Shown here: positions 1-64,000 of the stretch, in pieces
Layout: every line of letters begins with the position of its first letter
Numbering within the stretch: position 1 is the stretch's first letter
DNA from: Siphonodentalium dalli
Lineage: Eukaryota > Mollusca > Scaphopoda > Gadilida > Siphonodentaliidae
NCBI GenBank assembly: GCA_032622095.1
Contig: CP136067.1
Coordinates: 200,284,052 to 200,348,051, forward strand
Length of the DNA: 64,000 nucleotides
Direction of reading: 5' to 3'
Made by a program: the position numbers and the translations under genes
Notes under the pieces: model-generated
Told to the model about the DNA's origin: nothing
Databases searched by the model: none
The model's input: only the letters and a program-made list of their open reading frames with translations

Positions 1-321
1 ACAGTGGATCAGTATGATAATTATACCCCCTTCAATCATTCTAATTGCTCTCTTTATGGCAGTTTTTTATGCGTCAGTTACTTGTTCGATTCTGATTCCA
101 TATAAAATAATACTTCTATCATCATCGTTATGGGATTTCTTTGCTGCGTTAAAATCATGTATTTGGTTTTAGAAGCATTCAGTATTAATTTTTATTGGCT
201 CTACAACATTCTTGAATAGACTGTAAAGCTTTGTTTGATATGTTATAGAGTTGAGTTATATTTTTGTCTGAGATATAAACAAATGCTAACATGTTCTCAA
301 GTGTAGAATTTGGCATATCTT

Positions 322-910
322 TCACATACTGTAAAATAAAATAGGTCCCAGTATGTATCCATGATGAACTGTTTTAATTCTCGATGGCGTTGAATTTTTC
401 CCACAATAATGTAGATAGTGTTTCCTGTTCCCAAGGTAGCTTTTAAAGAATCGAATTCCATAATGTTCTAATTTTATAAAGAGCGTGTCGTGGTCCATCA
501 TATCAAATGCTTTGGAAAAATCTAGTGTATTATCTTTAGTCTTTTTGTCATTACTGTTGCCAATCGCGTTCTTTAGTCTCATTATTGGTTGAGATGTAGA
601 TCTGTTTTTTTCGAAAACCATACTGATGTGCATATAATATATCTTTAGTTTCCAAAAAGCTCAATAGTCGTTTGCACGCTATTTTCTCGATAAGTTCAGA
701 AAATATGGGCAGCAGGCTAATTGGTCTATAGTTTTTTATATTAGTTTTGTCGCCAGATCTATACACCGGAATAAACTTGGCTATTTTCATCTCATCTGAA
801 AATACTCCCTGACAAAGGCAAAGATTAATAACGTGAGTCATCGGTTCTGAGAGTAACGGCATGATAAATTTCATAGTTTTCATCGAATACCCATTATGGT
901 CTGTGCTCAT
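322..910 (-). pseudogene. LINE reverse transcriptase domain, broken
   Basis: Two overlapping minus-strand fragments. 910-551 holds the fingers and palm start (KIAKFIPVYRSGD, NYRPISLLPIFSELIEKIAC, HQYGFRK). 633-322 holds DFSKAFDMMDHDTLFIKLEH with the first catalytic Asp, then SYLGNRKHYLHY and an eroded GxxQGxILGPxLF box read as HHGYILGPILF. The (Y/F)ADD region below 322 can only be traced as broken remnants. Frameshifts and stops make it non-functional. Confidence 0.8.
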
Positions 911-1575
911 TTATTTAACATAGTCTTGGTGACGTTCATGAGTTCATATGCATCAGTTGGGTGCAAGAACAATGAATCAGGATTAGGATCTCTCAGGTAC
1001 TTAACAAAGGAGGTAGTCGTTGATTGGCAAGTTATTAATAATTCAGTTGCCACATTGGAGAAGTAAGAGTTGAACTCGTCTGCTACATCTTGGGGTTTTT
1101 ATAGTTCCTTTCCTTCGGAGGTTATAAACCTTTTACTAATCTCGTTCCTTGTTGTTCTTAAAAGTACCTTATTCATTATGTTCCATGTACCTTTCATATT
1201 TTGTTTGTTTTCCTCTAGTATTTCATCGTAATATAGTTGTTTTACTTAATCTTCTAATTTTTTGGAATATGTTGGCGTACATTGATTTATTTAGTGCTGT
1301 AGATTATTGATTTTCTTTCTCAGTAGTTTGTTTTTCTTTTCTGATGAAATTAATAAGCCTCTGGTCATCCAAGGATGTTTCTTGGTTTTGTTATTACTCG
1401 ATTGTATTAGTTGTATGGGGAATGAGGTTTCATATGCAGCTGGGACTAATTCAGAGAATTTTCCATAAGCATCATTTGGATTATTTGAAGAGTATATACT
1501 GTTAAATGTGCAGTTGGAAAGTAAAGTTTTAAATTTTTCCAAAGTTTCGCAAGAAAAAAATCGTCTTTTAAGCGG

Positions 1576-2110
1576 CTACTTAACTCTCAGTGTTACTTTA
1601 TCACCATGTTCACAATAGAAAATACCAAAGTGGTAAGATAAGTCTGCTACTATGATGCCACTGGAAAAGTTGGATGCACTTTTCACATTTACATGGTCAA
1701 TGATAGTAGTTGTATATTCTGTAACCATAGTTGGCTTGGTAATAGTTGGTAAAAATCCTTGCGAAAATAAAGTTTCGATGAATATGTTCATTGTGTTTCG
1801 AAAGATCAATGTTAAAATCCCCCAAAATAAGTTTGCGTGTGTTCATAATTCATTATTTTCATTAGATCAAGAAGTTTTGAGTTAAATTCATCATTTACTG
1901 CCCGGTGAGGGTATTTGGTCTGTACATAACTCCCACTGTGTACGGTTGTTCCCCTTTCATTTTTATCTCAATGAATAGTGATTCAAACACATGTGGTATA
2001 AATATTGTGAGGTCATCTCGTATGGTATATGCGAGGCTTTCTTTGACATGAGACCGACACCGCCATGGCTATCACCACCGTCTGCTCTCGTTTTGGTTAA
2101 AGGTGAGTGA
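1576..2110 (-). pseudogene. LINE apurinic-type endonuclease domain, broken
   Basis: The N-terminal part, read from 2110 downward, gives NGYHSPLTKTRADGG and then GGVGLMSK, the usual KxRxxGGGVGLYV stretch of LINE endonucleases. The C-terminal part (1809-1576) gives TTIIDHVNVKSASNFSSGII followed by ADLSYHFGIF, the family's IDHI...SGI..SDHxPIF region. The expected SDH reads as SYH, so a catalytic residue is lost. The two parts are in different frames. Confidence 0.75.
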
Positions 2111-2164
2111 TATCCGTTAAGGTGATAACTGACATTGTCTTGAATTTTGAATAGTTTAGATACT

Positions 2165-2222
2165 CCATGAATTCCGTTACTAGTTCCCAGTTCCTAGTTT
2201 CCAGTTCCTAGTTCCCAGTTAT
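2165..2222. repeat. Short CAGTTCCTAGTTCC direct repeats
   Basis: About five imperfect copies of a 10-bp unit (AGTTCCTAGT/AGTTCCCAGT) in a row, at the border between the LINE fragment and the next tandem array. Confidence 0.7.
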
Positions 2223-2239
2223 CAAAATATGATAATAAT

Positions 2240-2905
2240 CGTTACTAAATCGCCTATGTATGCATAACCACAGCAGTTACGGGGGCATCCTTTCGGTTTC
2301 TTCTTGTGCCACCACTAGTCCATCTAGATATCACAAAATAGGTCACATACGCCCGTACAGCTGTTAAACAATTGGGTGTAAGTCGTGCGTTGGGTAAAAT
2401 AGGCCATTTTCGTTGCTAAATTCCATGTATGCATAACCACAGCAGCCACTGGGCTATCCTTGCGGATTCTTCTTGTGCCACTTCTAGTCCATCTATAAAT
2501 CCCAAACTAGGTCAAATACGCCCGTACAGCCGTTCAAAAATTGGGCGTAAGTCGTTCGGTCAAAATAATGAAAAAAGGACATTTTTCGTTGCCAAATGGC
2601 CAGCGTAGCCATAACCATATCAGCCACGAGGCCATTCTTGTTGATTCGTTTTATGACGCCACTAGTCCATCTAAAAATCACAAATTAGGTCACAAACCTG
2701 TGCAGCTGTTCAAACATTGGGCGTAAGTCGTGCGGGGGGGTAAAATAGGCCATTTTTCGTTGCTTAATTCCCTATGTATGCATAACCACAGCAGCCACGG
2801 GGCTATGCTTTTGGATTCTTCTTGTGCCACCACTATTCCATCTAGAAATAACAAAATATGTCACATACGCCCGTCCAGCTGTTAAATAAATTGGGAAGAG
2901 GCTAT
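2240..2905. repeat. About 172-bp tandem repeat, 4 copies
   Basis: The landmark GCATAACCACAGCAG (third copy diverged) recurs at 2262, 2431, 2608 and 2780, a spacing of 169-177 bp. Each unit also carries CTTCTTGTGCCACCACTAGT, TCACATACGCCCGT and a TTGGGCGTAAGTCGTGCG block. Short ORFs inside it are incidental. Confidence 0.9.
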
Positions 2906-3300
2906 GCTTTCGGATGATTTATAATATGTATTGTTTAATTACGCAAAACGCGAGAAACTTAAGTTTATATCTCTGTACTTGTTCCCGTTACTCGGATAAA
3001 TGTACGTTTTGCTAATTTCCCATTTACCGCTCGTCGTTCCTGGCCAATTGTACGCTTAATTCCCACAAATAGCGTGTAAATGCTTTCGAATGATGTATAA
3101 TTTGTATTGTTTCATTGCTTAAAACAAGAGAAAATTGAGCTTATATATCTCCTGTTCCTGTTACTCGAAATAGTGACTGTTACTCGGAAGCTGTTCCTGT
3201 TCCTGGTTCCGTTCCTGTTACTCGAAATAGTCAATCCCGGTTTATAGTTTCCACACGAGTCACCAAAGCTGGGATCGACGACACTGTTGATAATTGTAAA
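2905..3300. repeat. Imperfect duplication with CTGTTCCTGTT runs
   Basis: A block starting TTTCGGATGATTTATAATATG (about 2908) is echoed by TTTCGAATGATGTATAATTTG (about 3083), about 175 bp apart, followed by short GTTCCTGTTACTCG direct repeats. No gene seen. Confidence 0.6.
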
Positions 3301-3324
3301 TTTTCGCGCAATGTTGTGTAAGGT

Positions 3325-5990
3325 GTGTCATTGCATTATGTGGGCGCCGCTGCACCTGTCTAATACTACCCGATACTATAATCTCATGTCGCTGCATTGC
3401 GTGCGATCCGCTGCACCTGTCTAATACCACCCGATACTATAATACCGTGTCATTGTATTGTGTGTGCGCCGCTGCACCTATCAAATACCACCCGATACTA
3501 TAATCTCGCGTCATTGGATTGCGTGGGCGCCGCTGCACCTGTCTAATACTACCCGATACTATAATCTCGTGTCATTGTATTGTGTGGGCGCCGCTGCACC
3601 TGTATAATACCACCCGATACTATAATCTCGTGTCAATGCATTGTGTGGGCGCCGCTGCACCTGTATAATACCACCCGATACTATAATCTCGTGTCATTGT
3701 ATTGTGCGGGCGACGCTGTAACTGTATAATACCACCCATACTATAATATCGTGTCATTGCATTGTGTGGGAGCCGGTGCACCTGTCTAATACCACCCGAT
3801 ACTATAATCTCGTGTCATTGCATTGTGAGGGCGCCGCTGCGCCTGTCTAATACCACCCGATACTATAATCTCGTGTCATTGTATTGTGCGGGCGACGCAG
3901 TAACTGTCTAATACCAGTCGATACTATAATATCGTGTCATTGTATTGTGTTGGCGCCGCTGCACCTGTCTAATACCACCGGTACTATAATATCGTGTCAT
4001 TTCATTTTATGGGCGCCGGTGCACCTGTCTAATACCACCTGATACTGTAATCTCGTATCATTTCATTGGGTGGGCACCGCTGCACCTGTCTAGTACCAAT
4101 TGATACTATAAGCTCGAGTCAAATGCATTGTGTGGGAGCCAGTGCACCTGTCTAATACCACCCGATACTATAATATCGTGTCATTTCATTGTGCGGTCGC
4201 CGCTGTACCTGTATAATACCACCCGATACTATAATCTCGTATCATTGTATTGTGTGTGAGCCGCTGCACCTGTCTAGTACCACCCGATACTATAATCTCA
4301 TGTCATTGCATTGTGAGGGCGCCGCTGTACCTGTCTAATACGACTCGATACTATAATATCGTGTCATTTCATTGTGCGGTCGCCGCAGCACCTGTTAATA
4401 CCACCCGATACTATAATATCGTGTCATTGCATTGTGTGGGAGCCGGTGCACCTGTATAATAACACCCGATACTATAATATCGTGTCATTGCATTGTGCGG
4501 TCGCCGCAGCACCTGTTTAATACCACCCGATACTATAATATCGTGTCATTTCATTGTGCGGTCCCCGATACTATAATCTCGTATCATTGTATTGGGTGTG
4601 AGCCGCTGCACCTGTCTAGTACCACTTGATACTATAATCTCATGTCATTGCATTGTGAGGGCGCCGCTATACCTGTCTAATACGACTCGATACTATAATA
4701 TCGTGTCATTTCATTGTGCGGTCGCCGCAGCACCTGTTAATACCACCCGATACTATAATATCGTGTCATTGCATTGTGTGGGAGCCGGTGCACCTGTATA
4801 ATAACACCCGATACTATAATATCGTGTCATTGCATTGTGCGGTCGCCGCAGCACCTGTTTAATACCACCCGATACTATAATATCGTGTCATTGCATTGTG
4901 TGGGAGCCGGTGCACCTGTATAATAACACCCGATACTATAATCTCGTGTCATTACATTGTGCGGTCGCCGTAGCACCTGTTTAATACCACTCGATACTAT
5001 AATCTCATGTCATTGCATTGTGAGGGCGCCGCTGCACCTATCAAATACCACCAGATACTATAATCTCGTGTCATTGCATTGTGAGGGCGCCGCTGCGCCT
5101 GTCTAATACCACCCGATACTATAATCTCGTGTCATTGTATTGTGCGGGCGACGCAGTAACTGTCTAATACCACTCGATACTATAATATCGTGTCATTGTA
5201 TTGTGTTGGCGCCGCTGCACCTGTCTAATACCACCCGATACTATAATCTCGTGTCATTTCATTTTATGGGCGCCGGTGCACCTGTCTAATACCACCTGAT
5301 ACTGTAATCTCGTATCATTGCATTGTATGGGTACCGCTGCACCTGTCTAGTACCAATTGATACTATAAGCTCGAGTCAAATGCATTGTGTGGGAGCCAGT
5401 GCACCTGTCTAATACCACCCGATACTATAATACCGTGTCATTGTATTGTGTGTGCGCCGCGGCACCTATCAAATACCACCCGATACTATAATCTCGCGTC
5501 ATTGGATTGCGTGGGCGCCGCTGCACCTGTCTAATACTACCCGATAATATAATCTCGTGTCATTGCATTGTGTGGGAGCCGCTACACATGTCTAATACCA
5601 CTCGATACTATAATCTCGTGTCATTGCATTGTGAGGGAGCCGGTGCACCTGTCTAATACCACCCATACTATAATATCGTATCATTTCATTGTGGTCGCCG
5701 ATGCACCTGTATTATACCACCCGATAATCATACTATAATATCGTGTCAATGCATTATGTGGGCGCCGCTGTACCTGTCTAATACCACTCGATACTATAAT
5801 CTCGTGTCATAGCATTGTGAGGGCGCCGCTGCACCTATCTAATACCACCAGATACTATAATATCGTATCATTGCATTGTGAGGGCGCCGCAGCACCTGTT
5901 TAATACCACCCGATACTATAATCTCGAGTCATTGCATTGTGTGGGAGCCGCTGCACCTGTCTAATACCACCCATACTATAATCTCGAGGA
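3325..5990. repeat. 61-bp satellite array, about 43 copies
   Basis: The unit contains GTGTCATTGCATTGTG, GGCGCCGCTGCACCTGT and ACCACCCGATACTATAATCT. Copies differ by a few bases. Higher-order structure is visible: 4250-4591 is repeated nearly exactly at 4592-4933, and a block near 3815-4160 reappears about 1257 bp later at 5070-5420. The short ORFs here are by-products of the repeat. Confidence 0.95.
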
Positions 5991-6840
5991 CTTAGGATCA
6001 TCATGGAAATGCATATATATATAATTGGTGAAAATTGGCCAGTATACAAATTCGTATCAAATTTAGTACCCCGTCTTCTCACCCAAACGGCACCAATCTG
6101 GCGCATCTAAACTACACGATTAGATTCCTCGTATCACAGAGAAGAGTATGTATCAGTCTGGTGGAAATCGGCGCTAAACATATTGTTTAGAACTTTTTTG
6201 TGTCCCTCTCACCCTCTATGCATCCCGGAATCGAATGGCCCCATTTGTGACATCCTTAAACCACACAATTAGACTCCTGATATATTATTTATATGACGTC
6301 TTTAAATCACACGATTAGACTCCTCATATTATGGATAAGAATGTGTATCAATTTGGTGGAAATTGGCGCAAAAAATATTGTGTATCAATTTTGGTGCCCC
6401 TCTCCCTTTCAGTGCACCGCTGAAACGAATGACGCAACTGTTGACAGATTTAAGCCACATCATTAGACTCCCCATACCACGGGGGTGATATTGTATAAGT
6501 ATAAATTTAGTATCCACCCCCCCCCCCCAATCTTTCAACCAAAACGACACCAATTTGGCGTCATTAATTCACACAATTAGATTCCTTGTATCCTGGAGAA
6601 GAATATATATCAATTTGGTGTAAATCGGCGCTAAAATTAGTTTAATCAATTTCGGTGCCCCTATCCCCTTCCGTGCACCCCTGTCTCGAACGGCGCCACT
6701 TTTGACATATTTAAAACTCACAATTAGATTCCTCATAGCATGGGGGTGATTATCTATAAGTTTCGTTGCAATCGGCGACAAATTTTTTTTCTGCCTCTCC
6801 CCCTTTTTTGCCCCTGAAAACAACGGCATAACTTTAGAAA
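5990..6840. repeat. Degenerate tandem repeat of about 150 bp
   Basis: A landmark CACAATTAGATTCCTCGTAT and variants occurs near 6115, 6266, 6310, 6458, 6571 and 6719. Several intervals are close to 148-151 bp; the 44-bp step suggests a deletion. Units also share AATTTGGTGGAAATTGGCGC and TCGGTGCCCCTCTCCC. A poly-C run lies near 6518. Confidence 0.7.
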
Positions 6841-7004
6841 AATCTAACCCGCACTATTATCTTTCTCGTAAAAAGTTACCCCTAGTAGACCCCTTTGGTG
6901 CCATCTAGATGGTCCCCTGTGAATTTCTATAGAACACCGATAGACAGACAGGCATTTGCAAATATAGATATAGATGATAGCACTAATTCCATGTTGTGAT
7001 ATCT

Positions 7005-7720
7005 TCAAATAATTTTCTGATATCACTAATTCCCCAACATTTCATTATATCACAAAATCGAATTATTGATAACACTAAATACTTACTGTTTTGTGATATC
7101 TATAATTCAATTTTGTGGTATCCAAAATGAATTTATTATGATATCACAAATTGGAATTAGTGATATCTTAAATTCAGTTTGTGATATACGATATTTAATG
7201 ACATGATATACTCGATTTTGTGATATCATATATTCTTTTAATGATATCACAACATGAATTATTGATATGACAAAATAGGTAATAAATAGAAGAACGGCGT
7301 CCGTGAGTCCGTGAATTAGTGATATTATACAATCGAATATGTGATCTATAATAACTAGTTTTTATTGATATCACAAAATGAATATAAGATATCATCAATT
7401 CGAATTAGTGATATCAAAATTAATTTAAGATTTCATAAAATCGATTATATGATATAAAAAAATAAAATCATTTAGCGATATCAATAAGTCGATTTTGTGA
7501 TATCATAATTCATTTTATGATATCAATAAATATGTTATGATGTCACTAAATGCACAATTTCGAATACGTGATATCACAAAATGAATAATTCATATCATAA
7601 AATCGAATATGTGATATCACTAAATGCTTACAGTTTTATGATATCATATATTCGATTTTGTGATATCTTAATTTGGATATCACAAAAAAAATTATTGACA
7701 TCACAAAATAGGAAATAAAT
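7005..7720. repeat. AT-rich block of GATATC palindromes
   Basis: About 18 GATATC sites, mostly as (A/G)TGATATCAC or ATGATATCA, in some 715 bp. They are spaced irregularly and joined by AATTCGAATTAGTG-like linkers. Two related sequences (AGAAGAACGGCGTCC near 7288 and AGAAGAACTGCGCCC near 7722) suggest an internal duplication. No coding potential seen. Confidence 0.85.
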
Positions 7721-7744
7721 AGAAGAACTGCGCCCCATACAAGT

Positions 7745-7900
7745 CATTACCTGTGGATAAGATAAGATAAGATAAGTTTATTGACAATTACACCCACACG
7801 GGCGGATATCACAACACAAAAAACAATAGATATATAATATATGATACAATAACTATACAGAATTCAGAATTAGAATGAAAAAATTATCATGTTTGTTGTT
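7745..7900 (-). mobile_element. 3' end of a LINE or SINE with (TTATC)n tail
   Basis: On the minus strand the sequence reads TGTCAATAAACTTATC followed by repeated TTATC. This combines an AATAAA signal with a 5-bp tail, the usual 3' end of many invertebrate CR1-type LINEs and their SINEs. The upstream limit is unclear; no ORF belongs to it here. Confidence 0.6.
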
Positions 7901-8425
7901 CAAAATCTGGTGTTTCACCTCTTTTGTGGAAAAAGAGACGGACCATGTTACATATGATATTGCGCGTTTCTGTTTTATCATTTCGCAGTATGAAAATGAA
8001 TTTTTTTTTATTTCATCGAAAAAAAAAACGGAGAAGACACTTTAAAATAAAATGTTCCTCGGTTTCCGTCTCCAATCCACACTTTCTGCATATTCTCTTG
8101 TCTACAGATATATATGTTTAATCTTCCAACCAAGATATATGGTACGAAGAACAAAAACAAACAAAAACGGAAGGACAATAAACAATACCTATCCTTAGTC
8201 ATGCTCGGAGAAGTCGAGTCTCGATTATTATTGCTGCGTTGTGCTTTGGGGGGGGGGGGGGGTAGTGGAATAGACGAAATTATTGGCCCTGGCTAAATTT
8301 GACAATTTGATTAGTCTTTTTTCGCTTATCGGCGCATGGCATATGATTTAACAGGAATCTTCGGTTGTGGTGTTGCACATTCTTTCAAACAAATCGCCGT
8401 TGTTTTATCAAAGTACGTTGCGAGT
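7900..8425. other. No gene seen; contains a 16-18 nt poly-G run
   Basis: AT-rich unique-looking sequence. A poly-G tract sits near 8249-8266. Short ORFs are low-complexity and have no recognisable domain. Confidence 0.6.
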
Positions 8426-9185
8426 AGAGTTATCACCCTTCCTCATCTGTTACTTGTTTAGTATAGTTATCACACTTCCACGTCTGTTACGTGTTTAGTA
8501 TAGTTATCACCCTCACCGCTGTTACTTGTTTAGTAGAGTTATCACCATTCCACCTCTGTTACTTGTTTAGTAGAGTTATCACCCCACCGCTGTTACTTGT
8601 TTAGTAGAGTTATCACCCTTCCACTTCTGTTACTTGTTTAGTAGAGTTATCACACTTCCACTTCTGTTACGTATTTAGTAGAGTTATCACCCTCACCGCT
8701 GTTACTTGTTTAGTAGAGTTATCACCCTTCCGCCTCTGTTACTTGTTTAGTAGAGTTATCACCCTTCCACCTCTGTTACTTGTTTATTAGAGTTATCACC
8801 CCACCTCTGTTACTTGTTTAGTAGAGTTATCACCCTTCCACCTCTGTTACTTGTTTAGTAGAGTTATCACCCCACCGCTGTTACTTGTTTAGTAGAGTTA
8901 TCACCCTTCCACTTCTGTTACTTGTTTAGTAGAGTTATCACACTTCCACTTCTGTTACGTATTTAGTAGAGTTATCACCCTCACCGCTGTTACTTGTTTA
9001 GTAGAGTTATCACCCTTCCACCTCTGTTACTTGTTTAGTAGAGTTATCACCCTTCCACCTCTGTTACTTGTTTAGTAGAGTTATCACCCGTCCACGTCTG
9101 TTACGTGTTTAGTAGAATTATCACCCCACCTCTGTTACTTGTTTAGTAGAGTTATCACCCTTCCACCTCTTTTACTTGTTTAGTT
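8425..9185. repeat. 37-bp minisatellite, about 20 copies
   Basis: The unit is GTTACTTGTTTAGTAGAGTT plus ATCACCCTTCCACCTCT; some copies are 3-4 bp shorter (ATCACCCCACCGCT). A longer pattern of long and short variants repeats within the array (compare 8550-8720 with 8850-9020). Confidence 0.95.
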
Positions 9186-9189
9186 GCAG

Positions 9190-10550
9190 TGCAAAAATTG
9201 TGACATGACAGAGCGTCAGATTGTCACGCTGAAGGCTAATTCTGGTGAGATGCATGAGAAACATTCAGTGATAAGCCGTATATAGTTGATGTAATAATTT
9301 GAAGGATTAGGTGTTTTAACGGAATTATGAGTTGAAACCAATATATTCTATATTCTATAATTACAATCATGGGTATATAATATATGATCTTGAGCGCGTT
9401 ACCATTTCTGACATTGGTTTTCTTGTTACAGTATACTGTAGGTCCGTATCGGGTGTGTGATACACGCTATGAGATATGTGCATCGAATGCCATTACAGTT
9501 CAGCAATATATCCCATCCGATTTGACACCACAAAACCACCCCCTATACGTTTTCTATATAAGAAATTAATTATATCGGACACTAGTCACGTAGCACTCTT
9601 TAATACACATGTCTTCCAGTTGGTACTGATTATTCTGTAATCACTGTCGTCTCCCATTGTCAGCAATATTACCCTCAAATATATTTTGGTGAACAGTTTT
9701 GAGTCAATTAATTGGTTTTGATGGCCATATGTCGACTTTATATGAAGGAAGTTTTGATACGTTTTGTGTTTTTGTTACTGAATGTTCAGACACCCATGAT
9801 TCAATCCTGAGTGGATTTTATTTTTCAGTCGCGGGAAGTAACCTGACTGCGCATGTTCACGGCAAGAACACAAATCACAAATCGATGCGTATACTTGGTT
9901 AAGCTATGCACACATACCTGCGTAAATCGCATCCGATTTACCTATATATGCGTAAGTCGCATCCGTTTTCGTCGACTACCAACATATTATTCGCAATTGA
10001 GCAGGACACATACCTGCGACAACGATTATTTGATACGACAATCGGATGCGAATAACTCATATTACCAACATATTACCATGCGTCATCGCATAGCATTTTC
10101 GTATCCGAATAATAAAGAAATTCCTATTATGAGTAATATTGGGCATGCCTCTCACTGCTCATCAGCAACCACAGATGCAACAGCAACCGAAGATGCAGTG
10201 CGGTTTCGACTCACAACCAACACCACATTCGCCATATAATAGTAACCACCACGGGTGCTTAGACCTAAGGCATGTGAATGACGTCATATATTTTTTTCTA
10301 TATCCATCAGTGATTTTTCAAGATCGCGGGTATTTTGGAGAAATTGTCACGTGACTTCCGGTTAGCAACCGTATGGAGATTGCAAAAAAAACGCGGAATT
10401 GGAAATGAAGCATCGCGATAAAAATGAAAGTAACTACTTCACAACTTACGATGAATTCACATGTGATTTAAGTCTATTAATTTCATTTAGACCAATTTCG
10501 TTGGTCAGCTTAAAGGGGTACTGTACCCAAGATGTTGTTGTTGGTTTCTA
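9190..10550. other. No gene recognised, apart from a dispersed repeat
   Basis: Mostly unique-looking AT-rich sequence. A 128-aa reading frame at 9853-10239 overlaps the dispersed repeat at 9895-10062 and has no recognisable domain. CACGTGACTTCC near 10349 is an isolated E-box-like site. Confidence 0.5.
9895..10062 (+). repeat. Dispersed repeat, copy 1 (partner at 34.4 kb)
   Basis: CACACATACCTGCGTAAA, GCGTAAGTCGCATCCGTTTT, CGTCGACTACCAACATAT, ACCTGCGACAACGATTATTT and CAATCGGATGCGAATAAC occur in the same order at 34,375-34,530. GCGTAAGTCGCATCCG and CGGATGCGAATAACGC form an imperfect inverted pair, so this may be a small MITE. Confidence 0.75.
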
Positions 10551-10874
10551 TAATCCCCGAGTCGGAGAATAAGGTAACAACTTTTCCATTTTTTGAAAGT
10601 CTGTTGAGTACGAAGTATTGTTACGGATGGCAAATTTACCGGAATGCAAAAATACAAATTGTCGTTGTCGAGTAATTTTTATACATGCGGCATATATTGG
10701 CATTATCTTTATATATGGGTATATATTAAAGTATTTGGGTATTATGTAAGGACATTAAGCTAAAAAGAGGAATGGAACTCAATATATAGCCGAATCAACA
10801 GAATCACTAGTCGGCATTATTTGAATCTGACTTACGCTCTATATGAACCTAAATCGACTTACCAAATTATACAT

Positions 10875-10934
10875 TTTTATATATGCGAGTCAACCATAGG
10901 TCGCCTCGTATATATAAGAGAATGCATTGGCCTA
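10875..10934. mobile_element. GCCAATGC hairpin element, eroded copy
   Basis: The right arm CTCGTATATATAAGAGAATG followed by CATTGGC is kept; the left arm is cut to TTTTATATATGCGAG. It matches the perfect hairpin at 63,908-63,976. A second copy lies 682 bp on, at about 11,557-11,616. Confidence 0.7.
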
Positions 10935-11074
10935 AAAAAATCTTTTTTAACACTTTTTACCATTTTTCTTACATTCTTTAACAATTTTATAATTTTTTCT
11001 TACATTTGTTTTTACAATTTTTTTAATATTTTTCTACTTTCTCTGACAATTTTATCATTTTTAATATGTGTTAA

Positions 11075-11143
11075 GCCAATGCATTCTCTTATATATGCGA
11101 CGCGACCTATGGTCGACTCGCATATATAAGAGATTGCATTGGC
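11075..11143. mobile_element. GCCAATGC hairpin element
   Basis: GCCAATGCATTCTCTTATAT ATGCG at the left pairs with CGCATATATAAGAGATTGCA TTGGC at the right around a GACCTATGGTC core, giving a near-perfect stem. Duplicated at 11,757-11,825. AAAGGGTTAA lies about 25 bp to the right. Confidence 0.85.
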
Positions 11144-11756
11144 ACAGGGCCGTTCTGTTGGGTAAAGGGTTAAGGGCCAATCTACTTGTTGAGTAACATT
11201 TTGGATTCGACGCATCGAGCCTTTTCCCAACGGAATCCCCGAGTCGGAGAATAAGGTAACAACTTTTCCATTTTTTGAAAGTCTGTTGAGTACGAAGTAT
11301 TGTTACGGATGGCAAATTTACCGGAATGCAAAAATACAAATTGTCGTTGTCGAGTAATTTTTATACATGCGGCATATATTGGCATTATCTTTATATATGG
11401 GTATATATTAAAGTATTTGGGTATTATGTAAGGACATTAAGCTAAAAAGAGGAATGGAACTCAATATATAGCCGAATCAACAGAATCACTAGTCGGCATT
11501 ATTTGAATCTGACTTACGCTCTATATGAACCTAAATCGACTTACCAAATTATACATTTTTATATATGCGAGTCAACCATAGGTCGCCTCGTATATATAAG
11601 AGAATGCATTGGCCTAAAAAAATCTTTTTTAACACTTTTTACCATTTTTCTTACATTCTTTAACAATTTTATAATATTTTCTTACATTTGTTTTTACAAT
11701 TTTTATAATATTTTTCTACTTTCTCTGACAATTTTATCATTTTTAATATGTGTTAA

Positions 11757-11825
11757 GCCAATGCATTCTCTTATATATGCGACGCGACCTATGGTCGACT
11801 CGCATATATAAGAGATTGCATTGGC
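11757..11825. mobile_element. GCCAATGC hairpin element, duplicate
   Basis: Copy of the 11,075-11,143 hairpin carried by the second 682-bp unit. Confidence 0.85.
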
Positions 11826-11919
11826 ACAGGGCCGTTCTGTTGGGTAAAGGGTTAAGGGCCAATCTACTTGTTGAGTAACATTTTGGATTCGACGCATCGA
11901 GCCTTTTCCCAGCGGAATC

Positions 11920-12424
11920 AAAGAGGCCCCTTCATGAACGAATTCCGATCGGTAGATACGGCCCCTTCATGAACGAATTCCGATCCGTAGATACGGCCCT
12001 TTCATGAACGAATTCCGATCCGTAGATACGGCCCTTTCATGAACGAATTCCGATCCGTAGATACGGCCCTTTCATGAACGAATTCGATCCGTAGATACGG
12101 CCCTTTCATGAACGAATTCCAATCCGTAGATACGGCGCCTTCATGAACGAATTCCGATCCGTAGATACGGCGCCTTCATGAACGAATTCCGATCCGTAGA
12201 TACGGCGCCTTCGTGAACGAATTCCGATCCGTAGATACGGCGCCTTCATGGGTGAATTCCGATCCGTAGATACGGCGCCTTCATGAACGAATTCCGATCC
12301 GTAGATACGGCGCCTTCATGAACGAATTCCGATCGGTAGATACGGCGCCTTCATGAACGAATTCCGATCGGTAGATACGGCGCCTTCATGAACGAATTCC
12401 GATCGGTAGATACGGCGCCTTCAT
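11920..12424. repeat. 35-bp minisatellite, about 14 copies
   Basis: Head-to-tail units containing GGCGCCTTCATGAACGAATT and CCGATCCGTAGATAC. Early units read GGCCCTTTC and later ones GGCGCCTTC, and the last ones share GATCGGTAG, so variants are clustered along the array. Units abut directly without spacers. Confidence 0.95.
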
Positions 12425-12584
12425 TTTGCCTCCCAGATAGTCTTCTCATTTCCTTGGTATCGAATGTGTGATTTTGAAAGTAAAAATGGGTGGTTTTGTT
12501 TGATCAAAAATAATAATAACCATGTAGTGCCAATGATGGAAATATAACAGAATGCCTGCATCCTATGCTGTAAATTTCTGTAAA

Positions 12585-12840
12585 GTTTATAGGTGGTACT
12601 TGGGGCGGGGCACCCTCCCATGCCGTCAAATCGGCCGAAATCCTTGCCATTCTCGAAAATGGTCCATACCCCATGTTCACCCTTCGGGGTGGTACCACCG
12701 GTGTGATGGGTGGGGGTCGGGGTGTTTCTATGGGTATTTGTGGCGGGCCAACCACCAGTACCATGCCGTCAAATCGGCCGAAATCCTTACCGTTCTCGAA
12801 AATGGTCCATATCTCATGGTTCGGCCGGGTGTGCGAAAAT
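12585..12840 (-). repeat. 145-bp unit, about two copies, reverse orientation
   Basis: Contains CATGCCGTCAAATCGGCCGA, TTCTCGAAAATGGTCCATAC and GGGTGATGGGTGGGGGTCGG type sequence. This is the reverse complement of the unit tiled at 35.65-36.90 kb. Confidence 0.85.
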
Positions 12841-12884
12841 TTAGAAAATCTGAACAAGAAAATAACAAAATCTTAGCCTCAAGC

Positions 12885-13290
12885 CTTCTTAGAGTTGGAA
12901 TTTTCAAACCTGACTTAGGTCGGAAAATTTCCAACTGATGACAATTCCAATGACAATATATGTTGACCAAATGTATGACACTATTGATTTCTTAAATTAA
13001 CTAGCAGTTTTTGACTGGCCACGTGGGAGGGACCAGGACAAAGCTTCCCAAGTGTTGGAATTTTCAAACCTGTCACCCCTATGGTTTGAAAATTTCCAAC
13101 TGCTGGCCATTTCTGTAAAACTTTTGACCAAAATTGGAAAATATGCAAATATTGATCCAAAAACAATTAATTCCCCCCAATAAATTGTTTGAAAATCAAA
13201 CTACAAGAACATTTTCAACCTATTGTTGGTGTGAAATTTCCAACTAATGTTGTGTCAGGCATGAAATTTCCAATGGTTGAAAATTGTGGG
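12885..13290. repeat. Run of TTGGAATTTTCAAACC hairpins
   Basis: GTTGGAATTTTCAAACC pairs with GGTTTGAAAATTTCCAAC at 13,056-13,104. A related pair lies at 12,893-12,938, and further AAATTTCCAAC copies occur near 13,230 and 13,262. Probably a degenerate foldback repeat. Confidence 0.6.
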
Positions 13291-13329
13291 GGGGGTGAGA
13301 TACCCCCCCCCCCTCCCCCCAAAAAAAAC

Positions 13330-13495
13330 CTGTCGCCACGTCCCTGCCTCGGGCGGTACCCCCGGGGTGATGGGTGGGGATCGGAATGTTTTTAGGGGGT
13401 ATTTGGGGCGGTACCCACCCATACCGTCAAATCGGCCGAAAGAAACATTTTTGAGAATAAGGAATAACGAATAGGGAATAAGTTCCAAATGTCAT
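13330..13495 (-). repeat. 145-bp unit plus its flank, reverse orientation
   Basis: The 145-bp unit (GTCAAATCGGCCGAAAG) is followed by AACATTTTTGAGAATAAGGA and GGGAATAAGTTCCAAATGTC. This is the reverse complement of the left border of the 35.6-kb array. The shared flank runs up to about 13,494, so the same junction exists at both places. Confidence 0.8.
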
Positions 13496-14114
13496 GTTCG
13501 TCGTGCAATCTTCTACAGACATCTCGGCTCTAGCCATTGAAGGAGCTTTACATTTACATTCATTGAACAAAACGTGTGAGCAGACAGTACGACAATTGAG
13601 TCATTTTGGAAAAATCCAGTTATTCTATGGGAAACATTCCCCATTTTCACAGTTCTATAGCTGCGAGTTTGTAATAGAAGGAATCATTTATAACTGTGCA
13701 GAACAGTACTACCACAAACAGAAAGCTATCTTCTTTGGCGATTTTGAAAGGGCCGCTATCATTAGCAAACTCACCCAACCTTACATGATGAAAAAACATG
13801 GTAGAGTAGTAAAGAACTTCAATAAGGATCGATGGACACCCGCAGCTATAAACATAGTGAAAAAGGCGAACCTTCCAAAATTTGAGCAAAATCATCGGCT
13901 CAAACTCTATCTCGTTGATTCGTACCCGAAGAATCTCGCGGAAGCTAGCCCAACAGACAGCTTGTTGTGAATAGGTCTCGCATCCACTGACCCTCGGGCC
14001 CGGAACGTTCAACACTGGCGAAGAAGGAACCTGTTGGGACAGTGTTTGGTGACAGTTAGAGACGCTATAATCAACGAGTCGATGATACCGGAAGCTGATG
14101 TAACAAAACTATAG
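13494..14114 (+). pseudogene. NADAR (YbiA-like) domain gene with one in-frame stop
   Basis: NADAR proteins are N-glycosidases acting on riboflavin intermediates and ADP-ribose-type substrates. The open part codes for 158 residues. The domain starts at about residue 42 with LFYGKHSPFSQFYSCEF, then the AEQYYHKQKAIFF stretch (Glu70 at the conserved active-site position), KHGR and W114, and ends in PTDSLL. After the TGA at 13,968-13,970 the same frame continues for 47 codons with IGLASTDP, W, LLGQCL and TVRDAI, the family's C-terminus, to a TAG at 14,112. The stop falls where the family has the Gly of a (I/L)WGIG motif, and the Trp before it reads Leu. So one or two base changes seem to have broken an otherwise intact frame. 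The first ATG lies in a repeat flank. TTCTACAG at 13,510 could be a splice acceptor, so this may be an exon or a retrocopy. Confidence 0.8.
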
Positions 14115-14525
14115 AAAACCACTATTTCTGTAATATCACACGGAGGTAACATTAAATATCCGGTCAGTACATATTTTTTTGATTTCATTTCACCATATTG
14201 CATCATTAACGTCCCCCTCCCCTATTTAAAATGGACTCGCCCCGAACCTTTGCCCTCTCCGAATCAACATCGTCAATTCTGGTGAAAACGAAACTCGCCG
14301 GGGTGGTGAGTGTTTTGTTAAGGGGGACCCCAGAAAACTCGAGTCCTCGCGGGACTTGTATCACTCGGTGTTGGACTTGATTAGACAAACGGTACCTGAC
14401 ACCCCCACACACGTTGCATCGTTCTATGACCTACTTCGCACATTCTATTTACGTTTCCCACCAATTTTCAAATCCAATTGATCCCTAATTACTCAAATTT
14501 CCCGCCATTATCTTATAAGGAGTAG
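14115..14525. other. No gene seen
   Basis: Stretch between the NADAR pseudogene and the LTR element. A 68-aa reading frame on the minus strand (14,412-14,206) has no recognisable features. GTAG at 14,522-14,525 is the left target duplication of the LTR element. Confidence 0.5.
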
Positions 14526-14980
14526 TGTGAGGTAATGACACATGTATATAGTAGGTACAAGTCTTTATTATGTTGTGAATAAGATATGCAGTGTGTACAA
14601 ATATAATGATCAATAGTCGCCGCGAATTGGTGTCCCCGAATGGGTGATGCCTGGTGTGAATGATGCCTGGATATGATCTAGGTACGAGATGAGTCTAGTG
14701 AAAGCATGATGTGATGGGATGTAGTTGTTTCTTATATACTATTTGGGATGCATATTAGATGAGGTGTTTGGCAATACACATCGGGATTGGTTCTTCCGTT
14801 ATGGTCATCTCCCTTGACCATATTTGGGAGCCATCTTCATTGTGTGTATATCTTCGCTGAGAGTAAGACGTGTGAGGTTTCGAGAACCGAACACGAATAT
14901 CTGAGTTTGGGGTTTTATATATTGGGACATTCGTATAGTTTGAATCAAGTTGTGAGATTATAATGGGTAGTTATCTCACA
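14526..14980 (-). repeat. 3' LTR (455 bp)
   Basis: Starts TGTGAGGTAA and ends TTATCTCACA on the plus strand, an inverted TGTGA/TCACA end pair. In element sense TATATAAA lies at 14,921-14,914, about 60 nt from the LTR start, and AATAAA at 14,569-14,564. This puts U3, R and U5 in the usual order. Confidence 0.95.
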
Positions 14981-14984
14981 TATG

Positions 14985-14994
14985 TCCCCCACCC
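14985..14994 (-). promoter_or_regulatory. Polypurine tract next to the 3' LTR
   Basis: In element sense GGGTGGGGGA lies 4 nt before the 3' LTR, the position where plus-strand DNA synthesis is primed. One T interrupts it. Confidence 0.6.
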
Positions 14995-14997
14995 GTG

Positions 14998-16170
14998 TAA
15001 GATTTTTAGCGCAGCGGAAAATCTTGTGTAACATCAAAATTATGGACCTAACTGGGGTTATTGTGATTATGTAATGTGGATGAGGCTGAAATGAAGTATA
15101 ATAACATTGATTGTGGTGAAGTTATGATTAATACATGTGGAACAAAGTTGTCTTAAAATGATGATATGCGATATTAAGTTGTCTTAAAGTGATGATACGC
15201 AATATTATGAGATTATGAAATAAATGGTGGGAAAAGCATATATGGGTTGGTATATAAAATGATCGTGCAAGCAGTCATAATGCGTGCTATATTGATATGT
15301 AGGCTAAGGTATGATAATAGAATATAGAGATACAAGTATGAGAAGTAATGAATATAACAATACGGTAATAGTGCATGGTATGTTTTGTCAATGATGAACA
15401 TTGGTGATGTATTATATAAATGCATGTTGTATTGTTAATAAAATCATGACGATATGTATACATTCGGTATTGTGGTAATGAGAGACCAAATGTTTCTCAT
15501 CTGCCGTCAATTGCACAGGGAATTGTTGAGAGCATGTGTCAGAGGTGAAATATTGTTTGGAGTGTGGTATATGAGACTTTGATTAATGCGTTTGTTGATA
15601 GTTGGCGAGTTCCGTGACCAATGTTATTGAAGATAATCGGCGGTCAGTTGTCTAACTCTTGGGGTTGGCACGTGTCATATCTGCCGTTAATTGCTCAGGG
15701 AATTGTTGAGAGCATGGGTCAGAGGTGAAATATTGTTTGGAGTGTGGTATATGAGACTTTAATTAATGCATTTGTTGATAGGTGGGGAGATCCGTGACCA
15801 ATGTTATTGAAGATAATCGGCGGTCAGTTGTCTAACTCTTGGGGTTGGCACGTGTCATAATGGCGTTATTATATGCAGCTGACGTGGTATGCATGCAGTA
15901 ACGATATTAGAATTAGTCTGTGGGTTTTGTGCCCCTTATAGGAAAAAAAATGGTATTATTGGGAAAATGATCAATATAGATTAAGTGGTGGGTTATGGAT
16001 GGACGCGTGAGTTTTCATTATTTTCATAGGTCGTAGTGTGGATGATTCTTCATCGACATCTCGCGGGTGTTTTTTGGGAAATGTCAAATCTTCTTGTGTG
16101 ATTTGTATTTGAGGTTCCTTAGCTGGAGACAAATGAATATCTTTCGTGGCTTCATTGGATATTGGTGGGG
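14998..16170. other. Untranslated region between env and 3' LTR
   Basis: About 1.2 kb without a credible ORF. It holds the 180-bp duplication (15,499-15,858). The remainder is AT-rich. Confidence 0.6.
15499..15858. repeat. 180-bp direct duplication inside the LTR element
   Basis: 15,499-15,678 and 15,679-15,858 are tandem copies differing at a few bases (ATCTGCCGTCAATTGCAC against ATCTGCCGTTAATTGCTC). They lie between the end of env and the 3' LTR, in what would be the 3' untranslated region. Confidence 0.95.
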
Positions 16171-18246
16171 TTAGTGGTGACGAAGTTGCATATCAGTTCC
16201 CTTTATCATTTGGTTAAGTTTATTTCGTCGCTTTGCGATTTTAATTCGTCGCGTGTTGTGATTGCGTTGAGTCTGGTATTGGGAAATTTTCGTGATACAC
16301 TGAATAATGTATTTGCGACTTGAGATGGCAATCAGTAAAATTAATACGAACGTAATGACCGCGGGAATGATAATTTGGTAATAATCCTGTTTTTTCTTTT
16401 GTTTGATGGGTTGCAGGGATGTGACTGTTTGCAGAAAATCATATAATGATAGTTGCTTTATGGGGGGTAACTTGTTTGGAATCGATACTTGAGGGGGCAA
16501 GTTATGAATTTGGGAAAATAATGGCTTCCATTGTGGCAATTTATGTAATTCAATAGTTGATTGTAATTGGGTTATTTGTGTCTTGATGGTGATGTTTGAT
16601 GAGTTCAAAGTTGTGAATGCAATTAGTTTGATACTAGCTGATGTAGCTATGCACCTTGGTGGTAAAGTTATCGTTGCGATGGGGGGTAAAATTGTGATTC
16701 TATACGGTCGTTTTCTTAAGAGATTGTGATGACAGTTTACTGTAAATGTATGAGCTTTCGTGGTTGTTATAAGCCATGTACATGCCGCCAGCTTAATAGC
16801 GGATGGTAAATTATACTGAGGGTAAATGGCTATAGGGCAATTTGTGGCGGTATTTTTTGTATCATTGGTGAATATGTTGAGTAGGCAGTTATGATTATGT
16901 GATGCGGCGATTGAAATTTTTTGAATTTTACAATATGGTAATTTGTTTAAAATACACGGGTGATTGTCACCAATGGTGGTATATTTGGATCGGTCGGGAG
17001 ATAATAGCAGGTAATTATGAGTAATATCGATTCGGGCAACTGTATATTTATTGTTGTGTCTGAGTCTTGGGTCTCGAGGGTCTAATGGATAAAAAAATGG
17101 TATAGCGCGGAATATGTCAAACTGCATTCTGATATCGCGTAAATAAATTGTTATGGTAATGATTAGTCTGCTGTCTGTGAGTATGGTTTGTGTCTTCAAA
17201 TGTTGGTAATATTTTGCAATTCCCGATTCTATGGGGAATGGTAACTTCAAATGGGCTGGAAGTAATTTCGTTATACTGTCAAGTGCCTTTTTTAAATGTA
17301 TTGGGCTTATGATCTCCGGTGTAAATCGGTCGTTAATTAGAGAGGCAATTTGAACTTTAAGATGTCGCAAATATAATTTTGCTTGGATAACATCTTGTTG
17401 TATTTCGTGTAATATTACTAGAAATTTAGCGTTGATGATTGTGAATATTTCAATTGTATGCACATGTTTTTGGGTTCGATGTGTTTCTTTTCGAAGTGTG
17501 GCTTGAATATTGGATATTGTTGTTGATAATGTGTTGACTCGTTGGCGATTTTCGTTTGAAATGACGCTTGTTATATTCATGATAGAATAAGCGGTTTGAG
17601 TATCGTGTTGGATTTTTTTTTGGTTTTGGTAGAGGGTTCGTATGTTATCTTCTACATGTGTAATATCTGACATCGAATGGGTGCCAAATAAAAACTTAGC
17701 TATATCGCTTATTACGGGTAATATTGCTCGTTTGAGTCTTTTGGTATTATGGAGTTGATAATAATTATGATATTCATATTGGATTTGTTTTGTTTCCGTG
17801 AGAGCCGCTGCTAATTCAGTTTGTAAATCTGTCAAAATGTTGATGAGATTAAAGTTAATGTTATTTGTCTCGTTCCTGAATGGAGGTTTGTTATGGTGAT
17901 ATGTGCTTTGATGAAACGTGGCACAAATGCTATTGAGTTTATTTTGGGCCATCCTTATGTCGGTAGCGAGTCTTGCTATGTAGGTATAATATGGTGTGAG
18001 TTCGATGAGAAAACTGAGATCCCAATTTTCATTTGAGACAGCAATTTGCCGGTTATGCAAAAATAACATGTTCTGTCGAGTTAACATAGCGTCACTAGTT
18101 TGAAAGCCGATGATAAGTATGAAGAGGGTCGCTTTAACGAAGTTTTCTTTAGGCTTCATATCGCTTGCACCCCTATAAGTAAAAATATAGGTGTGTATTA
18201 GCGGGTTAGCCGGTATCTGATTATAAAGATAGATTCGCGTGGGCAT
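16171..18246 (-). CDS. env: Env-like fusion glycoprotein (baculovirus F/errantivirus type)
   Basis: The 691-residue frame has the layout of a class I fusion protein of the F family, which merges viral and cell membranes. A hydrophobic signal-like stretch lies at residues 35-50 just after Met30, which is probably the real start (18,159). A furin-type RLKR site at 170-173 is followed by AILPVISDIAKFLFG, the fusion-peptide position seen in F proteins. F1 has a Cys-rich region (C431-C532), and a membrane segment lies at about 624-642 with a basic tail. One Cys (C108) lies in the F2 part. Residues 1-29 may be intron or leader: TTACTTATAG just upstream of Met30 looks like a splice acceptor, as expected for a spliced env mRNA. 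The frame is open throughout. Function is inferred from layout only. Confidence 0.85.
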   Translation of the reverse strand: MPTRIYLYNQIPANPLIHTYIFTYRGASDMKPKENFVKATLFILIIGFQTSDAMLTRQNMLFLHNRQIAVSNENWDLSFLIELTPYYTYIARLATDIRMAQNKLNSICATFHQSTYHHNKPPFRNETNNINFNLINILTDLQTELAAALTETKQIQYEYHNYYQLHNTKRLKRAILPVISDIAKFLFGTHSMSDITHVEDNIRTLYQNQKKIQHDTQTAYSIMNITSVISNENRQRVNTLSTTISNIQATLRKETHRTQKHVHTIEIFTIINAKFLVILHEIQQDVIQAKLYLRHLKVQIASLINDRFTPEIISPIHLKKALDSITKLLPAHLKLPFPIESGIAKYYQHLKTQTILTDSRLIITITIYLRDIRMQFDIFRAIPFFYPLDPRDPRLRHNNKYTVARIDITHNYLLLSPDRSKYTTIGDNHPCILNKLPYCKIQKISIAASHNHNCLLNIFTNDTKNTATNCPIAIYPQYNLPSAIKLAACTWLITTTKAHTFTVNCHHNLLRKRPYRITILPPIATITLPPRCIATSASIKLIAFTTLNSSNITIKTQITQLQSTIELHKLPQWKPLFSQIHNLPPQVSIPNKLPPIKQLSLYDFLQTVTSLQPIKQKKKQDYYQIIIPAVITFVLILLIAISSRKYIIQCITKISQYQTQRNHNTRRIKIAKRRNKLNQMIKGTDMQLRHH
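18160..18190 (-). promoter_or_regulatory. Candidate 3' splice site for env mRNA
   Basis: In element sense ATATTTTTACTTATAG|GGGT, with the AG at 18,174-18,173, lies 14 nt before the ATG of Met30. Pyrimidine content is moderate. A spliced subgenomic env RNA is the rule in errantiviruses; the donor was not located. Confidence 0.45.
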
Positions 18247-18349
18247 GGCTTATATGGGTTAACTGGTTTGATTAATCAATGAGATTTTTCGGCCGGTGTA
18301 AGTTTACTGTTTACTGTGTATCTGGGTACCCCCAGAAATCGACGAAATA

Positions 18350-18357
18350 TGACGTCA
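18350..18357. promoter_or_regulatory. CRE palindrome TGACGTCA
   Basis: A perfect CREB/ATF-type site between the divergent env and antisense gene A, about 80 bp upstream of the latter's TATA-like box. It could serve either strand. Confidence 0.5.
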
Positions 18358-18435
18358 CGCGATGCCAGTGTGTGTACCAATTAGCCGCGCTGCGTGCGCT
18401 AGGCATGTCGACGAAGGTAATTAGTGGTATAGCGG

Positions 18436-18441
18436 TATAAA
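18436..18441 (+). promoter_or_regulatory. TATA-like box of antisense gene A
   Basis: GGTATAAATG lies 62 bp before the ATG at 18,498. The same arrangement (TATA-like box about 50-60 bp before the matching ATG) is seen at antisense gene B. Confidence 0.5.
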
Positions 18442-18497
18442 TGCGTTTGTATGATGGCTGGAAAATATTACGGGCCTGTCTTTCAATCTTTGCAGTT

Positions 18498-18803
18498 ATG
18501 AGTCAACTTTTAAGTGAGTTAGAGTGTAAGTTAAGCCACGCGAGGGCGTCTGGTCTAGGTTATTTTGGGGTGATCGTCGATTCGATATATCTGACGTACG
18601 TGAATGATCAGATAGTCGATCAATTTGAGCGGGGAAATGAGCATGCCCGGACTGGGGTATCATCCAAGAGCGATCGATATCTGTGTACGTTGTGGCTGGA
18701 GGAAAATGAGAGGTGTTACCTCGTATTAAATTTGAGGAGGCAGATTAGGGAAGAGAGGAGAAGGTTGATAGCTCTGTGGTCGGAAGAACAGACTGACTGG
18801 TAA
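18498..18803 (+). CDS. Antisense accessory gene A of the LTR element
   Basis: A 101-aa protein of unknown function, encoded against gag, pol and env. The frame is open from an ATG at 18,441 (120 aa), but that ATG overlaps the TATA-like box. The ATG at 18,498 starts MSQLLSELE, which aligns with MSDYLRFLE of gene B, so I chose it. The C-terminal 33 residues contain ERCYLVLNLRRQIREERRRL and then LWS, a charged segment likely to be helical or coiled coil. Sixteen of these 33 residues are identical in gene B, at the same distance from the end. No signal peptide or membrane segment is evident. The two genes must come from one ancestor, duplicated inside this element or its forebear. Antisense regulators such as HTLV HBZ are a parallel in position only; no homology is claimed. 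Confidence 0.7.
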   Translation: MSQLLSELECKLSHARASGLGYFGVIVDSIYLTYVNDQIVDQFERGNEHARTGVSSKSDRYLCTLWLEENERCYLVLNLRRQIREERRRLIALWSEEQTDW

Positions 18804-20540
18804 GACGGAGTTGAGTTGGGCCGGCTGATGGGGGAGATTTGAGGAGGTTTGGCAGGAGGAGTGAAGGAGAAAGATGGGCCCAATCTTTGATAGCTGTTTG
18901 TGCCTATATAATTTAACGTGGGCTACATCGTGCTAATGAAGATTGGTTTCATTGAAAACATCACATGGACATCTGAATGTGAATGACGAGTAGTGTTGCT
19001 GTATTATTTATAAAATGTATGTGTCATAGGGTGTAGGTATACCAACAGTCATGTCAATATGGATATCAAAAGGCATATGAATAAATGCGTATTGTGTACT
19101 GCTATATATAGGTTCTTATTGCTATATTTGACATGATTATTGGCATTGTATATGAATGGTAATTGTATGTTCCTATTTAATTGTATTGATATATTTGAAC
19201 AAAATGTGTTTCTGACGTGATATTTTGTTCCTGGACAAATTATATCGGAAATTTGTATTCCGTTGTCCTATTGGAACAACTCGATGATTGTACGTGTGTG
19301 GGATTTGGATGAAGAAACTTGATGCTTCTATATACGTGGGTTCTATACATCGTTTCGCCTTAATGAATAGTAATGGTAGTATGAACTGATGTTGGACATG
19401 TGTTAATTTGAGTTATAAGATCCGATATAGGGCGTATATGAATATGTTATTAATGACAGTTAATCATTGGCAAGTATATTTGACAATAATATATGGGGTA
19501 GGGAAGAATATGAAAAATATTGCTTAAGGACTGACAATATTTGTGTCGTTTGGGATAAAGTGCACATGGTGAGCCTATTTTGGCACTGTATATGCACATT
19601 TTGGTAAGCGGCGGTATTGGGTGAAGTTTGTACGTGAATTTCGTGTTCACGTGTATTGGATTTTTGTTTTATGCACGATATAGATGCATGTGGGGTCCGT
19701 GTATTGCGCGTTACATGTATGTAAGAGTGAGCTTCAGTTAGCTCTGTACATGTATCTGGGATTTTTATGCACGATTGTGCACTGTGTGTTCTATACATGT
19801 TAAGTTAACTGGGCCTTGATTGGCCGTTAACATGTACGTTGTATTTGGAGATTTTCTTGTGGAAGGGCGTTCGGGTATCATGGGAATTGGATGGGGAATT
19901 GTATCTCACTAGATACGTGGGGGGGGGGGGTAAGCGTACTAAATCGTTAAGGAAGGTTCACCTATCGGTGTTCATGTCGTAATAATTGGTGTGTGTGTGT
20001 CACTTAAGTTTGTTATTATGATACACTTGTGAGGTTGTGAACCTTGGTTAATTATTTCATCTAAATAGGATTATTTGAGTTTGATGAATAATTATGGATA
20101 GTTTTGGTTATGTTATGAGGCAGAAAAATTGGCTGGGTAATGTTTGTTTATGTTATTAGTTTATGTTTATGTTGAAATATTCCTATTTATTGATATGATA
20201 CTTGTGTAACATATTTTTATTGTATTTATTTATTTTATTTTTTTGAGGGAAGCAAGTTTTAGCCCTGTGTGCATGGTGCACCGATGCACACTGGACTTGC
20301 CAGCATTGAGTTATATCTGATTATTAGATGATGTTTAGTGTGTTTATTTATCATTGGATATTATGTTTAGATGTATCGAAGAGATATCGCTTGATAGCTG
20401 GTTAGATGTTAGCGGGAACAGGGGTTTGTAATATATATTTGAGATAGATAGTGCCTAGCATGTCCCTCGGGAATCTTCGAGAGTGCTTGCTTGGTTTGGC
20501 ACAGCGTCCCGATTCCATACGGACGCTATCTGCCAATATG
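18804..20540. other. Spacer between the two antisense genes
   Basis: About 1.7 kb, AT-rich, with no credible ORF. It contains a poly-G run near 19,919, an AATAAA at 19,079 that could end the gene A transcript, and a small perfect hairpin GTGTGCAT...ATGCACAC near 20,266. Confidence 0.5.
20503..20527. promoter_or_regulatory. Inverted repeat upstream of antisense gene B
   Basis: AGCGTCC...GGACGCT with an 11-nt spacer lies about 20 bp before the TATA-like box of gene B. It could be an operator-like or structural site. Inference only. Confidence 0.3.
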
Positions 20541-20546
20541 AGATAA

Positions 20547-20556
20547 GTATATAAGG
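20547..20556 (+). promoter_or_regulatory. TATA box of antisense gene B
   Basis: GTATATAAGG, 53 bp before the ATG at 20,600, in the same relation to the start codon as the box of gene A. Confidence 0.6.
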
Positions 20557-20599
20557 TGTGGGAATATCGACAAGGGTTATCTCTGACATAATTTTCATT

Positions 20600-20875
20600 A
20601 TGTCTGATTACCTGCGATTTTTGGAGGCTGAGGTTGCTGTGTTAGAAACGAGCCAATATGAGGTAACAATGCAATATGTGGATCACATATTGGCATTTTA
20701 TGATGTTATAGTTGCTGTGTGCCTGGCTGGAGGGACCAGTATAGATTGGGCACGGTATTTGAGTACCGTGTCTGAATTAGAACGATGCCACAAGGTGATA
20801 AATCTCCGGCTGGAGATTATAGATGAGAGGCAGAGGATAATAGACCTATGGAGCCAACATCGGAGAGTGCTATAA
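20600..20875 (+). CDS. Antisense accessory gene B, paralogue of gene A
   Basis: A 91-aa protein of unknown function on the strand opposite to pol and env. The frame is open from a GTG at 20,558, but the first ATG is at 20,600, giving MSDYLRFLEAEVAVLE, which lines up with the start of gene A. The C-terminal segment ERCHKVINLRLEIIDERQRI plus LWS matches gene A (E.ERC..V.NLR..I..ER.R.I.LWS), 16 of 33 identical. The N-terminal halves are similar only in length and helical character. Both genes have kept open frames despite this divergence, which suggests selection. It is tail to tail with pol. No domain was recognised. Confidence 0.7.
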   Translation: MSDYLRFLEAEVAVLETSQYEVTMQYVDHILAFYDVIVAVCLAGGTSIDWARYLSTVSELERCHKVINLRLEIIDERQRIIDLWSQHRRVL

Positions 20876-20879
20876 GAAG

Positions 20880-21280
20880 ATGTTGGTGTGACTGCTGCCC
20901 CTGAAGAATTCGGACCGTCCCTGGATCAAGAGCTGGCTTGCATTCTGCAAGCTGGCACGGTGTTTAGCCAACAATAACATGAATTGAATTGTTTTTGTGG
21001 TTATTCACCGTGTTAGCCTGTAGAAATAACATCTTGCTGATAAATTCAGTGAAAAGAAATGTATTTTGTTTGTTGTTGTTGTTGTTATTGTTGTAATCGT
21101 GGTAATGGCCCAAAGGTGTTAATATTGGTTGAGATACAAAGAGTAACTTTTGTAAACGTGCTAAATCGCCAAAGATTATTTAATTATAGTCTAAGATTGG
21201 TTGAAATGTAAAGAGATAAATATATTTATTAGACCGCTGCCAAGAGTTCAATACTGTTATTGATTGGATTATCTAAGTTT
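20880..21280. other. Spacer after antisense gene B
   Basis: AT-rich, with a GTTGTTGTTGTT microsatellite near 21,074. No gene seen. Confidence 0.5.
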
Positions 21281-21284
21281 TAGA

Positions 21285-21830
21285 ATGAAGAGCGTTTGTT
21301 TGTTCGAGGGGGGGGGGACGGTGTAATGGTGACTTTCATATTAGGATTGGGAAATACTGAATATCTGGGTGATGCATGCCGTGGTTAATATTCCACACGC
21401 CATATAACAAAAGGCGTTTAGTGGCAGTTTTAGGGTGTCATGACCTAAAATAAGGTCGGACAAATGTCCGTTACAATGAGATAGGGATTGGGGAAGTGTT
21501 GTTGATGGGATAAATGCCGTGGTTTATGTACCAATCGCTCTATAATGAAGAGCGTTTTGTGGCGGTATTGGGGGGGGTGATATTGAGGGAAATATGCCGT
21601 GATTATTGTATCAACTACTATATAATATATATAGTGTATTGTGGCGTTGGTGGGTGGGGGTGTCTACATTGAGGGATAATATGCCGTGGTTTCTGTACCA
21701 ATCGTTCTTATGATAAAGAGCGTTGTTTGGCAGGAGGGGGGGGGGGTGGTATTGAGGGAAATATGCCGTGATCACTGTATAACCTACTGTATAATATATA
21801 GTGTATTGTAGCGTTCGTTTGCTATGTCAA
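21285..21830. repeat. Array of about five hairpin-bearing repeats inside the LTR element
   Basis: ATGCCGTG(G/A)TT recurs near 21,377, 21,514, 21,593, 21,687 and 21,764. Each copy is followed by a short palindrome: ACGCC..GGCGT, CGCTCTATAATGAAGAGCG, ACTATATAATATATATAGT, CGTTCTTATGATAAAGAGCG, ACTGTATAATATATAGT. A G-rich run (GGGGGGGTG) and ATTGAGGGAAAT come next. The copies differ in loop and arms but keep the pairing, which is a sign of structural constraint. Confidence 0.75.
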
Positions 21831-22286
21831 TGAATATATGATTGAGTTAAGCATATTGGAGGGAATGAAAATGTAACTGAGTCATGAACGGGAGTTTGCG
21901 ATATTTCGGAGATTGGTGCGAGAGACAATGATGGACATATTGGCATGTTTCGTGAATAAACAATTTATTCAAAGACGCCGAGTGTCAGTCATTAGCGAAA
22001 GATATATATTACATGTCGGTTAAATTTACTTCGGCATCATGACTCAATGCACACCTGTTAGCGATAATTGAATTAGAGATTTGGGAAACGAGATGATGCC
22101 CTGTTTAATGATCATACCACTGGTGTGAATGAAGTTTATCGTTTGGGTGTCTATCTCTGTGCCGAAGGGGGTGGGATGGGAGAATTGCAGTAGGGTTATG
22201 CCTTTGTAAGACCTGTTTTATATAATATTAATAAAAGTTATGTAAATTATCTATCATTAGTGATTGTGAGATACTTTGATACATGA
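21830..22286. other. Spacer after the pol stop
   Basis: No ORF or repeat recognised. In element sense this is directly downstream of pol. Confidence 0.5.
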
Positions 22287-25200
22287 CTATGAATGTTCGA
22301 TATCAGTTGTCATCTGATATAAATCATATGTTTCCGTACTTTCGTTTGACCAATTTGTCGAACGGCTGTCGGGTGATGTATATTGGAAGGAATTAGAAAA
22401 CGATGAATCTTTAGGCGTGTGTTTGGAGTATGGTGAATATATTTTACGATGCCGGCCGCGTTTGTTATCTGCGCGATCAGATTTTGTGTCTGGCGTTGTA
22501 CGAAAAGAATTTTGCGTAATTAATTTGTGTTTTATGATATTTGGTTCCTGTGTTTGGGGCCTAGATTGGTCGCTGGGTGAAAAATCCGGGGGTGATTGGC
22601 TGTCTGTTTTATTAAAATGTTTCGAAGCCATGAGTCTGTTGGCTAATTCAGCCAATGGTATTGAAGAGCTGTCGTCTGTGTTTGAGCGCTCAAGTTGAGC
22701 GCGCTTAATTGCCGTGGTTTTGAGGTCATCGTCTGATTCCAATGTGGATTGAGAGCTATTATTATCGACACTGGCTTCACTCGGTGGAAATGCAAATCGA
22801 TTATGTCGTTTATTTTTTAAGTGATTGGGAATTTGAGGTGTAGGCCAATCAATGGGGGATGGTTTGATGTGTTTAGCATGTGATTTTGTTAATTTAGCAG
22901 ATAGGTCATGTCTTAATATGTAAGATATGGGGCCTGTCTGTTTCAAGATACGCCAAAACGGGTCATATTTAAATGAAAATTTGTGATTTGGTTGGTGGAT
23001 TTTGTAATAGACGGATTGGCCTATTTTAAAGGTTGGAATAGATCCACCTTTGTTCTGTTTGTGGTTGCGAGAGGCTGTTTCGAGAAGAGATTTTGTAGTT
23101 TTAAAAATAATGTGTTGATTTTGAAGCGTGGTGGCTAAAAAATCCTCTCCTAAATACTTTTCTCTGTGTGTTAAAATTCGGTCTATGCTTATCTGTGGTT
23201 CTCTAAAAAAAGTTAGAAAAAATGGTGAATGTGTATGTACACTGGAACAATGGAAGTTCATTGCTTGTGATGCATAATTTAGATATAGGTCCCAATTTTC
23301 TACATTTGCTTGGGTGATTGTTGAAATGATTGATGCTAGACTTCTATGCGAACGTTCTGATTTACCGTTACTTTGGGGTCTGTAGAACGAAGTGAGGCGG
23401 TGATTGATATGGTAATATTTACAAAATTCAGTGAAGGTAGAGTTTGCAAACTCGGACCCATTATCTGTTAATATTTCTTCAACTGATCCAAATAAAGTGA
23501 AATACTCTGAATTCAATCTTTCTAAAATTGTATCCACCATTTTGTTAGGTAATGCGTATGCTAAAGTATGTAATGAAAATTGATCAATAATAGTTAAGAT
23601 AAATCTATTTCCTGACTGTGTTTTGGGGGAAAATGGTCCCATAAGATCGATAGCTATGAGTTGTCCTGGCCTTGATGGGGCAGTGACTGGTTGAAGCGGG
23701 ATTTTTGGATTATAAGCATTTCGTTGTCGGCATGTATGACAATTGTTTATGTATGTGACAATTTTTGCAAACAACTGAGGTGTGTAATATCTGTTCCGTA
23801 TGGTCGCGTATAGCGATTGTACCGCTCTATGGCCGAGACTGTGATATTGGGATATAACTTCTTGTGCTATTTTGTCCGTTATATATATACGTAATTTAGG
23901 TATGTCATTATATATTGATATATAGTGTAGGATACCATCTTTGAGAATAAAGGTTTTTGCTAATTTTTCGGGTATATTTGTTGATTGCATTTGTTTGATA
24001 ATCTCGGAGATTGTGTGGTCTCCTGATTGTTCATCTCTTGTATTAGTTATAGGAGGAAGGACCGGGCTGTCGTCGAGATCAACTGGTGGTTCGGAATCCG
24101 TTTTCTGTTTTGGTTGTTTTTTTTGTTTTGAAAATTCCTGAATATCTTTCATGTCAAGTATATTAATATCCTGTACAAGGGGATTGGTGGGTGGATTTGG
24201 GTCGCTATCGGTGCAAGAATTGATGCACGGGTGTGTGTCGGGGTTTATCCGACTGCAAAAATCTGCCGTAACATTGTTCGTGCCTTTAATATAAGTAATT
24301 TTTGGGTTCAATGCTGATATTTCCAAAAACCATTTTTGAATTTTTGTGTTTATCAGATCCTGTTTTTTAAACATGTGGATGAGGGGTAAGTGATCTGTTT
24401 TAATCTCTACTTGGGATCCTTGTAAGTAAAATTTAAATTGCCTTGCAAACGTATATATCGCGAATGCTTCTTTTTCCGTGACAGAATAATTCCTTTGTGA
24501 TTTGTTAAGTTTTTTACTGGCGAACGCGATTGGTAGTTCAACGTGTTTATCATCTTGGCTATGAGCATATTGTGATAGTATCGCCCCGATACTATGTATA
24601 GATGCATCTACTGTCAGAATGAACAGTTTGTCGGGATTTGGGTAAGCTAAGATGGGGGCGGTTGCTAAGCTTTTTTTAAGCGCGTCGAACGCTGTTTGGC
24701 ACGGCGCATCCCACACAAATTTAGCATATTTGGCTGTGAGTTTGATTAAAGGCAATGCCGTCGATGCGAAAGTAGGAGAATATGACCTGTAAAAATTAAG
24801 AATTCCCAGTAATCTGCGGACTTCTTTAACTGATTTCGGAGGTGGTAAAGACTTGATAATTGAAATTTTTTCAGGGTCAGGGGATGTGCCCTTGTCAGAA
24901 ATAATATGCCCTAAAAATTTAACTTGTGGTTGGCAAAATTTAGATTTTGATAGTTTAACTATTAAGCCGTATTCCCTGAGTCTGTCAAATAATTTTGTGA
25001 GCTGCTGTATATGCGTTTGAGGATCGGAGCTATGACAGATCAGGTCATCGACAAATCCTTCTACAAATGGTAAATCGTGTAGGGCCATGTTCATGAGTTT
25101 TAAAAAATACCCTGAGCTCGAGACATATCCCATCGGGGCTCTTTGATAACTGTATTGTCCTTCGGACGTATTCATAGTTAATATGGGAACATCTTCGGGT

Positions 25201-27035
25201 ACGACTCCAATAACATGATAAGCATTTGATAAATCAAAGATACTGAAAATAGTTGAGCCGAGTAACTTGGACGATATTTCTGTAAAACTAGGCATAGACC
25301 ATTTTAATGGAATGGAAACATCATTGAGTTTTCTGAGATCGATTACCAATCGATAATTGGGAGTACCATCGGGATTGGGTGTGGCTTTGCGTATGAGGAG
25401 ACTGGGAAATCCCCACGATGAGTGGGCCGTTGGTCTAATAATGTCTGCATCTAATAATTTTTTTATCTCAGCAGCCATAATTCGTTGTTTGTTCAGTGGT
25501 GTCGGATATTTTTTGCAAAAAATAGGTAAAGTATTTGGTTTGAGGTCGATTTTCATTTTAATTTTTGGACAATATCCTATCTTGTTTATGTCATTTGTAA
25601 AAACATCAGGGTATTGTGATACTAGTTGCAATATCTGCTGTTTAAGATGTTGAGGTGCCACGATATCATTGGCAGATATAGGTTGAGTCTTGGTGACTGG
25701 AGGGTTAATGTCTTGCCGGTCACCTATGGTGTTTATACTGTGTTTGTTTGGCGGAGATGAGTTAATGTTTTGCTCATCGGATGCCGTGCATATCATTTGC
25801 TCTTGAGTGCCAAATGCTTGTGCTATCACACGGCCTTTCTTAATGGACATATGTGACGCCGATTGGTTTTCTATCATGACGCAAATATTGGGATTATTTG
25901 CATCTGCTAGCGTGTCGGTTACATGTACATTTGGTTCGTGTTCGAAAATGGACATGTTACCTTTGCCTATTCGGATTATAGGTGTGTTAAACATATCATT
26001 TGGCCCTATGAGTCTGCCTGTTATGATGGCGCATGAGTGGGGTGATAATGAAACGTTATTTGTTGATCGGATGAGTGATGCAATGTGACCATCCCTTAAC
26101 ATCGGGTATAATTGATTCTGTATTCTGAATTTTTCTAGATCAAAGTAAAGTCTAATACTGTGTTGTTTCATAAAATCGCGCCCTAAAATGCAAGGACGTG
26201 ACAAGGTTGCACATATGACAAATTTGTGAGTAAGAATGAGTTTTCCGATTCTAAATGTGAGATGTGTGGATCCAAAAACTTTCATTGGTGTACCATCGGC
26301 TGATGTGAGTAACACATGTTCTTTAATTAAAGGTGGTCGATTTGGCATGGATCTATAAATGTCGTATTTCAAGCAACTGGTGGTTGCCCCGGAGTCTAAT
26401 AGTGATCTAATCCGTTGTTTGTGTATTTTAATGATAGTTGAGCATGGTGTTTGGTTTAGAGCACCATCTGTCATATCACTTGGATATTTAAGTACTGGTA
26501 TAGTGTGTTGTATGGGTTTGACTGGTGGTATTATAGGGTTAATTGCAGTATTGGAATGTGATTCGCGAGAACTGGTGCATGTTGATTTTCTTTTGGATGA
26601 TGAGTAAGAATTAGTAATGTGTTGGTGCTTGGGCTTTTCAAGGCGATTCAGGGTTTTAAATTGGGGAGGAAAGGTTAAATTCAGAAGTGGTGAGATAGAC
26701 TTATTGGAAGAATTATGAAATCTGGGTTTCATAGAGGAACACCTGCTATGGCAGAAAGTGGTATGTGTTACGTGCCTGTGGCGAGGGAGATCAAGTGGAG
26801 GCCGCGTACGGTAATTAATATATCGGTGGTTTTGGCAGTTTGGTGGTAGCGTGGGGTAATGATTAATGGACTGCAGTTGTGAATTATAGACTCTATGCTT
26901 TTGAGATTCGTGTGTTCGATGATCTTTAGCATATCTATGATTGTGGTTGTATATTGTGCTAATTTGATGTGTTATTGGACTCATTGCGTTGCGTTGGTGG
27001 GTGGGGGTGAAATTTTTGATGCAATGAGTCCTCAT
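22287..27035 (-). CDS. pol: Pol polyprotein: protease, RT, RNase H, integrase
   Basis: 1582 residues from the first ATG; in life it is probably read as a Gag-Pol fusion by frameshifting. Protease: LLDSGATTS, catalytic DSG at 214-216. Reverse transcriptase: FDLSNAY at 600-606 and FVDD at 661-664, where most relatives have YVDD. RNase H: TVDAS with D810, E856 and D881. Integrase: zinc-binding H1065/H1069/C1099/C1102, catalytic D1130, D1191, E1227 with the D-35-E spacing, then a GPY/F-type region at about 1340-1390. A polar tail of about 190 residues follows. PR-RT-RH-IN is the Ty3/gypsy order. All catalytic residues are present and the frame is open, so the enzyme may be active. The first 180 residues are His/Pro/Ser-rich and overlap no known domain. 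Confidence 0.95.
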   Translation of the reverse strand: MRTHCIKNFTPTHQRNAMSPITHQISTIYNHNHRYAKDHRTHESQKHRVYNSQLQSINHYPTLPPNCQNHRYINYRTRPPLDLPRHRHVTHTTFCHSRCSSMKPRFHNSSNKSISPLLNLTFPPQFKTLNRLEKPKHQHITNSYSSSKRKSTCTSSRESHSNTAINPIIPPVKPIQHTIPVLKYPSDMTDGALNQTPCSTIIKIHKQRIRSLLDSGATTSCLKYDIYRSMPNRPPLIKEHVLLTSADGTPMKVFGSTHLTFRIGKLILTHKFVICATLSRPCILGRDFMKQHSIRLYFDLEKFRIQNQLYPMLRDGHIASLIRSTNNVSLSPHSCAIITGRLIGPNDMFNTPIIRIGKGNMSIFEHEPNVHVTDTLADANNPNICVMIENQSASHMSIKKGRVIAQAFGTQEQMICTASDEQNINSSPPNKHSINTIGDRQDINPPVTKTQPISANDIVAPQHLKQQILQLVSQYPDVFTNDINKIGYCPKIKMKIDLKPNTLPIFCKKYPTPLNKQRIMAAEIKKLLDADIIRPTAHSSWGFPSLLIRKATPNPDGTPNYRLVIDLRKLNDVSIPLKWSMPSFTEISSKLLGSTIFSIFDLSNAYHVIGVVPEDVPILTMNTSEGQYSYQRAPMGYVSSSGYFLKLMNMALHDLPFVEGFVDDLICHSSDPQTHIQQLTKLFDRLREYGLIVKLSKSKFCQPQVKFLGHIISDKGTSPDPEKISIIKSLPPPKSVKEVRRLLGILNFYRSYSPTFASTALPLIKLTAKYAKFVWDAPCQTAFDALKKSLATAPILAYPNPDKLFILTVDASIHSIGAILSQYAHSQDDKHVELPIAFASKKLNKSQRNYSVTEKEAFAIYTFARQFKFYLQGSQVEIKTDHLPLIHMFKKQDLINTKIQKWFLEISALNPKITYIKGTNNVTADFCSRINPDTHPCINSCTDSDPNPPTNPLVQDINILDMKDIQEFSKQKKQPKQKTDSEPPVDLDDSPVLPPITNTRDEQSGDHTISEIIKQMQSTNIPEKLAKTFILKDGILHYISIYNDIPKLRIYITDKIAQEVISQYHSLGHRAVQSLYATIRNRYYTPQLFAKIVTYINNCHTCRQRNAYNPKIPLQPVTAPSRPGQLIAIDLMGPFSPKTQSGNRFILTIIDQFSLHTLAYALPNKMVDTILERLNSEYFTLFGSVEEILTDNGSEFANSTFTEFCKYYHINHRLTSFYRPQSNGKSERSHRSLASIISTITQANVENWDLYLNYASQAMNFHCSSVHTHSPFFLTFFREPQISIDRILTHREKYLGEDFLATTLQNQHIIFKTTKSLLETASRNHKQNKGGSIPTFKIGQSVYYKIHQPNHKFSFKYDPFWRILKQTGPISYILRHDLSAKLTKSHAKHIKPSPIDWPTPQIPNHLKNKRHNRFAFPPSEASVDNNSSQSTLESDDDLKTTAIKRAQLERSNTDDSSSIPLAELANRLMASKHFNKTDSQSPPDFSPSDQSRPQTQEPNIIKHKLITQNSFRTTPDTKSDRADNKRGRHRKIYSPYSKHTPKDSSFSNSFQYTSPDSRSTNWSNESTETYDLYQMTTDIEHS

Positions 27036-27044
27036 CTGTTTAAA
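26977..27044 (-). promoter_or_regulatory. Programmed -1 frameshift signal at the gag-pol junction
   Basis: In element sense the gag frame ends TTT TTA AAC AGA TGA. The heptamer T TTA AAC (27,044-27,038) is a canonical -1 slippery site in the correct phase. Six nucleotides (AGATGA) follow. Then GGACTCATTGC (27,031-27,021) pairs perfectly with GCAATGAGTCC (26,987-26,977) across a 33-nt loop. After the slip the next codon is CAG, then the ATG of the pol frame. The gag TGA and pol ATG overlap as ATGA, so reinitiation is the alternative. Confidence 0.85.
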
Positions 27045-28174
27045 AATTGGTTGTTATTTTGAGGCCGACGTCTGCATTGGTCTGTGGTATGATTGTTTAA
27101 TCTGCAGTATGTACAGAATAGGGGTCGTTGAGCTGTTGTAGTATATCTTGCATCCATGGTCTGGATGCGGTTTGGATGGGAGACCCTTGGTTCAGAGTAG
27201 GGGTGGTGAGAATTTGAAGGTTGGCGCCTGTGGGGGTGATCATTGATTCGGTGTCTGTCTTTGGATTGACGGGGGTTGTAAGTGGATTGTGATGGCCCTC
27301 TTGGAATGTGCCGATGGTTATTGTCGATATCCATTGGTTGAGGGGATTGTAACTGTGGGAATTGGTTATAATCATTATGATGTTCACCGTAACGTAAGCG
27401 ATATCGTTGCCGAAGGTTCATTTCGCGTAGGGCGATATCAGTAGCTCTATCAAGCGTTATGGGGTCGTCTTTGAGAAGCCTGAATTTAATACTAGAGTCG
27501 CGAATACCGTCGGAAAAAAATGCTACTAATTGTGTTTGCACTGCTCTTGTGTTAATTTCATCAGTATACGCGTGTTTAGCAAGGGTATGTATGCGTTCTG
27601 CAAACATGGCAATTGTTTCCGTATGTCTCTGCCTAATGGCTCGTAATGAGGAAATGGCTTGAGGCGAATCAGTTATGGAACTGAATAATGAGCGTAACTG
27701 TGATTTCAGATCGGTCCAGGTGAACGTGAATTTTCCGTCTGTGTTATTTTCATTTATGAAGCGTTGAATAAATTCAGAAACTTGAGATTTACATGTCTGA
27801 GCGGCAATTTTTATGATAGTCTCATCTTGTGCCGAAATCGCGCGGGAGTATTTTTCCACCGCATGGACCCATTGGGGAAAAGCGTCAGGCTTGCCATCGA
27901 AGGGTTCAATAATGGAATTCATTCCCAGCAGTGCTGTTATTGTTGTTTGTGTTTTCAAACTTTCAGTCTGTTCGCGGATAGAACTAGTGAAATGGCTAAT
28001 TTCATGGGTAAGCCGTGACAATAGCAAGTTTTGATTATCTTTGCCCATTTCATTAGTAATGTCTGTGTGGGGGGATCTGGCGGTTGATCGGTCCGTTTCC
28101 CTGTTTAATTCAAGGTGATGCTGATAATTACTTGGATGAAAATAATCGCTGCTCTGCGGAGGTGGTGACTCCAT
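27032..28174 (-). CDS. gag: Gag structural polyprotein
   Basis: 380 residues. Gag assembles the virus-like particle and packages the RNA. The central part (about 90-250) fits a capsid-type region, with FDGKPDAFPQWVHAVEKYSR near its start, as in other Ty3/gypsy Gags. An Arg/His/Pro-rich stretch follows (about 265-350). One CCHC zinc knuckle, CTYCRLNNHTTDQC, lies near residue 355-368 (CX2CX4HX4C) and would bind RNA. The frame ends at the frameshift site and overlaps pol by 4 nt. The frame is open and looks functional. Confidence 0.9.
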   Translation of the reverse strand: MESPPPQSSDYFHPSNYQHHLELNRETDRSTARSPHTDITNEMGKDNQNLLLSRLTHEISHFTSSIREQTESLKTQTTITALLGMNSIIEPFDGKPDAFPQWVHAVEKYSRAISAQDETIIKIAAQTCKSQVSEFIQRFINENNTDGKFTFTWTDLKSQLRSLFSSITDSPQAISSLRAIRQRHTETIAMFAERIHTLAKHAYTDEINTRAVQTQLVAFFSDGIRDSSIKFRLLKDDPITLDRATDIALREMNLRQRYRLRYGEHHNDYNQFPQLQSPQPMDIDNNHRHIPRGPSQSTYNPRQSKDRHRINDHPHRRQPSNSHHPYSEPRVSHPNRIQTMDARYTTTAQRPLFCTYCRLNNHTTDQCRRRPQNNNQFLNR

Positions 28175-28299
28175 TATGTTATTAAGGATTAACGGTGTCT
28201 GTTTTGGGATCTATGGTATGGGTGCGAAATATGTTGTATTTTTTTCCAAGTGCCGTGGCGGTGTATTATGCGATTCAGGTGTATTTGACACGATTCAGG

Positions 28300-28680
28300 T
28301 CATTTATTAGGATGTTTTATGGGAATTGCCGCGACTATAGAGTTGACGATAAGTTTTGGATAATCCGTAAAATGAGCCGGAAATGTATGCCACTCGTTCC
28401 AAGAATCTAGTGTATGTCCTGAGTAGTTATTTGTAATCATACAACGCACGTATAAGCGGATTGTATCTTGCGTTATATCAATGCGAATGGGATTGCAATA
28501 TTTAATGAGTTGTGGCGATAAAGTTATTTGGTGGGGTAAAGCGTATCTACAGTAAGTTTTAAAATGAAGAACTGAATGTTGTTTGTAAGAGGTGGGTGGT
28601 ATGGGCTGATCGTTTGAAGCATGTATTGTAGTAGGATGGGTAGGTAGTGTAGGTGTAGTAGAATCAGGTGATGTGTCCAT
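28300..28680 (-). CDS. Unrecognised 126-aa ORF between 5' LTR and gag
   Basis: Starts with an ATG just after a CACGTG and a poly-pyrimidine run, and ends 125 bp before gag. The first 35 residues are Pro/Thr/Ser-rich. The remainder looks like a compact fold, with FKTYCRYALPHQITLSP, DTIRLYVRCMI and DSWNEWHTFPAHF. No domain or known Gag module was recognised. Gypsy elements normally begin with gag, so this is an extra gene or a leader ORF. It may be an accessory protein or a separated matrix-like segment. The coding call rests on ORF length, composition and position. Confidence 0.5.
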   Translation of the reverse strand: MDTSPDSTTPTLPTHPTTIHASNDQPIPPTSYKQHSVLHFKTYCRYALPHQITLSPQLIKYCNPIRIDITQDTIRLYVRCMITNNYSGHTLDSWNEWHTFPAHFTDYPKLIVNSIVAAIPIKHPNK

Positions 28681-29002
28681 AACCCACGTGAAAAAAAAAG
28701 GAGTAAAAGAATGCTAAAAATAGGGGGTGTGCAATTTGACAGCAAATGGGAAAGAAAAGATGGTCACTCACCAATTTCCGAGAAGAATAATGTGCACAAG
28801 TCTGTGATGATGAATGATGTATAGAATGTTCTCGTCGTGGTTATTGGAAGCCGAAGGATGTCCAAATCGGATGTTAAAGTTTATGTGGATCTGAATCTGG
28901 TCTGCAAGAGGCGTGAGTAGTAATATTTTTTTTTAGCTGGATACACGATGTGAGCTGGTTGTATAAGAATAAAAGGTTGATTCGTCTATATCAGATGAGT
29001 AT

Positions 29003-29282
29003 GTATGCGGTCCTGTGTGTCCGAAGGGTTGGTGTGCGGTCCTGTGTGTCCGAAGGGTTGGTGTGCGGTCCTGTGTGTCCGAAGGGTTGGTATGCGGTCC
29101 TGTGTGTTCGAAGGGTTGGTGTGCGGTCCTGTGTGTCCGAAGGGTTGGTATGCGGTCCTGTGTGTCCGAAGGGTTGGTATGCGGTCCTGTGTGTTCGAAG
29201 GGTTGGTGTGCGGTCCTGTGTGTCCGAAGGGTTGGTATGCGGTCCTGTGTGTCCGAAGGGTTCCTGTGTGTCCGAATGGTTG
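29003..29282. repeat. 29-bp minisatellite in the 5' leader of the LTR element
   Basis: About ten copies of a unit containing GCGGTCCTGTGTGTCCGAAG and GGTTGGTGT; variants alternate TGT/TAT and GTCC/GTTC. Because 29 is not a multiple of three, the plus strand is open in all three frames; these ORFs are artefacts. It lies between the primer-site region and the 126-aa ORF. Confidence 0.95.
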
Positions 29283-29440
29283 AGTTATTGTTGACCGGTG
29301 CAGTGGTCTAGTGTATGAGACTGTCTATCCGTGGCTGGAGTGTAAGGCTGTATCCCCGTGGTTGAGTAGCGGTTTGAGATTGTTTCTGCTCTGTAGTGAT
29401 CGTCTAGTGGCCGAGACTTCAAGTTGTGTGGTGAGACGTA

Positions 29441-29458
29441 GAACTGCTCATGGTACCA
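29441..29458 (-). promoter_or_regulatory. Weak candidate primer binding site
   Basis: In element sense TGGTACCATGAGCAGTTC lies 9 nt after the 5' LTR. TGGTACCA fits the 3' end of a tRNA-Leu(UAA)-type molecule, but the match fades after 8 nt. No better candidate was found. Confidence 0.35.
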
Positions 29459-29467
29459 TTAATACTA

Positions 29468-29922
29468 TGTGAGGTAATGACACATGTATATAGTAGGTAC
29501 AAGTCTTTATTATGTTGTGAATAAGATATGCAGTGTGTACAAATATAATGATCAATAGTCGCCGCGAATTGGTGTCCCCGAATGGGTGATGCCTGGTGTG
29601 AATGATGCCTGGATATGATCTAGGTACGAGATGAGTCTAGTGAAAGCATGATGTGATGGGATGTAGTTGTTTCTTATATACTATTTGGGATGCATATTAG
29701 ATGAGGTGTTTGGCAATACACATCGGGATTGGTTCTTCCGTTATGGTCATCTCCCTTGACCATATTTGGGAGCCATCTTCATTGTGTGTATATCTTCGCT
29801 GAGAGTAAGACGTGTGAGGTTTCGAGAACCGAACACGAATATCTGAGTTTGGGGTTTTATATATTGGGACATTCGTATAGTTTGAATCAAGTTGTGAGAT
29901 TATAATGGGTAGTTATCTCACA
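29468..29922 (-). repeat. 5' LTR (455 bp)
   Basis: Reads as the same sequence as the LTR at 14,526-14,980. It should drive the genomic RNA from the TATATAAA at 29,863-29,856, with AATAAA at 29,511-29,506. Confidence 0.95.
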
Positions 29923-30372
29923 GTAGGCCTGGCTTGGAACAGTCCATTGTATGGACCAGTCCACCCATATTAGCGAGTAGGGGTGTCAGGTACGTTACCT
30001 AGTGTCATTTACTAACTACTTCCGAGACATCGACCGCTGAGCTATTGTCACCAATTTCAACAAACTTTCCCGCCATAGCTGGTTTTGAACTGGAACCTAC
30101 CGCTTTGTAAGAAAAGTGTCCAATATATCCCACGAATCCACACGATCGTCGGATATCGCACTCAATATCTAATGATAAGTGTCCTTTGACGCAACTAAAC
30201 GAGTGAACATTATAATATCACCAGTTTATGAAGTTTTAAACGACTTTTCTCTCAAAAATTCTCTCTCGAAATTCAAAAGCGTCTTTCCACCGCGCATGCG
30301 CAATCAATCACTGATATATTGTCATGATGTACGATTGTTAAACAAAATCTGTGTTTACAAGTGACTGGACAA
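29923..30372. other. No gene seen between the two LTR insertions
   Basis: Unique-looking sequence. GTAG at 29,923-29,926 is the right target duplication of the full element; ACAA at 30,369-30,372 is the left one of the solo LTR. Confidence 0.5.
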
Positions 30373-31621
30373 TGTGAGGTAAATGTACACATAGATATAT
30401 GCAAGTCTTTAATAGGTCGTCAATAATATACAAATGTGACACACTCTTATGACTAATGTGTAGTTTTTCTACACACAATGTGTAGCCCTGCTACACAATC
30501 ATTATTCAGTTTTGATCTTAAACATATTTGTGTAGTATATGTGTAGTTTTATGTAGGTACACAAATTGTGTAACAATTTTTACACAATAAATGGTTAAAT
30601 TTCTACACATTTATACACATTGATGTGCATAACATCAACACATATGCCTTACACATTTTGTGTAGATTCTTACACATATATATCGTAGACAAGAATGTAA
30701 GTTCAGTATTCCCAACTGTGGGTATATAGTATTGATGACATATGGATATTTATATGTTAAAACTTTCATGGCGTACAATGGTACGTAATATTTTGCTCTT
30801 TCATGTGTGAGTTTTCGTTTTAAATGAACAAACCAGGGTCGTGGCGTGGTTGCACAATATTAGTATTGACGTATTACAACAATCATATAAACAAGTGTAA
30901 GAGTATTCTTCGTGAAAATTTTAACAAATAAATCCTCATATATCATTAATACTATACTCACAAGTCGGAATTCTGAACTTACATTCCTTGTCTACGATCG
31001 CTGTAGATTGTATTCCAAAAAATATACTCAAACAATATGGCCGTCATGTAGCAGACTATGAAACTGAATGCACGCAATGCGCATGCTCTACGTTTTTACA
31101 CAATTATGTGTAATAAAATATACACATTATGTGTAGAACGACACTTGGTCAATGTATTTGTATGTAAAACTACACATTGCTATGTGTATTAACCGGGTTT
31201 ACACATTTTATGTGTAATGGTTTCTACACATTAGTTATAAGAGTGCAGATCGATGACCCTAGTATCTGAGTAGTCTAGCCTCTACATATCAGAGGCTCGG
31301 AAGTGGAATAGGACAAGCATGATATCTTAGGGAATTGTATTTACTCATATACTATCCGATTGAATACATAATGAGGAGTTTGGTAATACACATCTGGATT
31401 GGCCCCGCTCTTATGGTAATTTCCGATGACCGTATATGGGAGTCGACTTCATTGTGTGATATCAACGCCTGAGAGTGTGTGAGGTTTCCTAAAGGAACCG
31501 AACACGGATATTCGAGTTTTCGTTCTACCTATAAGAACATTGCTATAATGTACACGTAGTATTATATGTCCTTGAATCAAGTTATGGGAATAAAATGGGG
31601 CATGGGTATAGTTATGTCACA
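30373..31621 (-). mobile_element. Diverged solo LTR of a related family, with nested insertion
   Basis: Starts TGTGAGGTAAATGTACACAT and ends GTTATGTCACA. It aligns with the 455-bp LTR at both ends, for example GGTTTGGTAATACACATC-like and GAACCGAACACG stretches. A 4-bp duplication ACAA (30,369-30,372 and 31,622-31,625) flanks it, as for the full element. The extra length is a foldback element at 30,442-31,245. Internal genes were lost by LTR-LTR recombination. Confidence 0.85.
30442..31245. mobile_element. Foldback/MITE element rich in TGTGTAG/CTACACA
   Basis: Ends in a 22-bp terminal inverted repeat (CACTCTTATRACTAATGTGT, one mismatch). An inner inverted pair, GTAGACAAGAATGTAAGTTC at about 30,689 and its complement at about 30,974, shows deep foldback structure. 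Many TGTGTA and TACACA steps fill both arms. No ORF. It split the solo LTR, so it is younger than that LTR. Confidence 0.85.
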
Positions 31622-32497
31622 ACAATTTCACGCCTTACATGTTACCAAAAAGTATGCCATTAATGTGTTTTACTTTTACATGCACATAAATTTGAGTTTT
31701 AACTATGATAATGTAGCTTTCTTCCGTTATACATTAAAAGGGCATGCCCGATTCATATGTTTTAGAATGGTCGCAATTAGTATTACCCGTAACTGAAGAG
31801 GGCGTTTCAGCTATTATCGGTTTTTATTTACAGCCATATTTATACAGTATTCAGTGAAAGGTGAACACATCACGTATGTGCAGCCTTTTTCCGGATTAGA
31901 TTCCACGAGGCAGATAACAAGTTTGACCTTTTCAAACATCAAAGTATTGTCTGTCATTTTATGCATTGAGGATTTAAGTTTCATCAAAACTATGATCGCG
32001 ATAGACGAACTACGATGTATTTTTCAGTTTCGAATAAAAACTAATTTCGATCATTCTAAAACATATGAATCATAATGCCTACCGGGAAATCGTATTGTCA
32101 CCACGGGCTAATTCTACGGTAAATTAGCAAATTAAGAGCAAAAAAATTGGTGTTGACCCGTGAAAAATACCATTCGTCTGACCGTTAATAGTTACGGTAT
32201 TCATATTAATTAAACTGTGTTGAACCGTAAAAACACAACGGTCTGATAATTACTGGTTACAGTCTGCCAGTTACTTAAACAGTTTTGTACCGTGAAACAT
32301 GCTACAGCCTGACCGTATGTTTAACGGTCCAAGGTTGGCAGCGATGTATGACACCGTTAAAACGATGGGCATTTTTCTAACAGTGTACTTAAATTTATTA
32401 ACATTCGTGCCCCACAGTCCTATTGAAAATCAACAAGCTATACGTATTTAAGTCGTCGAACGATAACACAAAAGCTTATATTTGAGAATTTTCCCTA
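31622..32497. other. No gene; degenerate ACCGTGAAA/GTCTGACCGTTA repeat at its end
   Basis: From about 32,150 to 32,380 roughly three diverged copies of a 65-70 bp unit (ACCGT.AAA...GTCTGACCGTTAA) can be seen. The rest is unique-looking. Confidence 0.45.
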
Positions 32498-33000
32498 TCT
32501 CATATATATATTGAAGACATCTGTTTGTTTGTTTGTTTGTCTGTATGTATGTCATTTATACAAATCTACGATTCTCGACCAATCGGGACGAAACTTGGTA
32601 CGTGTGTGTAGTTTGACCAGGCGGTCGTCGTTGTCGTGTTGGCGAGCCCGTGCGACGCCAGCTTCGCGCATCCGCAGACGAGATCTCGGAAACGGGTGGA
32701 GCTATCGACTTGAAATTTGCTATGTGAATGTATCTTGCCCCGGATACGAATTTTATCGGGTCGCCGAGCCCGTGCGACACCAGCTTCGCGCATACGCAGA
32801 CGAGATCTCGGAAACGGGTGGAGCTATCGACTTGAAATTTGCTATGTGAATGTATCTTGCCCCGGATACGAATTTTATCGGGTCGCCGAGCCCGTGCGAC
32901 GCCAGCTTCGCGCATGCGCAGACCAGATATCGGAAACGGGTAGAGCTATCGACTTGAAATTTGGTTTTTGAATAACCCGGACGTCGGGCTCATCGGCTAG
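32498..33000 (+). mobile_element. Helitron-like non-autonomous element 1
   Basis: Begins TCTCATATATATATTGAAGA after an A and ends GGGCTCATCGGCTAG before a T. A short hairpin CCCGGACGTCGGG precedes the CTAG end. TC...CTRR, insertion between A and T, and a 3' hairpin are Helitron hallmarks. Three tandem copies of a 122-bp internal unit (GAGCCCGTGCGACGCCAGCT at 32,644, 32,767 and 32,888) fill it. No Rep/helicase gene. Confidence 0.7.
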
Positions 33001-33888
33001 TCTAATATATAATTTTGGGACTTCTGTTTGTCTGTCTGTCTGTTAGCTATGGCCGGGAAAACTGCCGGACGGATTTCGACCAAACTTCCTATCTAAGGGT
33101 AAAAATCCAGATGAAGTGTCGTCGCATTGCTTTTGAGAAACTCCGAGCACCCATTCTCCATTCCCACTGCCGCCATCTTGGAATTGTGGGGTTAATCGCG
33201 TGATAGTTAAAGAGCGTTCGTATCCGCAGTGTCGTTGATAAAGAGCGTGTATGTGTTCAGACATGAGCGTGTTGTGTCTGTGTCCAGACATGAGCGTAAT
33301 GTGTGATCCTTATGTATGTGTTCGTACTTAGGGAATTCGATGGCCCCAGGGGTCATAGGGCGAGGAGTCCAGATTGGTACTTAGTGGTTCCTAGGAATGG
33401 AGGAGATTTTCATCGGGTCAGTTTTTCCGCCCGAGGTGACCTTCACCTTGAAACGGGTATCCACAAATGCTATATATGTATGTGTGTCCGTTATAGACTC
33501 GAAAACGGCCCTATCGATTGAGTGCAAACTTGCTACCTATGGGCACTTTTGTCCGGGAAGTCTCATGGACCAGTCAAATTGTTTCCCCGACCTGACCTTG
33601 ACCTTCAAAATGATCAATTCAAGGTCAAATCCGGTAAAACTGGCGGATTTCGACGAAATTTGATACCTATGTGAACTTTTGTCCGGAAAATGTATTTGAC
33701 GGGTCAAATCGTTACCAGGACATGACCTTGACCTTCAAAATGGTCAATTCAAGGTCAAATCGGATAAAACTGGCGGATTTCAACGATTTTTTTTGCAAAT
33801 GCAGCACACGTGTCTCGGAAGCTGTTGCAATTGCTTTTTCGAACAAAGCCATGGGACGAATGCCGCCAGTGGCGGGCTAATCTGCTAG
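33001..33888 (+). mobile_element. Helitron-like non-autonomous element 2, abutting the first
   Basis: Begins TCTAATATATAATTTTGGGA directly after the CTAG of element 1 and ends CCGCCAGTGGCGGGCTAATC TGCTAG before a T. The hairpin CCGCC-AGT-GGCGG lies 7 nt from the end block. Internal direct repeats carry TGACCTTGACCTTCAAAATG. ATAAAGAGCG motifs occur at 33,207 and 33,237. Its 3' end recurs in reverse at 57,243. Confidence 0.7.
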
Positions 33889-35590
33889 TTCATATATATT
33901 TAGGGAGTATGCGCTATTCGCGGCACTGGCGCGTTTAAGCGCGAAGCGACCCCTAATGTGCATTCTCAATTCTATTGTTCATATAAAATGCGGATCGCCA
34001 AGATTACTCCAAGACATTCGTTAAAGCAATCTCTCACGCGCATTTGAATCATCGACAATTTATTCCGCCGCGTTTCGGCACGGACGCAAATGCGCGTGGA
34101 AACATTCAATCCGCGTTGCGCACGAACGCGTTTACGGACGAACCTCAATTGAGACAAGTTTGGCGGCGAGTGGAGAGTAAATGCGTTTAACGGATTTTTT
34201 TGTTTATACAAATAATTTATCCAAATTGACAACAACACCGACATTATTAAGCTAACGACAGATATACTTGCCTGAATATCGTATCGTTTTCGTGCGTAAA
34301 TTCGCATACGTTTTATGTATCACTTATAAACGGATACGATAATACGCATGTATGCGTATATAGCTTTAAGCTAGGCACACATACCTGCGTAAAACATCCG
34401 ATTTACTTATGCGTAAGTCGCATCCGTTTTCGTCGACTACCAACATATGATTTTCAGTTTACCACGACAAATACCTGCGACAACGATTATTTGATACAAC
34501 AATCGGATGCGAATAACGCATACTATCATGACCAAAAGTCGTCAGTCGGAGGATTTTCCACGATGTATTTACTGGTGTTTTCCACAAACATTTTCTATTT
34601 TCATGCTTTTTCTCTGCTTTGACCAAAAATATTGTTACTAATGTTATGTTTACTGAAAGAAAGCACATGTAGTCGGCAATATATTGAACCCTGCTTTAAA
34701 TAAATGTATTTTTCCTTGTGAATCGTAGCTTTTTCATTAGTGATGAGTGTACACGCACCACAATTAAGTGGTTAGTTACCATGAACTTGTTCAGAGTCGA
34801 TTGAATAAATAGAGGACACCAAACGAGTCAGCGAAATTTACAAAAGGTGTTCAGCAAATTAGGCATGAACCGTCAATATGGGCAAGGTGCATGCCTAATT
34901 TACTGGAATTTCGCTTATAAACTGAGTCGACTTGAAGATTACATATTGCTGTAGGGCCCAAGCAAACCGCAAAACTACGACACTGTTCAATTGGGGTAAT
35001 AAATTAAACTATGTACCATAGAAGTAAAGCATGTGGTTAAATTACATATACTTAATTATGCTATTGGTGCTACTACTGTAATGGTCGTTGGTCATCATTT
35101 GGCAATGAGTATAATGACCGTGTATGAAATGTTGTACCATATAAAATAACACGAAATAATGACGGAGGCGAAGAAAACACAACGAGAAACGAGGAAAATG
35201 GCAATCAAATAGGATATGACATACTACATAGTATTTTGGCAGCTACGAGCATATACTACACTATTTTTCAAACAAGCTGATACCTCGTGTGTGTCAAAAC
35301 GCACACTTGTTAAACGCATTTAACCAGTGCCGTGTGTTTCACATCAATGGCCACATTAGTCAATCACCAAATTATTTGGGTGTATTTACGTCACAATTCA
35401 ACTGAATTTAATTCAACCAAATTACCACGCAAATTGACCGGATTTGAATTTAATGAATGGTTGGGTATGTACTTTCAACGTCTGTAATGAATGGAAGTGT
35501 ACATCACTTCTAATCTTATTGAAAATACGTTGCACAAATGTGAACAAACAATTTACCATTCAATTTTATTAACTGTGTGGTCTGTAGTGC
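33889..35590. other. No gene; dispersed repeat and a small inverted repeat
   Basis: Contains the second copy of the 9.9-kb dispersed repeat (34,375-34,530). An inverted pair AAATTAGGCATG...CATGCCTAATTT lies at 34,857-34,901. Otherwise AT-rich unique-looking sequence. Confidence 0.5.
34375..34530 (+). repeat. Dispersed repeat, copy 2
   Basis: Same block order and orientation as 9,895-10,062, with a few small indels (for example CTTATGCGTAAGTCGCATCC). Confidence 0.75.
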
Positions 35591-35622
35591 GTGTTATCAA
35601 TGGAACCATCACATTTACACAG

Positions 35623-36905
35623 ACATGACAATTGGAACTTATTCCCTATTCCTTATTCCTTATTTTCAAAAATGTCGCTTTCGACCGATTTGACGGCATG
35701 GGTGGGTGGCCCGCCCCAAATACCACATAGAAACACCCCGACCCCCATCCATCACCCCGGGGGGTGCCAACCCGAGGGGTTGAAAATGGGGTATGGACCA
35801 TTTTCGAGAACGGTAAGGATTTCGACCGATTTGACGGCATGGGCGGGTGGCCCGCCCCAAATACCACCTAGAAACACCCGACCCCTCCCCCCACCCATCA
35901 CCCCGGGGTGCCACCCCGAGGGGGTGAAAATGGGGTATGGACCATTTTTGAGAACGGTAAGGATTTCGACCGATTTGACGGCATGTGTGGGTGGCCCGCC
36001 CCAAATACCACCTAGAAACAACCCGACCCCTCACCCATCACCCCCGGTGGTGCCACCCCGAGGGGGTGAAAATGGGGTATGGACCATTTTCGAGAACGGT
36101 AAGGATTTCGACCAATTTGACGGCATGGGTGCGTGGCCCGCCCCAAATACCACCTAGAAACACCCGATTCCCCACCCATCACCCCCGGGGTGCCAGTCCG
36201 AGGGGTGAAAATGGGGTATGGACCATTTTTGAGAACGGTAAGGATTTCGACCGATTTGACGGCATGGGTGGGTGGCCCGCCCCAAATACCACCTAGAAAC
36301 ACCCCGACCCCCCCCCCCCCACCCATCACTGCCGGGGGGTGCCACCCGAGGGGGTGAAAATGGAGTATGGACCATTTTCCAGAACGGTAAGGATTTCGAC
36401 CAATTTGACGGCATGGGTGGGTGGCCCGCCCCAAATACCACCTAGAAACACCCGACCCCCCACCCATTACCCCCGGGTGGGTGCCACCCGAGGGGGTGAA
36501 AATGGAGTATGGACCATTTTCGAGAACGGTAAGGATTTCGACCAATTTGACGGCATGGGTGGTTGGCCCGCCCCAAATACCACCTAGAAACACCCGATCC
36601 CCCACCCATCACCCCCGGGGGTGCCACCACGAGGGGTGATAATGGGGTATGGACCATTTTCGAGAACGGTAAGAATTTCGACCGATTTGATGGCATGGGT
36701 GGGTGGCCCGCCCCAAATACCACCTAGAAACACCCGAGCCCCCCCCCCCACACATCACCCCGGGGGGGGGGGGGGTAAAAATGGGGTATGGACAATTTTC
36801 GAGAACGGTAAGGATTTCGGCAAATTTGACGGCATGAGTGTGTGGCCCGCCCCAAATACGACATAAAAACACCCAGACCCTCACCCATCACCCCGGGGGT
36901 GCCAC
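35623..36905 (+). repeat. 145-bp tandem array, nine copies
   Basis: CGATTTGACGGCATG recurs about every 142-146 bp from 35,684 to 36,825. The unit includes GGTGGCCCGCCCCAAATACC, CACCCATCACCCC and GGGTATGGACCATTTTCGAG. Its pyrimidine runs vary in length. Several frames are open across the array, but this is a property of the repeat. The left border GGAACTTATTCCCTATTCCT also flanks the copy at 13.4 kb in reverse. Confidence 0.95.
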
Positions 36906-37324
36906 ATATGCTATATAAACCATTTGTGAACGAACAGACAATATACGGGAATAATACCATAGTATATATATACAGGACAGATGCAACATTTTATCTCCGC
37001 AAGGATTTAAAATCAGCGAAGAAATACACGGGGCTAAAACCATACTATATATATACCACATCATCTACCCAAGGCTCTATAAACCTTCCAGAAAAGGGTT
37101 TTCTTTTGGGGAGTGAAATTGCTTAGCAAAAAGGGGCTCGGAATGTTTTGGGGGTAACATAAATGATAGACACACTTTGACGGGGGTAATCCATAATCAA
37201 ATAACGCCGTTCGAATAATTTAGATTCGGAGACATACATCGCAGCAGTTGTAATTTCACTAGACCTATATATTACAAAATTTTACTGATAATCACGAACC
37301 GATATAAGTTGGCTTATTAGAAAA
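36906..37324. other. No gene seen
   Basis: Unique-looking AT-rich sequence between the 145-bp array and the foldback element. Confidence 0.5.
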
Positions 37325-37780
37325 TAAACGCTCTTTATTGGCAAAATAACGAGCACACTCAAGTATATATACTTGGTACGTGGTATTGGTATAAGATATT
37401 GCTGTACTGGCGGAGTAACTGGCACCACTGCCAGATATATCGATCCATGCTCCAAGTGTCAATTGTTAATAAAGAGCGTTTTATTCAAAGGAACGCGATA
37501 TTGACGAAGTAACGGACACGCTATATATAGTAATATTATCTCCTATACATATATATAGCGTGTCCGTTATTTTGTCAATAGCGCGTTCCCTAGAATGAAA
37601 CACGCTCTTTATTAACACTTGACACTTGGTGTATGGATCGATATATCTGGCAGTGGTGTTAACCATCTCTACCGTATGTAAAATATCCTTGAGTGTGCCC
37701 TTTACTCCGCCAGTAGAGCAATATAGAGGAATACGTTGTTTAATCAAGTAATATTAACACGTTGGGGGAATAACGAGCAC
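37325..37780. mobile_element. Foldback element with long imperfect inverted repeat
   Basis: The core GAACGCGATATTGACGAAGT...ACACGCTATATATA (37,491-37,528) is inverted at 37,550-37,590. The pairing continues outward through CCAAGTGTC...GACACTTGG, CTGCCAGATATATCGATCCA against TGGATCGATATATCTGGCAG, and CTGGCGGAGTAA against TTTACTCCGCCAG. Each arm carries an ATAAAGAGCG motif. No ORF. Target duplication not resolved. Confidence 0.8.
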
Positions 37781-40700
37781 ACTATGGGATAATATTAAAA
37801 GTTGCATTTTTATATTTTTACAGAACATTTGAAGAGTAACCATTTGAACAGCAATTGAACAAGAAGAGTTGCGGACATACGAAACTATCACCGTACATAA
37901 TATACGCAAGGGTCGCAGATTGTCCTGACAAACTCGAGCAATCTTTCTTCTTCTTTTTTTTCTTTTTTTTTTATTGAATAGCAAAACATACACGGAATAA
38001 CACAGACATACCTTAGTATACGATACTGCAAGGGCGAGAGGGTAAACTATCTCACTGTCACGTGCGCACAGTCTCACACTCTTCATTCGCATCTGGTGTC
38101 ATCATTTCAGCCAAACCTTGGCTGTTTATTTCGCAGTGGTTTCTGGGATGATCTGTGTGTCGACTGAGAACACATGGAGGATTTGTGTAAATGTTAGCCC
38201 AAACTACATTTCGAAGTAACGAGGGCTTTGTTGTTTATTTCGAGGAATAATACCCCATCAGATGAATTCAGCCCAAATATATTGACATGTGTCGAGGGTC
38301 TAACTCTATACTGAGCAATAAAAAAGTAATATAATAAATACCGAGTATATTTAATTTAACGCCAATGGGTCGTTTCTGTGCGTTTAAGAGTGTATTTATG
38401 CCTAAAGCCAAGTGAAATAACGATCTTAAAATGAATTGGCCGGTATATTTTATTAGTTATCGGGGTTACCAGGGTCGTAGTTGCATAAATTACAATACAT
38501 CTTATTTTTATGCTAAGATAATTGCGTGGTTATTTGTTATAGCTTGATCGGTATTGAGGTTAACACACATCCCATATATGGAAATTCCAAATATGGAAAG
38601 TGACTTGCGCATGCGCAAAACAGATACAATGGTCTTACTAAAAACGAAGCAATGAACGATTGATAACAACAAACACCGACCCAGTTAAATAACGACATTA
38701 GATGGCGGTGTATTGCGTCTTTAAGAGTGTGTTGATGTCTATATCATGTGATTAACTAATTAAAAATTATTTCGCCTACATATTTCGATAATTATCAGTT
38801 CCACAGTTCGATCATGAAACAATATTTCTGACTTTATGTTAAGATTATTGCTTGGTATTTGTTTCAAATCAGATAGCTGCATCTCGGTAATCTTGATCGC
38901 CTTGAGCAGATATATTTATAGCGTCGGTTCTGCCAACGAAGCGAAGAAATGTTGTAAAATTCCACGTCTAAATACGCGTCTTATTCTCACTTATACCGTG
39001 TTTATATCAGTTTTATTCTATGTGTTGTTGTGTATTGTATTACTTTGATCAAGGTTGCGCTGTTGTTATTCTCACAAAAGGTAAATTTGATGCGTGTTTG
39101 ATGCGTGTTTACATTTCACCATGTACAGTCTGCGACGGAATTCCACATGTCCGAGCGCCATTGATTCCTTAATTACGAGACTAATTTATCGAATGAGGTC
39201 AAATTTTCGCATTTAACAAGACTCGTATGTTATTCTGCACCATTCTGACGAGTGCCGACTTTCATTTCGCATTATTTTCGTTTTTATCGAAAAATAATCG
39301 TTCTCTATGGAGATTCCCATGTAAATTTTTTCAACCAAAAAAAATTCATTGTTTTGCCAATTTCAAGCTAGTTTATAGTATGGTCATGGCATAATTTGGC
39401 CTAGCGAGTGACGGTAGACGTTCCTTGAGTGTGCACAACAAAGTTTGGTCCCGACGAAGCAGGCTAAAATCCTGAAATTTGTCAATTTTACTTTGCGTGT
39501 GAAGAAAATATTCATTTAAACTTCCAAAATTGGTTGAAATATGCTCAACAACATTCAGTTGAATGGTGACATTATTTATAGTCACCGACTAACTTCCACG
39601 ATGAATCAAATTTGTTTTTATTGGTGACAATTATGTCGCGAGAGATAAAAATGTAAAAAAAATTAAGAAAATGTTAAATTTTAGCTCATTTTAAGACTTT
39701 AATTGCTTGGTAATTATTGAGATTGCAGTTTCCTTATATGGCAACTCCTTATTTGGAAGTTTCTTGCGCATGCGCAGAAATGATAGAATTCCATGAAGAC
39801 GTCGCCATTTTTTTTATTAGTCCAGGCAGAGAAATTTTTGTTTCATTTATTTAATTTATGATGGCGATGTTATTTGATCAATAATAGTCAATTTTGTGTT
39901 GATAACACGATGGTAAGATCAGTTCTGCAAATATCCACTGCACCTGCGAAGTTGATTTGTATAATTGCAGATTTCAATGATCCTTTGTTCTTGTACTAAT
40001 AATAATACTATTACGCGTTGGGCGGATCTACTGGTTATCCGTAACTTTTTGATTATCTCCCCTGATCTCGTTAGGTGATCACGTGACCCAATACAAATAG
40101 CAGCTACCATGAAAATTAGAAGATTCATCGTTTGCGATACAAAACATAACTAAAATGGCAATTTTATTGGAGGAAAAATATAATTTATTTTGCGAATGCA
40201 ATGTAAACCTCACCGCGAGGATATGCAATATATAAAAGTGTTTATGGTGGCTAAATCAAGCAGATATCGCCATTAGTGTTGCCTGCATTGTCTCTGTTTA
40301 TTTTTTTGCCTTCTGGAAGTTCTGCCAAGTTCTGGCAGTTCTGCAACTCAGTGTACTTTAAAACCTGATATGTTTGCTCTGCTTCTTTCCATGGTGGCTA
40401 ATAGAGAAGCAGGATACCAACATGAGATTATCAATATTAATCAGATAATAGCAGCCGAAAGACTGTCAATTACCTTAAGGTATTTGGCTATTGCCACTAC
40501 TGGTACGTACTTCTCGTAGATCGGCAGAGATCGGTGTTAATTATCTTCGTCAATAATGTCACGTCACGCTTGTTAATAATTCATTTGTTCGGAAATACTT
40601 ATTGTGGTATAAAATTGAACTACCACCACTTCCAAAAACAACACCGATAAACAATAACGCTCTTTTCTGTTCCATGCAATGGAAATGGCTATTTATTGTC

Positions 40701-41717
40701 CTGATATCAGTGATATAAATGAATGCCTAAAATTAGTATTATCCTGAAATAAATTTATGCCACTTTGGCGAACATGGGAACCACGGTACAATTTATGCCA
40801 TTTAGGCACACTTCAGAGTGAAATCAGGGCTTTTTATTCGGCGAGAATCCAAATCTAGATTCTCGTAAATATTCTCGCAAATTACCCTGGATTCTCGTGA
40901 AAAAGTATATATGGATTCTCGCAAGATCAGATGAAATATATGCCCTGGAAATATAGCAAATCGTTTAATGCTTTAGAATTTTTGTTTTCGGAGATTTATA
41001 TATGTGCTTAAATACATATTATGGACTTGTTATGGACTTTTTCGGGTGCGAGAAATTGATAAGTTAGTGCTCATGAGGCACTTTGCCAACCTGGGGAATG
41101 TTATCATTCTACTAACATCACTGAAAATTTCCAACAAAATCTACCACACCACTTCACAGAGAACATCGTCTGAACTACTCCAAATTGTAAATATTTACAT
41201 CTCGATTCGGGGCGCAACTATCGGCTATAATTGAACAAAAATTATTTCGCCATCGAGAGTCATTGCATTTAACTAATATATAAGAATGACGTGTATCATC
41301 CATTTTGGATTAATATTTGTAACAAATAACTACTTTGAGAAAGATTATTCTTAATTTCTATTTGATTACTCTGCCCGGTGTCTGACGGAGTGTTTCACAT
41401 CACTTTAATCAAGGAAGACTATTCAGAAAAACTGCATTTAAAGATCAGCAAACAACTTTCCTTTTTAGGGCCACCACATCTTTCCAGCCATCACCCATTA
41501 GCAGTTTGTTTTCAGTACATTTTAATATTCATTGGAACGTTAACAATTATTCGCTGACAGAAATCACGTTAATATCGCCTTTCGTTACTGGTTTCCTCGA
41601 CTCAAATATTTCTCACTGCTCAATACTTATAATTAAAAAAAATGTTCTGTTATTTGTGTCACTTCTTAATAGCTTTATGTATTCTGCTATTGAAAAGAAA
41701 AACAGTTGCAGTATACC
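37781..41717. other. No gene recognised in about 3.9 kb
   Basis: AT-rich sequence with short incidental ORFs. Two distant similar patches, near 38,575-38,640 and 39,730-39,790, share a TATGGAA/TTTGGAA step followed by CTTGCGCATGCGCA. A CTTCTTTTTTT pyrimidine run lies near 37,945-37,972. CGCTCTTTT occurs near 40,658. Confidence 0.4.
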
Positions 41718-42215
41718 TTAAAGGTACGGAAGGCCTTGGTGTGTATCCTGTGAACATATTTCCACCTGTCAAAAACCGCTACAAACGAAAATAATATTCA
41801 AATATAGACATACTTTGTTAATATACAAATGAGAAATATCTCATAAACAGTATGTTATTGTCATAAATTTGACGATTGTTATGTAAACAAAGCATAACAA
41901 GTTAATTTCTTGGTGTTTCTTTATATTATGATGGTAAACATAAAGAGCGTTCTTTGTTGCTCAATTCCTTATTTGGAAATAATAAAGAGCGTTTATACCA
42001 TTTGCGTGTGATTAGCCAGTAGCATTGTGCTGCCTTCTATAACACAATCAGACTATTGTTTAGGTAAAATTTAGTAGGTCTTTATGTAAGCATGATGTTT
42101 ACGCGATAGTGATCGTATATTTGAACCAAAATGTATGCGTTTTAATATTTTTCTGTTTACGGTGTTTGGAACAAATATGAATATTTTCGACAACTAAGCC
42201 CCCTCGTCCCTTTAA
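41718..42215. mobile_element. TTAA-flanked MITE, copy 1 (diverged ends)
   Basis: Begins TTAAAGGTACGGAAGGCCTT and ends near CCCTCGTCCCTTTAA. It is co-linear with the copy at 52,214-52,715. Two ATAAAGAGCGTT motifs flank a TCCTTATTTGGAA core. The right end is more eroded than in the second copy. Confidence 0.85.
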
Positions 42216-43440
42216 TATAATTAATATAACATCCCTCATCCAATAATCTCCAAATTGCAATTCTAATTTCAATCCTAGTTACACGTCACGCCGCCCCTCA
42301 TCATTTGACAATTGTGAACCCTTTTTTTGCTGCTGCTGCAACTGCTCAATTTCTTTAAAAAATATTGAAAAAATGGCCCTCCCGCCCGCCGACATTTACC
42401 TCTGATTTTTGTTTTTGATCATCGGTCCGCACCAAAATTGAGTACACGTCCCTATATAATATACCTATTTAAACCGAGTATACACGGTGGTGTAATATAT
42501 CAACCGTTAATTTAACCGTTTAGGTAGCATATTTCCACGTATACGTTATCACGACAAATCTCTGCTGATCTGTTATTAATGAACCAAACAATTAACATGT
42601 CAACACACTCTGGGCCGCCAATGCTACAGTGTATAAACGTAACGGGACAAATATGCACATTATATTGGCAGATAACGAGAACATTCATCACCAGCAATCT
42701 GCTCACCCCTTTCAGCCGATACGATAGAAACTAAACGATTTGTTACTTCTAATTACCCGTACTTAATTACACTACTTGCGTGTAAATAAAGTACGACCCC
42801 ATTACCACTAAAGGTGAAACATGGGATTTAGAACATTAATATTCACTCTTACATAGTTCCACATTCAAGGTTCGTCTTGTGTAATCGTATGTCAGTTGTA
42901 ACGTTGTGAAACTGCAACCGAACTGAATTATTCTATGCTAAATAGTTCATGGCTGACCTGATGCATGCATCTTAGTTTTCTTGTAATAAATGTGACATGG
43001 ACATATAATATGTTGATATCAAATAACGGAGATTGGTCACGATACACGACACAGCGCTGCGAAACAGTCAGGATATGTCAAAACAGAAGATACAGCCTCG
43101 ATGACGGGAGCTATATTAATAGAGTTGTTACCCTTTGTTCTTTGTCGACAAATTATTTCGTGGTTTACGAACAATCGGTCAAAGACTGGCCATGTTCCAA
43201 CTTTCTATTCTACCAATATAATATTGAAATATATATCCGAACGGCCTTTAAAGTGTTGTATCTTATCGGGTTTCGTTTTCAAGTGCTCGTTTCATTAGAA
43301 GCCACTTGGTATCGAACATATAACGTTCAAGTCTGCAGTATGCATTGTATTTTTTCGCAATTATACCTAAAGTTGAATTCTGCAATTAAAGCATTCATAG
43401 ACAATTGGTCCGTTGTAAATTTTGTTTTGTAAATATAGTT
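42216..43440. other. No gene recognised
   Basis: A 155-aa frame at 42,965-43,432 has no domain, coding bias or neighbour support. The rest is AT-rich. Confidence 0.4.
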
Positions 43441-43800
43441 TTTAATAATCAAAATTAAATAATTTGTAATGTTATCCGTTCGATTGCTCATGTTTCCAAG
43501 CGTCATTGTCTTTTTTGTTAAAGGAATGACGAAATTGTTTGATATTGTCCATTTGGAAAGCTTGTCTAGGTATGATTGAACATGCGGACACTCCCAAAAT
43601 ATGTGGCATATCGTTTCTTGTGTTTGACATCGGTTGTAAAGATCGTTTTGTCTAATCTTGGCCAGTTTTAGAAATTTATTGGTAGCTAATATTCTACAGT
43701 TTATACGAAATTGAAGCCAGTGTAATTTAGTGTCAGACGTGGACTGGAATGGGGCCTTGAAGCAAATATCCCATGGAATGTTGTACTCGCCTAGGAGGAA
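43440..43800 (-). pseudogene. C-terminal fragment of the split Tx1/L1-like LINE ORF2
   Basis: Minus-strand reading from 43,800 gives SLNFLLGEYNIPWDICFKAP, DTKLHWLQFRINCRILATNK and a Cys-His stretch ending CHIFWECPHV. These are the C-terminal domain and zinc-finger-like end of L1/Tx1-type ORF2. It continues the minus-strand frame that stops at about 47,770. The 4 kb between are a later insertion. Confidence 0.8.
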
Positions 43801-43815
43801 ATTAAGACTGCCATA

Positions 43816-45739
43816 TTGAGGCTTAAAAATGGAAAGGCAAGTGGTTATGACCAGCTATGTAATGAATATTTCAAATCGACTTTAGATATGTTTATGCCAG
43901 TTTATGTTTTATTATTTAATTTGATTCTGAACTGTGGTATTTTCCCAATAGGGTGGGCGATAGGTATGATAAAACCTATCTATAAAAAATCTGGGGACCC
44001 CAAAAATCCAGATTCATACTGTGGTATAACACTGCTAAGCTGTTTCTCGAAGATATTCACATCAATACTTAATAGCAGACTAGTAGCATTTTCCGAAGAA
44101 TTCGAGATTATCTTGAAAACACAAACCGGATTTAGAAAAGGACACTCCACGATAGATAACATATTCATATTACAGAGTATAATAGATCTCTATTTATCAA
44201 GTGGCAAGAAACTTTATTGTATCTTTTTAGACTTTAGAAAAGCATTTGATACGATTTGGAGGGACGCATTGTGGCTAAAAATGATGAACTATGATATTAA
44301 TGGTAAAGTCCTAAATATTATAAAGGATATGTATGGCAGAGACAACAACTCTATGTCTGACTTTTTTGTAAGTAATATGGGCCTATTTCAAGGTGAAATA
44401 ATGTCACCTTTCTTATTTTCTCTCTATGTAAATGATTTACAAAGTTTTTTGTATGATTGTGCAATAGACCCTCTGAAATTTCTAGATGAATCATATATGC
44501 AAAATGTCGGCTGCTTTATTAAATTGTTATGTATTTTATATGCCGACGATACAGTGCTATTTTCTGACGACAAAGATAATATGCATAGGGCTTTCCTCGC
44601 CTTTGCCGATTATGCAGAAGCTTGGAAACTTCAAGTCAATACAAAAAAGACCAAATTAATGATTTTCACGAAGAAGTGGTCAAAAAATCTTCCCACATTC
44701 ATGTATAGAGGCTGTGTTCTAGAAATGGTTAAAGAATTCACTTATTTAGGGGTTAAATTATTTTATAATGGTCGCTTCTGCCAGAACATAAAGAAAACGG
44801 TTAATTCTGCAACGAGCGCCACGTACGGACTGCTTAATAAAACTAAACTTACCCATTGATATTATGCTTGATTTATTCGATAAGATGATTTTACCTATTT
44901 TACTGTATGGGAGTGAGATATGGTGTTTTGAACGTATTCAAAGTGTAGAGACACTACATCTAAAATTTTGTAAGATGGTTGCGTCCATCACAATGAGTAC
45001 CCCCAATTACATAGTTTATGCAGAATTCGCACGACACCCCGTCTCTATAGAAATAACATGCCGAGCTCTGACATATTGGTCAAAGCTCGTATCGAGTAAC
45101 GGCTCTGAGCTAGCTAAGAATATTTATACCTTAATTTATCAGACACATGAGATGAACTCACAGACAGCAGACAAAAATAACTCCAAATGGTTATGTTTTG
45201 TCAAAAATGCTCTTTATGATTTGAAATTGCAATCAAAGTGGATCACCCAGACGGGCCTGACCGCTACTGAACTGAGAAATGCAAAATCTGTTCTCAAACA
45301 ACGTCATTTGGACGCACTACTCGTTGACACAAACACATCTGCTTCATCGAAGGCCCAATTTTATAGTTTTATTAAAACTGACTACGGTTACCCAAATTAC
45401 TTGAAGATTTTGCCGTCTAATCTATCGATATACCTCTTGAAGCTCAGAACTGCAAATCATAAACTGCCTATAGAGTGCGCAAGATGGAAGAAATCTCAGA
45501 ATGATAATGACGATAGGATATGCACCATATGTGGAGAATATTTAGGAGACGAATACCATTTAGTTATTATATGCAGTCATTTGGATGAAATCAGAAAACA
45601 ATATATCCCTGAGTACTTTTGGAAGAACTTTACGAGAGAGAAATTCCATGGTCTCTTATCTCTTCAAAATATAAGCCTCATAAAAAGACTATGCATATTC
45701 CTAAGGTGTGCCTTTAAGAAGGTGTCTTATACTATATAA
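43816..45739 (+). pseudogene. LINE reverse transcriptase and C-terminal region, one frameshift
   Basis: 43,816-44,859 begins inside the RT domain (LKNGKASGYDQLCNEYFK) and carries FLDFRKAFDTIW, a GLFQGEIMSPFLFSLYVNDL box and YADD at 44,539-44,550. The frame breaks near 44,850. From 44,864 another frame continues as PIDIMLDLFDKMILPILLYG and ends in a CCHC-type finger, CTICGEYLGDEYHLVIIC. One small indel therefore separates two otherwise long frames, so the copy is fairly recent. The endonuclease is missing. Confidence 0.85.
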
Positions 45740-46239
45740 TCGAAATCATTTATTGTTATGGGTGAACACATGTAATTATCATACTTGTTAAGTTTATCGC
45801 CTATTATTGTGTAATCTAATTTAATTACTGCTGTGTATATGAAATGAACAATGATTAATGTGATATTCAAAGTTGTGTACATAGTGTATATGTTACAGTA
45901 AATCAGTGAAATTAGTAATTACGCGAAATCCCTGAATCGTTTAGTAAATTCATGAAATCCCTGATCTGAGTAGGGATTTCATGAAATTACTAGAAAATTC
46001 AGGGATTTCGCGTAATTACTGATTTTAGGTACCAGGGATTTCATGAAATTACTGAAGGACAACCAAGTTAAAGTTTAAATTCTTTTATTGCAAACAAGTT
46101 ATTTGGTGAGGTGGTCTTGATACACCATTATCCACTTATAGTCGGAGACTGCTAGGGATTGCATATCAATCAAATCCACTTGACATCTACTCAGGGATGG
46201 ATCCAGGGATTTTTTGGGGACACCTGTTTTGGGACCATG

Positions 46240-46312
46240 ATATGCCGAAGGCATATCCCAAGGGCCGTAGGCCCGAGATGGGGGTAGGTACGGGAGGGGG
46301 TCGCCCCCTCCC
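46240..46312. repeat. Three consecutive mini-hairpins
   Basis: ATATGCCGAAGGCATAT (46,240-46,256), GGGCCGTAGGCCC (46,262-46,274) and GGGAGGGGGTCGCCCCCTCC C (46,292-46,312). Three tight stem-loops within 73 bp, unlike their AT-rich surroundings. Confidence 0.85.
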
Positions 46313-46374
46313 TTATGTGCAGCATTAAAGATCCCGCATAAGAAAATGCACTGGCTTACAAGGTCAAGATAAAG

Positions 46375-46447
46375 GCCAATGTATTATCTTATATATGCAA
46401 GGCTCCTCAGATGGGAGACTCTCATTTATATAAGAGAATGCATTGGC
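46375..46447. mobile_element. GCCAATGC hairpin element, diverged copy
   Basis: GCCAATGTATTATCTTATAT ATGC pairs imperfectly with ATTTATATAAGAGAATGCAT TGGC. AAAGGGTTAA follows about 40 bp to the right, as at the other copies. Confidence 0.75.
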
Positions 46448-46653
46448 ACAGGATTTTTGCAAAATGCCAAGAAGCCCCAGTCATTAAAGGGTTAAAATAT
46501 TCTCACTGGACACACGATTATGCAAATAAAGGCTCTATATCAACTGTATATTGATGATTTGCATTGTATGTTGTTGAATTATAATAGAAAATTTCCTTCA
46601 AAATATAGAACATTCAGCTTTAATAAAACTATCCACTTGCAATTTGGGGACAT

Positions 46654-47488
46654 TTAGGCCACCAGAGTTTGGGCGCCCAAACCTGTAACAGGTATCAAAA
46701 GAGCCCTGGATCCTTCCCTGCATCTACTCGTAAACTCTTTCGTCAGAATTGGTCGCACCACCACCCCTTTCGTCTTCGGCCGAACCCTCTTTTTCTGGCA
46801 CTCCATACACAACGATTTGAAGAGCTCTAGAGCTTTTGTTGAGATGTTTGCGTATTTTTTCTGTAATTCTTGTATCATTCTGTCGCGGCCGCCATGACCA
46901 GCAGCGAGGTGTGCTCGTTGAATGACATCAAACGTTTCTTCCATTGTGACGAAATATAGAATAGGTTCCTAAGGGTTGCTACGTCGTTTGATCAGTTTCT
47001 CGACATCACCGCACTGCATGATTTCATATCTGTAATGACAAACATACGGGTCATTAATTTAAAGAAAATGTGATACTGGCATGCAAATTTTGATATATAA
47101 TATTATAAATTATACAATAACTATTATTCGAATTATTAACTTTTATACTAAAAACAAAACATAATTATGTTGTTAGTAATCTGCAATTACATGTAGCTAT
47201 CAATGTGCAATAAGGACTACAAAAAATATTAACTATAAAATTTACTTACTTGCTCAGCAAATAGTAAGCGTTCCGATCCTTGGTTTTAGAATTTTCACTA
47301 GCTAATTTCAGTTGAGTAATAACTTTAGAATATTCCGATTTCTGAAAGAGATTTTTACTGCACAGCTCATATTGCATAAACAATTCATTTTTAAACCTCT
47401 CCTCCTTGTTATCGGACGCCATTTCTGAATGAAGATGAATGTATAGAAAACAACCCTTATAGTAGCAAATGTGACTCTTAAAATCCAT
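46654..47488 (-). pseudogene. Integrase-like transposase (KRBA2-type) N-terminal part, with intron
   Basis: Exon 1 (Met at 47,422 or 47,488 to 47,250) codes for EERFKNELFMQYELCSKNLF and ends in YYLLSK. A 220-bp intron (47,249-47,030) has GTAAGT at its start and TTTGTCATTACAG at its end. Exon 2 continues YEIMQCGDVEKLIKRRSN, meets one in-frame TAG, then FVTMEETFDVIQRAHLAAGH, GGRDRM and CMECQKK. The HHCC zinc-binding module is complete (H, H, C, C). The DDE catalytic core is absent after TKEFTSR. Related proteins occur as KRBA2-like genes and IS3EU-type transposons. Confidence 0.75.
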
Positions 47489-47769
47489 AACACTTATTTA
47501 CTGAAATCTGACCAGTAAGAATGTGTAAAATCAATTAACAAATTTCAGTGATTACGAGTAAACCCTAGCCACTTTTAGTGATTTCATGAAATCCCTGACA
47601 CATTCAGTAATAACGTGTAACCACGGACCATGTTTAGTGGTTTCATGTAATTCCTAGGGATTTCGCGTAATTACTAATTTCACTGATTTACTGTAACATA
47701 TATACGTTTTGCTTGTTTCACTGTTATGTGACTTATGCAATAAATAAATCAATCAATCAACCTAGTTTG

Positions 47770-48373
47770 GATTCCCATTTCGAGCACACGTCCAGTTTCT
47801 TGTTTCTCGACACTAGACAGTTGTAAAAATCGCGCCCACCTTTCGCATTGCGTAATAATAATATGTAATTACTTGGGAGGATTGGTGCCATCAGGGGATT
47901 ATTAGGTTGTTAAGGGTTTTGACACTTTTTTCTGCTTGTCGAAGAAGCGCATGCAAGGTGATGAAATCTGTTCGGACATTAAATGTCGATAAGAGGGAAT
48001 GTCTAGTGTGAAATGTGCCATCAGTCTGGAAAAGATCGTTAACGAAAATGATTCCATGTTCTCTCCATGTCCGTATATTTAGTGTCGAACCATTTATTTT
48101 AAAATGTTCATTATTCCATAAAATTGAAGACAGTAAGGGTAGGGTCTCTTTTTCTGCTACCAATAGCTCAGACCAGGCGATAAGGACATATCTCCAGAAA
48201 GGATTCTGGATGCGGGCAGAATATATCTTTAAGTATTGGCCTCCATTTGCAAGAAAGAGGGGATCTTCGTATATTGGTAAATCTACAAGGGGGTGCCATT
48301 TCAGCCGTTTCAGTATAATTCGGCGGATCCATGTTATCTTCATAGATGAATTGAAAGCTTCGACATCAACCAT
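47770..48373 (-). pseudogene. C-terminal region of the Tx1/L1-like LINE
   Basis: 48,373-47,891 reads IKLKRLKWHPLVDLP-like sequence, then NPFWRYVLIAWSEL, ILWNNEHFKING and FITLHALLRQ, typical of the region after RT. It fades towards 47,770 and resumes at 43,800 after the insertion. Confidence 0.7.
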
Positions 48374-48472
48374 TTTCAGGCCCCCTGCTTCGAAATTTTG
48401 GCAGAGTTGGGTTCTTTTAACTCTGTCTCGTTTTCCTCCCCAAACAAAGTTAAACAGAATCGTTTTTAAATT

Positions 48473-49726
48473 TTAAAAAAATGATGCTGTCGGATTGAGA
48501 AGAGACTGAAATAGGTGGGTTATTTTTGGCAATATAAGAGATTTTATTACCGTGATTCTACCCAAAGGAGTCAATAGCCTATGTCCCCATGATTTTACCA
48601 GGGTCTTAATATCTGATAGCTTTGAGTCGTAGTTATCTAATATTTTATCAAGGTTGGTATTAAATTTGATCCCTAATAGAGTAAAGGAGTTGGTGAATTG
48701 TACATGTAGTTCAGGGCATATGTTGTGTGCATTTCCATTCAGAGCCCCAATCCACGATGCCTGACATTTACTGTGGTTGATATTCAGTCCTGACACCGAG
48801 GCGAAAGCCTTTTCAAAATCTATTAATAGCAGCAATCCTGGTTTTGATTCTTGTTCTGTTTTTTGAAGAATGTCGTATATGAGTCTGGTGTTGTCTCCCA
48901 TAAATCTATTTGAGAGGAAGCATGTTTGATCGGGGTCTATTATTACCGGTAAAACGTTTTTCAGTCTATCTGCTATGCAAGCTGATGCTAGTTTATATGT
49001 CACATTCAACAGTGAGATTGGGCGCCAGTTTTTTAGGAGTTGCCTGTCTTTGTCTTTCTTCCGAATAAGAGTGATCAAGCCCTGTTTTGTTGTGTAATGG
49101 ACAGCTCCCCGGTTGTAATTGATTCATTTAGGGATTCCCCAGAATTCTACTGTATAGCCATCTGGACCAGGACTTTTGCCGTTCTTTGTTCGTTTCAACG
49201 CAGAAGTTAGTTCATTAAGGGTTAGGGTGCCTTCTAATCTTTCAGATTGTTCGGGGGATAGACTGGGGACATTTTCGTTACGGATGATTTCGTTGATTTG
49301 TTGCTTATGGACCGGTCGGTGTGAGTAAAGATTTTTGTAACATCTACGCGCCTCATTGGTGAGTTCTGTCAGGGACGATAAGGTGTTGCCTGAGTTATCG
49401 TTAAGGGATGTTATTGTCTTAGATACATAATTCCTTTTTTCTAAATTAAGAAAGTATTTAGTAGGTTTCTCGCCTTGTTCGACCCATTGAGCACGAGACC
49501 GGATCATGGCTCCGCGAATGTTATCATTTCTCATATTTTGAATTTTTGAATCTAATTCGTCAAGTTTTCGTAAAAGGGAACTTTTTTCTTCGAGACTGTT
49601 GTCAGACTGATCAATTTTCAATTCCATTTCTTTTCGATCACAAATGAGTTTATTTTCTCTGAGTTTCGATTCTCGTTTGCGTTTGGATGAGAACTGAATT
49701 GTCGCACCACGAATGTCTAGTAGCAT
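48473..49726 (-). pseudogene. RT region of the Tx1/L1-like LINE with internal deletion
   Basis: 49,726-49,124 carries the linker and RT start (KNGKSPGPDGYTVEFW). After a break, 49,078-48,473 gives ITLIRKKDKDRQLLKNWRPI, LLLIDFEKAFASVSG and then GLNINHSKCQ. In relatives about 130-170 residues with the (Y/F)ADD box separate DFEKAFDSV from SGLNINxxKxQ. Here they are fused in frame. The active centre has thus been cleanly deleted. Confidence 0.8.
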
Positions 49727-49813
49727 TGCGTCAAGGAATAGTTGTTTAGTGATCGTGGGGGGTTTTCGACAGGGGGTGCCATCTGGCTGTGTGATGCCAT
49801 ATCTAACTTTATT

Positions 49814-50621
49814 CTAATGTATGATTGTTTTTACAGTCGATGCATATTCTTTTTCGTACAGTAGGGAGTTATTAAATTTCCAAAATCCGGGTCCCCTTTC
49901 CGAGTTATTAATTTTGAGTGTGAGATTAATTATGGAGTGGTCCGATCTATAAGCAGGTAAAATGTCTGGGTCAGTTTCGATTAAACTTAAAAGATCTGAA
50001 GAGATCATAAAAAAGTCCAACCTTGCCATTTCAATTGGGAATTTTCTTCGCCAAGTATATCGTCTTTCATTTCTATTTTGTTCAATCTCCATGGGTCTAC
50101 GAGTTCGAGGCTGGCGGCAAGATTTTTCAGTGCGTCTTTTGCGTTTGGATTATTAATGTTGTTGTAATTGAAGGTATCAAGTTCTTGATCTTGCGTGATG
50201 TTCCAGTCACCACATACGATTATTTGAGTATTACCGATATCTAAAAGCAGTTTGTTGATATTTTTTTTTTAAGTTGGATTATCGTCATTCGGGCCATAGA
50301 TTGTCACGAGACTGAATCTAATTTTTTTGATCGATATATCTAATATAATGTAGTTCCCTTTTGAATCCCGTGTCGTGACATGTATTTCATATTCGAAGTT
50401 ATTATTAAAGAGGAATGCCACCCACGGGATTGAGACGAGTAAGAGGCCATTACTGTTTTGAATCCCCATTCTGCTTCAATGTATTTTTCCATGGCTTTGG
50501 TGAAATGAGTGTCCTGTAGACAATATATTGAAGCTTTTTTATCTCGAAGGTGATGGAACAGATCTCGGCGTTTTTCGTTTTGGTTAAGCCCTCGGCAGTT
50601 TAGAGAAATTATTTCGATATT
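49814..50621 (-). pseudogene. Endonuclease domain of the Tx1/L1-like LINE
   Basis: Starts MSNIEIISLNCRGLNQNEKR, then CLQDTHF (catalytic Glu replaced: the family has QETH, here QDTH, as in several relatives), YGPNDDNP, CGDWNITQDQ and YRSDHSIINL. A frameshift lies near 50,470 and a poly-T-rich break near 50,265. The catalytic Asp/His of the SDH motif are kept. Confidence 0.8.
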
Positions 50622-50660
50622 AGACATAGGAAAGTACAAGTACGCAGACGTATCGGCCAA

Positions 50661-52200
50661 TCTCCATGCAACATATTATTAACAAGTATCTATGGAATGC
50701 ATATATAGAATGATATGTATACACAATATAAATGGTACCAGTTTCAGCAGACACACTCTGGGGAGGGGGGTAGGTAATGTGGGCGCCATGACTGTTTGTA
50801 TATACATTTTAAGCGAAGGTAACAAGTGGTGTAACTCCATGCATAGGCAGAATTGAGATTTGTGTCGATAGAGTTATCCCTCTTCGATCGATTACAATTT
50901 ATCACATTTTAATATCAAGAATTTTTGAATCAACTCGAGCAAATTTGATGGCATTAGAACTACCTACCGCATATGAATCGTGGATGGCAATAGGTGTGTT
51001 GCTCGATGTTATCTATTGAAATGATTTAAGTATCATAGCGTATTATGGCGGCTATCTGAATTATTGTCACAAACGCAGTGGCCTGTAACGCGCTTCACCC
51101 CCACCCCCGCGCAGCCCAATCCGCTGTCCCCGCGCACGCGCACGCGCTACGTCAAGGGCACTATACATAGGTATTTGCATAGTACCACTACCGCAAAGCA
51201 GGCGCGCATGTAGGGACCCCGCCAATGGGCAGCGCAAAGGTGGTGGCAGCGGATCGCCCTACAGGTCCCTGTACATCAATACGTTCTCGGTTAGATGCAT
51301 GTACACATTATGGTGCAGGGACTATATGTGCTTTTATTTTGAGTGGGTTATACACTCTTCCTGACTACATTTACCATTTATACATATAATAATACGTAAT
51401 GTATTTGGTTGATTTTTGTGTATTAATTAAATATAAGACATGCAGATTATAGTTATGTCTGCCTTATATACAATGCAAGTCAATAATTATACGAATCATT
51501 AATGTGTATATCGTGAGGTTTATTATCAGGCTGTAAGGGCCTTTAAGTGGCAAATCTAGTTCATAGCCTTTCTTTTTGCATGTGGAAATAAAGAATCTGA
51601 GTGTATTGCAACAATTTTTTCATAGATTGGTTTTGATATTCAAATATAGCTTTAAAGCTTTCGTGTCTGTTGTTACGATGTTGCAATGCGTATGACAAGT
51701 TATAATCCCTGCAGCACAATGTGCACATTAGTTCGAGAATGTATGTGTTATCGGCTGTGCCAGGAGGCACAAGGCGTCCCACACAGCCGGCATCACATGG
51801 TATTCCCGGCCTGGGTCCAGGCTAACATATGTTAATATACTTCAATACATAATTATGGTTAAAAATAAATACTGAAATACACAAATCAAAATGCATATAA
51901 TCAATCACATGTTTACCATTATTTGGACCCATAATATATATGGAATATTCCTAACAGGAGAACAACAATTTTTGTTCCGGGTTGAAGAAGTTGACACAAG
52001 TGTATAATAAAAGATTAGTGTGGAGTATGGTTGACCATAAAGTGGTTCCGCTCATTAAATGTTGTTGATGAGAAATTTCTTGCAGTTATGGTGGTTTTGA
52101 CGTTTGTCCATTATTTTAGTATTGTTTCATTTAAACTCGAGCAATCTTGCAGGATAAATATGTACAGAAGACGAGAACGACGACGCGACGTCACGCGAGC
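50661..52200. other. No gene; CpG-rich patch at 51,080-51,270
   Basis: Mostly AT-rich. The patch is rich in CG steps (GCGCACGCGCACGCGCTACG) and has a CCGCCAATGGGC box. No ORF or exon is attached to it. Confidence 0.4.
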
Positions 52201-52213
52201 AGTTATTGACCAC

Positions 52214-52715
52214 TTAAAGGTACGGTTGGCCTTGGCGGTGGGTATCCTGTGAAAATATTTCCACCCGTCAAAAACCGCCACAAACAGAAAGAACATCAAA
52301 ATGTAGACAGACTTTGTCCATATGCAAATAAGAAATATCGCATAAACAGTATGTTATTGTCATATATTTGACTATTGTTATGTAAACAAGAGCATAAAAA
52401 GTTACTTTTCTGGTGTTTGTTTATAGTATGATGGTAAACATAAAGAGCGTTCATTGTTGGTGAATTCCTGATATGGAACTTATAAAGAGCGTTTAAGCCA
52501 TTTGTGTGTGGTTAGCCATTAGCATTGTGCTGTCTTCTGTAACACAATCAGGCTCCTGCTTAGGTAAAATATAGTAGGTCTTTATGATAACATGCTGTTT
52601 ACGCGATGGTCACGGTATATATGAACGAAACTGTATGCGTTTTAATGTTTCTCTGTTTACGGTGTTTGGAACAAATATGAATATTTTCGACAATTAAGGC
52701 CAACCGTACCTTTAA
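52214..52715. mobile_element. TTAA-flanked MITE, copy 2
   Basis: TTAAAGGTACGGTTGGCCTT at the left and its exact complement at the right (52,696-52,715) form a 20-bp perfect terminal inverted repeat including the TTAA. Two ATAAAGAGCGTT motifs lie inside (52,440 and 52,481). No ORF. TTAA targets are typical of piggyBac-type elements, but the ends lack the usual CCC start. Confidence 0.9.
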
Positions 52716-52735
52716 CAACAGCAGAATTATAGGAA

Positions 52736-52852
52736 ATTTTTCAGGATTTAGTCGGAAATATGGCTTGTTGCCATTCATCGGAAAGCTCTCACATATGTAC
52801 AGCTTGCCAATGAATGGCAACAAGCCATATTTCCGACTAAATCCTGAAAAAA
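52736..52852. mobile_element. Foldback with a perfect 38-42 bp stem
   Basis: TCAGGATTTAGTCGGAAATA onward (52,741-52,778) is exactly complementary to 52,810-52,847 across a 31-nt loop; flanking T and A runs extend the stem. The perfect match implies a very recent origin or gene conversion between the arms. Confidence 0.9.
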
Positions 52853-52889
52853 CACCCGTAATTCAGCTGTGGTTAAGTGGTCAATTACT

Positions 52890-53281
52890 TTGGACATTAC
52901 TGTATTATGTATTTTATAATTTATATCTTATTTAGAAGAAAACAATTGTATCACACGTGGACTTCTATATTTCATCCAGTTTAATGTAGTCACGGTAAGT
53001 GTCGAGTTCGCTGCGTTTTCATTCTGGGCGAAATGGCGATTGTGATATGCAACTTTATCGGTAACGCTTCCAATTGTAAAATGATTGGCTACCAGTGCAA
53101 TACAAATTATTTGTCGTGACCTGGTAAAATGGTCTGTCCCATGCTTTATTGCCGGTCAGGTTCACCCATGCAAACAATTTATACCTGACCTGTTAAGCAA
53201 TAATCGCTTTTGCCAGCGGAGTGCTCTGAATGTGTACTCGCTGAGCGGATTAGTTATTATCCCTGGGGGCGTTACCGATAC
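52890..53281. other. No gene seen
   Basis: Unique-looking sequence before the 1.35-kb duplication. No domain in its short ORFs. Confidence 0.5.
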
Positions 53282-53733
53282 GGTTACACTGGTGTAAATG
53301 TTTTCCATAGGCCTCAGTGCTAACGTTTTAGCGTATGCTGTTGGCTATATGAACCATGGGTCCAATTTTTTTTTTTAATCTGAAAAATTGACATTTCGGG
53401 AAACTTTTTACACAAAAAAATCATATCTGTCTAGCAGGGCATTCGCCTTTAAATCTTGTGTTTTCGTAACTAGTGTCAGATCCGCATAAAAAAATACTGT
53501 CATATTTTAGACCACACCAACAAATTCAAACTTCACTACAAAGGGTTAATTCCTGTGCCAATGGCTATCTTACCTATGGGAAATCATAGGGAAGAGGTGT
53601 GATGATTTTTTTATGCAAAAAGCACACAAGGCTATTGACCAATCAGGGCCCAGTGTCTATTTTATTCTCTCCTATATATTCCTCCCGCATCCGCTAGAGG
53701 TCTCTCCGAACCTTATTTACACCAGTGTAACCT
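53282..53733. mobile_element. 452-bp MITE-like unit, copy 1
   Basis: Terminal inverted repeat GGTTACACTGGTGTAAAT/ATTTACACCAGTGTAACC. Copies 2 and 3 are bordered by CTTTA on the left and all by TAAAG on the right, which may be part of a longer end. Inside lies AAAGGGTTAATTCCTGTGCC. Confidence 0.8.
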
Positions 53734-54634
53734 AAAGCGATAGCCCGCTTTTTCGCGGAATAATTGTAACACCCTACATTTTTTCAGAATTGCCCATGAA
53801 TGAAAAAAATGTGCTCAAAAATAATATCACTTCTGTGGTTCTTTATTTATCACACACAATTTAACCCCACTCTCTGTAACACATTATTCATCAAAAAAGC
53901 ACATTTTTCCACCACAAGTCATATTCAGGCCCCATTTTCACACAGTTTTTGGGGTCTGGTGTTGCAAACTTGGATCAGCTATGGAAGACTGTACAAGATC
54001 CTTTCCATGAGAGAACTTCTGGTGATGTGAGGTCATTGAGTCCAGATCTGATCAGCTGAGCATCAAGCACATGACTTTATCAGCACATGGAAGACTAAAA
54101 TATGACATTTTCAGGTCTGCAAGGGTGATCCAAGATAACTGGATGTGGGTGTATATTGAATTAGTTGAACAAAGATATGCTCTCTTTGAAATGCTGAAGC
54201 ATTTTCTTAAATGTGTCCAAGTTTTAGTGCTATTAACCTTCAAATGGCCATACCCACCAGTGAAAATGAGACACTTTTATTATATATATCTGTATATCAC
54301 TGGCTATAAAATCCAAAATACTTGTTAGATTAGCTTCTTATAACAATTGGTATGTGTGTCATTGACATGCTCATGTAATGGGTAATTTGCATTATCATGT
54401 GACAATTACCACCTTGAAATTTTTTGAAAATACCTTGAAAAATTGGCATTTTTTATGAAAAATCATACCATTTTTTTGGCCGATGGAAGTGAAAGAAGAC
54501 ATCAGCAGCAAGAATAGCCACACCATGCATGGGAGATTCATTGGACTGAAAGACCAGGCTGTGAAAAATGCATTAAAATACTTTAAAGTGACTCCCAGGA
54601 ATCCAAAATGCCAAAAAGTTCATTTTTCCCTTTA

Positions 54635-55085
54635 GGTTACACTGGTGTAAATGTTTTCCATAGGCCTCAGTGCTAACGTTTTAGCGTATGCTGTTGGCTA
54701 TATGAACCATGGGTCCAATTTTTTTTTTAATCTGAAAAATTGACATTTCGGGAAACTTTTTACACAAAAAAATCATATCTGTCTAGCAGGGAATTCGCCT
54801 TTAAATCTTGTGTTTTCGTAACTAGTGTCAGATCCGCATAAAACAATACTGTCATATTTTAGACCACACCAACAAATTCAAACTTCACTACAAAGGGTTA
54901 ATTCCTGTGCCAATGGCTATCTTACCTATGGGAAATCATAGGGAAGAGGTGTGATGATTTTTTTATGCAAAAAGCACACAAGGCTATTGACCAATCAGGG
55001 CCCAGTGTCTATTTTATTCTCTCCTATATATTCCTCCCGCATCCGCTAGAGGTCTCTCCGAACCTTATTTACACCAGTGTAACCT
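54635..55085. mobile_element. 452-bp MITE-like unit, copy 2
   Basis: Same sequence and ends as copy 1, bordered by CTTTA and TAAAG. Confidence 0.8.
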
Positions 55086-55985
55086 AAAGCGATAGCCCGC
55101 TTTTTCGCGGAATAATTGTAACACCCTACATTTTTTCAGAATTGCCCATGAATGAAAAAAATGTGTTAAAAATAATATCACTTCTGTGGTTCTTTATTTA
55201 TCACACACAATTTAACCCCACTCTCTGTAACACATTATTCATCAAAAAAGCACATTTTTCCACCACAAGTCATATTCAGGCCCCATTTTCACACAGTTTT
55301 TGGGGTCTGGTGTTGCAAACTTGGATCAGCTATGGAAGACTGTACAAGATCCTTTCCATGAGAGAACTTCTGGTGATGTGAGGTCATTGAGTCCAGATCT
55401 GATCAGCTGAGCATCAAGCACATGACTTTATCAGCACATGGAAGGCTAAAATATGACATTTTCAGGTCTGCAAGGGTGATCCAAGATAACTGGATGTGGG
55501 TGTATATTGAATTAGTTGAACAAAGATATGCTCTCTTTGAAATGCTGAAGCATTTTCTTAAATGTGTCCAAGTTTTAGTGCTATTAACCTTCAAATGGCC
55601 ATACCCACCAGTGAAAATGAGACACTTTTATTATATATATCTGTATATCACTGGCTATAAAATCCAAAATACTTGTTAGATTATCTTCTTATAACAATTG
55701 GTATGTGTGTCATTGACATGCTCATGTAATGGGTAATTTGCATTATCATGTGACAATTACCACCTTGAAATTTTTTGAAAATACCTTGAAAAATTGGCAT
55801 TTTTTATGAAAAATCATACCATTTTTTTGGCCGATGGAAGTGAAAGAAGACATCAGCAGCAAGAATAGCCACACCATGCATGGGAGATTCATTGGACTGA
55901 AAGACCAGGCTGTGAAAAATGCATTAAAATACTTTAAAGTGACTCCCAGGAATCCAAAATGCCAAAAAGTTCATTTTTCCCTTTA

Positions 55986-56440
55986 GGTTACACTGGTGTA
56001 AATGTTTTCCATAGGCCTCAGTGCTAACGTTTTAGCGTATGCTGTTGGCTATATGAACCATGGGTCCAATTTTTTTCTTTTAATCTGAAAAATTGACATT
56101 TCGGGAAACTTTTTACACAAAAAAATCATATCTGTCTAGCAGGGAATTCGCCTTTAAATCTTATGTTTTCGTAACTAGTGTCAGATCCGCATAAAAAAAT
56201 ACTGTCATATTTTAGACCACACCAACAAATTCAAACTTCACAACAAAGGGTTAATTCCTGTGCCAATGGCTATCTTACCTATGGGAAATCATAGGGAAGA
56301 GGTGTGATGATTTTTTTATGCAAAAAGCACACAAGGCTATTGACCAATCAGGGCCCAGTGTCTATTTTATTCTCTCCTATATATTCCTTCCGCATCCGCT
56401 AGAGGTCTCTCCGAACCTTATTTACACCAGTGTAACCTAA
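55986..56440. mobile_element. 452-bp MITE-like unit, copy 3
   Basis: Same ends, followed directly by unrelated sequence (CAGTCTGTCGCG) instead of the spacer. Confidence 0.8.
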
Positions 56441-56535
56441 AGCAGTCTGTCGCGTCGCCCAATCTTTCACCCGAGATGACTGCGCTGTGAACTCGACACT
56501 TGCCCTGACTGGCTGGCGACCTAAAGCCCCCCGCA

Positions 56536-56599
56536 CACGCCACAACATTGTTGCGCAACAATGTTGCGCAACAATGTTGCGCAACAATGTTGTGGCGTG
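56536..56599. repeat. 23-bp inverted repeat around TTGCGCAA units
   Basis: CACGCCACAACATTGTTGCG CAA (56,536-56,558) is complementary to 56,577-56,599, with an 18-bp spacer that holds one more copy of a 13-bp unit. TTGCGCAA occurs three times, 13 bp apart. GTGGCGTG then repeats, and a GCAGGCAAGCCTGC palindrome follows at about 56,632. It resembles the ends or subterminal repeats of a Harbinger-type transposon. Confidence 0.75.
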
Positions 56600-56772
56600 T
56601 TGTGGCGTGTGCGGTACCGCGTTTTTTGTTGCAGGCAAGCCTGCAACAATGTTGCGAACGATCAAATTATTTTGATTTTGTTGCTTGTTGTTGCTTGTTG
56701 CAGCCAATGGATGGACAGCGTCAAATCACATGGCTGAATGGCATCACGTGAGGACTAAACTTTTACAAGAAA

Positions 56773-56995
56773 ATGGCGGCCTCCAGTCAGAGTCAGACTA
56801 CAAAAATAATAACTGTTGACATTGTCAACACAACCGTTACTCCGGATTTTATCTGGACTGGGGAAGGAGAAGAGGCATTAATAATGACATGGCACAGTCA
56901 ACCTGTGCTGTACGATACCACACGTCCAGACTACAAGAATAAACATAAGCGGGATGCCGCATATCGCGAATTGGCCACTATTGTGAACGTGTCAG
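56773..56995 (+). CDS. First exon of a MADF-domain protein
   Basis: ATG in a strong context (AAGAAAATGG). The 74 codons contain an acidic-aromatic start (DFIWTGEGEEALIMTWHSQP) and then VLYDTTRPDYKNKHKRDAAY RELA, which matches the N-terminal helices of MADF/Myb-SANT-like DNA-binding domains (W..xPxLYDxxxxxYKNKxxRxxAWxxIA). The coding sequence reaches TCAG|GTATGG, a plausible splice donor, just where the first half of the domain ends. The rest of the domain was not found in the next kilobase. Such proteins accompany the transposase in PIF/Harbinger elements and also exist as host regulators. The Harbinger-like inverted repeat 170 bp upstream favours the first. Confidence 0.65.
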
Positions 56996-57033
56996 GTATG
57001 GCTTGGTCGTTCATGATAAATAGCTCTATATAA

Positions 57034-57242
57034 TTACACAAGATAATATACATAAGAATCTAGGGAGTTTTGCAATTGAGCCCAATTAAGTGGTAGATTG
57101 AAGGGGCAACATTTCAATGGAAATTCACACTTGCTGCCAATTGCCATAAATTTTTATAGACAAATGAAATATATGCCCTAATTTCTTATGTCATGTAACT
57201 TCGTACACAAACCCACACTTGCATTGCTATTGTATTGAGAAA
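57034..57242. other. No feature seen
   Basis: Putative intron sequence after the MADF exon, or simply intergenic. Confidence 0.35.
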
Positions 57243-57400
57243 CTAGCAGATTAGCCCGCCACTGGCGCGGTTCGTCTCATGGCTTTGTTTGAAAAAGCAA
57301 TTGCATTTGACCTTGAATTGATTATTTTCAAGGTCAGGTCGGGGTCACAATTTAACCCGTCCACTTCCCGTACTTAGCAAGTTTGATTGGTTCGACTCTA
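57243..57400 (-). mobile_element. 3' end of a Helitron-like element
   Basis: CTAGCAGATTAGCCCGCCAC TGGCG is the reverse complement of the end block of the element at 33,001-33,888, followed by the same AATTGATTATTTTCAAGGTCA type sequence. The 5' end was not found; this is a truncated copy. Confidence 0.65.
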
Positions 57401-58397
57401 TAAAGGACACGCATTCACCATGGCAATCCGCATTGACTGCCGTGGGCCACGGACTGCCGTAACAGTTGATAACATGTTCACATTCGGCGGATCGGGCACT
57501 GTGGTCAGTCGAAAAACAGAACGCACACGCTATAACTCCGGTATCACTAACGTACGCCGCATTGGAAGGGTCTGGTGCCTGGATCCACTTGGCGTGACAT
57601 AATTCACAACCACGTGTATTTATCTCGAAAGTGTTAAAATTGCGCGACCGCGACACACACATTGGCCAGATAATGGGCACGCATTCCTTGGAATTTCCCA
57701 GAAGATATTAATGGGGAGGCCAATTGACCAATTTTGAAATTTGCTGGTCACATTCATCTATAGGTCTGAGGAATTCTCGGCTAGATATTGTTACCAACAT
57801 GACATAATTAAATTAATCCCGCCGTGCACCCCCATCACCAATTTGACATAATTTTGGTACCATGTGTTGCGTTCTAAAAATAGGTCGATTGCAGTGGATT
57901 TGTAGAAATGACGAAATATGAGAGAGAATATTGTTTGATTGAAAGCATTTGAATTAATACATCACAAGACTCGCCTTGATGCTGGCTAATAGATATTTGT
58001 CCCTGCTAGGTGTTGGGAATAAAAACTGACCCGATGAAAATGTCCCCCGTTCCTACAAAGCCCTAAGTAAGAATCAAACAGTTCTGTTTCTAAGCGAGTT
58101 CCAGATAATGTAAACAAAACCGTATGAGAAAACCGAAGAGGATAAAGAGCGTTAACCGGTAAAACAAACCCAAATATGGAAGATCTCTATGAACAACGCT
58201 GCTGCTACGACCGCTCTTTAACTATCAACACAATTAATATATATTAGATTTCCATTCGTTCTACCAAAACGTTGTTGAAAATGGGTGCTATAAATTAATT
58301 GTCAGATCAGGTTGAGTACTAGTATGATATAACCCCCCCCCCCTATATACGCTCTTGAATAAAAGCTCCCGAATGGAGCCTGTTTTAAAAGATCATA
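57400..58397. other. No gene; paired ATAAAGAGCG motifs
   Basis: GATAAAGAGCGTTAAC at 58,141 faces CGCTCTTTAACTATCA at 58,212; the latter is the exact complement of 58,212-like TGATAGTTAAAGAGCG at 33,201. Minus-strand and plus-strand ORFs at 57,345-57,680 have no domain. Confidence 0.45.
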
Positions 58398-58785
58398 ACT
58401 CTTGAGTGCCTAATAAAAGTACAGGGTGAAATAATAGTACAGGTTGGAAAAAGTTGCAAAACTGAATAATAGTACAGGTCGGAATAAATGTACAGACTGG
58501 AAATATTAGTACCATACATCCCAACAAAACAGACCATCTGACAGGTTTACTGATGCCATGTGACAGAAATAGTTTCGATGTATAGCCAGGTCTGGGAATC
58601 TACAGTATGCTGATCACTGTCAACAACAAGAGTTCATTTATCTATGAATAACACAATTTAAGATTGGTGAATTATTTCTTTTGGTTAATTTAATAAATGT
58701 ACAGGACCAAATAACGATCGTACAGGTGGGAATTTTACCTCGATTTTAATAATCGTACATGTATGTTTATTAGGCACTCAAGAGT
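58398..58785. mobile_element. MITE with 20-bp perfect terminal inverted repeats
   Basis: ACTCTTGAGTGCCTAATAAA at the left, exact complement at 58,766-58,785. Subterminal direct repeats AATAATAGTACAGG and related (AATAGTACAG, AATGTACAG) crowd both ends, as in many hAT-type MITEs. Target duplication not resolved. Confidence 0.85.
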
Positions 58786-58857
58786 AATGCATCATGTGCC
58801 CGAAGCACACAGGGGGGCTGCAGCAGTGTAGTTTCCAGTAATTATTTGGGGACACAT

Positions 58858-59760
58858 GTTTTTAGCTCACCTGAGACGAAGTCTCCGGTGGAGCTATAGT
58901 CATCACTCCTCGTCCGTTGTCCGTCCGTTTGTCCGTCCACTCCGTCTGTCGCACCGTCTGTCCATCCGTCAACTTTTTAAAAAAACATCTTCTCCTCTGA
59001 AACCATCATACGGAATTGGTTCATATTTGGTGTGGATGTTCCCTAGGTGACGCTCATTCAGATTTGTTCAAATGAGATCACTGGGTCAAATAGTTGCGAA
59101 ACCAGGGCCATAACTCTATTCCTCCATAGTAATTCTTTTAACAACTTCTTGCCCATAACCATTGTGCCGATTTAGCTAATATTTGGTATGGAGGGTTCTT
59201 GGGTGGCTGGTGTTAAGATTTGTTCAAATGAGGTCACCCGGTCAATTAGTTGAGGAACCAGGGCCATAACTCACAGTAATTCTTACAATGACTTCTTCTA
59301 CAAAATATTCGGCCGATTTAGCTTATATTTGGTACTGAGGGACCTTGGGTGACTGGGAATCAGATTTGTTCAAATTGGGTCACTGGGTCAAATAGGGGCA
59401 GAGCCAGGGACATAACTCTAAAAACCAAAAAATTACATTTTTGCATTTTGATCATATTTGGTGTGGATGTTCCCTAGGTGACTGTCATTCAGATTTGTTC
59501 AAATGAGGTCACTGTGTCAAACAGTTGCAAAACCAGGGCAATAACTATATTCCTCCTTAGTAATTCTTATAACGATATCTTTTCAAGAACCATTATGCCG
59601 ATTTAGTTTATATTTGGTATGTGGGGTCATTGAATGCATGGGGTTCACATTTGTTCAAATGGGGTCACTGGGTCAAATTGGGGTGGAGCCAGGGCCATAA
59701 TTCCCAAAAAAATAATAAAAAATTCAGGAGCTCCTTGATCAATTTAACATACAAATTTTT
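58858..59760 (+). repeat. GCTCACCTGAG repeat family, block 1
   Basis: Starts TTTTAGCTCACCTGAGACGA with GTCCGTCCGTTTGTCCGTCC. Degenerate units of about 140-150 bp follow, each with TTCATATTTGGTGTGGATGT, AGATTTGTTCAAATGAGGTC and CCAGGGCCATAACTC. This repeat is common in molluscan genomes. Confidence 0.85.
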
Positions 59761-60948
59761 TTATCACCCTCCCCCCACTTGACCCAAAACTTCACCCTGC
59801 CCCCAACCAACAGCATTCCACCCTATCTCATTTCCTAACTCGCAGGATCTCCCCCACCAGCATAATAAGTCAATTGTATTAGCTACAGACAGAGAGAGAG
59901 AGTTAATATAAATACACACACAGGCATCAATTGAGATGTTTATCAGGCTAACAGGTGTGAACTTAATGCTTAGACAGCACTCATGCCAATGTGTTTTATT
60001 AAAATTAAAACAAATTATTGTTCTCTAACCTGAATTTAGTATGTCTGGCATTTGCAGAATGAGTTTCCCAGAGGGTGAATTTAGTTATGCTACCCTGCAC
60101 AGCAGTCTAGCATCACCAAATACACTAGACAGGGTCCTCATTCTGCTTAAGCCTCATCTTCTGGGAAGTATATAGGCACTTATATTGACATTTTTACTTA
60201 CTTTTTCCCTTCTGTTTAGTTTCTATATCCCCTAATTTGTGAATATAAAATGCATAATTGAGGTGCCCAGTGGGTGCACATCACCAACTTTAACTGGAGA
60301 ACTTCAATCTAATGCTATGTCTCCCATAGCAGTTGAGGCCTATACAGAATGAGGTCCTCATAGGGTGAATTTGGTGATGCTAGCCCGCATTGCAGGATTG
60401 TGTCATTAAATTCACCCTTTGGTGACCTTATTGTGCAAATGTCAGACACTATGTTCAGGCTTGGCTGTTCGAATATTATGTTCTTAACCACCAGTATCCA
60501 ATTGAACTCATTATACCCTGATTTTGCAAAGAAAACCGGGGGGGGGGGTATATTGGATTGAATTTGTCAGTCTCTATGTCAGACTGTTTTCCCATCCATC
60601 CATCTGTCATTATGTCTTTATCCGTCCATCAATTGTTTTCTTCTCCAGATACATATTAAAGACCAAATGGGTTTAAAGGTTTAAATATTTAGGTGTGGAT
60701 GTAAATCCTTGTTTTGATCACAGCTGTAGGAGTAACACAATACATTGGTATCACTGGGCAAATGTTTGTGCCATCATTAATTATCTTCATGTCAACAGGT
60801 CTCCCAGACATTCTTGTTGCTGATAGTGGCTTTATGAATGGAATTTTATCCCAGATACAAATTACCTGTTTGACAGATAGTTTATTTTTACTATTAATAT
60901 TATTAACCATTTCATGACCAGAGTTGTGCTGGTGAGACCCTGTGTTTG
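59761..60948. other. No gene seen
   Basis: Unique-looking sequence with a (GA)n run near 59,889, a loose direct repeat (AGGGTGAATTTAGTTATGCTA near 60,074 and AGGGTGAATTTGGTGATGCTA near 60,363) and a poly-G run at 60,538. TTAACCATTTCATGACC at 60,903 is probably the left flank of the next hairpin element. Confidence 0.45.
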
Positions 60949-61006
60949 TGCATTCTCTTATATATGCTCCCATTGGAAGCCTCCCATATAAAAGAGAATG
61001 CACTGG
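60949..61006. mobile_element. GCCAATGC hairpin element, diverged copy
   Basis: GCATTCTCTTATATATG pairs with CATATAAAAGAGAATGC around CTCCCATTGGAAGCCTC. The outer GGC/GCC is partly lost. Confidence 0.7.
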
Positions 61007-61129
61007 CTTTCAAGGTCATGGTAATTTTGTTAAGGCAATAGGCATCCAAATAAATCATGTATGTCATATTCTTGCAGGGATGTCACCACTCTGTTGGGGG
61101 GGGGGGTGATTTACAGATTTGTTCAATGA

Positions 61130-61760
61130 AATGTAATTTTTGAGTTCACATCTTCTCTAGACTGAATTGGTTCATATTTGGTGTAGATGTTCCTTAGGTG
61201 ACTTACATTCATATTTGTTTAAATGAGGTCACTCTATCAAATGGTTATGAAGGCAGGGCCATAACTCTTGCTCTCCATAGTAATTCTTAAAAACTACCTC
61301 TTCTGCTGTACCATCAGGTTGAACGGGTTCATATTTGGTATGAACAGTCCTTGGGTGACCCGGAGTTCAGATTTTTTTTCAAATGGGGTCATTGGTTTTA
61401 AATGGGGTCAACTGGTCAACTGGGGGTCAAGCAAAGGAAAGTTTTCCTCTTAATATGCTTCCTTCACACAGACCATCAGGTCTATTTTATTGATATTTAG
61501 TATGAAGGGTTCTTTGGTATCTGGGATTCAAATTTATTCAGATGGGGTCACCAGATTAAATAGACTGGGACCAGGGACATAACTGTATGTCTCAATAGTA
61601 ATACTTAAAAATGTCTTCTCAAGAGAGGTTGGACTATTCAGCTTACATATAGTATGGAGGATCCTTTAGTGACTGAGATTCAGATTTGTTAACATGGGGT
61701 CAACCTGTTAAGAAATGACGGGGCTATGGGGACTTCACTTAAAACATCTACATTGGAACT
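61130..61760 (+). repeat. GCTCACCTGAG repeat family, headless block
   Basis: Diverged internal units (TTCATATTTGGTGTAGATGT, TCAAATGGGGTCA, CAGGGCCATAACTC) without the GCTCACC head. Confidence 0.7.
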
Positions 61761-62900
61761 ACCTGACTGATTAATCTTGACATATATATGTTGTTTTCGG
61801 TTTCATGGATAATTGGGCTTCAAACATGTCTAAATAGTTTATAAAAAGGTTCTTGTGAGATTGGAAATATCAAACAATTGAGAAAGTTTGATACGTCAGT
61901 TGTGAAATTCCAACCTAAGACTTGGGAATCTGGAGCCCGGTCAGGAGGGGATATGTTGAGCTGGAGGGGGATCTGTAGTGTTCCATTGGTAATTTAAATG
62001 TAGATATTCGCTGATCGACATGAAGCCTCTCTAGCCACATATCCTGTGTAGATCCGCTTCTTTTAAAGTGATTATGAAAAGTTCTGACTGTTATGGTCTC
62101 AAGAGTCCCAGTCTTATCAGTCTTTGCAGTCTAGTAGGCGACCCCACAGTCTTTGACTGTCTTGTATATGCAAAAGTCATATCCGAAGGCTGCAGCCCTA
62201 AGTTGGAGGGAGGGTATGGGGTGGCTTACCCCTGGAATTACATGTACATACTGCCATAAAATGACAACTAGCTAGGAGAAATTCCATGACTGTAAATACA
62301 GTCTGTGGCCAATTTTATATGAAATGTTATATGATACCATTAAGAGTAATATTGTTCTCAAGCTACGCAACTTACATTACATACTGCTGGATGACTTTGA
62401 TATGGGTCTATGTACCTCTTAGCCCTTAACTGCCCTCTGTGATGATGCCAGCTGGTTTTTAGTCCAGTGCATTTATGGTTTTACTCAGAACTAATTGCAA
62501 CAGAATTTTTGTTTGCTGGAATTGGTACATATATCCTCCATAAACAACATACTAAAAATCGGAATAAAATCCATAAATTGATGATTTGACCAAATTTCCC
62601 CAAATTTATTTCACGAAATTCACCAATTTCCCTTTTTCTGATTTTCTCATAAATGCACTGGACTATTTCTGGACAACATAATTGCAAGGTACGACGATTA
62701 ATTGGTACAGTGCAGTCATTCTTTACATGTGTCAATAATGATTGCATGATCGTGTGGGCTATTAGCCAGGCTCTGCCAATACCAATGCATCCTGGAGGTT
62801 CCAGCTGGGGCTCAACCGTGTATGACACACATAAAGCCAAAAAAAAAGATACTTTGTTTCTGTACATCGACGACCCTAAAAATAACCTGCTGACCCTAAA
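61761..62900. other. No gene seen
   Basis: Overlapping ORFs on both strands at 62,481-62,991 have no recognisable domain. The rest is unique-looking. Confidence 0.4.
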
Positions 62901-62904
62901 CTTT

Positions 62905-63470
62905 TTAGCTCACCTGAGACGAAGTCTCCGGTGGAGCTATAGTCATCACTCCATCATCCGTCCGTCCATCCGTCCGTCAATAATTGTTTGAACATCTTCT
63001 CCTCTGATTCCATTGGATGGAATGGGTTCATATTTGGTGTGGATGTTCCCTAGGTGACTCTCATTCAGATTTGTTTAAATGAGGTCACTGGGTCAAATAG
63101 TTGCGAAGCCAGGGCCATAACAATTTCACTCCATAGTACTTCTTAAGACGACTTCTTGTCTAGAATCATTGGTCCAATTTAGCATATATTTGGTATGAAG
63201 GTTCTTGAATGAGTTGGGTTCAGATTTGTTCAAATGAGGTCACCAGGTTGATTAGTTGAGAAACCAGGGCCATAACTCTCCATAGTAATTCTTGGAATGA
63301 CATGTTATCCAGAAAAAGTGGGCCGATTTAGCTTATATTTGGTACTGAGGGACCTTGGGTGACTGGGAATCAGATTTGTTCAAATTGGGTAACTGGGTCA
63401 AATAGGGGCTGAGCCAGGGACATAGCTCTAAAAACAAAAAATGACATTTTTGCATTTTGATCATTGATTT
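62905..63470 (+). repeat. GCTCACCTGAG repeat family, block 2
   Basis: TTTTTAGCTCACCTGAGACG at 62,905 and the same internal units as block 1, including the same order of CCTAGGTGAC, GTCACTGGGTCAAATAGTTG and GACTGGGAATCAGATTTG. Confidence 0.85.
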
Positions 63471-63810
63471 TTAGCTCACCTGAGACAAAGTCTCCGGTGG
63501 AGTTATAATCATCACTCCTCGTCCGTCCACCATCTGTCCATCCATCCGTCCGTTTTGTTTGAACATCTCCTCCGGAACCATAAGACCAAATGGGTTCATA
63601 TTTGGTGTGGATGTTCCCTAGGTGATTCTAATTCAGATTTGTTCAAATGCAGTCACTGGGTCAAATAGTTGCAAAGCCAGGGCCATAACTCTTTCCCTCC
63701 ATAGTATTATTAAAATGACTTCTTCTTAAATACCATCAGGCTATATGGGTTCCTATTTGTTATGAAGGACCCTTGTGTGACTGGGGTTCAGATTTTGGAT
63801 GCTAGTCCCT
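63471..63810 (+). repeat. GCTCACCTGAG repeat family, block 3
   Basis: A third head (TTTTAGCTCACCTGAGACAA) starts directly where block 2 ends, so blocks 2 and 3 are in tandem. Confidence 0.85.
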
Positions 63811-63907
63811 ATTTTATCAAAATAGACTGATTAATGGATCATTGAAATGTAATTTGATGATTAACTCTTCCATGACGGGAGCTCTCTGATTTTTTCGAAA
63901 ACCCTGA

Positions 63908-63976
63908 GCCAATGCATTCTCTTATATATGCGAGTTGCCCATAGGGCACCTCGCATATATAAGAGAATGCATTGGC
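63908..63976. mobile_element. GCCAATGC hairpin element, perfect copy
   Basis: GCCAATGCATTCTCTTATAT ATGCGAG (27 nt) is exactly complementary to the right arm. The 15-nt middle contains GCCC-ATA-GGGC, so the whole 69 nt fold. TTAACTCTTCCATGACGGG about 40-50 bp to the left may be its outer end. Confidence 0.95.
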
Positions 63977-64000
63977 CTAACAATATTTACCTTTATCTTG

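Follow-up and report, generated by a model that had tools for sequence, protein, structure and literature searches.

Two antisense genes, paralogous at the protein level and under purifying selection, between pol and env of a Ty3/gypsy-type element in the scaphopod Siphonodentalium dalli

In several groups of retroelements, genes are found on the strand opposite to gag and pol. One of these is gene23 of the maize Ty3/gypsy element Grande, which lies antisense between pol and the 3' LTR, has a promoter upstream of the gene and gives rise to a nuclear product, according to the available portions of PMC7264820 and PMC11963269. In the Retand lineage, as presented in the available part of PMC11963269, the region between POL and the 3' LTR is long and antisense coding regions occur in all clusters and tandem repeats in about half; the survey counts 104 antisense ORFs longer than 600 bp, and many of the antisense ORFs contain a TRP28 domain, the author suggesting a regulatory role. 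Antisense ORFs have also been recorded in the fungal element Boty, in the sections available from the same two sources (PMC7264820, PMC11963269). For the antisense accessory genes of plant and fungal gypsy elements and of some retroviruses, these sources, as far as their available text goes, describe no related pair of genes and leave the function mostly unknown (PMC7264820, PMC11963269).

Gypsy elements that carry env are described as widespread among metazoans (available text of PMC13172572, citing Chary and Hayashi 2025). No title on paired antisense genes in a gypsy element of an animal came up in our literature search, which covered few subscription papers; an account of bdelloid rotifer elements names no antisense ORF in its available part (PMC5408684), and a survey of annelids, in the portion available, mentions antisense aORFs only in the introduction (PMC8220671). 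In this article, a pair of antisense genes is described from an element of the scaphopod mollusc Siphonodentalium dalli, located in a stretch of 64,000 nucleotides of contig CP136067.1, which was analysed as a whole and is referred to below as the window; coordinates are positions within it.

The minus strand of the window carries a complete LTR element of 15.4 kb, delimited by a 3' LTR at 14526-14980 and a 5' LTR at 29468-29922 (both minus strand), each 455 bp in length, 100% identical to one another and ending in TG...CA. The flanks contain a target-site duplication of 4 bp, CTAC in the minus-strand reading, at 14522-14525 and 29923-29926, which together with the identity of the LTRs indicates a young insertion. 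A putative tRNA primer-binding site, recognized by eye, starts with TGGTACC 9 nt past the 5' LTR (29440-29458, minus strand). The gag gene (27032-28174, minus strand, 380 aa) is matched by Retrotrans_gag in Pfam (E=8.3e-7), and the pol gene (22287-27035, minus strand, 1582 aa) encodes protease, RT, RNase H and integrase, with Pfam matches at residues 202-296, 556-712, 775-907, 1054-1107 and 1121-1220. The closest solved relative of pol is the Ty3 Gag-Pol (E=1.8e-75), and both the domain order protease-RT-RNase H-integrase and the combination of TG...CA ends with a short target-site duplication are those of Ty3/gypsy elements (Metaviridae). Troyka was set aside, having CG...CG ends and 3-bp duplications according to the available part of PMC12440569. 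On the basis of the Pfam and similarity searches of pol, the element is of Ty3/gypsy type.

In the env position, the ORF list gives an env-like ORF of 691 aa (16171-18246, minus strand). Inspected by eye, it presents what we take to be a furin-like site, KRLKR, with a hydrophobic stretch behind it, as well as a C-terminal membrane-like segment. No match to it was obtained in Pfam up to E=1, and its best match in the PDB (E=0.39) is an unrelated protein. With respect to a possible relationship to the baculovirus F-type fusion proteins, to which errantivirus-like env belongs, the ORF offers the motifs seen by eye and no database match. Between pol and this ORF lies an AT-rich spacer of about 4 kb, which houses two genes in antisense orientation to gag, pol and env: gene A (18498-18803, plus strand, 101 aa) and its paralogue, gene B (20600-20875, plus strand, 91 aa). 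Both ORFs had been pointed out in the pol-env spacer by an earlier note based on the letters of the window, and both are found there; its further observations, that 16 of the last 33 residues are identical at an equal distance from the stop and that both proteins begin with MSxxLxxLE, were reproduced.

The length of the two ORFs constitutes modest evidence for coding: when the spacer was shuffled 1000 times by dinucleotides, a plus-strand ORF of at least 101 aa arose 49 times, one of at least 120 aa 13 times and a second one of at least 91 aa 7 times. The codon periodicity of the genes was not significant, being reached by 358 of 2000 shuffles for A and 156 of 2000 for B. When the two proteins were compared by blastp, 22 of 46 residues proved identical (E=1e-10 for this single comparison), and the score of their alignment was reached in none of 5000 shuffles. 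The resemblance belongs to the plus reading frame, in which the BLOSUM score is 81 as against at most 35 in the five other frames, and 8 of the 16 identical residues in the last 33 are encoded by different codons. The similarity of the DNA, with a score of 24, falls below the best of 200 shuffles (31), and the idea that the likeness stems from a duplicated cis-acting DNA sequence was rejected on this ground. Derivation of A and B from some other ORF within the element was likewise rejected: of the pairs among 39 open frames of at least 70 codons, the 25 best hold none that involves A or B besides A-B.

At the protein level, sequence comparison shows A and B to be paralogous and coding. The contrary explanation, that random ORFs resemble each other by chance or through low complexity, could appeal to the modest rates at which long ORFs appear in the shuffled spacers, but it has a vanishingly small probability, as it is refuted by the homology in the absence of any equally scoring shuffle, by the intactness of the ORFs in most copies found through A, by their presence in two element families and by the codon constraint, all of which are detailed below.

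A search of the whole genome (2.23 Gb, nine contigs) with A yielded at least 115 matches, 150 of 267 candidates having been scored, and 3 kb of sequence was taken at 72 near-full-length matches on the nine contigs, including the copy within the window, which itself spans C7:200284052-200348051. All 72 copies were found through A, and the counts thus say nothing on copies without it. Within this set, A is an intact ORF in 66 copies; B is matched downstream on the same strand in 69, has equal length in 66 and is intact in 58. The earlier note had named copies lacking the ORFs, or carrying them with random stops, as the outcome that would speak against it, and the A-found copies show the opposite in their majority. 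Depending on the copy, B lies 1230 to 2157 bp past the stop of A, indicating that the two genes are retained although the spacer between them varies. At all eight loci for which longer flanks were taken, the window's own included, env is the opposite-strand neighbour of A, although the env match is split across two frames at two of them. The copies found through A share with Grande- and Retand-type antisense genes an ORF beyond pol that is antisense to gag-pol and conserved in most copies.

Ratios of dN/dS were calculated for pairs of intact copies only (66 for A and 58 for B), pairs which share history and are not independent. In near-identical pairs (pS<.02), the ratio is 0.99 for A (402 pairs) and 1.31 for B (401 pairs), as expected for mutations acquired after insertion. 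It falls to 0.378 for A (323 pairs) and 0.13 for B (219 pairs) at pS.02-.1, to 0.128 (932 pairs) and 0.101 (55 pairs) at pS.1-.3, and to 0.074 (488 pairs) and 0.068 (978 pairs) at pS >.3. For four chosen pairs, the plus frame gave 0.05-0.09 for A and 0.05-0.06 for B, with Fisher p values from 2.5e-8 to 8e-20; among the other frames, one minus frame gave 0.24-0.33, probably because its third positions fall together with those of the plus frame, and the rest were at least 0.6 or undefined. Between copies L014 and L063, the third codon position is the most variable, with identities at the three positions of.93/.95/.74 in A and.88/.96/.63 in B. The low ratios in diverged pairs point to strong purifying selection on both proteins during replication of the element, and both A and B are shown to be under purifying selection; a ratio near 1, which the earlier note had held out as contrary evidence, is not what diverged pairs give (0.05-0.13). 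This bears directly on the suggestion that the antisense transcripts act as RNA, through dsRNA or small-RNA control, with the ORFs being incidental. Non-coding antisense RNAs are described for micropia and TART in the available text of PMC7264820, yet for A and B such an explanation is highly improbable and largely refuted, given the codon-level constraint in the plus frame and a protein homology that exists between A and B without DNA homology and extends across families.

More distant matches, 37-38% identical, led to L081, a locus of another element family, in which the env part is 40% identical to the env-like ORF of the window (residues 39-273, E=2e-50) and the end of pol is 42% identical to that of the window (residues 1012-1580, E=2e-137). 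Between pol and env, in the same order and on the same strand as A and B, this locus carries A' (103 aa) and B' (89 aa). Alignment scores were 135 for A-A', 100 for A-B, 70 for B-B', 63 for A'-B', 52 for A-B' and 48 for B-A'; the scores of A-B' and B-A' were each reached by 3 of 2000 shuffles, and those of the other four pairings by none. Since A pairs better with A' and B with B', it is simplest to assume that an ancestor shared by both families already had the two genes, in which case the duplication would precede the separation of these families. The earlier note had proposed that the genes were duplicated once; a single duplication does remain the simplest origin of A and B, but the event does not look limited to the family of the window. 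Its wider claim, that these are element-encoded accessory genes kept under selection, is supported by the low dN/dS and by the recurrence of the genes in the second family.

Eight loci of the second family were collected, partly truncated or of short sequence, so that some may not reach B'. A' is present in all eight and intact from ATG to stop in five, and B' is present in four; at one locus (L086), similarity stops 79 bp past A'. Within the family, where differences are few, dN/dS comes to 0.145-0.161 (A') and 0.137 (B'). L084 holds a third relative of A, damaged and at 70%, next to a piece of env at 66%; the 5 kb taken there gave no match to pol and no separate B.

The upstream regions were inspected for promoter signals. 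TATA-like boxes had been claimed by the earlier note at 50-62 bp ahead of the two ATGs, and they are present as TATAAA at 18436-18441 (plus strand), 62 bp ahead of A, and as TATATAAG at 20548-20555 (plus strand), 52 bp ahead of B; the two LTRs hold the only other occurrences of the TATATAAG octamer in the element (minus strand, 29680 and 14738). Within the window alone, such words are weak evidence for promoters, and TATAWA stands 20-80 bp upstream of 30 of the 125 plus-strand ATGs in the spacer. Across copies, TATAWA lies at -62/-63 from A in 67 of 72 and between -50 and -80 in 69 of 72, and at -50 to -56 from B in 65 of the 66 copies with B of the same length. In the second family it is located at -51 in four of five intact A', those four being near-identical, and at -63 to -65 in all four B', three of them near-identical; at L088, where A' is intact, no such word occurs in the 110 bp upstream. 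When L014 is compared with L063, identity is.92 over the 250 bp upstream of A and.91 over the 150 bp upstream of B, in both cases above the.82 of the spacer (1293 aligned sites, 618 gap sites). Taken together, these sequence patterns suggest that A and B have their own antisense promoters inside the element.

Additional signals surround A. A CRE-like TGACGTCA, the only one in the element, is located at 18350-18357 (plus strand), -148 from A, and 68 of 72 copies retain it; it is absent within 150 bp before A' in L081. Downstream, AATAAA is situated at 19080-19085 (plus strand), about 277 bp past the stop of A, and occurs 250-290 bp past the stop in 69 of 72 copies, with a counterpart 196 bp past A' in L081. 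Past B, neither AATAAA nor ATTAAA appears in the window until 21955, 1080 bp on, and none was present in the sequence past B of the copies, of which only 40 of 66 offer at least 400 letters there.

A different origin of the transcripts has to be considered, in which A and B are selected as proteins and are expressed from a spliced antisense transcript begun elsewhere, for example in the 3' LTR. A 3'-splice-site-like tract ending in CAG occupies 18472-18495 (plus strand), 2 nt ahead of the ATG of A, and is the best acceptor-like site scanned in 18001-21000; the AGTT before this ATG is kept in 70 of 72 copies, and the antisense promoter of HTLV is situated in the 3' LTR, according to the available part of PMC7264820. 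Against these points, no strict-consensus donor exists on the plus strand from 14000 to 20600, none of the ten best acceptor-like sites is directly at the ATG of B, and the tract is absent before A' in L081, whose ATG has no AG directly ahead of it but a TATA at -51. The internal TATA-like boxes also point away from a start of the HBZ type in the 3' LTR. Expression from such a spliced transcript is regarded as distinctly unlikely, and transcription from the genes' own TATA boxes is preferred.

With regard to the proteins themselves, the earlier note had called for a prediction of the C-terminal helix. The structure models, of low confidence with mean pLDDT of 61.5 and 64.2 for the two proteins, consist of helices only and place a long predicted C-terminal helix in both A and B. 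The C-terminal region carries the conserved pattern E..R.......R......R......W, and across seven sequences of A, A', B and B' nine columns are invariant, which in the numbering of A are M1, L5, L8, Y31, E69, R72, R80, R87 and W94. The residues R80, R87 and W94 follow each other at intervals of exactly seven, a spacing that fits a single side of a helix. The predicted helices and this ladder of two arginines and a tryptophan suggest that the proteins may pair through the C-terminal helix, with themselves or with each other, and perhaps that they bind nucleic acid. In Pfam, A, B, A' and B' match neither TRP28 nor bZIP and have no convincing relative, the weak matches falling under the curated cut-offs where such are given, and in the PDB, too, no convincing relative hints at a function. 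Searches of broader collections carry little weight because their animal content is uncertain: no homologue elsewhere was obtained for A (4 candidates), for the A/B alignment (21 candidates) or, at E<=0.001, for the env-like ORF (6992 candidates); pol gave no phage match and none in IMG/VR, where 36 pattern matches to A/B included 0 confirmed.

Based on these results, we propose that A and B serve an env-bearing Ty3/gypsy-type element as accessory protein genes, placed antisense between pol and env. They would have arisen by a single duplication before the split of the two families, and purifying selection has maintained both during replication of the elements. Each gene would most likely be transcribed antisense from its own internal TATA promoter, with the transcript of A probably ending some 270 bp past the gene, at the conserved AATAAA. 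Both products are small and probably consist of helices alone, and they may pair through their conserved C-terminal helix. Own promoters would allow the proteins to be made while the LTR is silent or before it becomes active, which makes trans-acting regulators the first choice and a role with the particle or Env the second; A and B would most likely regulate the element in trans, at the level of transcription, RNA export or escape from silencing, independently of the LTR. We infer both the pairing of the two proteins and their regulatory role. The proposal as a whole, that is, a duplicated and selected antisense pair with TATA promoters of its own and a probable function as trans-acting regulators, is considered fairly probable.

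The second choice, in which the selected proteins are not regulators, being instead structural or assembly partners, for instance of Env or Gag, or factors of cell-to-cell spread, is judged unlikely. It would be in keeping with the head-to-head arrangement of A and env, which holds at all eight loci tested and recurs in the second family, and small, probably helical proteins would suit a binding partner; proteins linked to Env would, by contrast, be expected on the sense transcript, and the antisense products of Grande and HTLV are nuclear in the available accounts (PMC7264820, PMC11963269). Returning to regulators, a broader hypothesis, which we put forward as tentative and somewhat doubtful, is that an ancient two-gene antisense module exists in an env-bearing Ty3/gypsy lineage, whose paired helical proteins, made from their own promoters, control sense transcription or the fate of the RNA. 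If true, it would amount to a retroviral-style regulatory pair built on the opposite strand, and to a regulatory protein family, with no relatives found, that spans element families about 40% identical in the compared parts of pol and env.

The locus offers a clean case for asking why retroelements place regulators on the opposite strand: both antisense proteins are directly shown to be under selection, two element families carry the pair and the order gag-pol-env is retroviral. With a profile built from the sequences of A and B, other genomes can be searched for this module.

In comparison with the described systems, the order gag, pol, env and the Ty3-type pol resemble those of errantivirus-like metazoan gypsy elements, from which the present element differs in its pol-env spacer of about 4 kb with two antisense genes and in an env without a Pfam match. 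HTLV-1 HBZ and related genes share with A and B the presence of an antisense protein gene in an env-bearing retroelement; unlike HBZ, for which the available text of PMC7264820 gives an antisense promoter in the 3' LTR, the present genes have internal TATA-like boxes, are two in number and have no bZIP match in Pfam. The earlier note had cited HBZ as precedent and knew of no such pair in a gypsy element; the latter statement agrees with our literature search on animal gypsy elements, within its coverage, and Grande gene23 is a nearer precedent than HBZ. The antisense ORFs of Retand differ in that A, B, A' and B' lack TRP28 or any other convincing Pfam match, and in that an Env-type sense ORF, not found in the Retand region according to the available part of PMC11963269, is represented here by the env-like ORF. 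Grande gene23, likened to A and B by description and not by sequence, is also an antisense gene past pol in a Ty3/gypsy element, although that plant element has one antisense gene in the accounts available and the present one has two paralogues with an env-like sense gene downstream. An antisense gene with its own promoter is thus already known from plant gypsy elements, and what appears to be new is a paralogous pair in an env-bearing element.

Within the minus-strand Ty3/gypsy-type element, an open frame of 137 codons lies between the 5' LTR and gag (28300-28713, minus strand), the ATG-started part of which returned no match in Pfam, and this frame is possibly a further accessory gene of the element. 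Two smaller frames occur on the same strand, namely a 112-codon sense-strand ORF in the pol-env spacer (19460-19798), situated between the antisense genes A and B, and a frame of about 73 codons (15971-16192) that overlaps the end of the env-like ORF in a different reading frame and whose product, as read by eye, is proline-rich and acidic. Tandem repeats are also present in the element, namely nine copies of a 29-bp unit in its 5' leader (29003-29262), two copies of a 180-bp unit between env and the 3' LTR (15499-15859) and, in the spacer separating pol from env, a repeat of 80/167 bp that is imperfect (21502-21815).

The element is adjoined by a plus-strand ORF with a NADAR domain (13494-13970; E=2e-25). 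Just outside the element, positions 31371-31519 share 77% identity with part of the LTR and likely represent a remnant of a related LTR. The flanks of the window carry extended arrays of tandem repeats, together with large direct repeats whose copies are near-identical (3325-5988, 8423-9184, 11925-12424, 35679-36905, and 53282-56443). Elsewhere in the host genome, several A-like sequences fall inside about 3 kb of contig C3 (G000:C3:53420922-53424174) among the matches listed from the whole-genome search with A, an arrangement that looks as if fragments of A had been amplified locally or had accumulated as a nested cluster.
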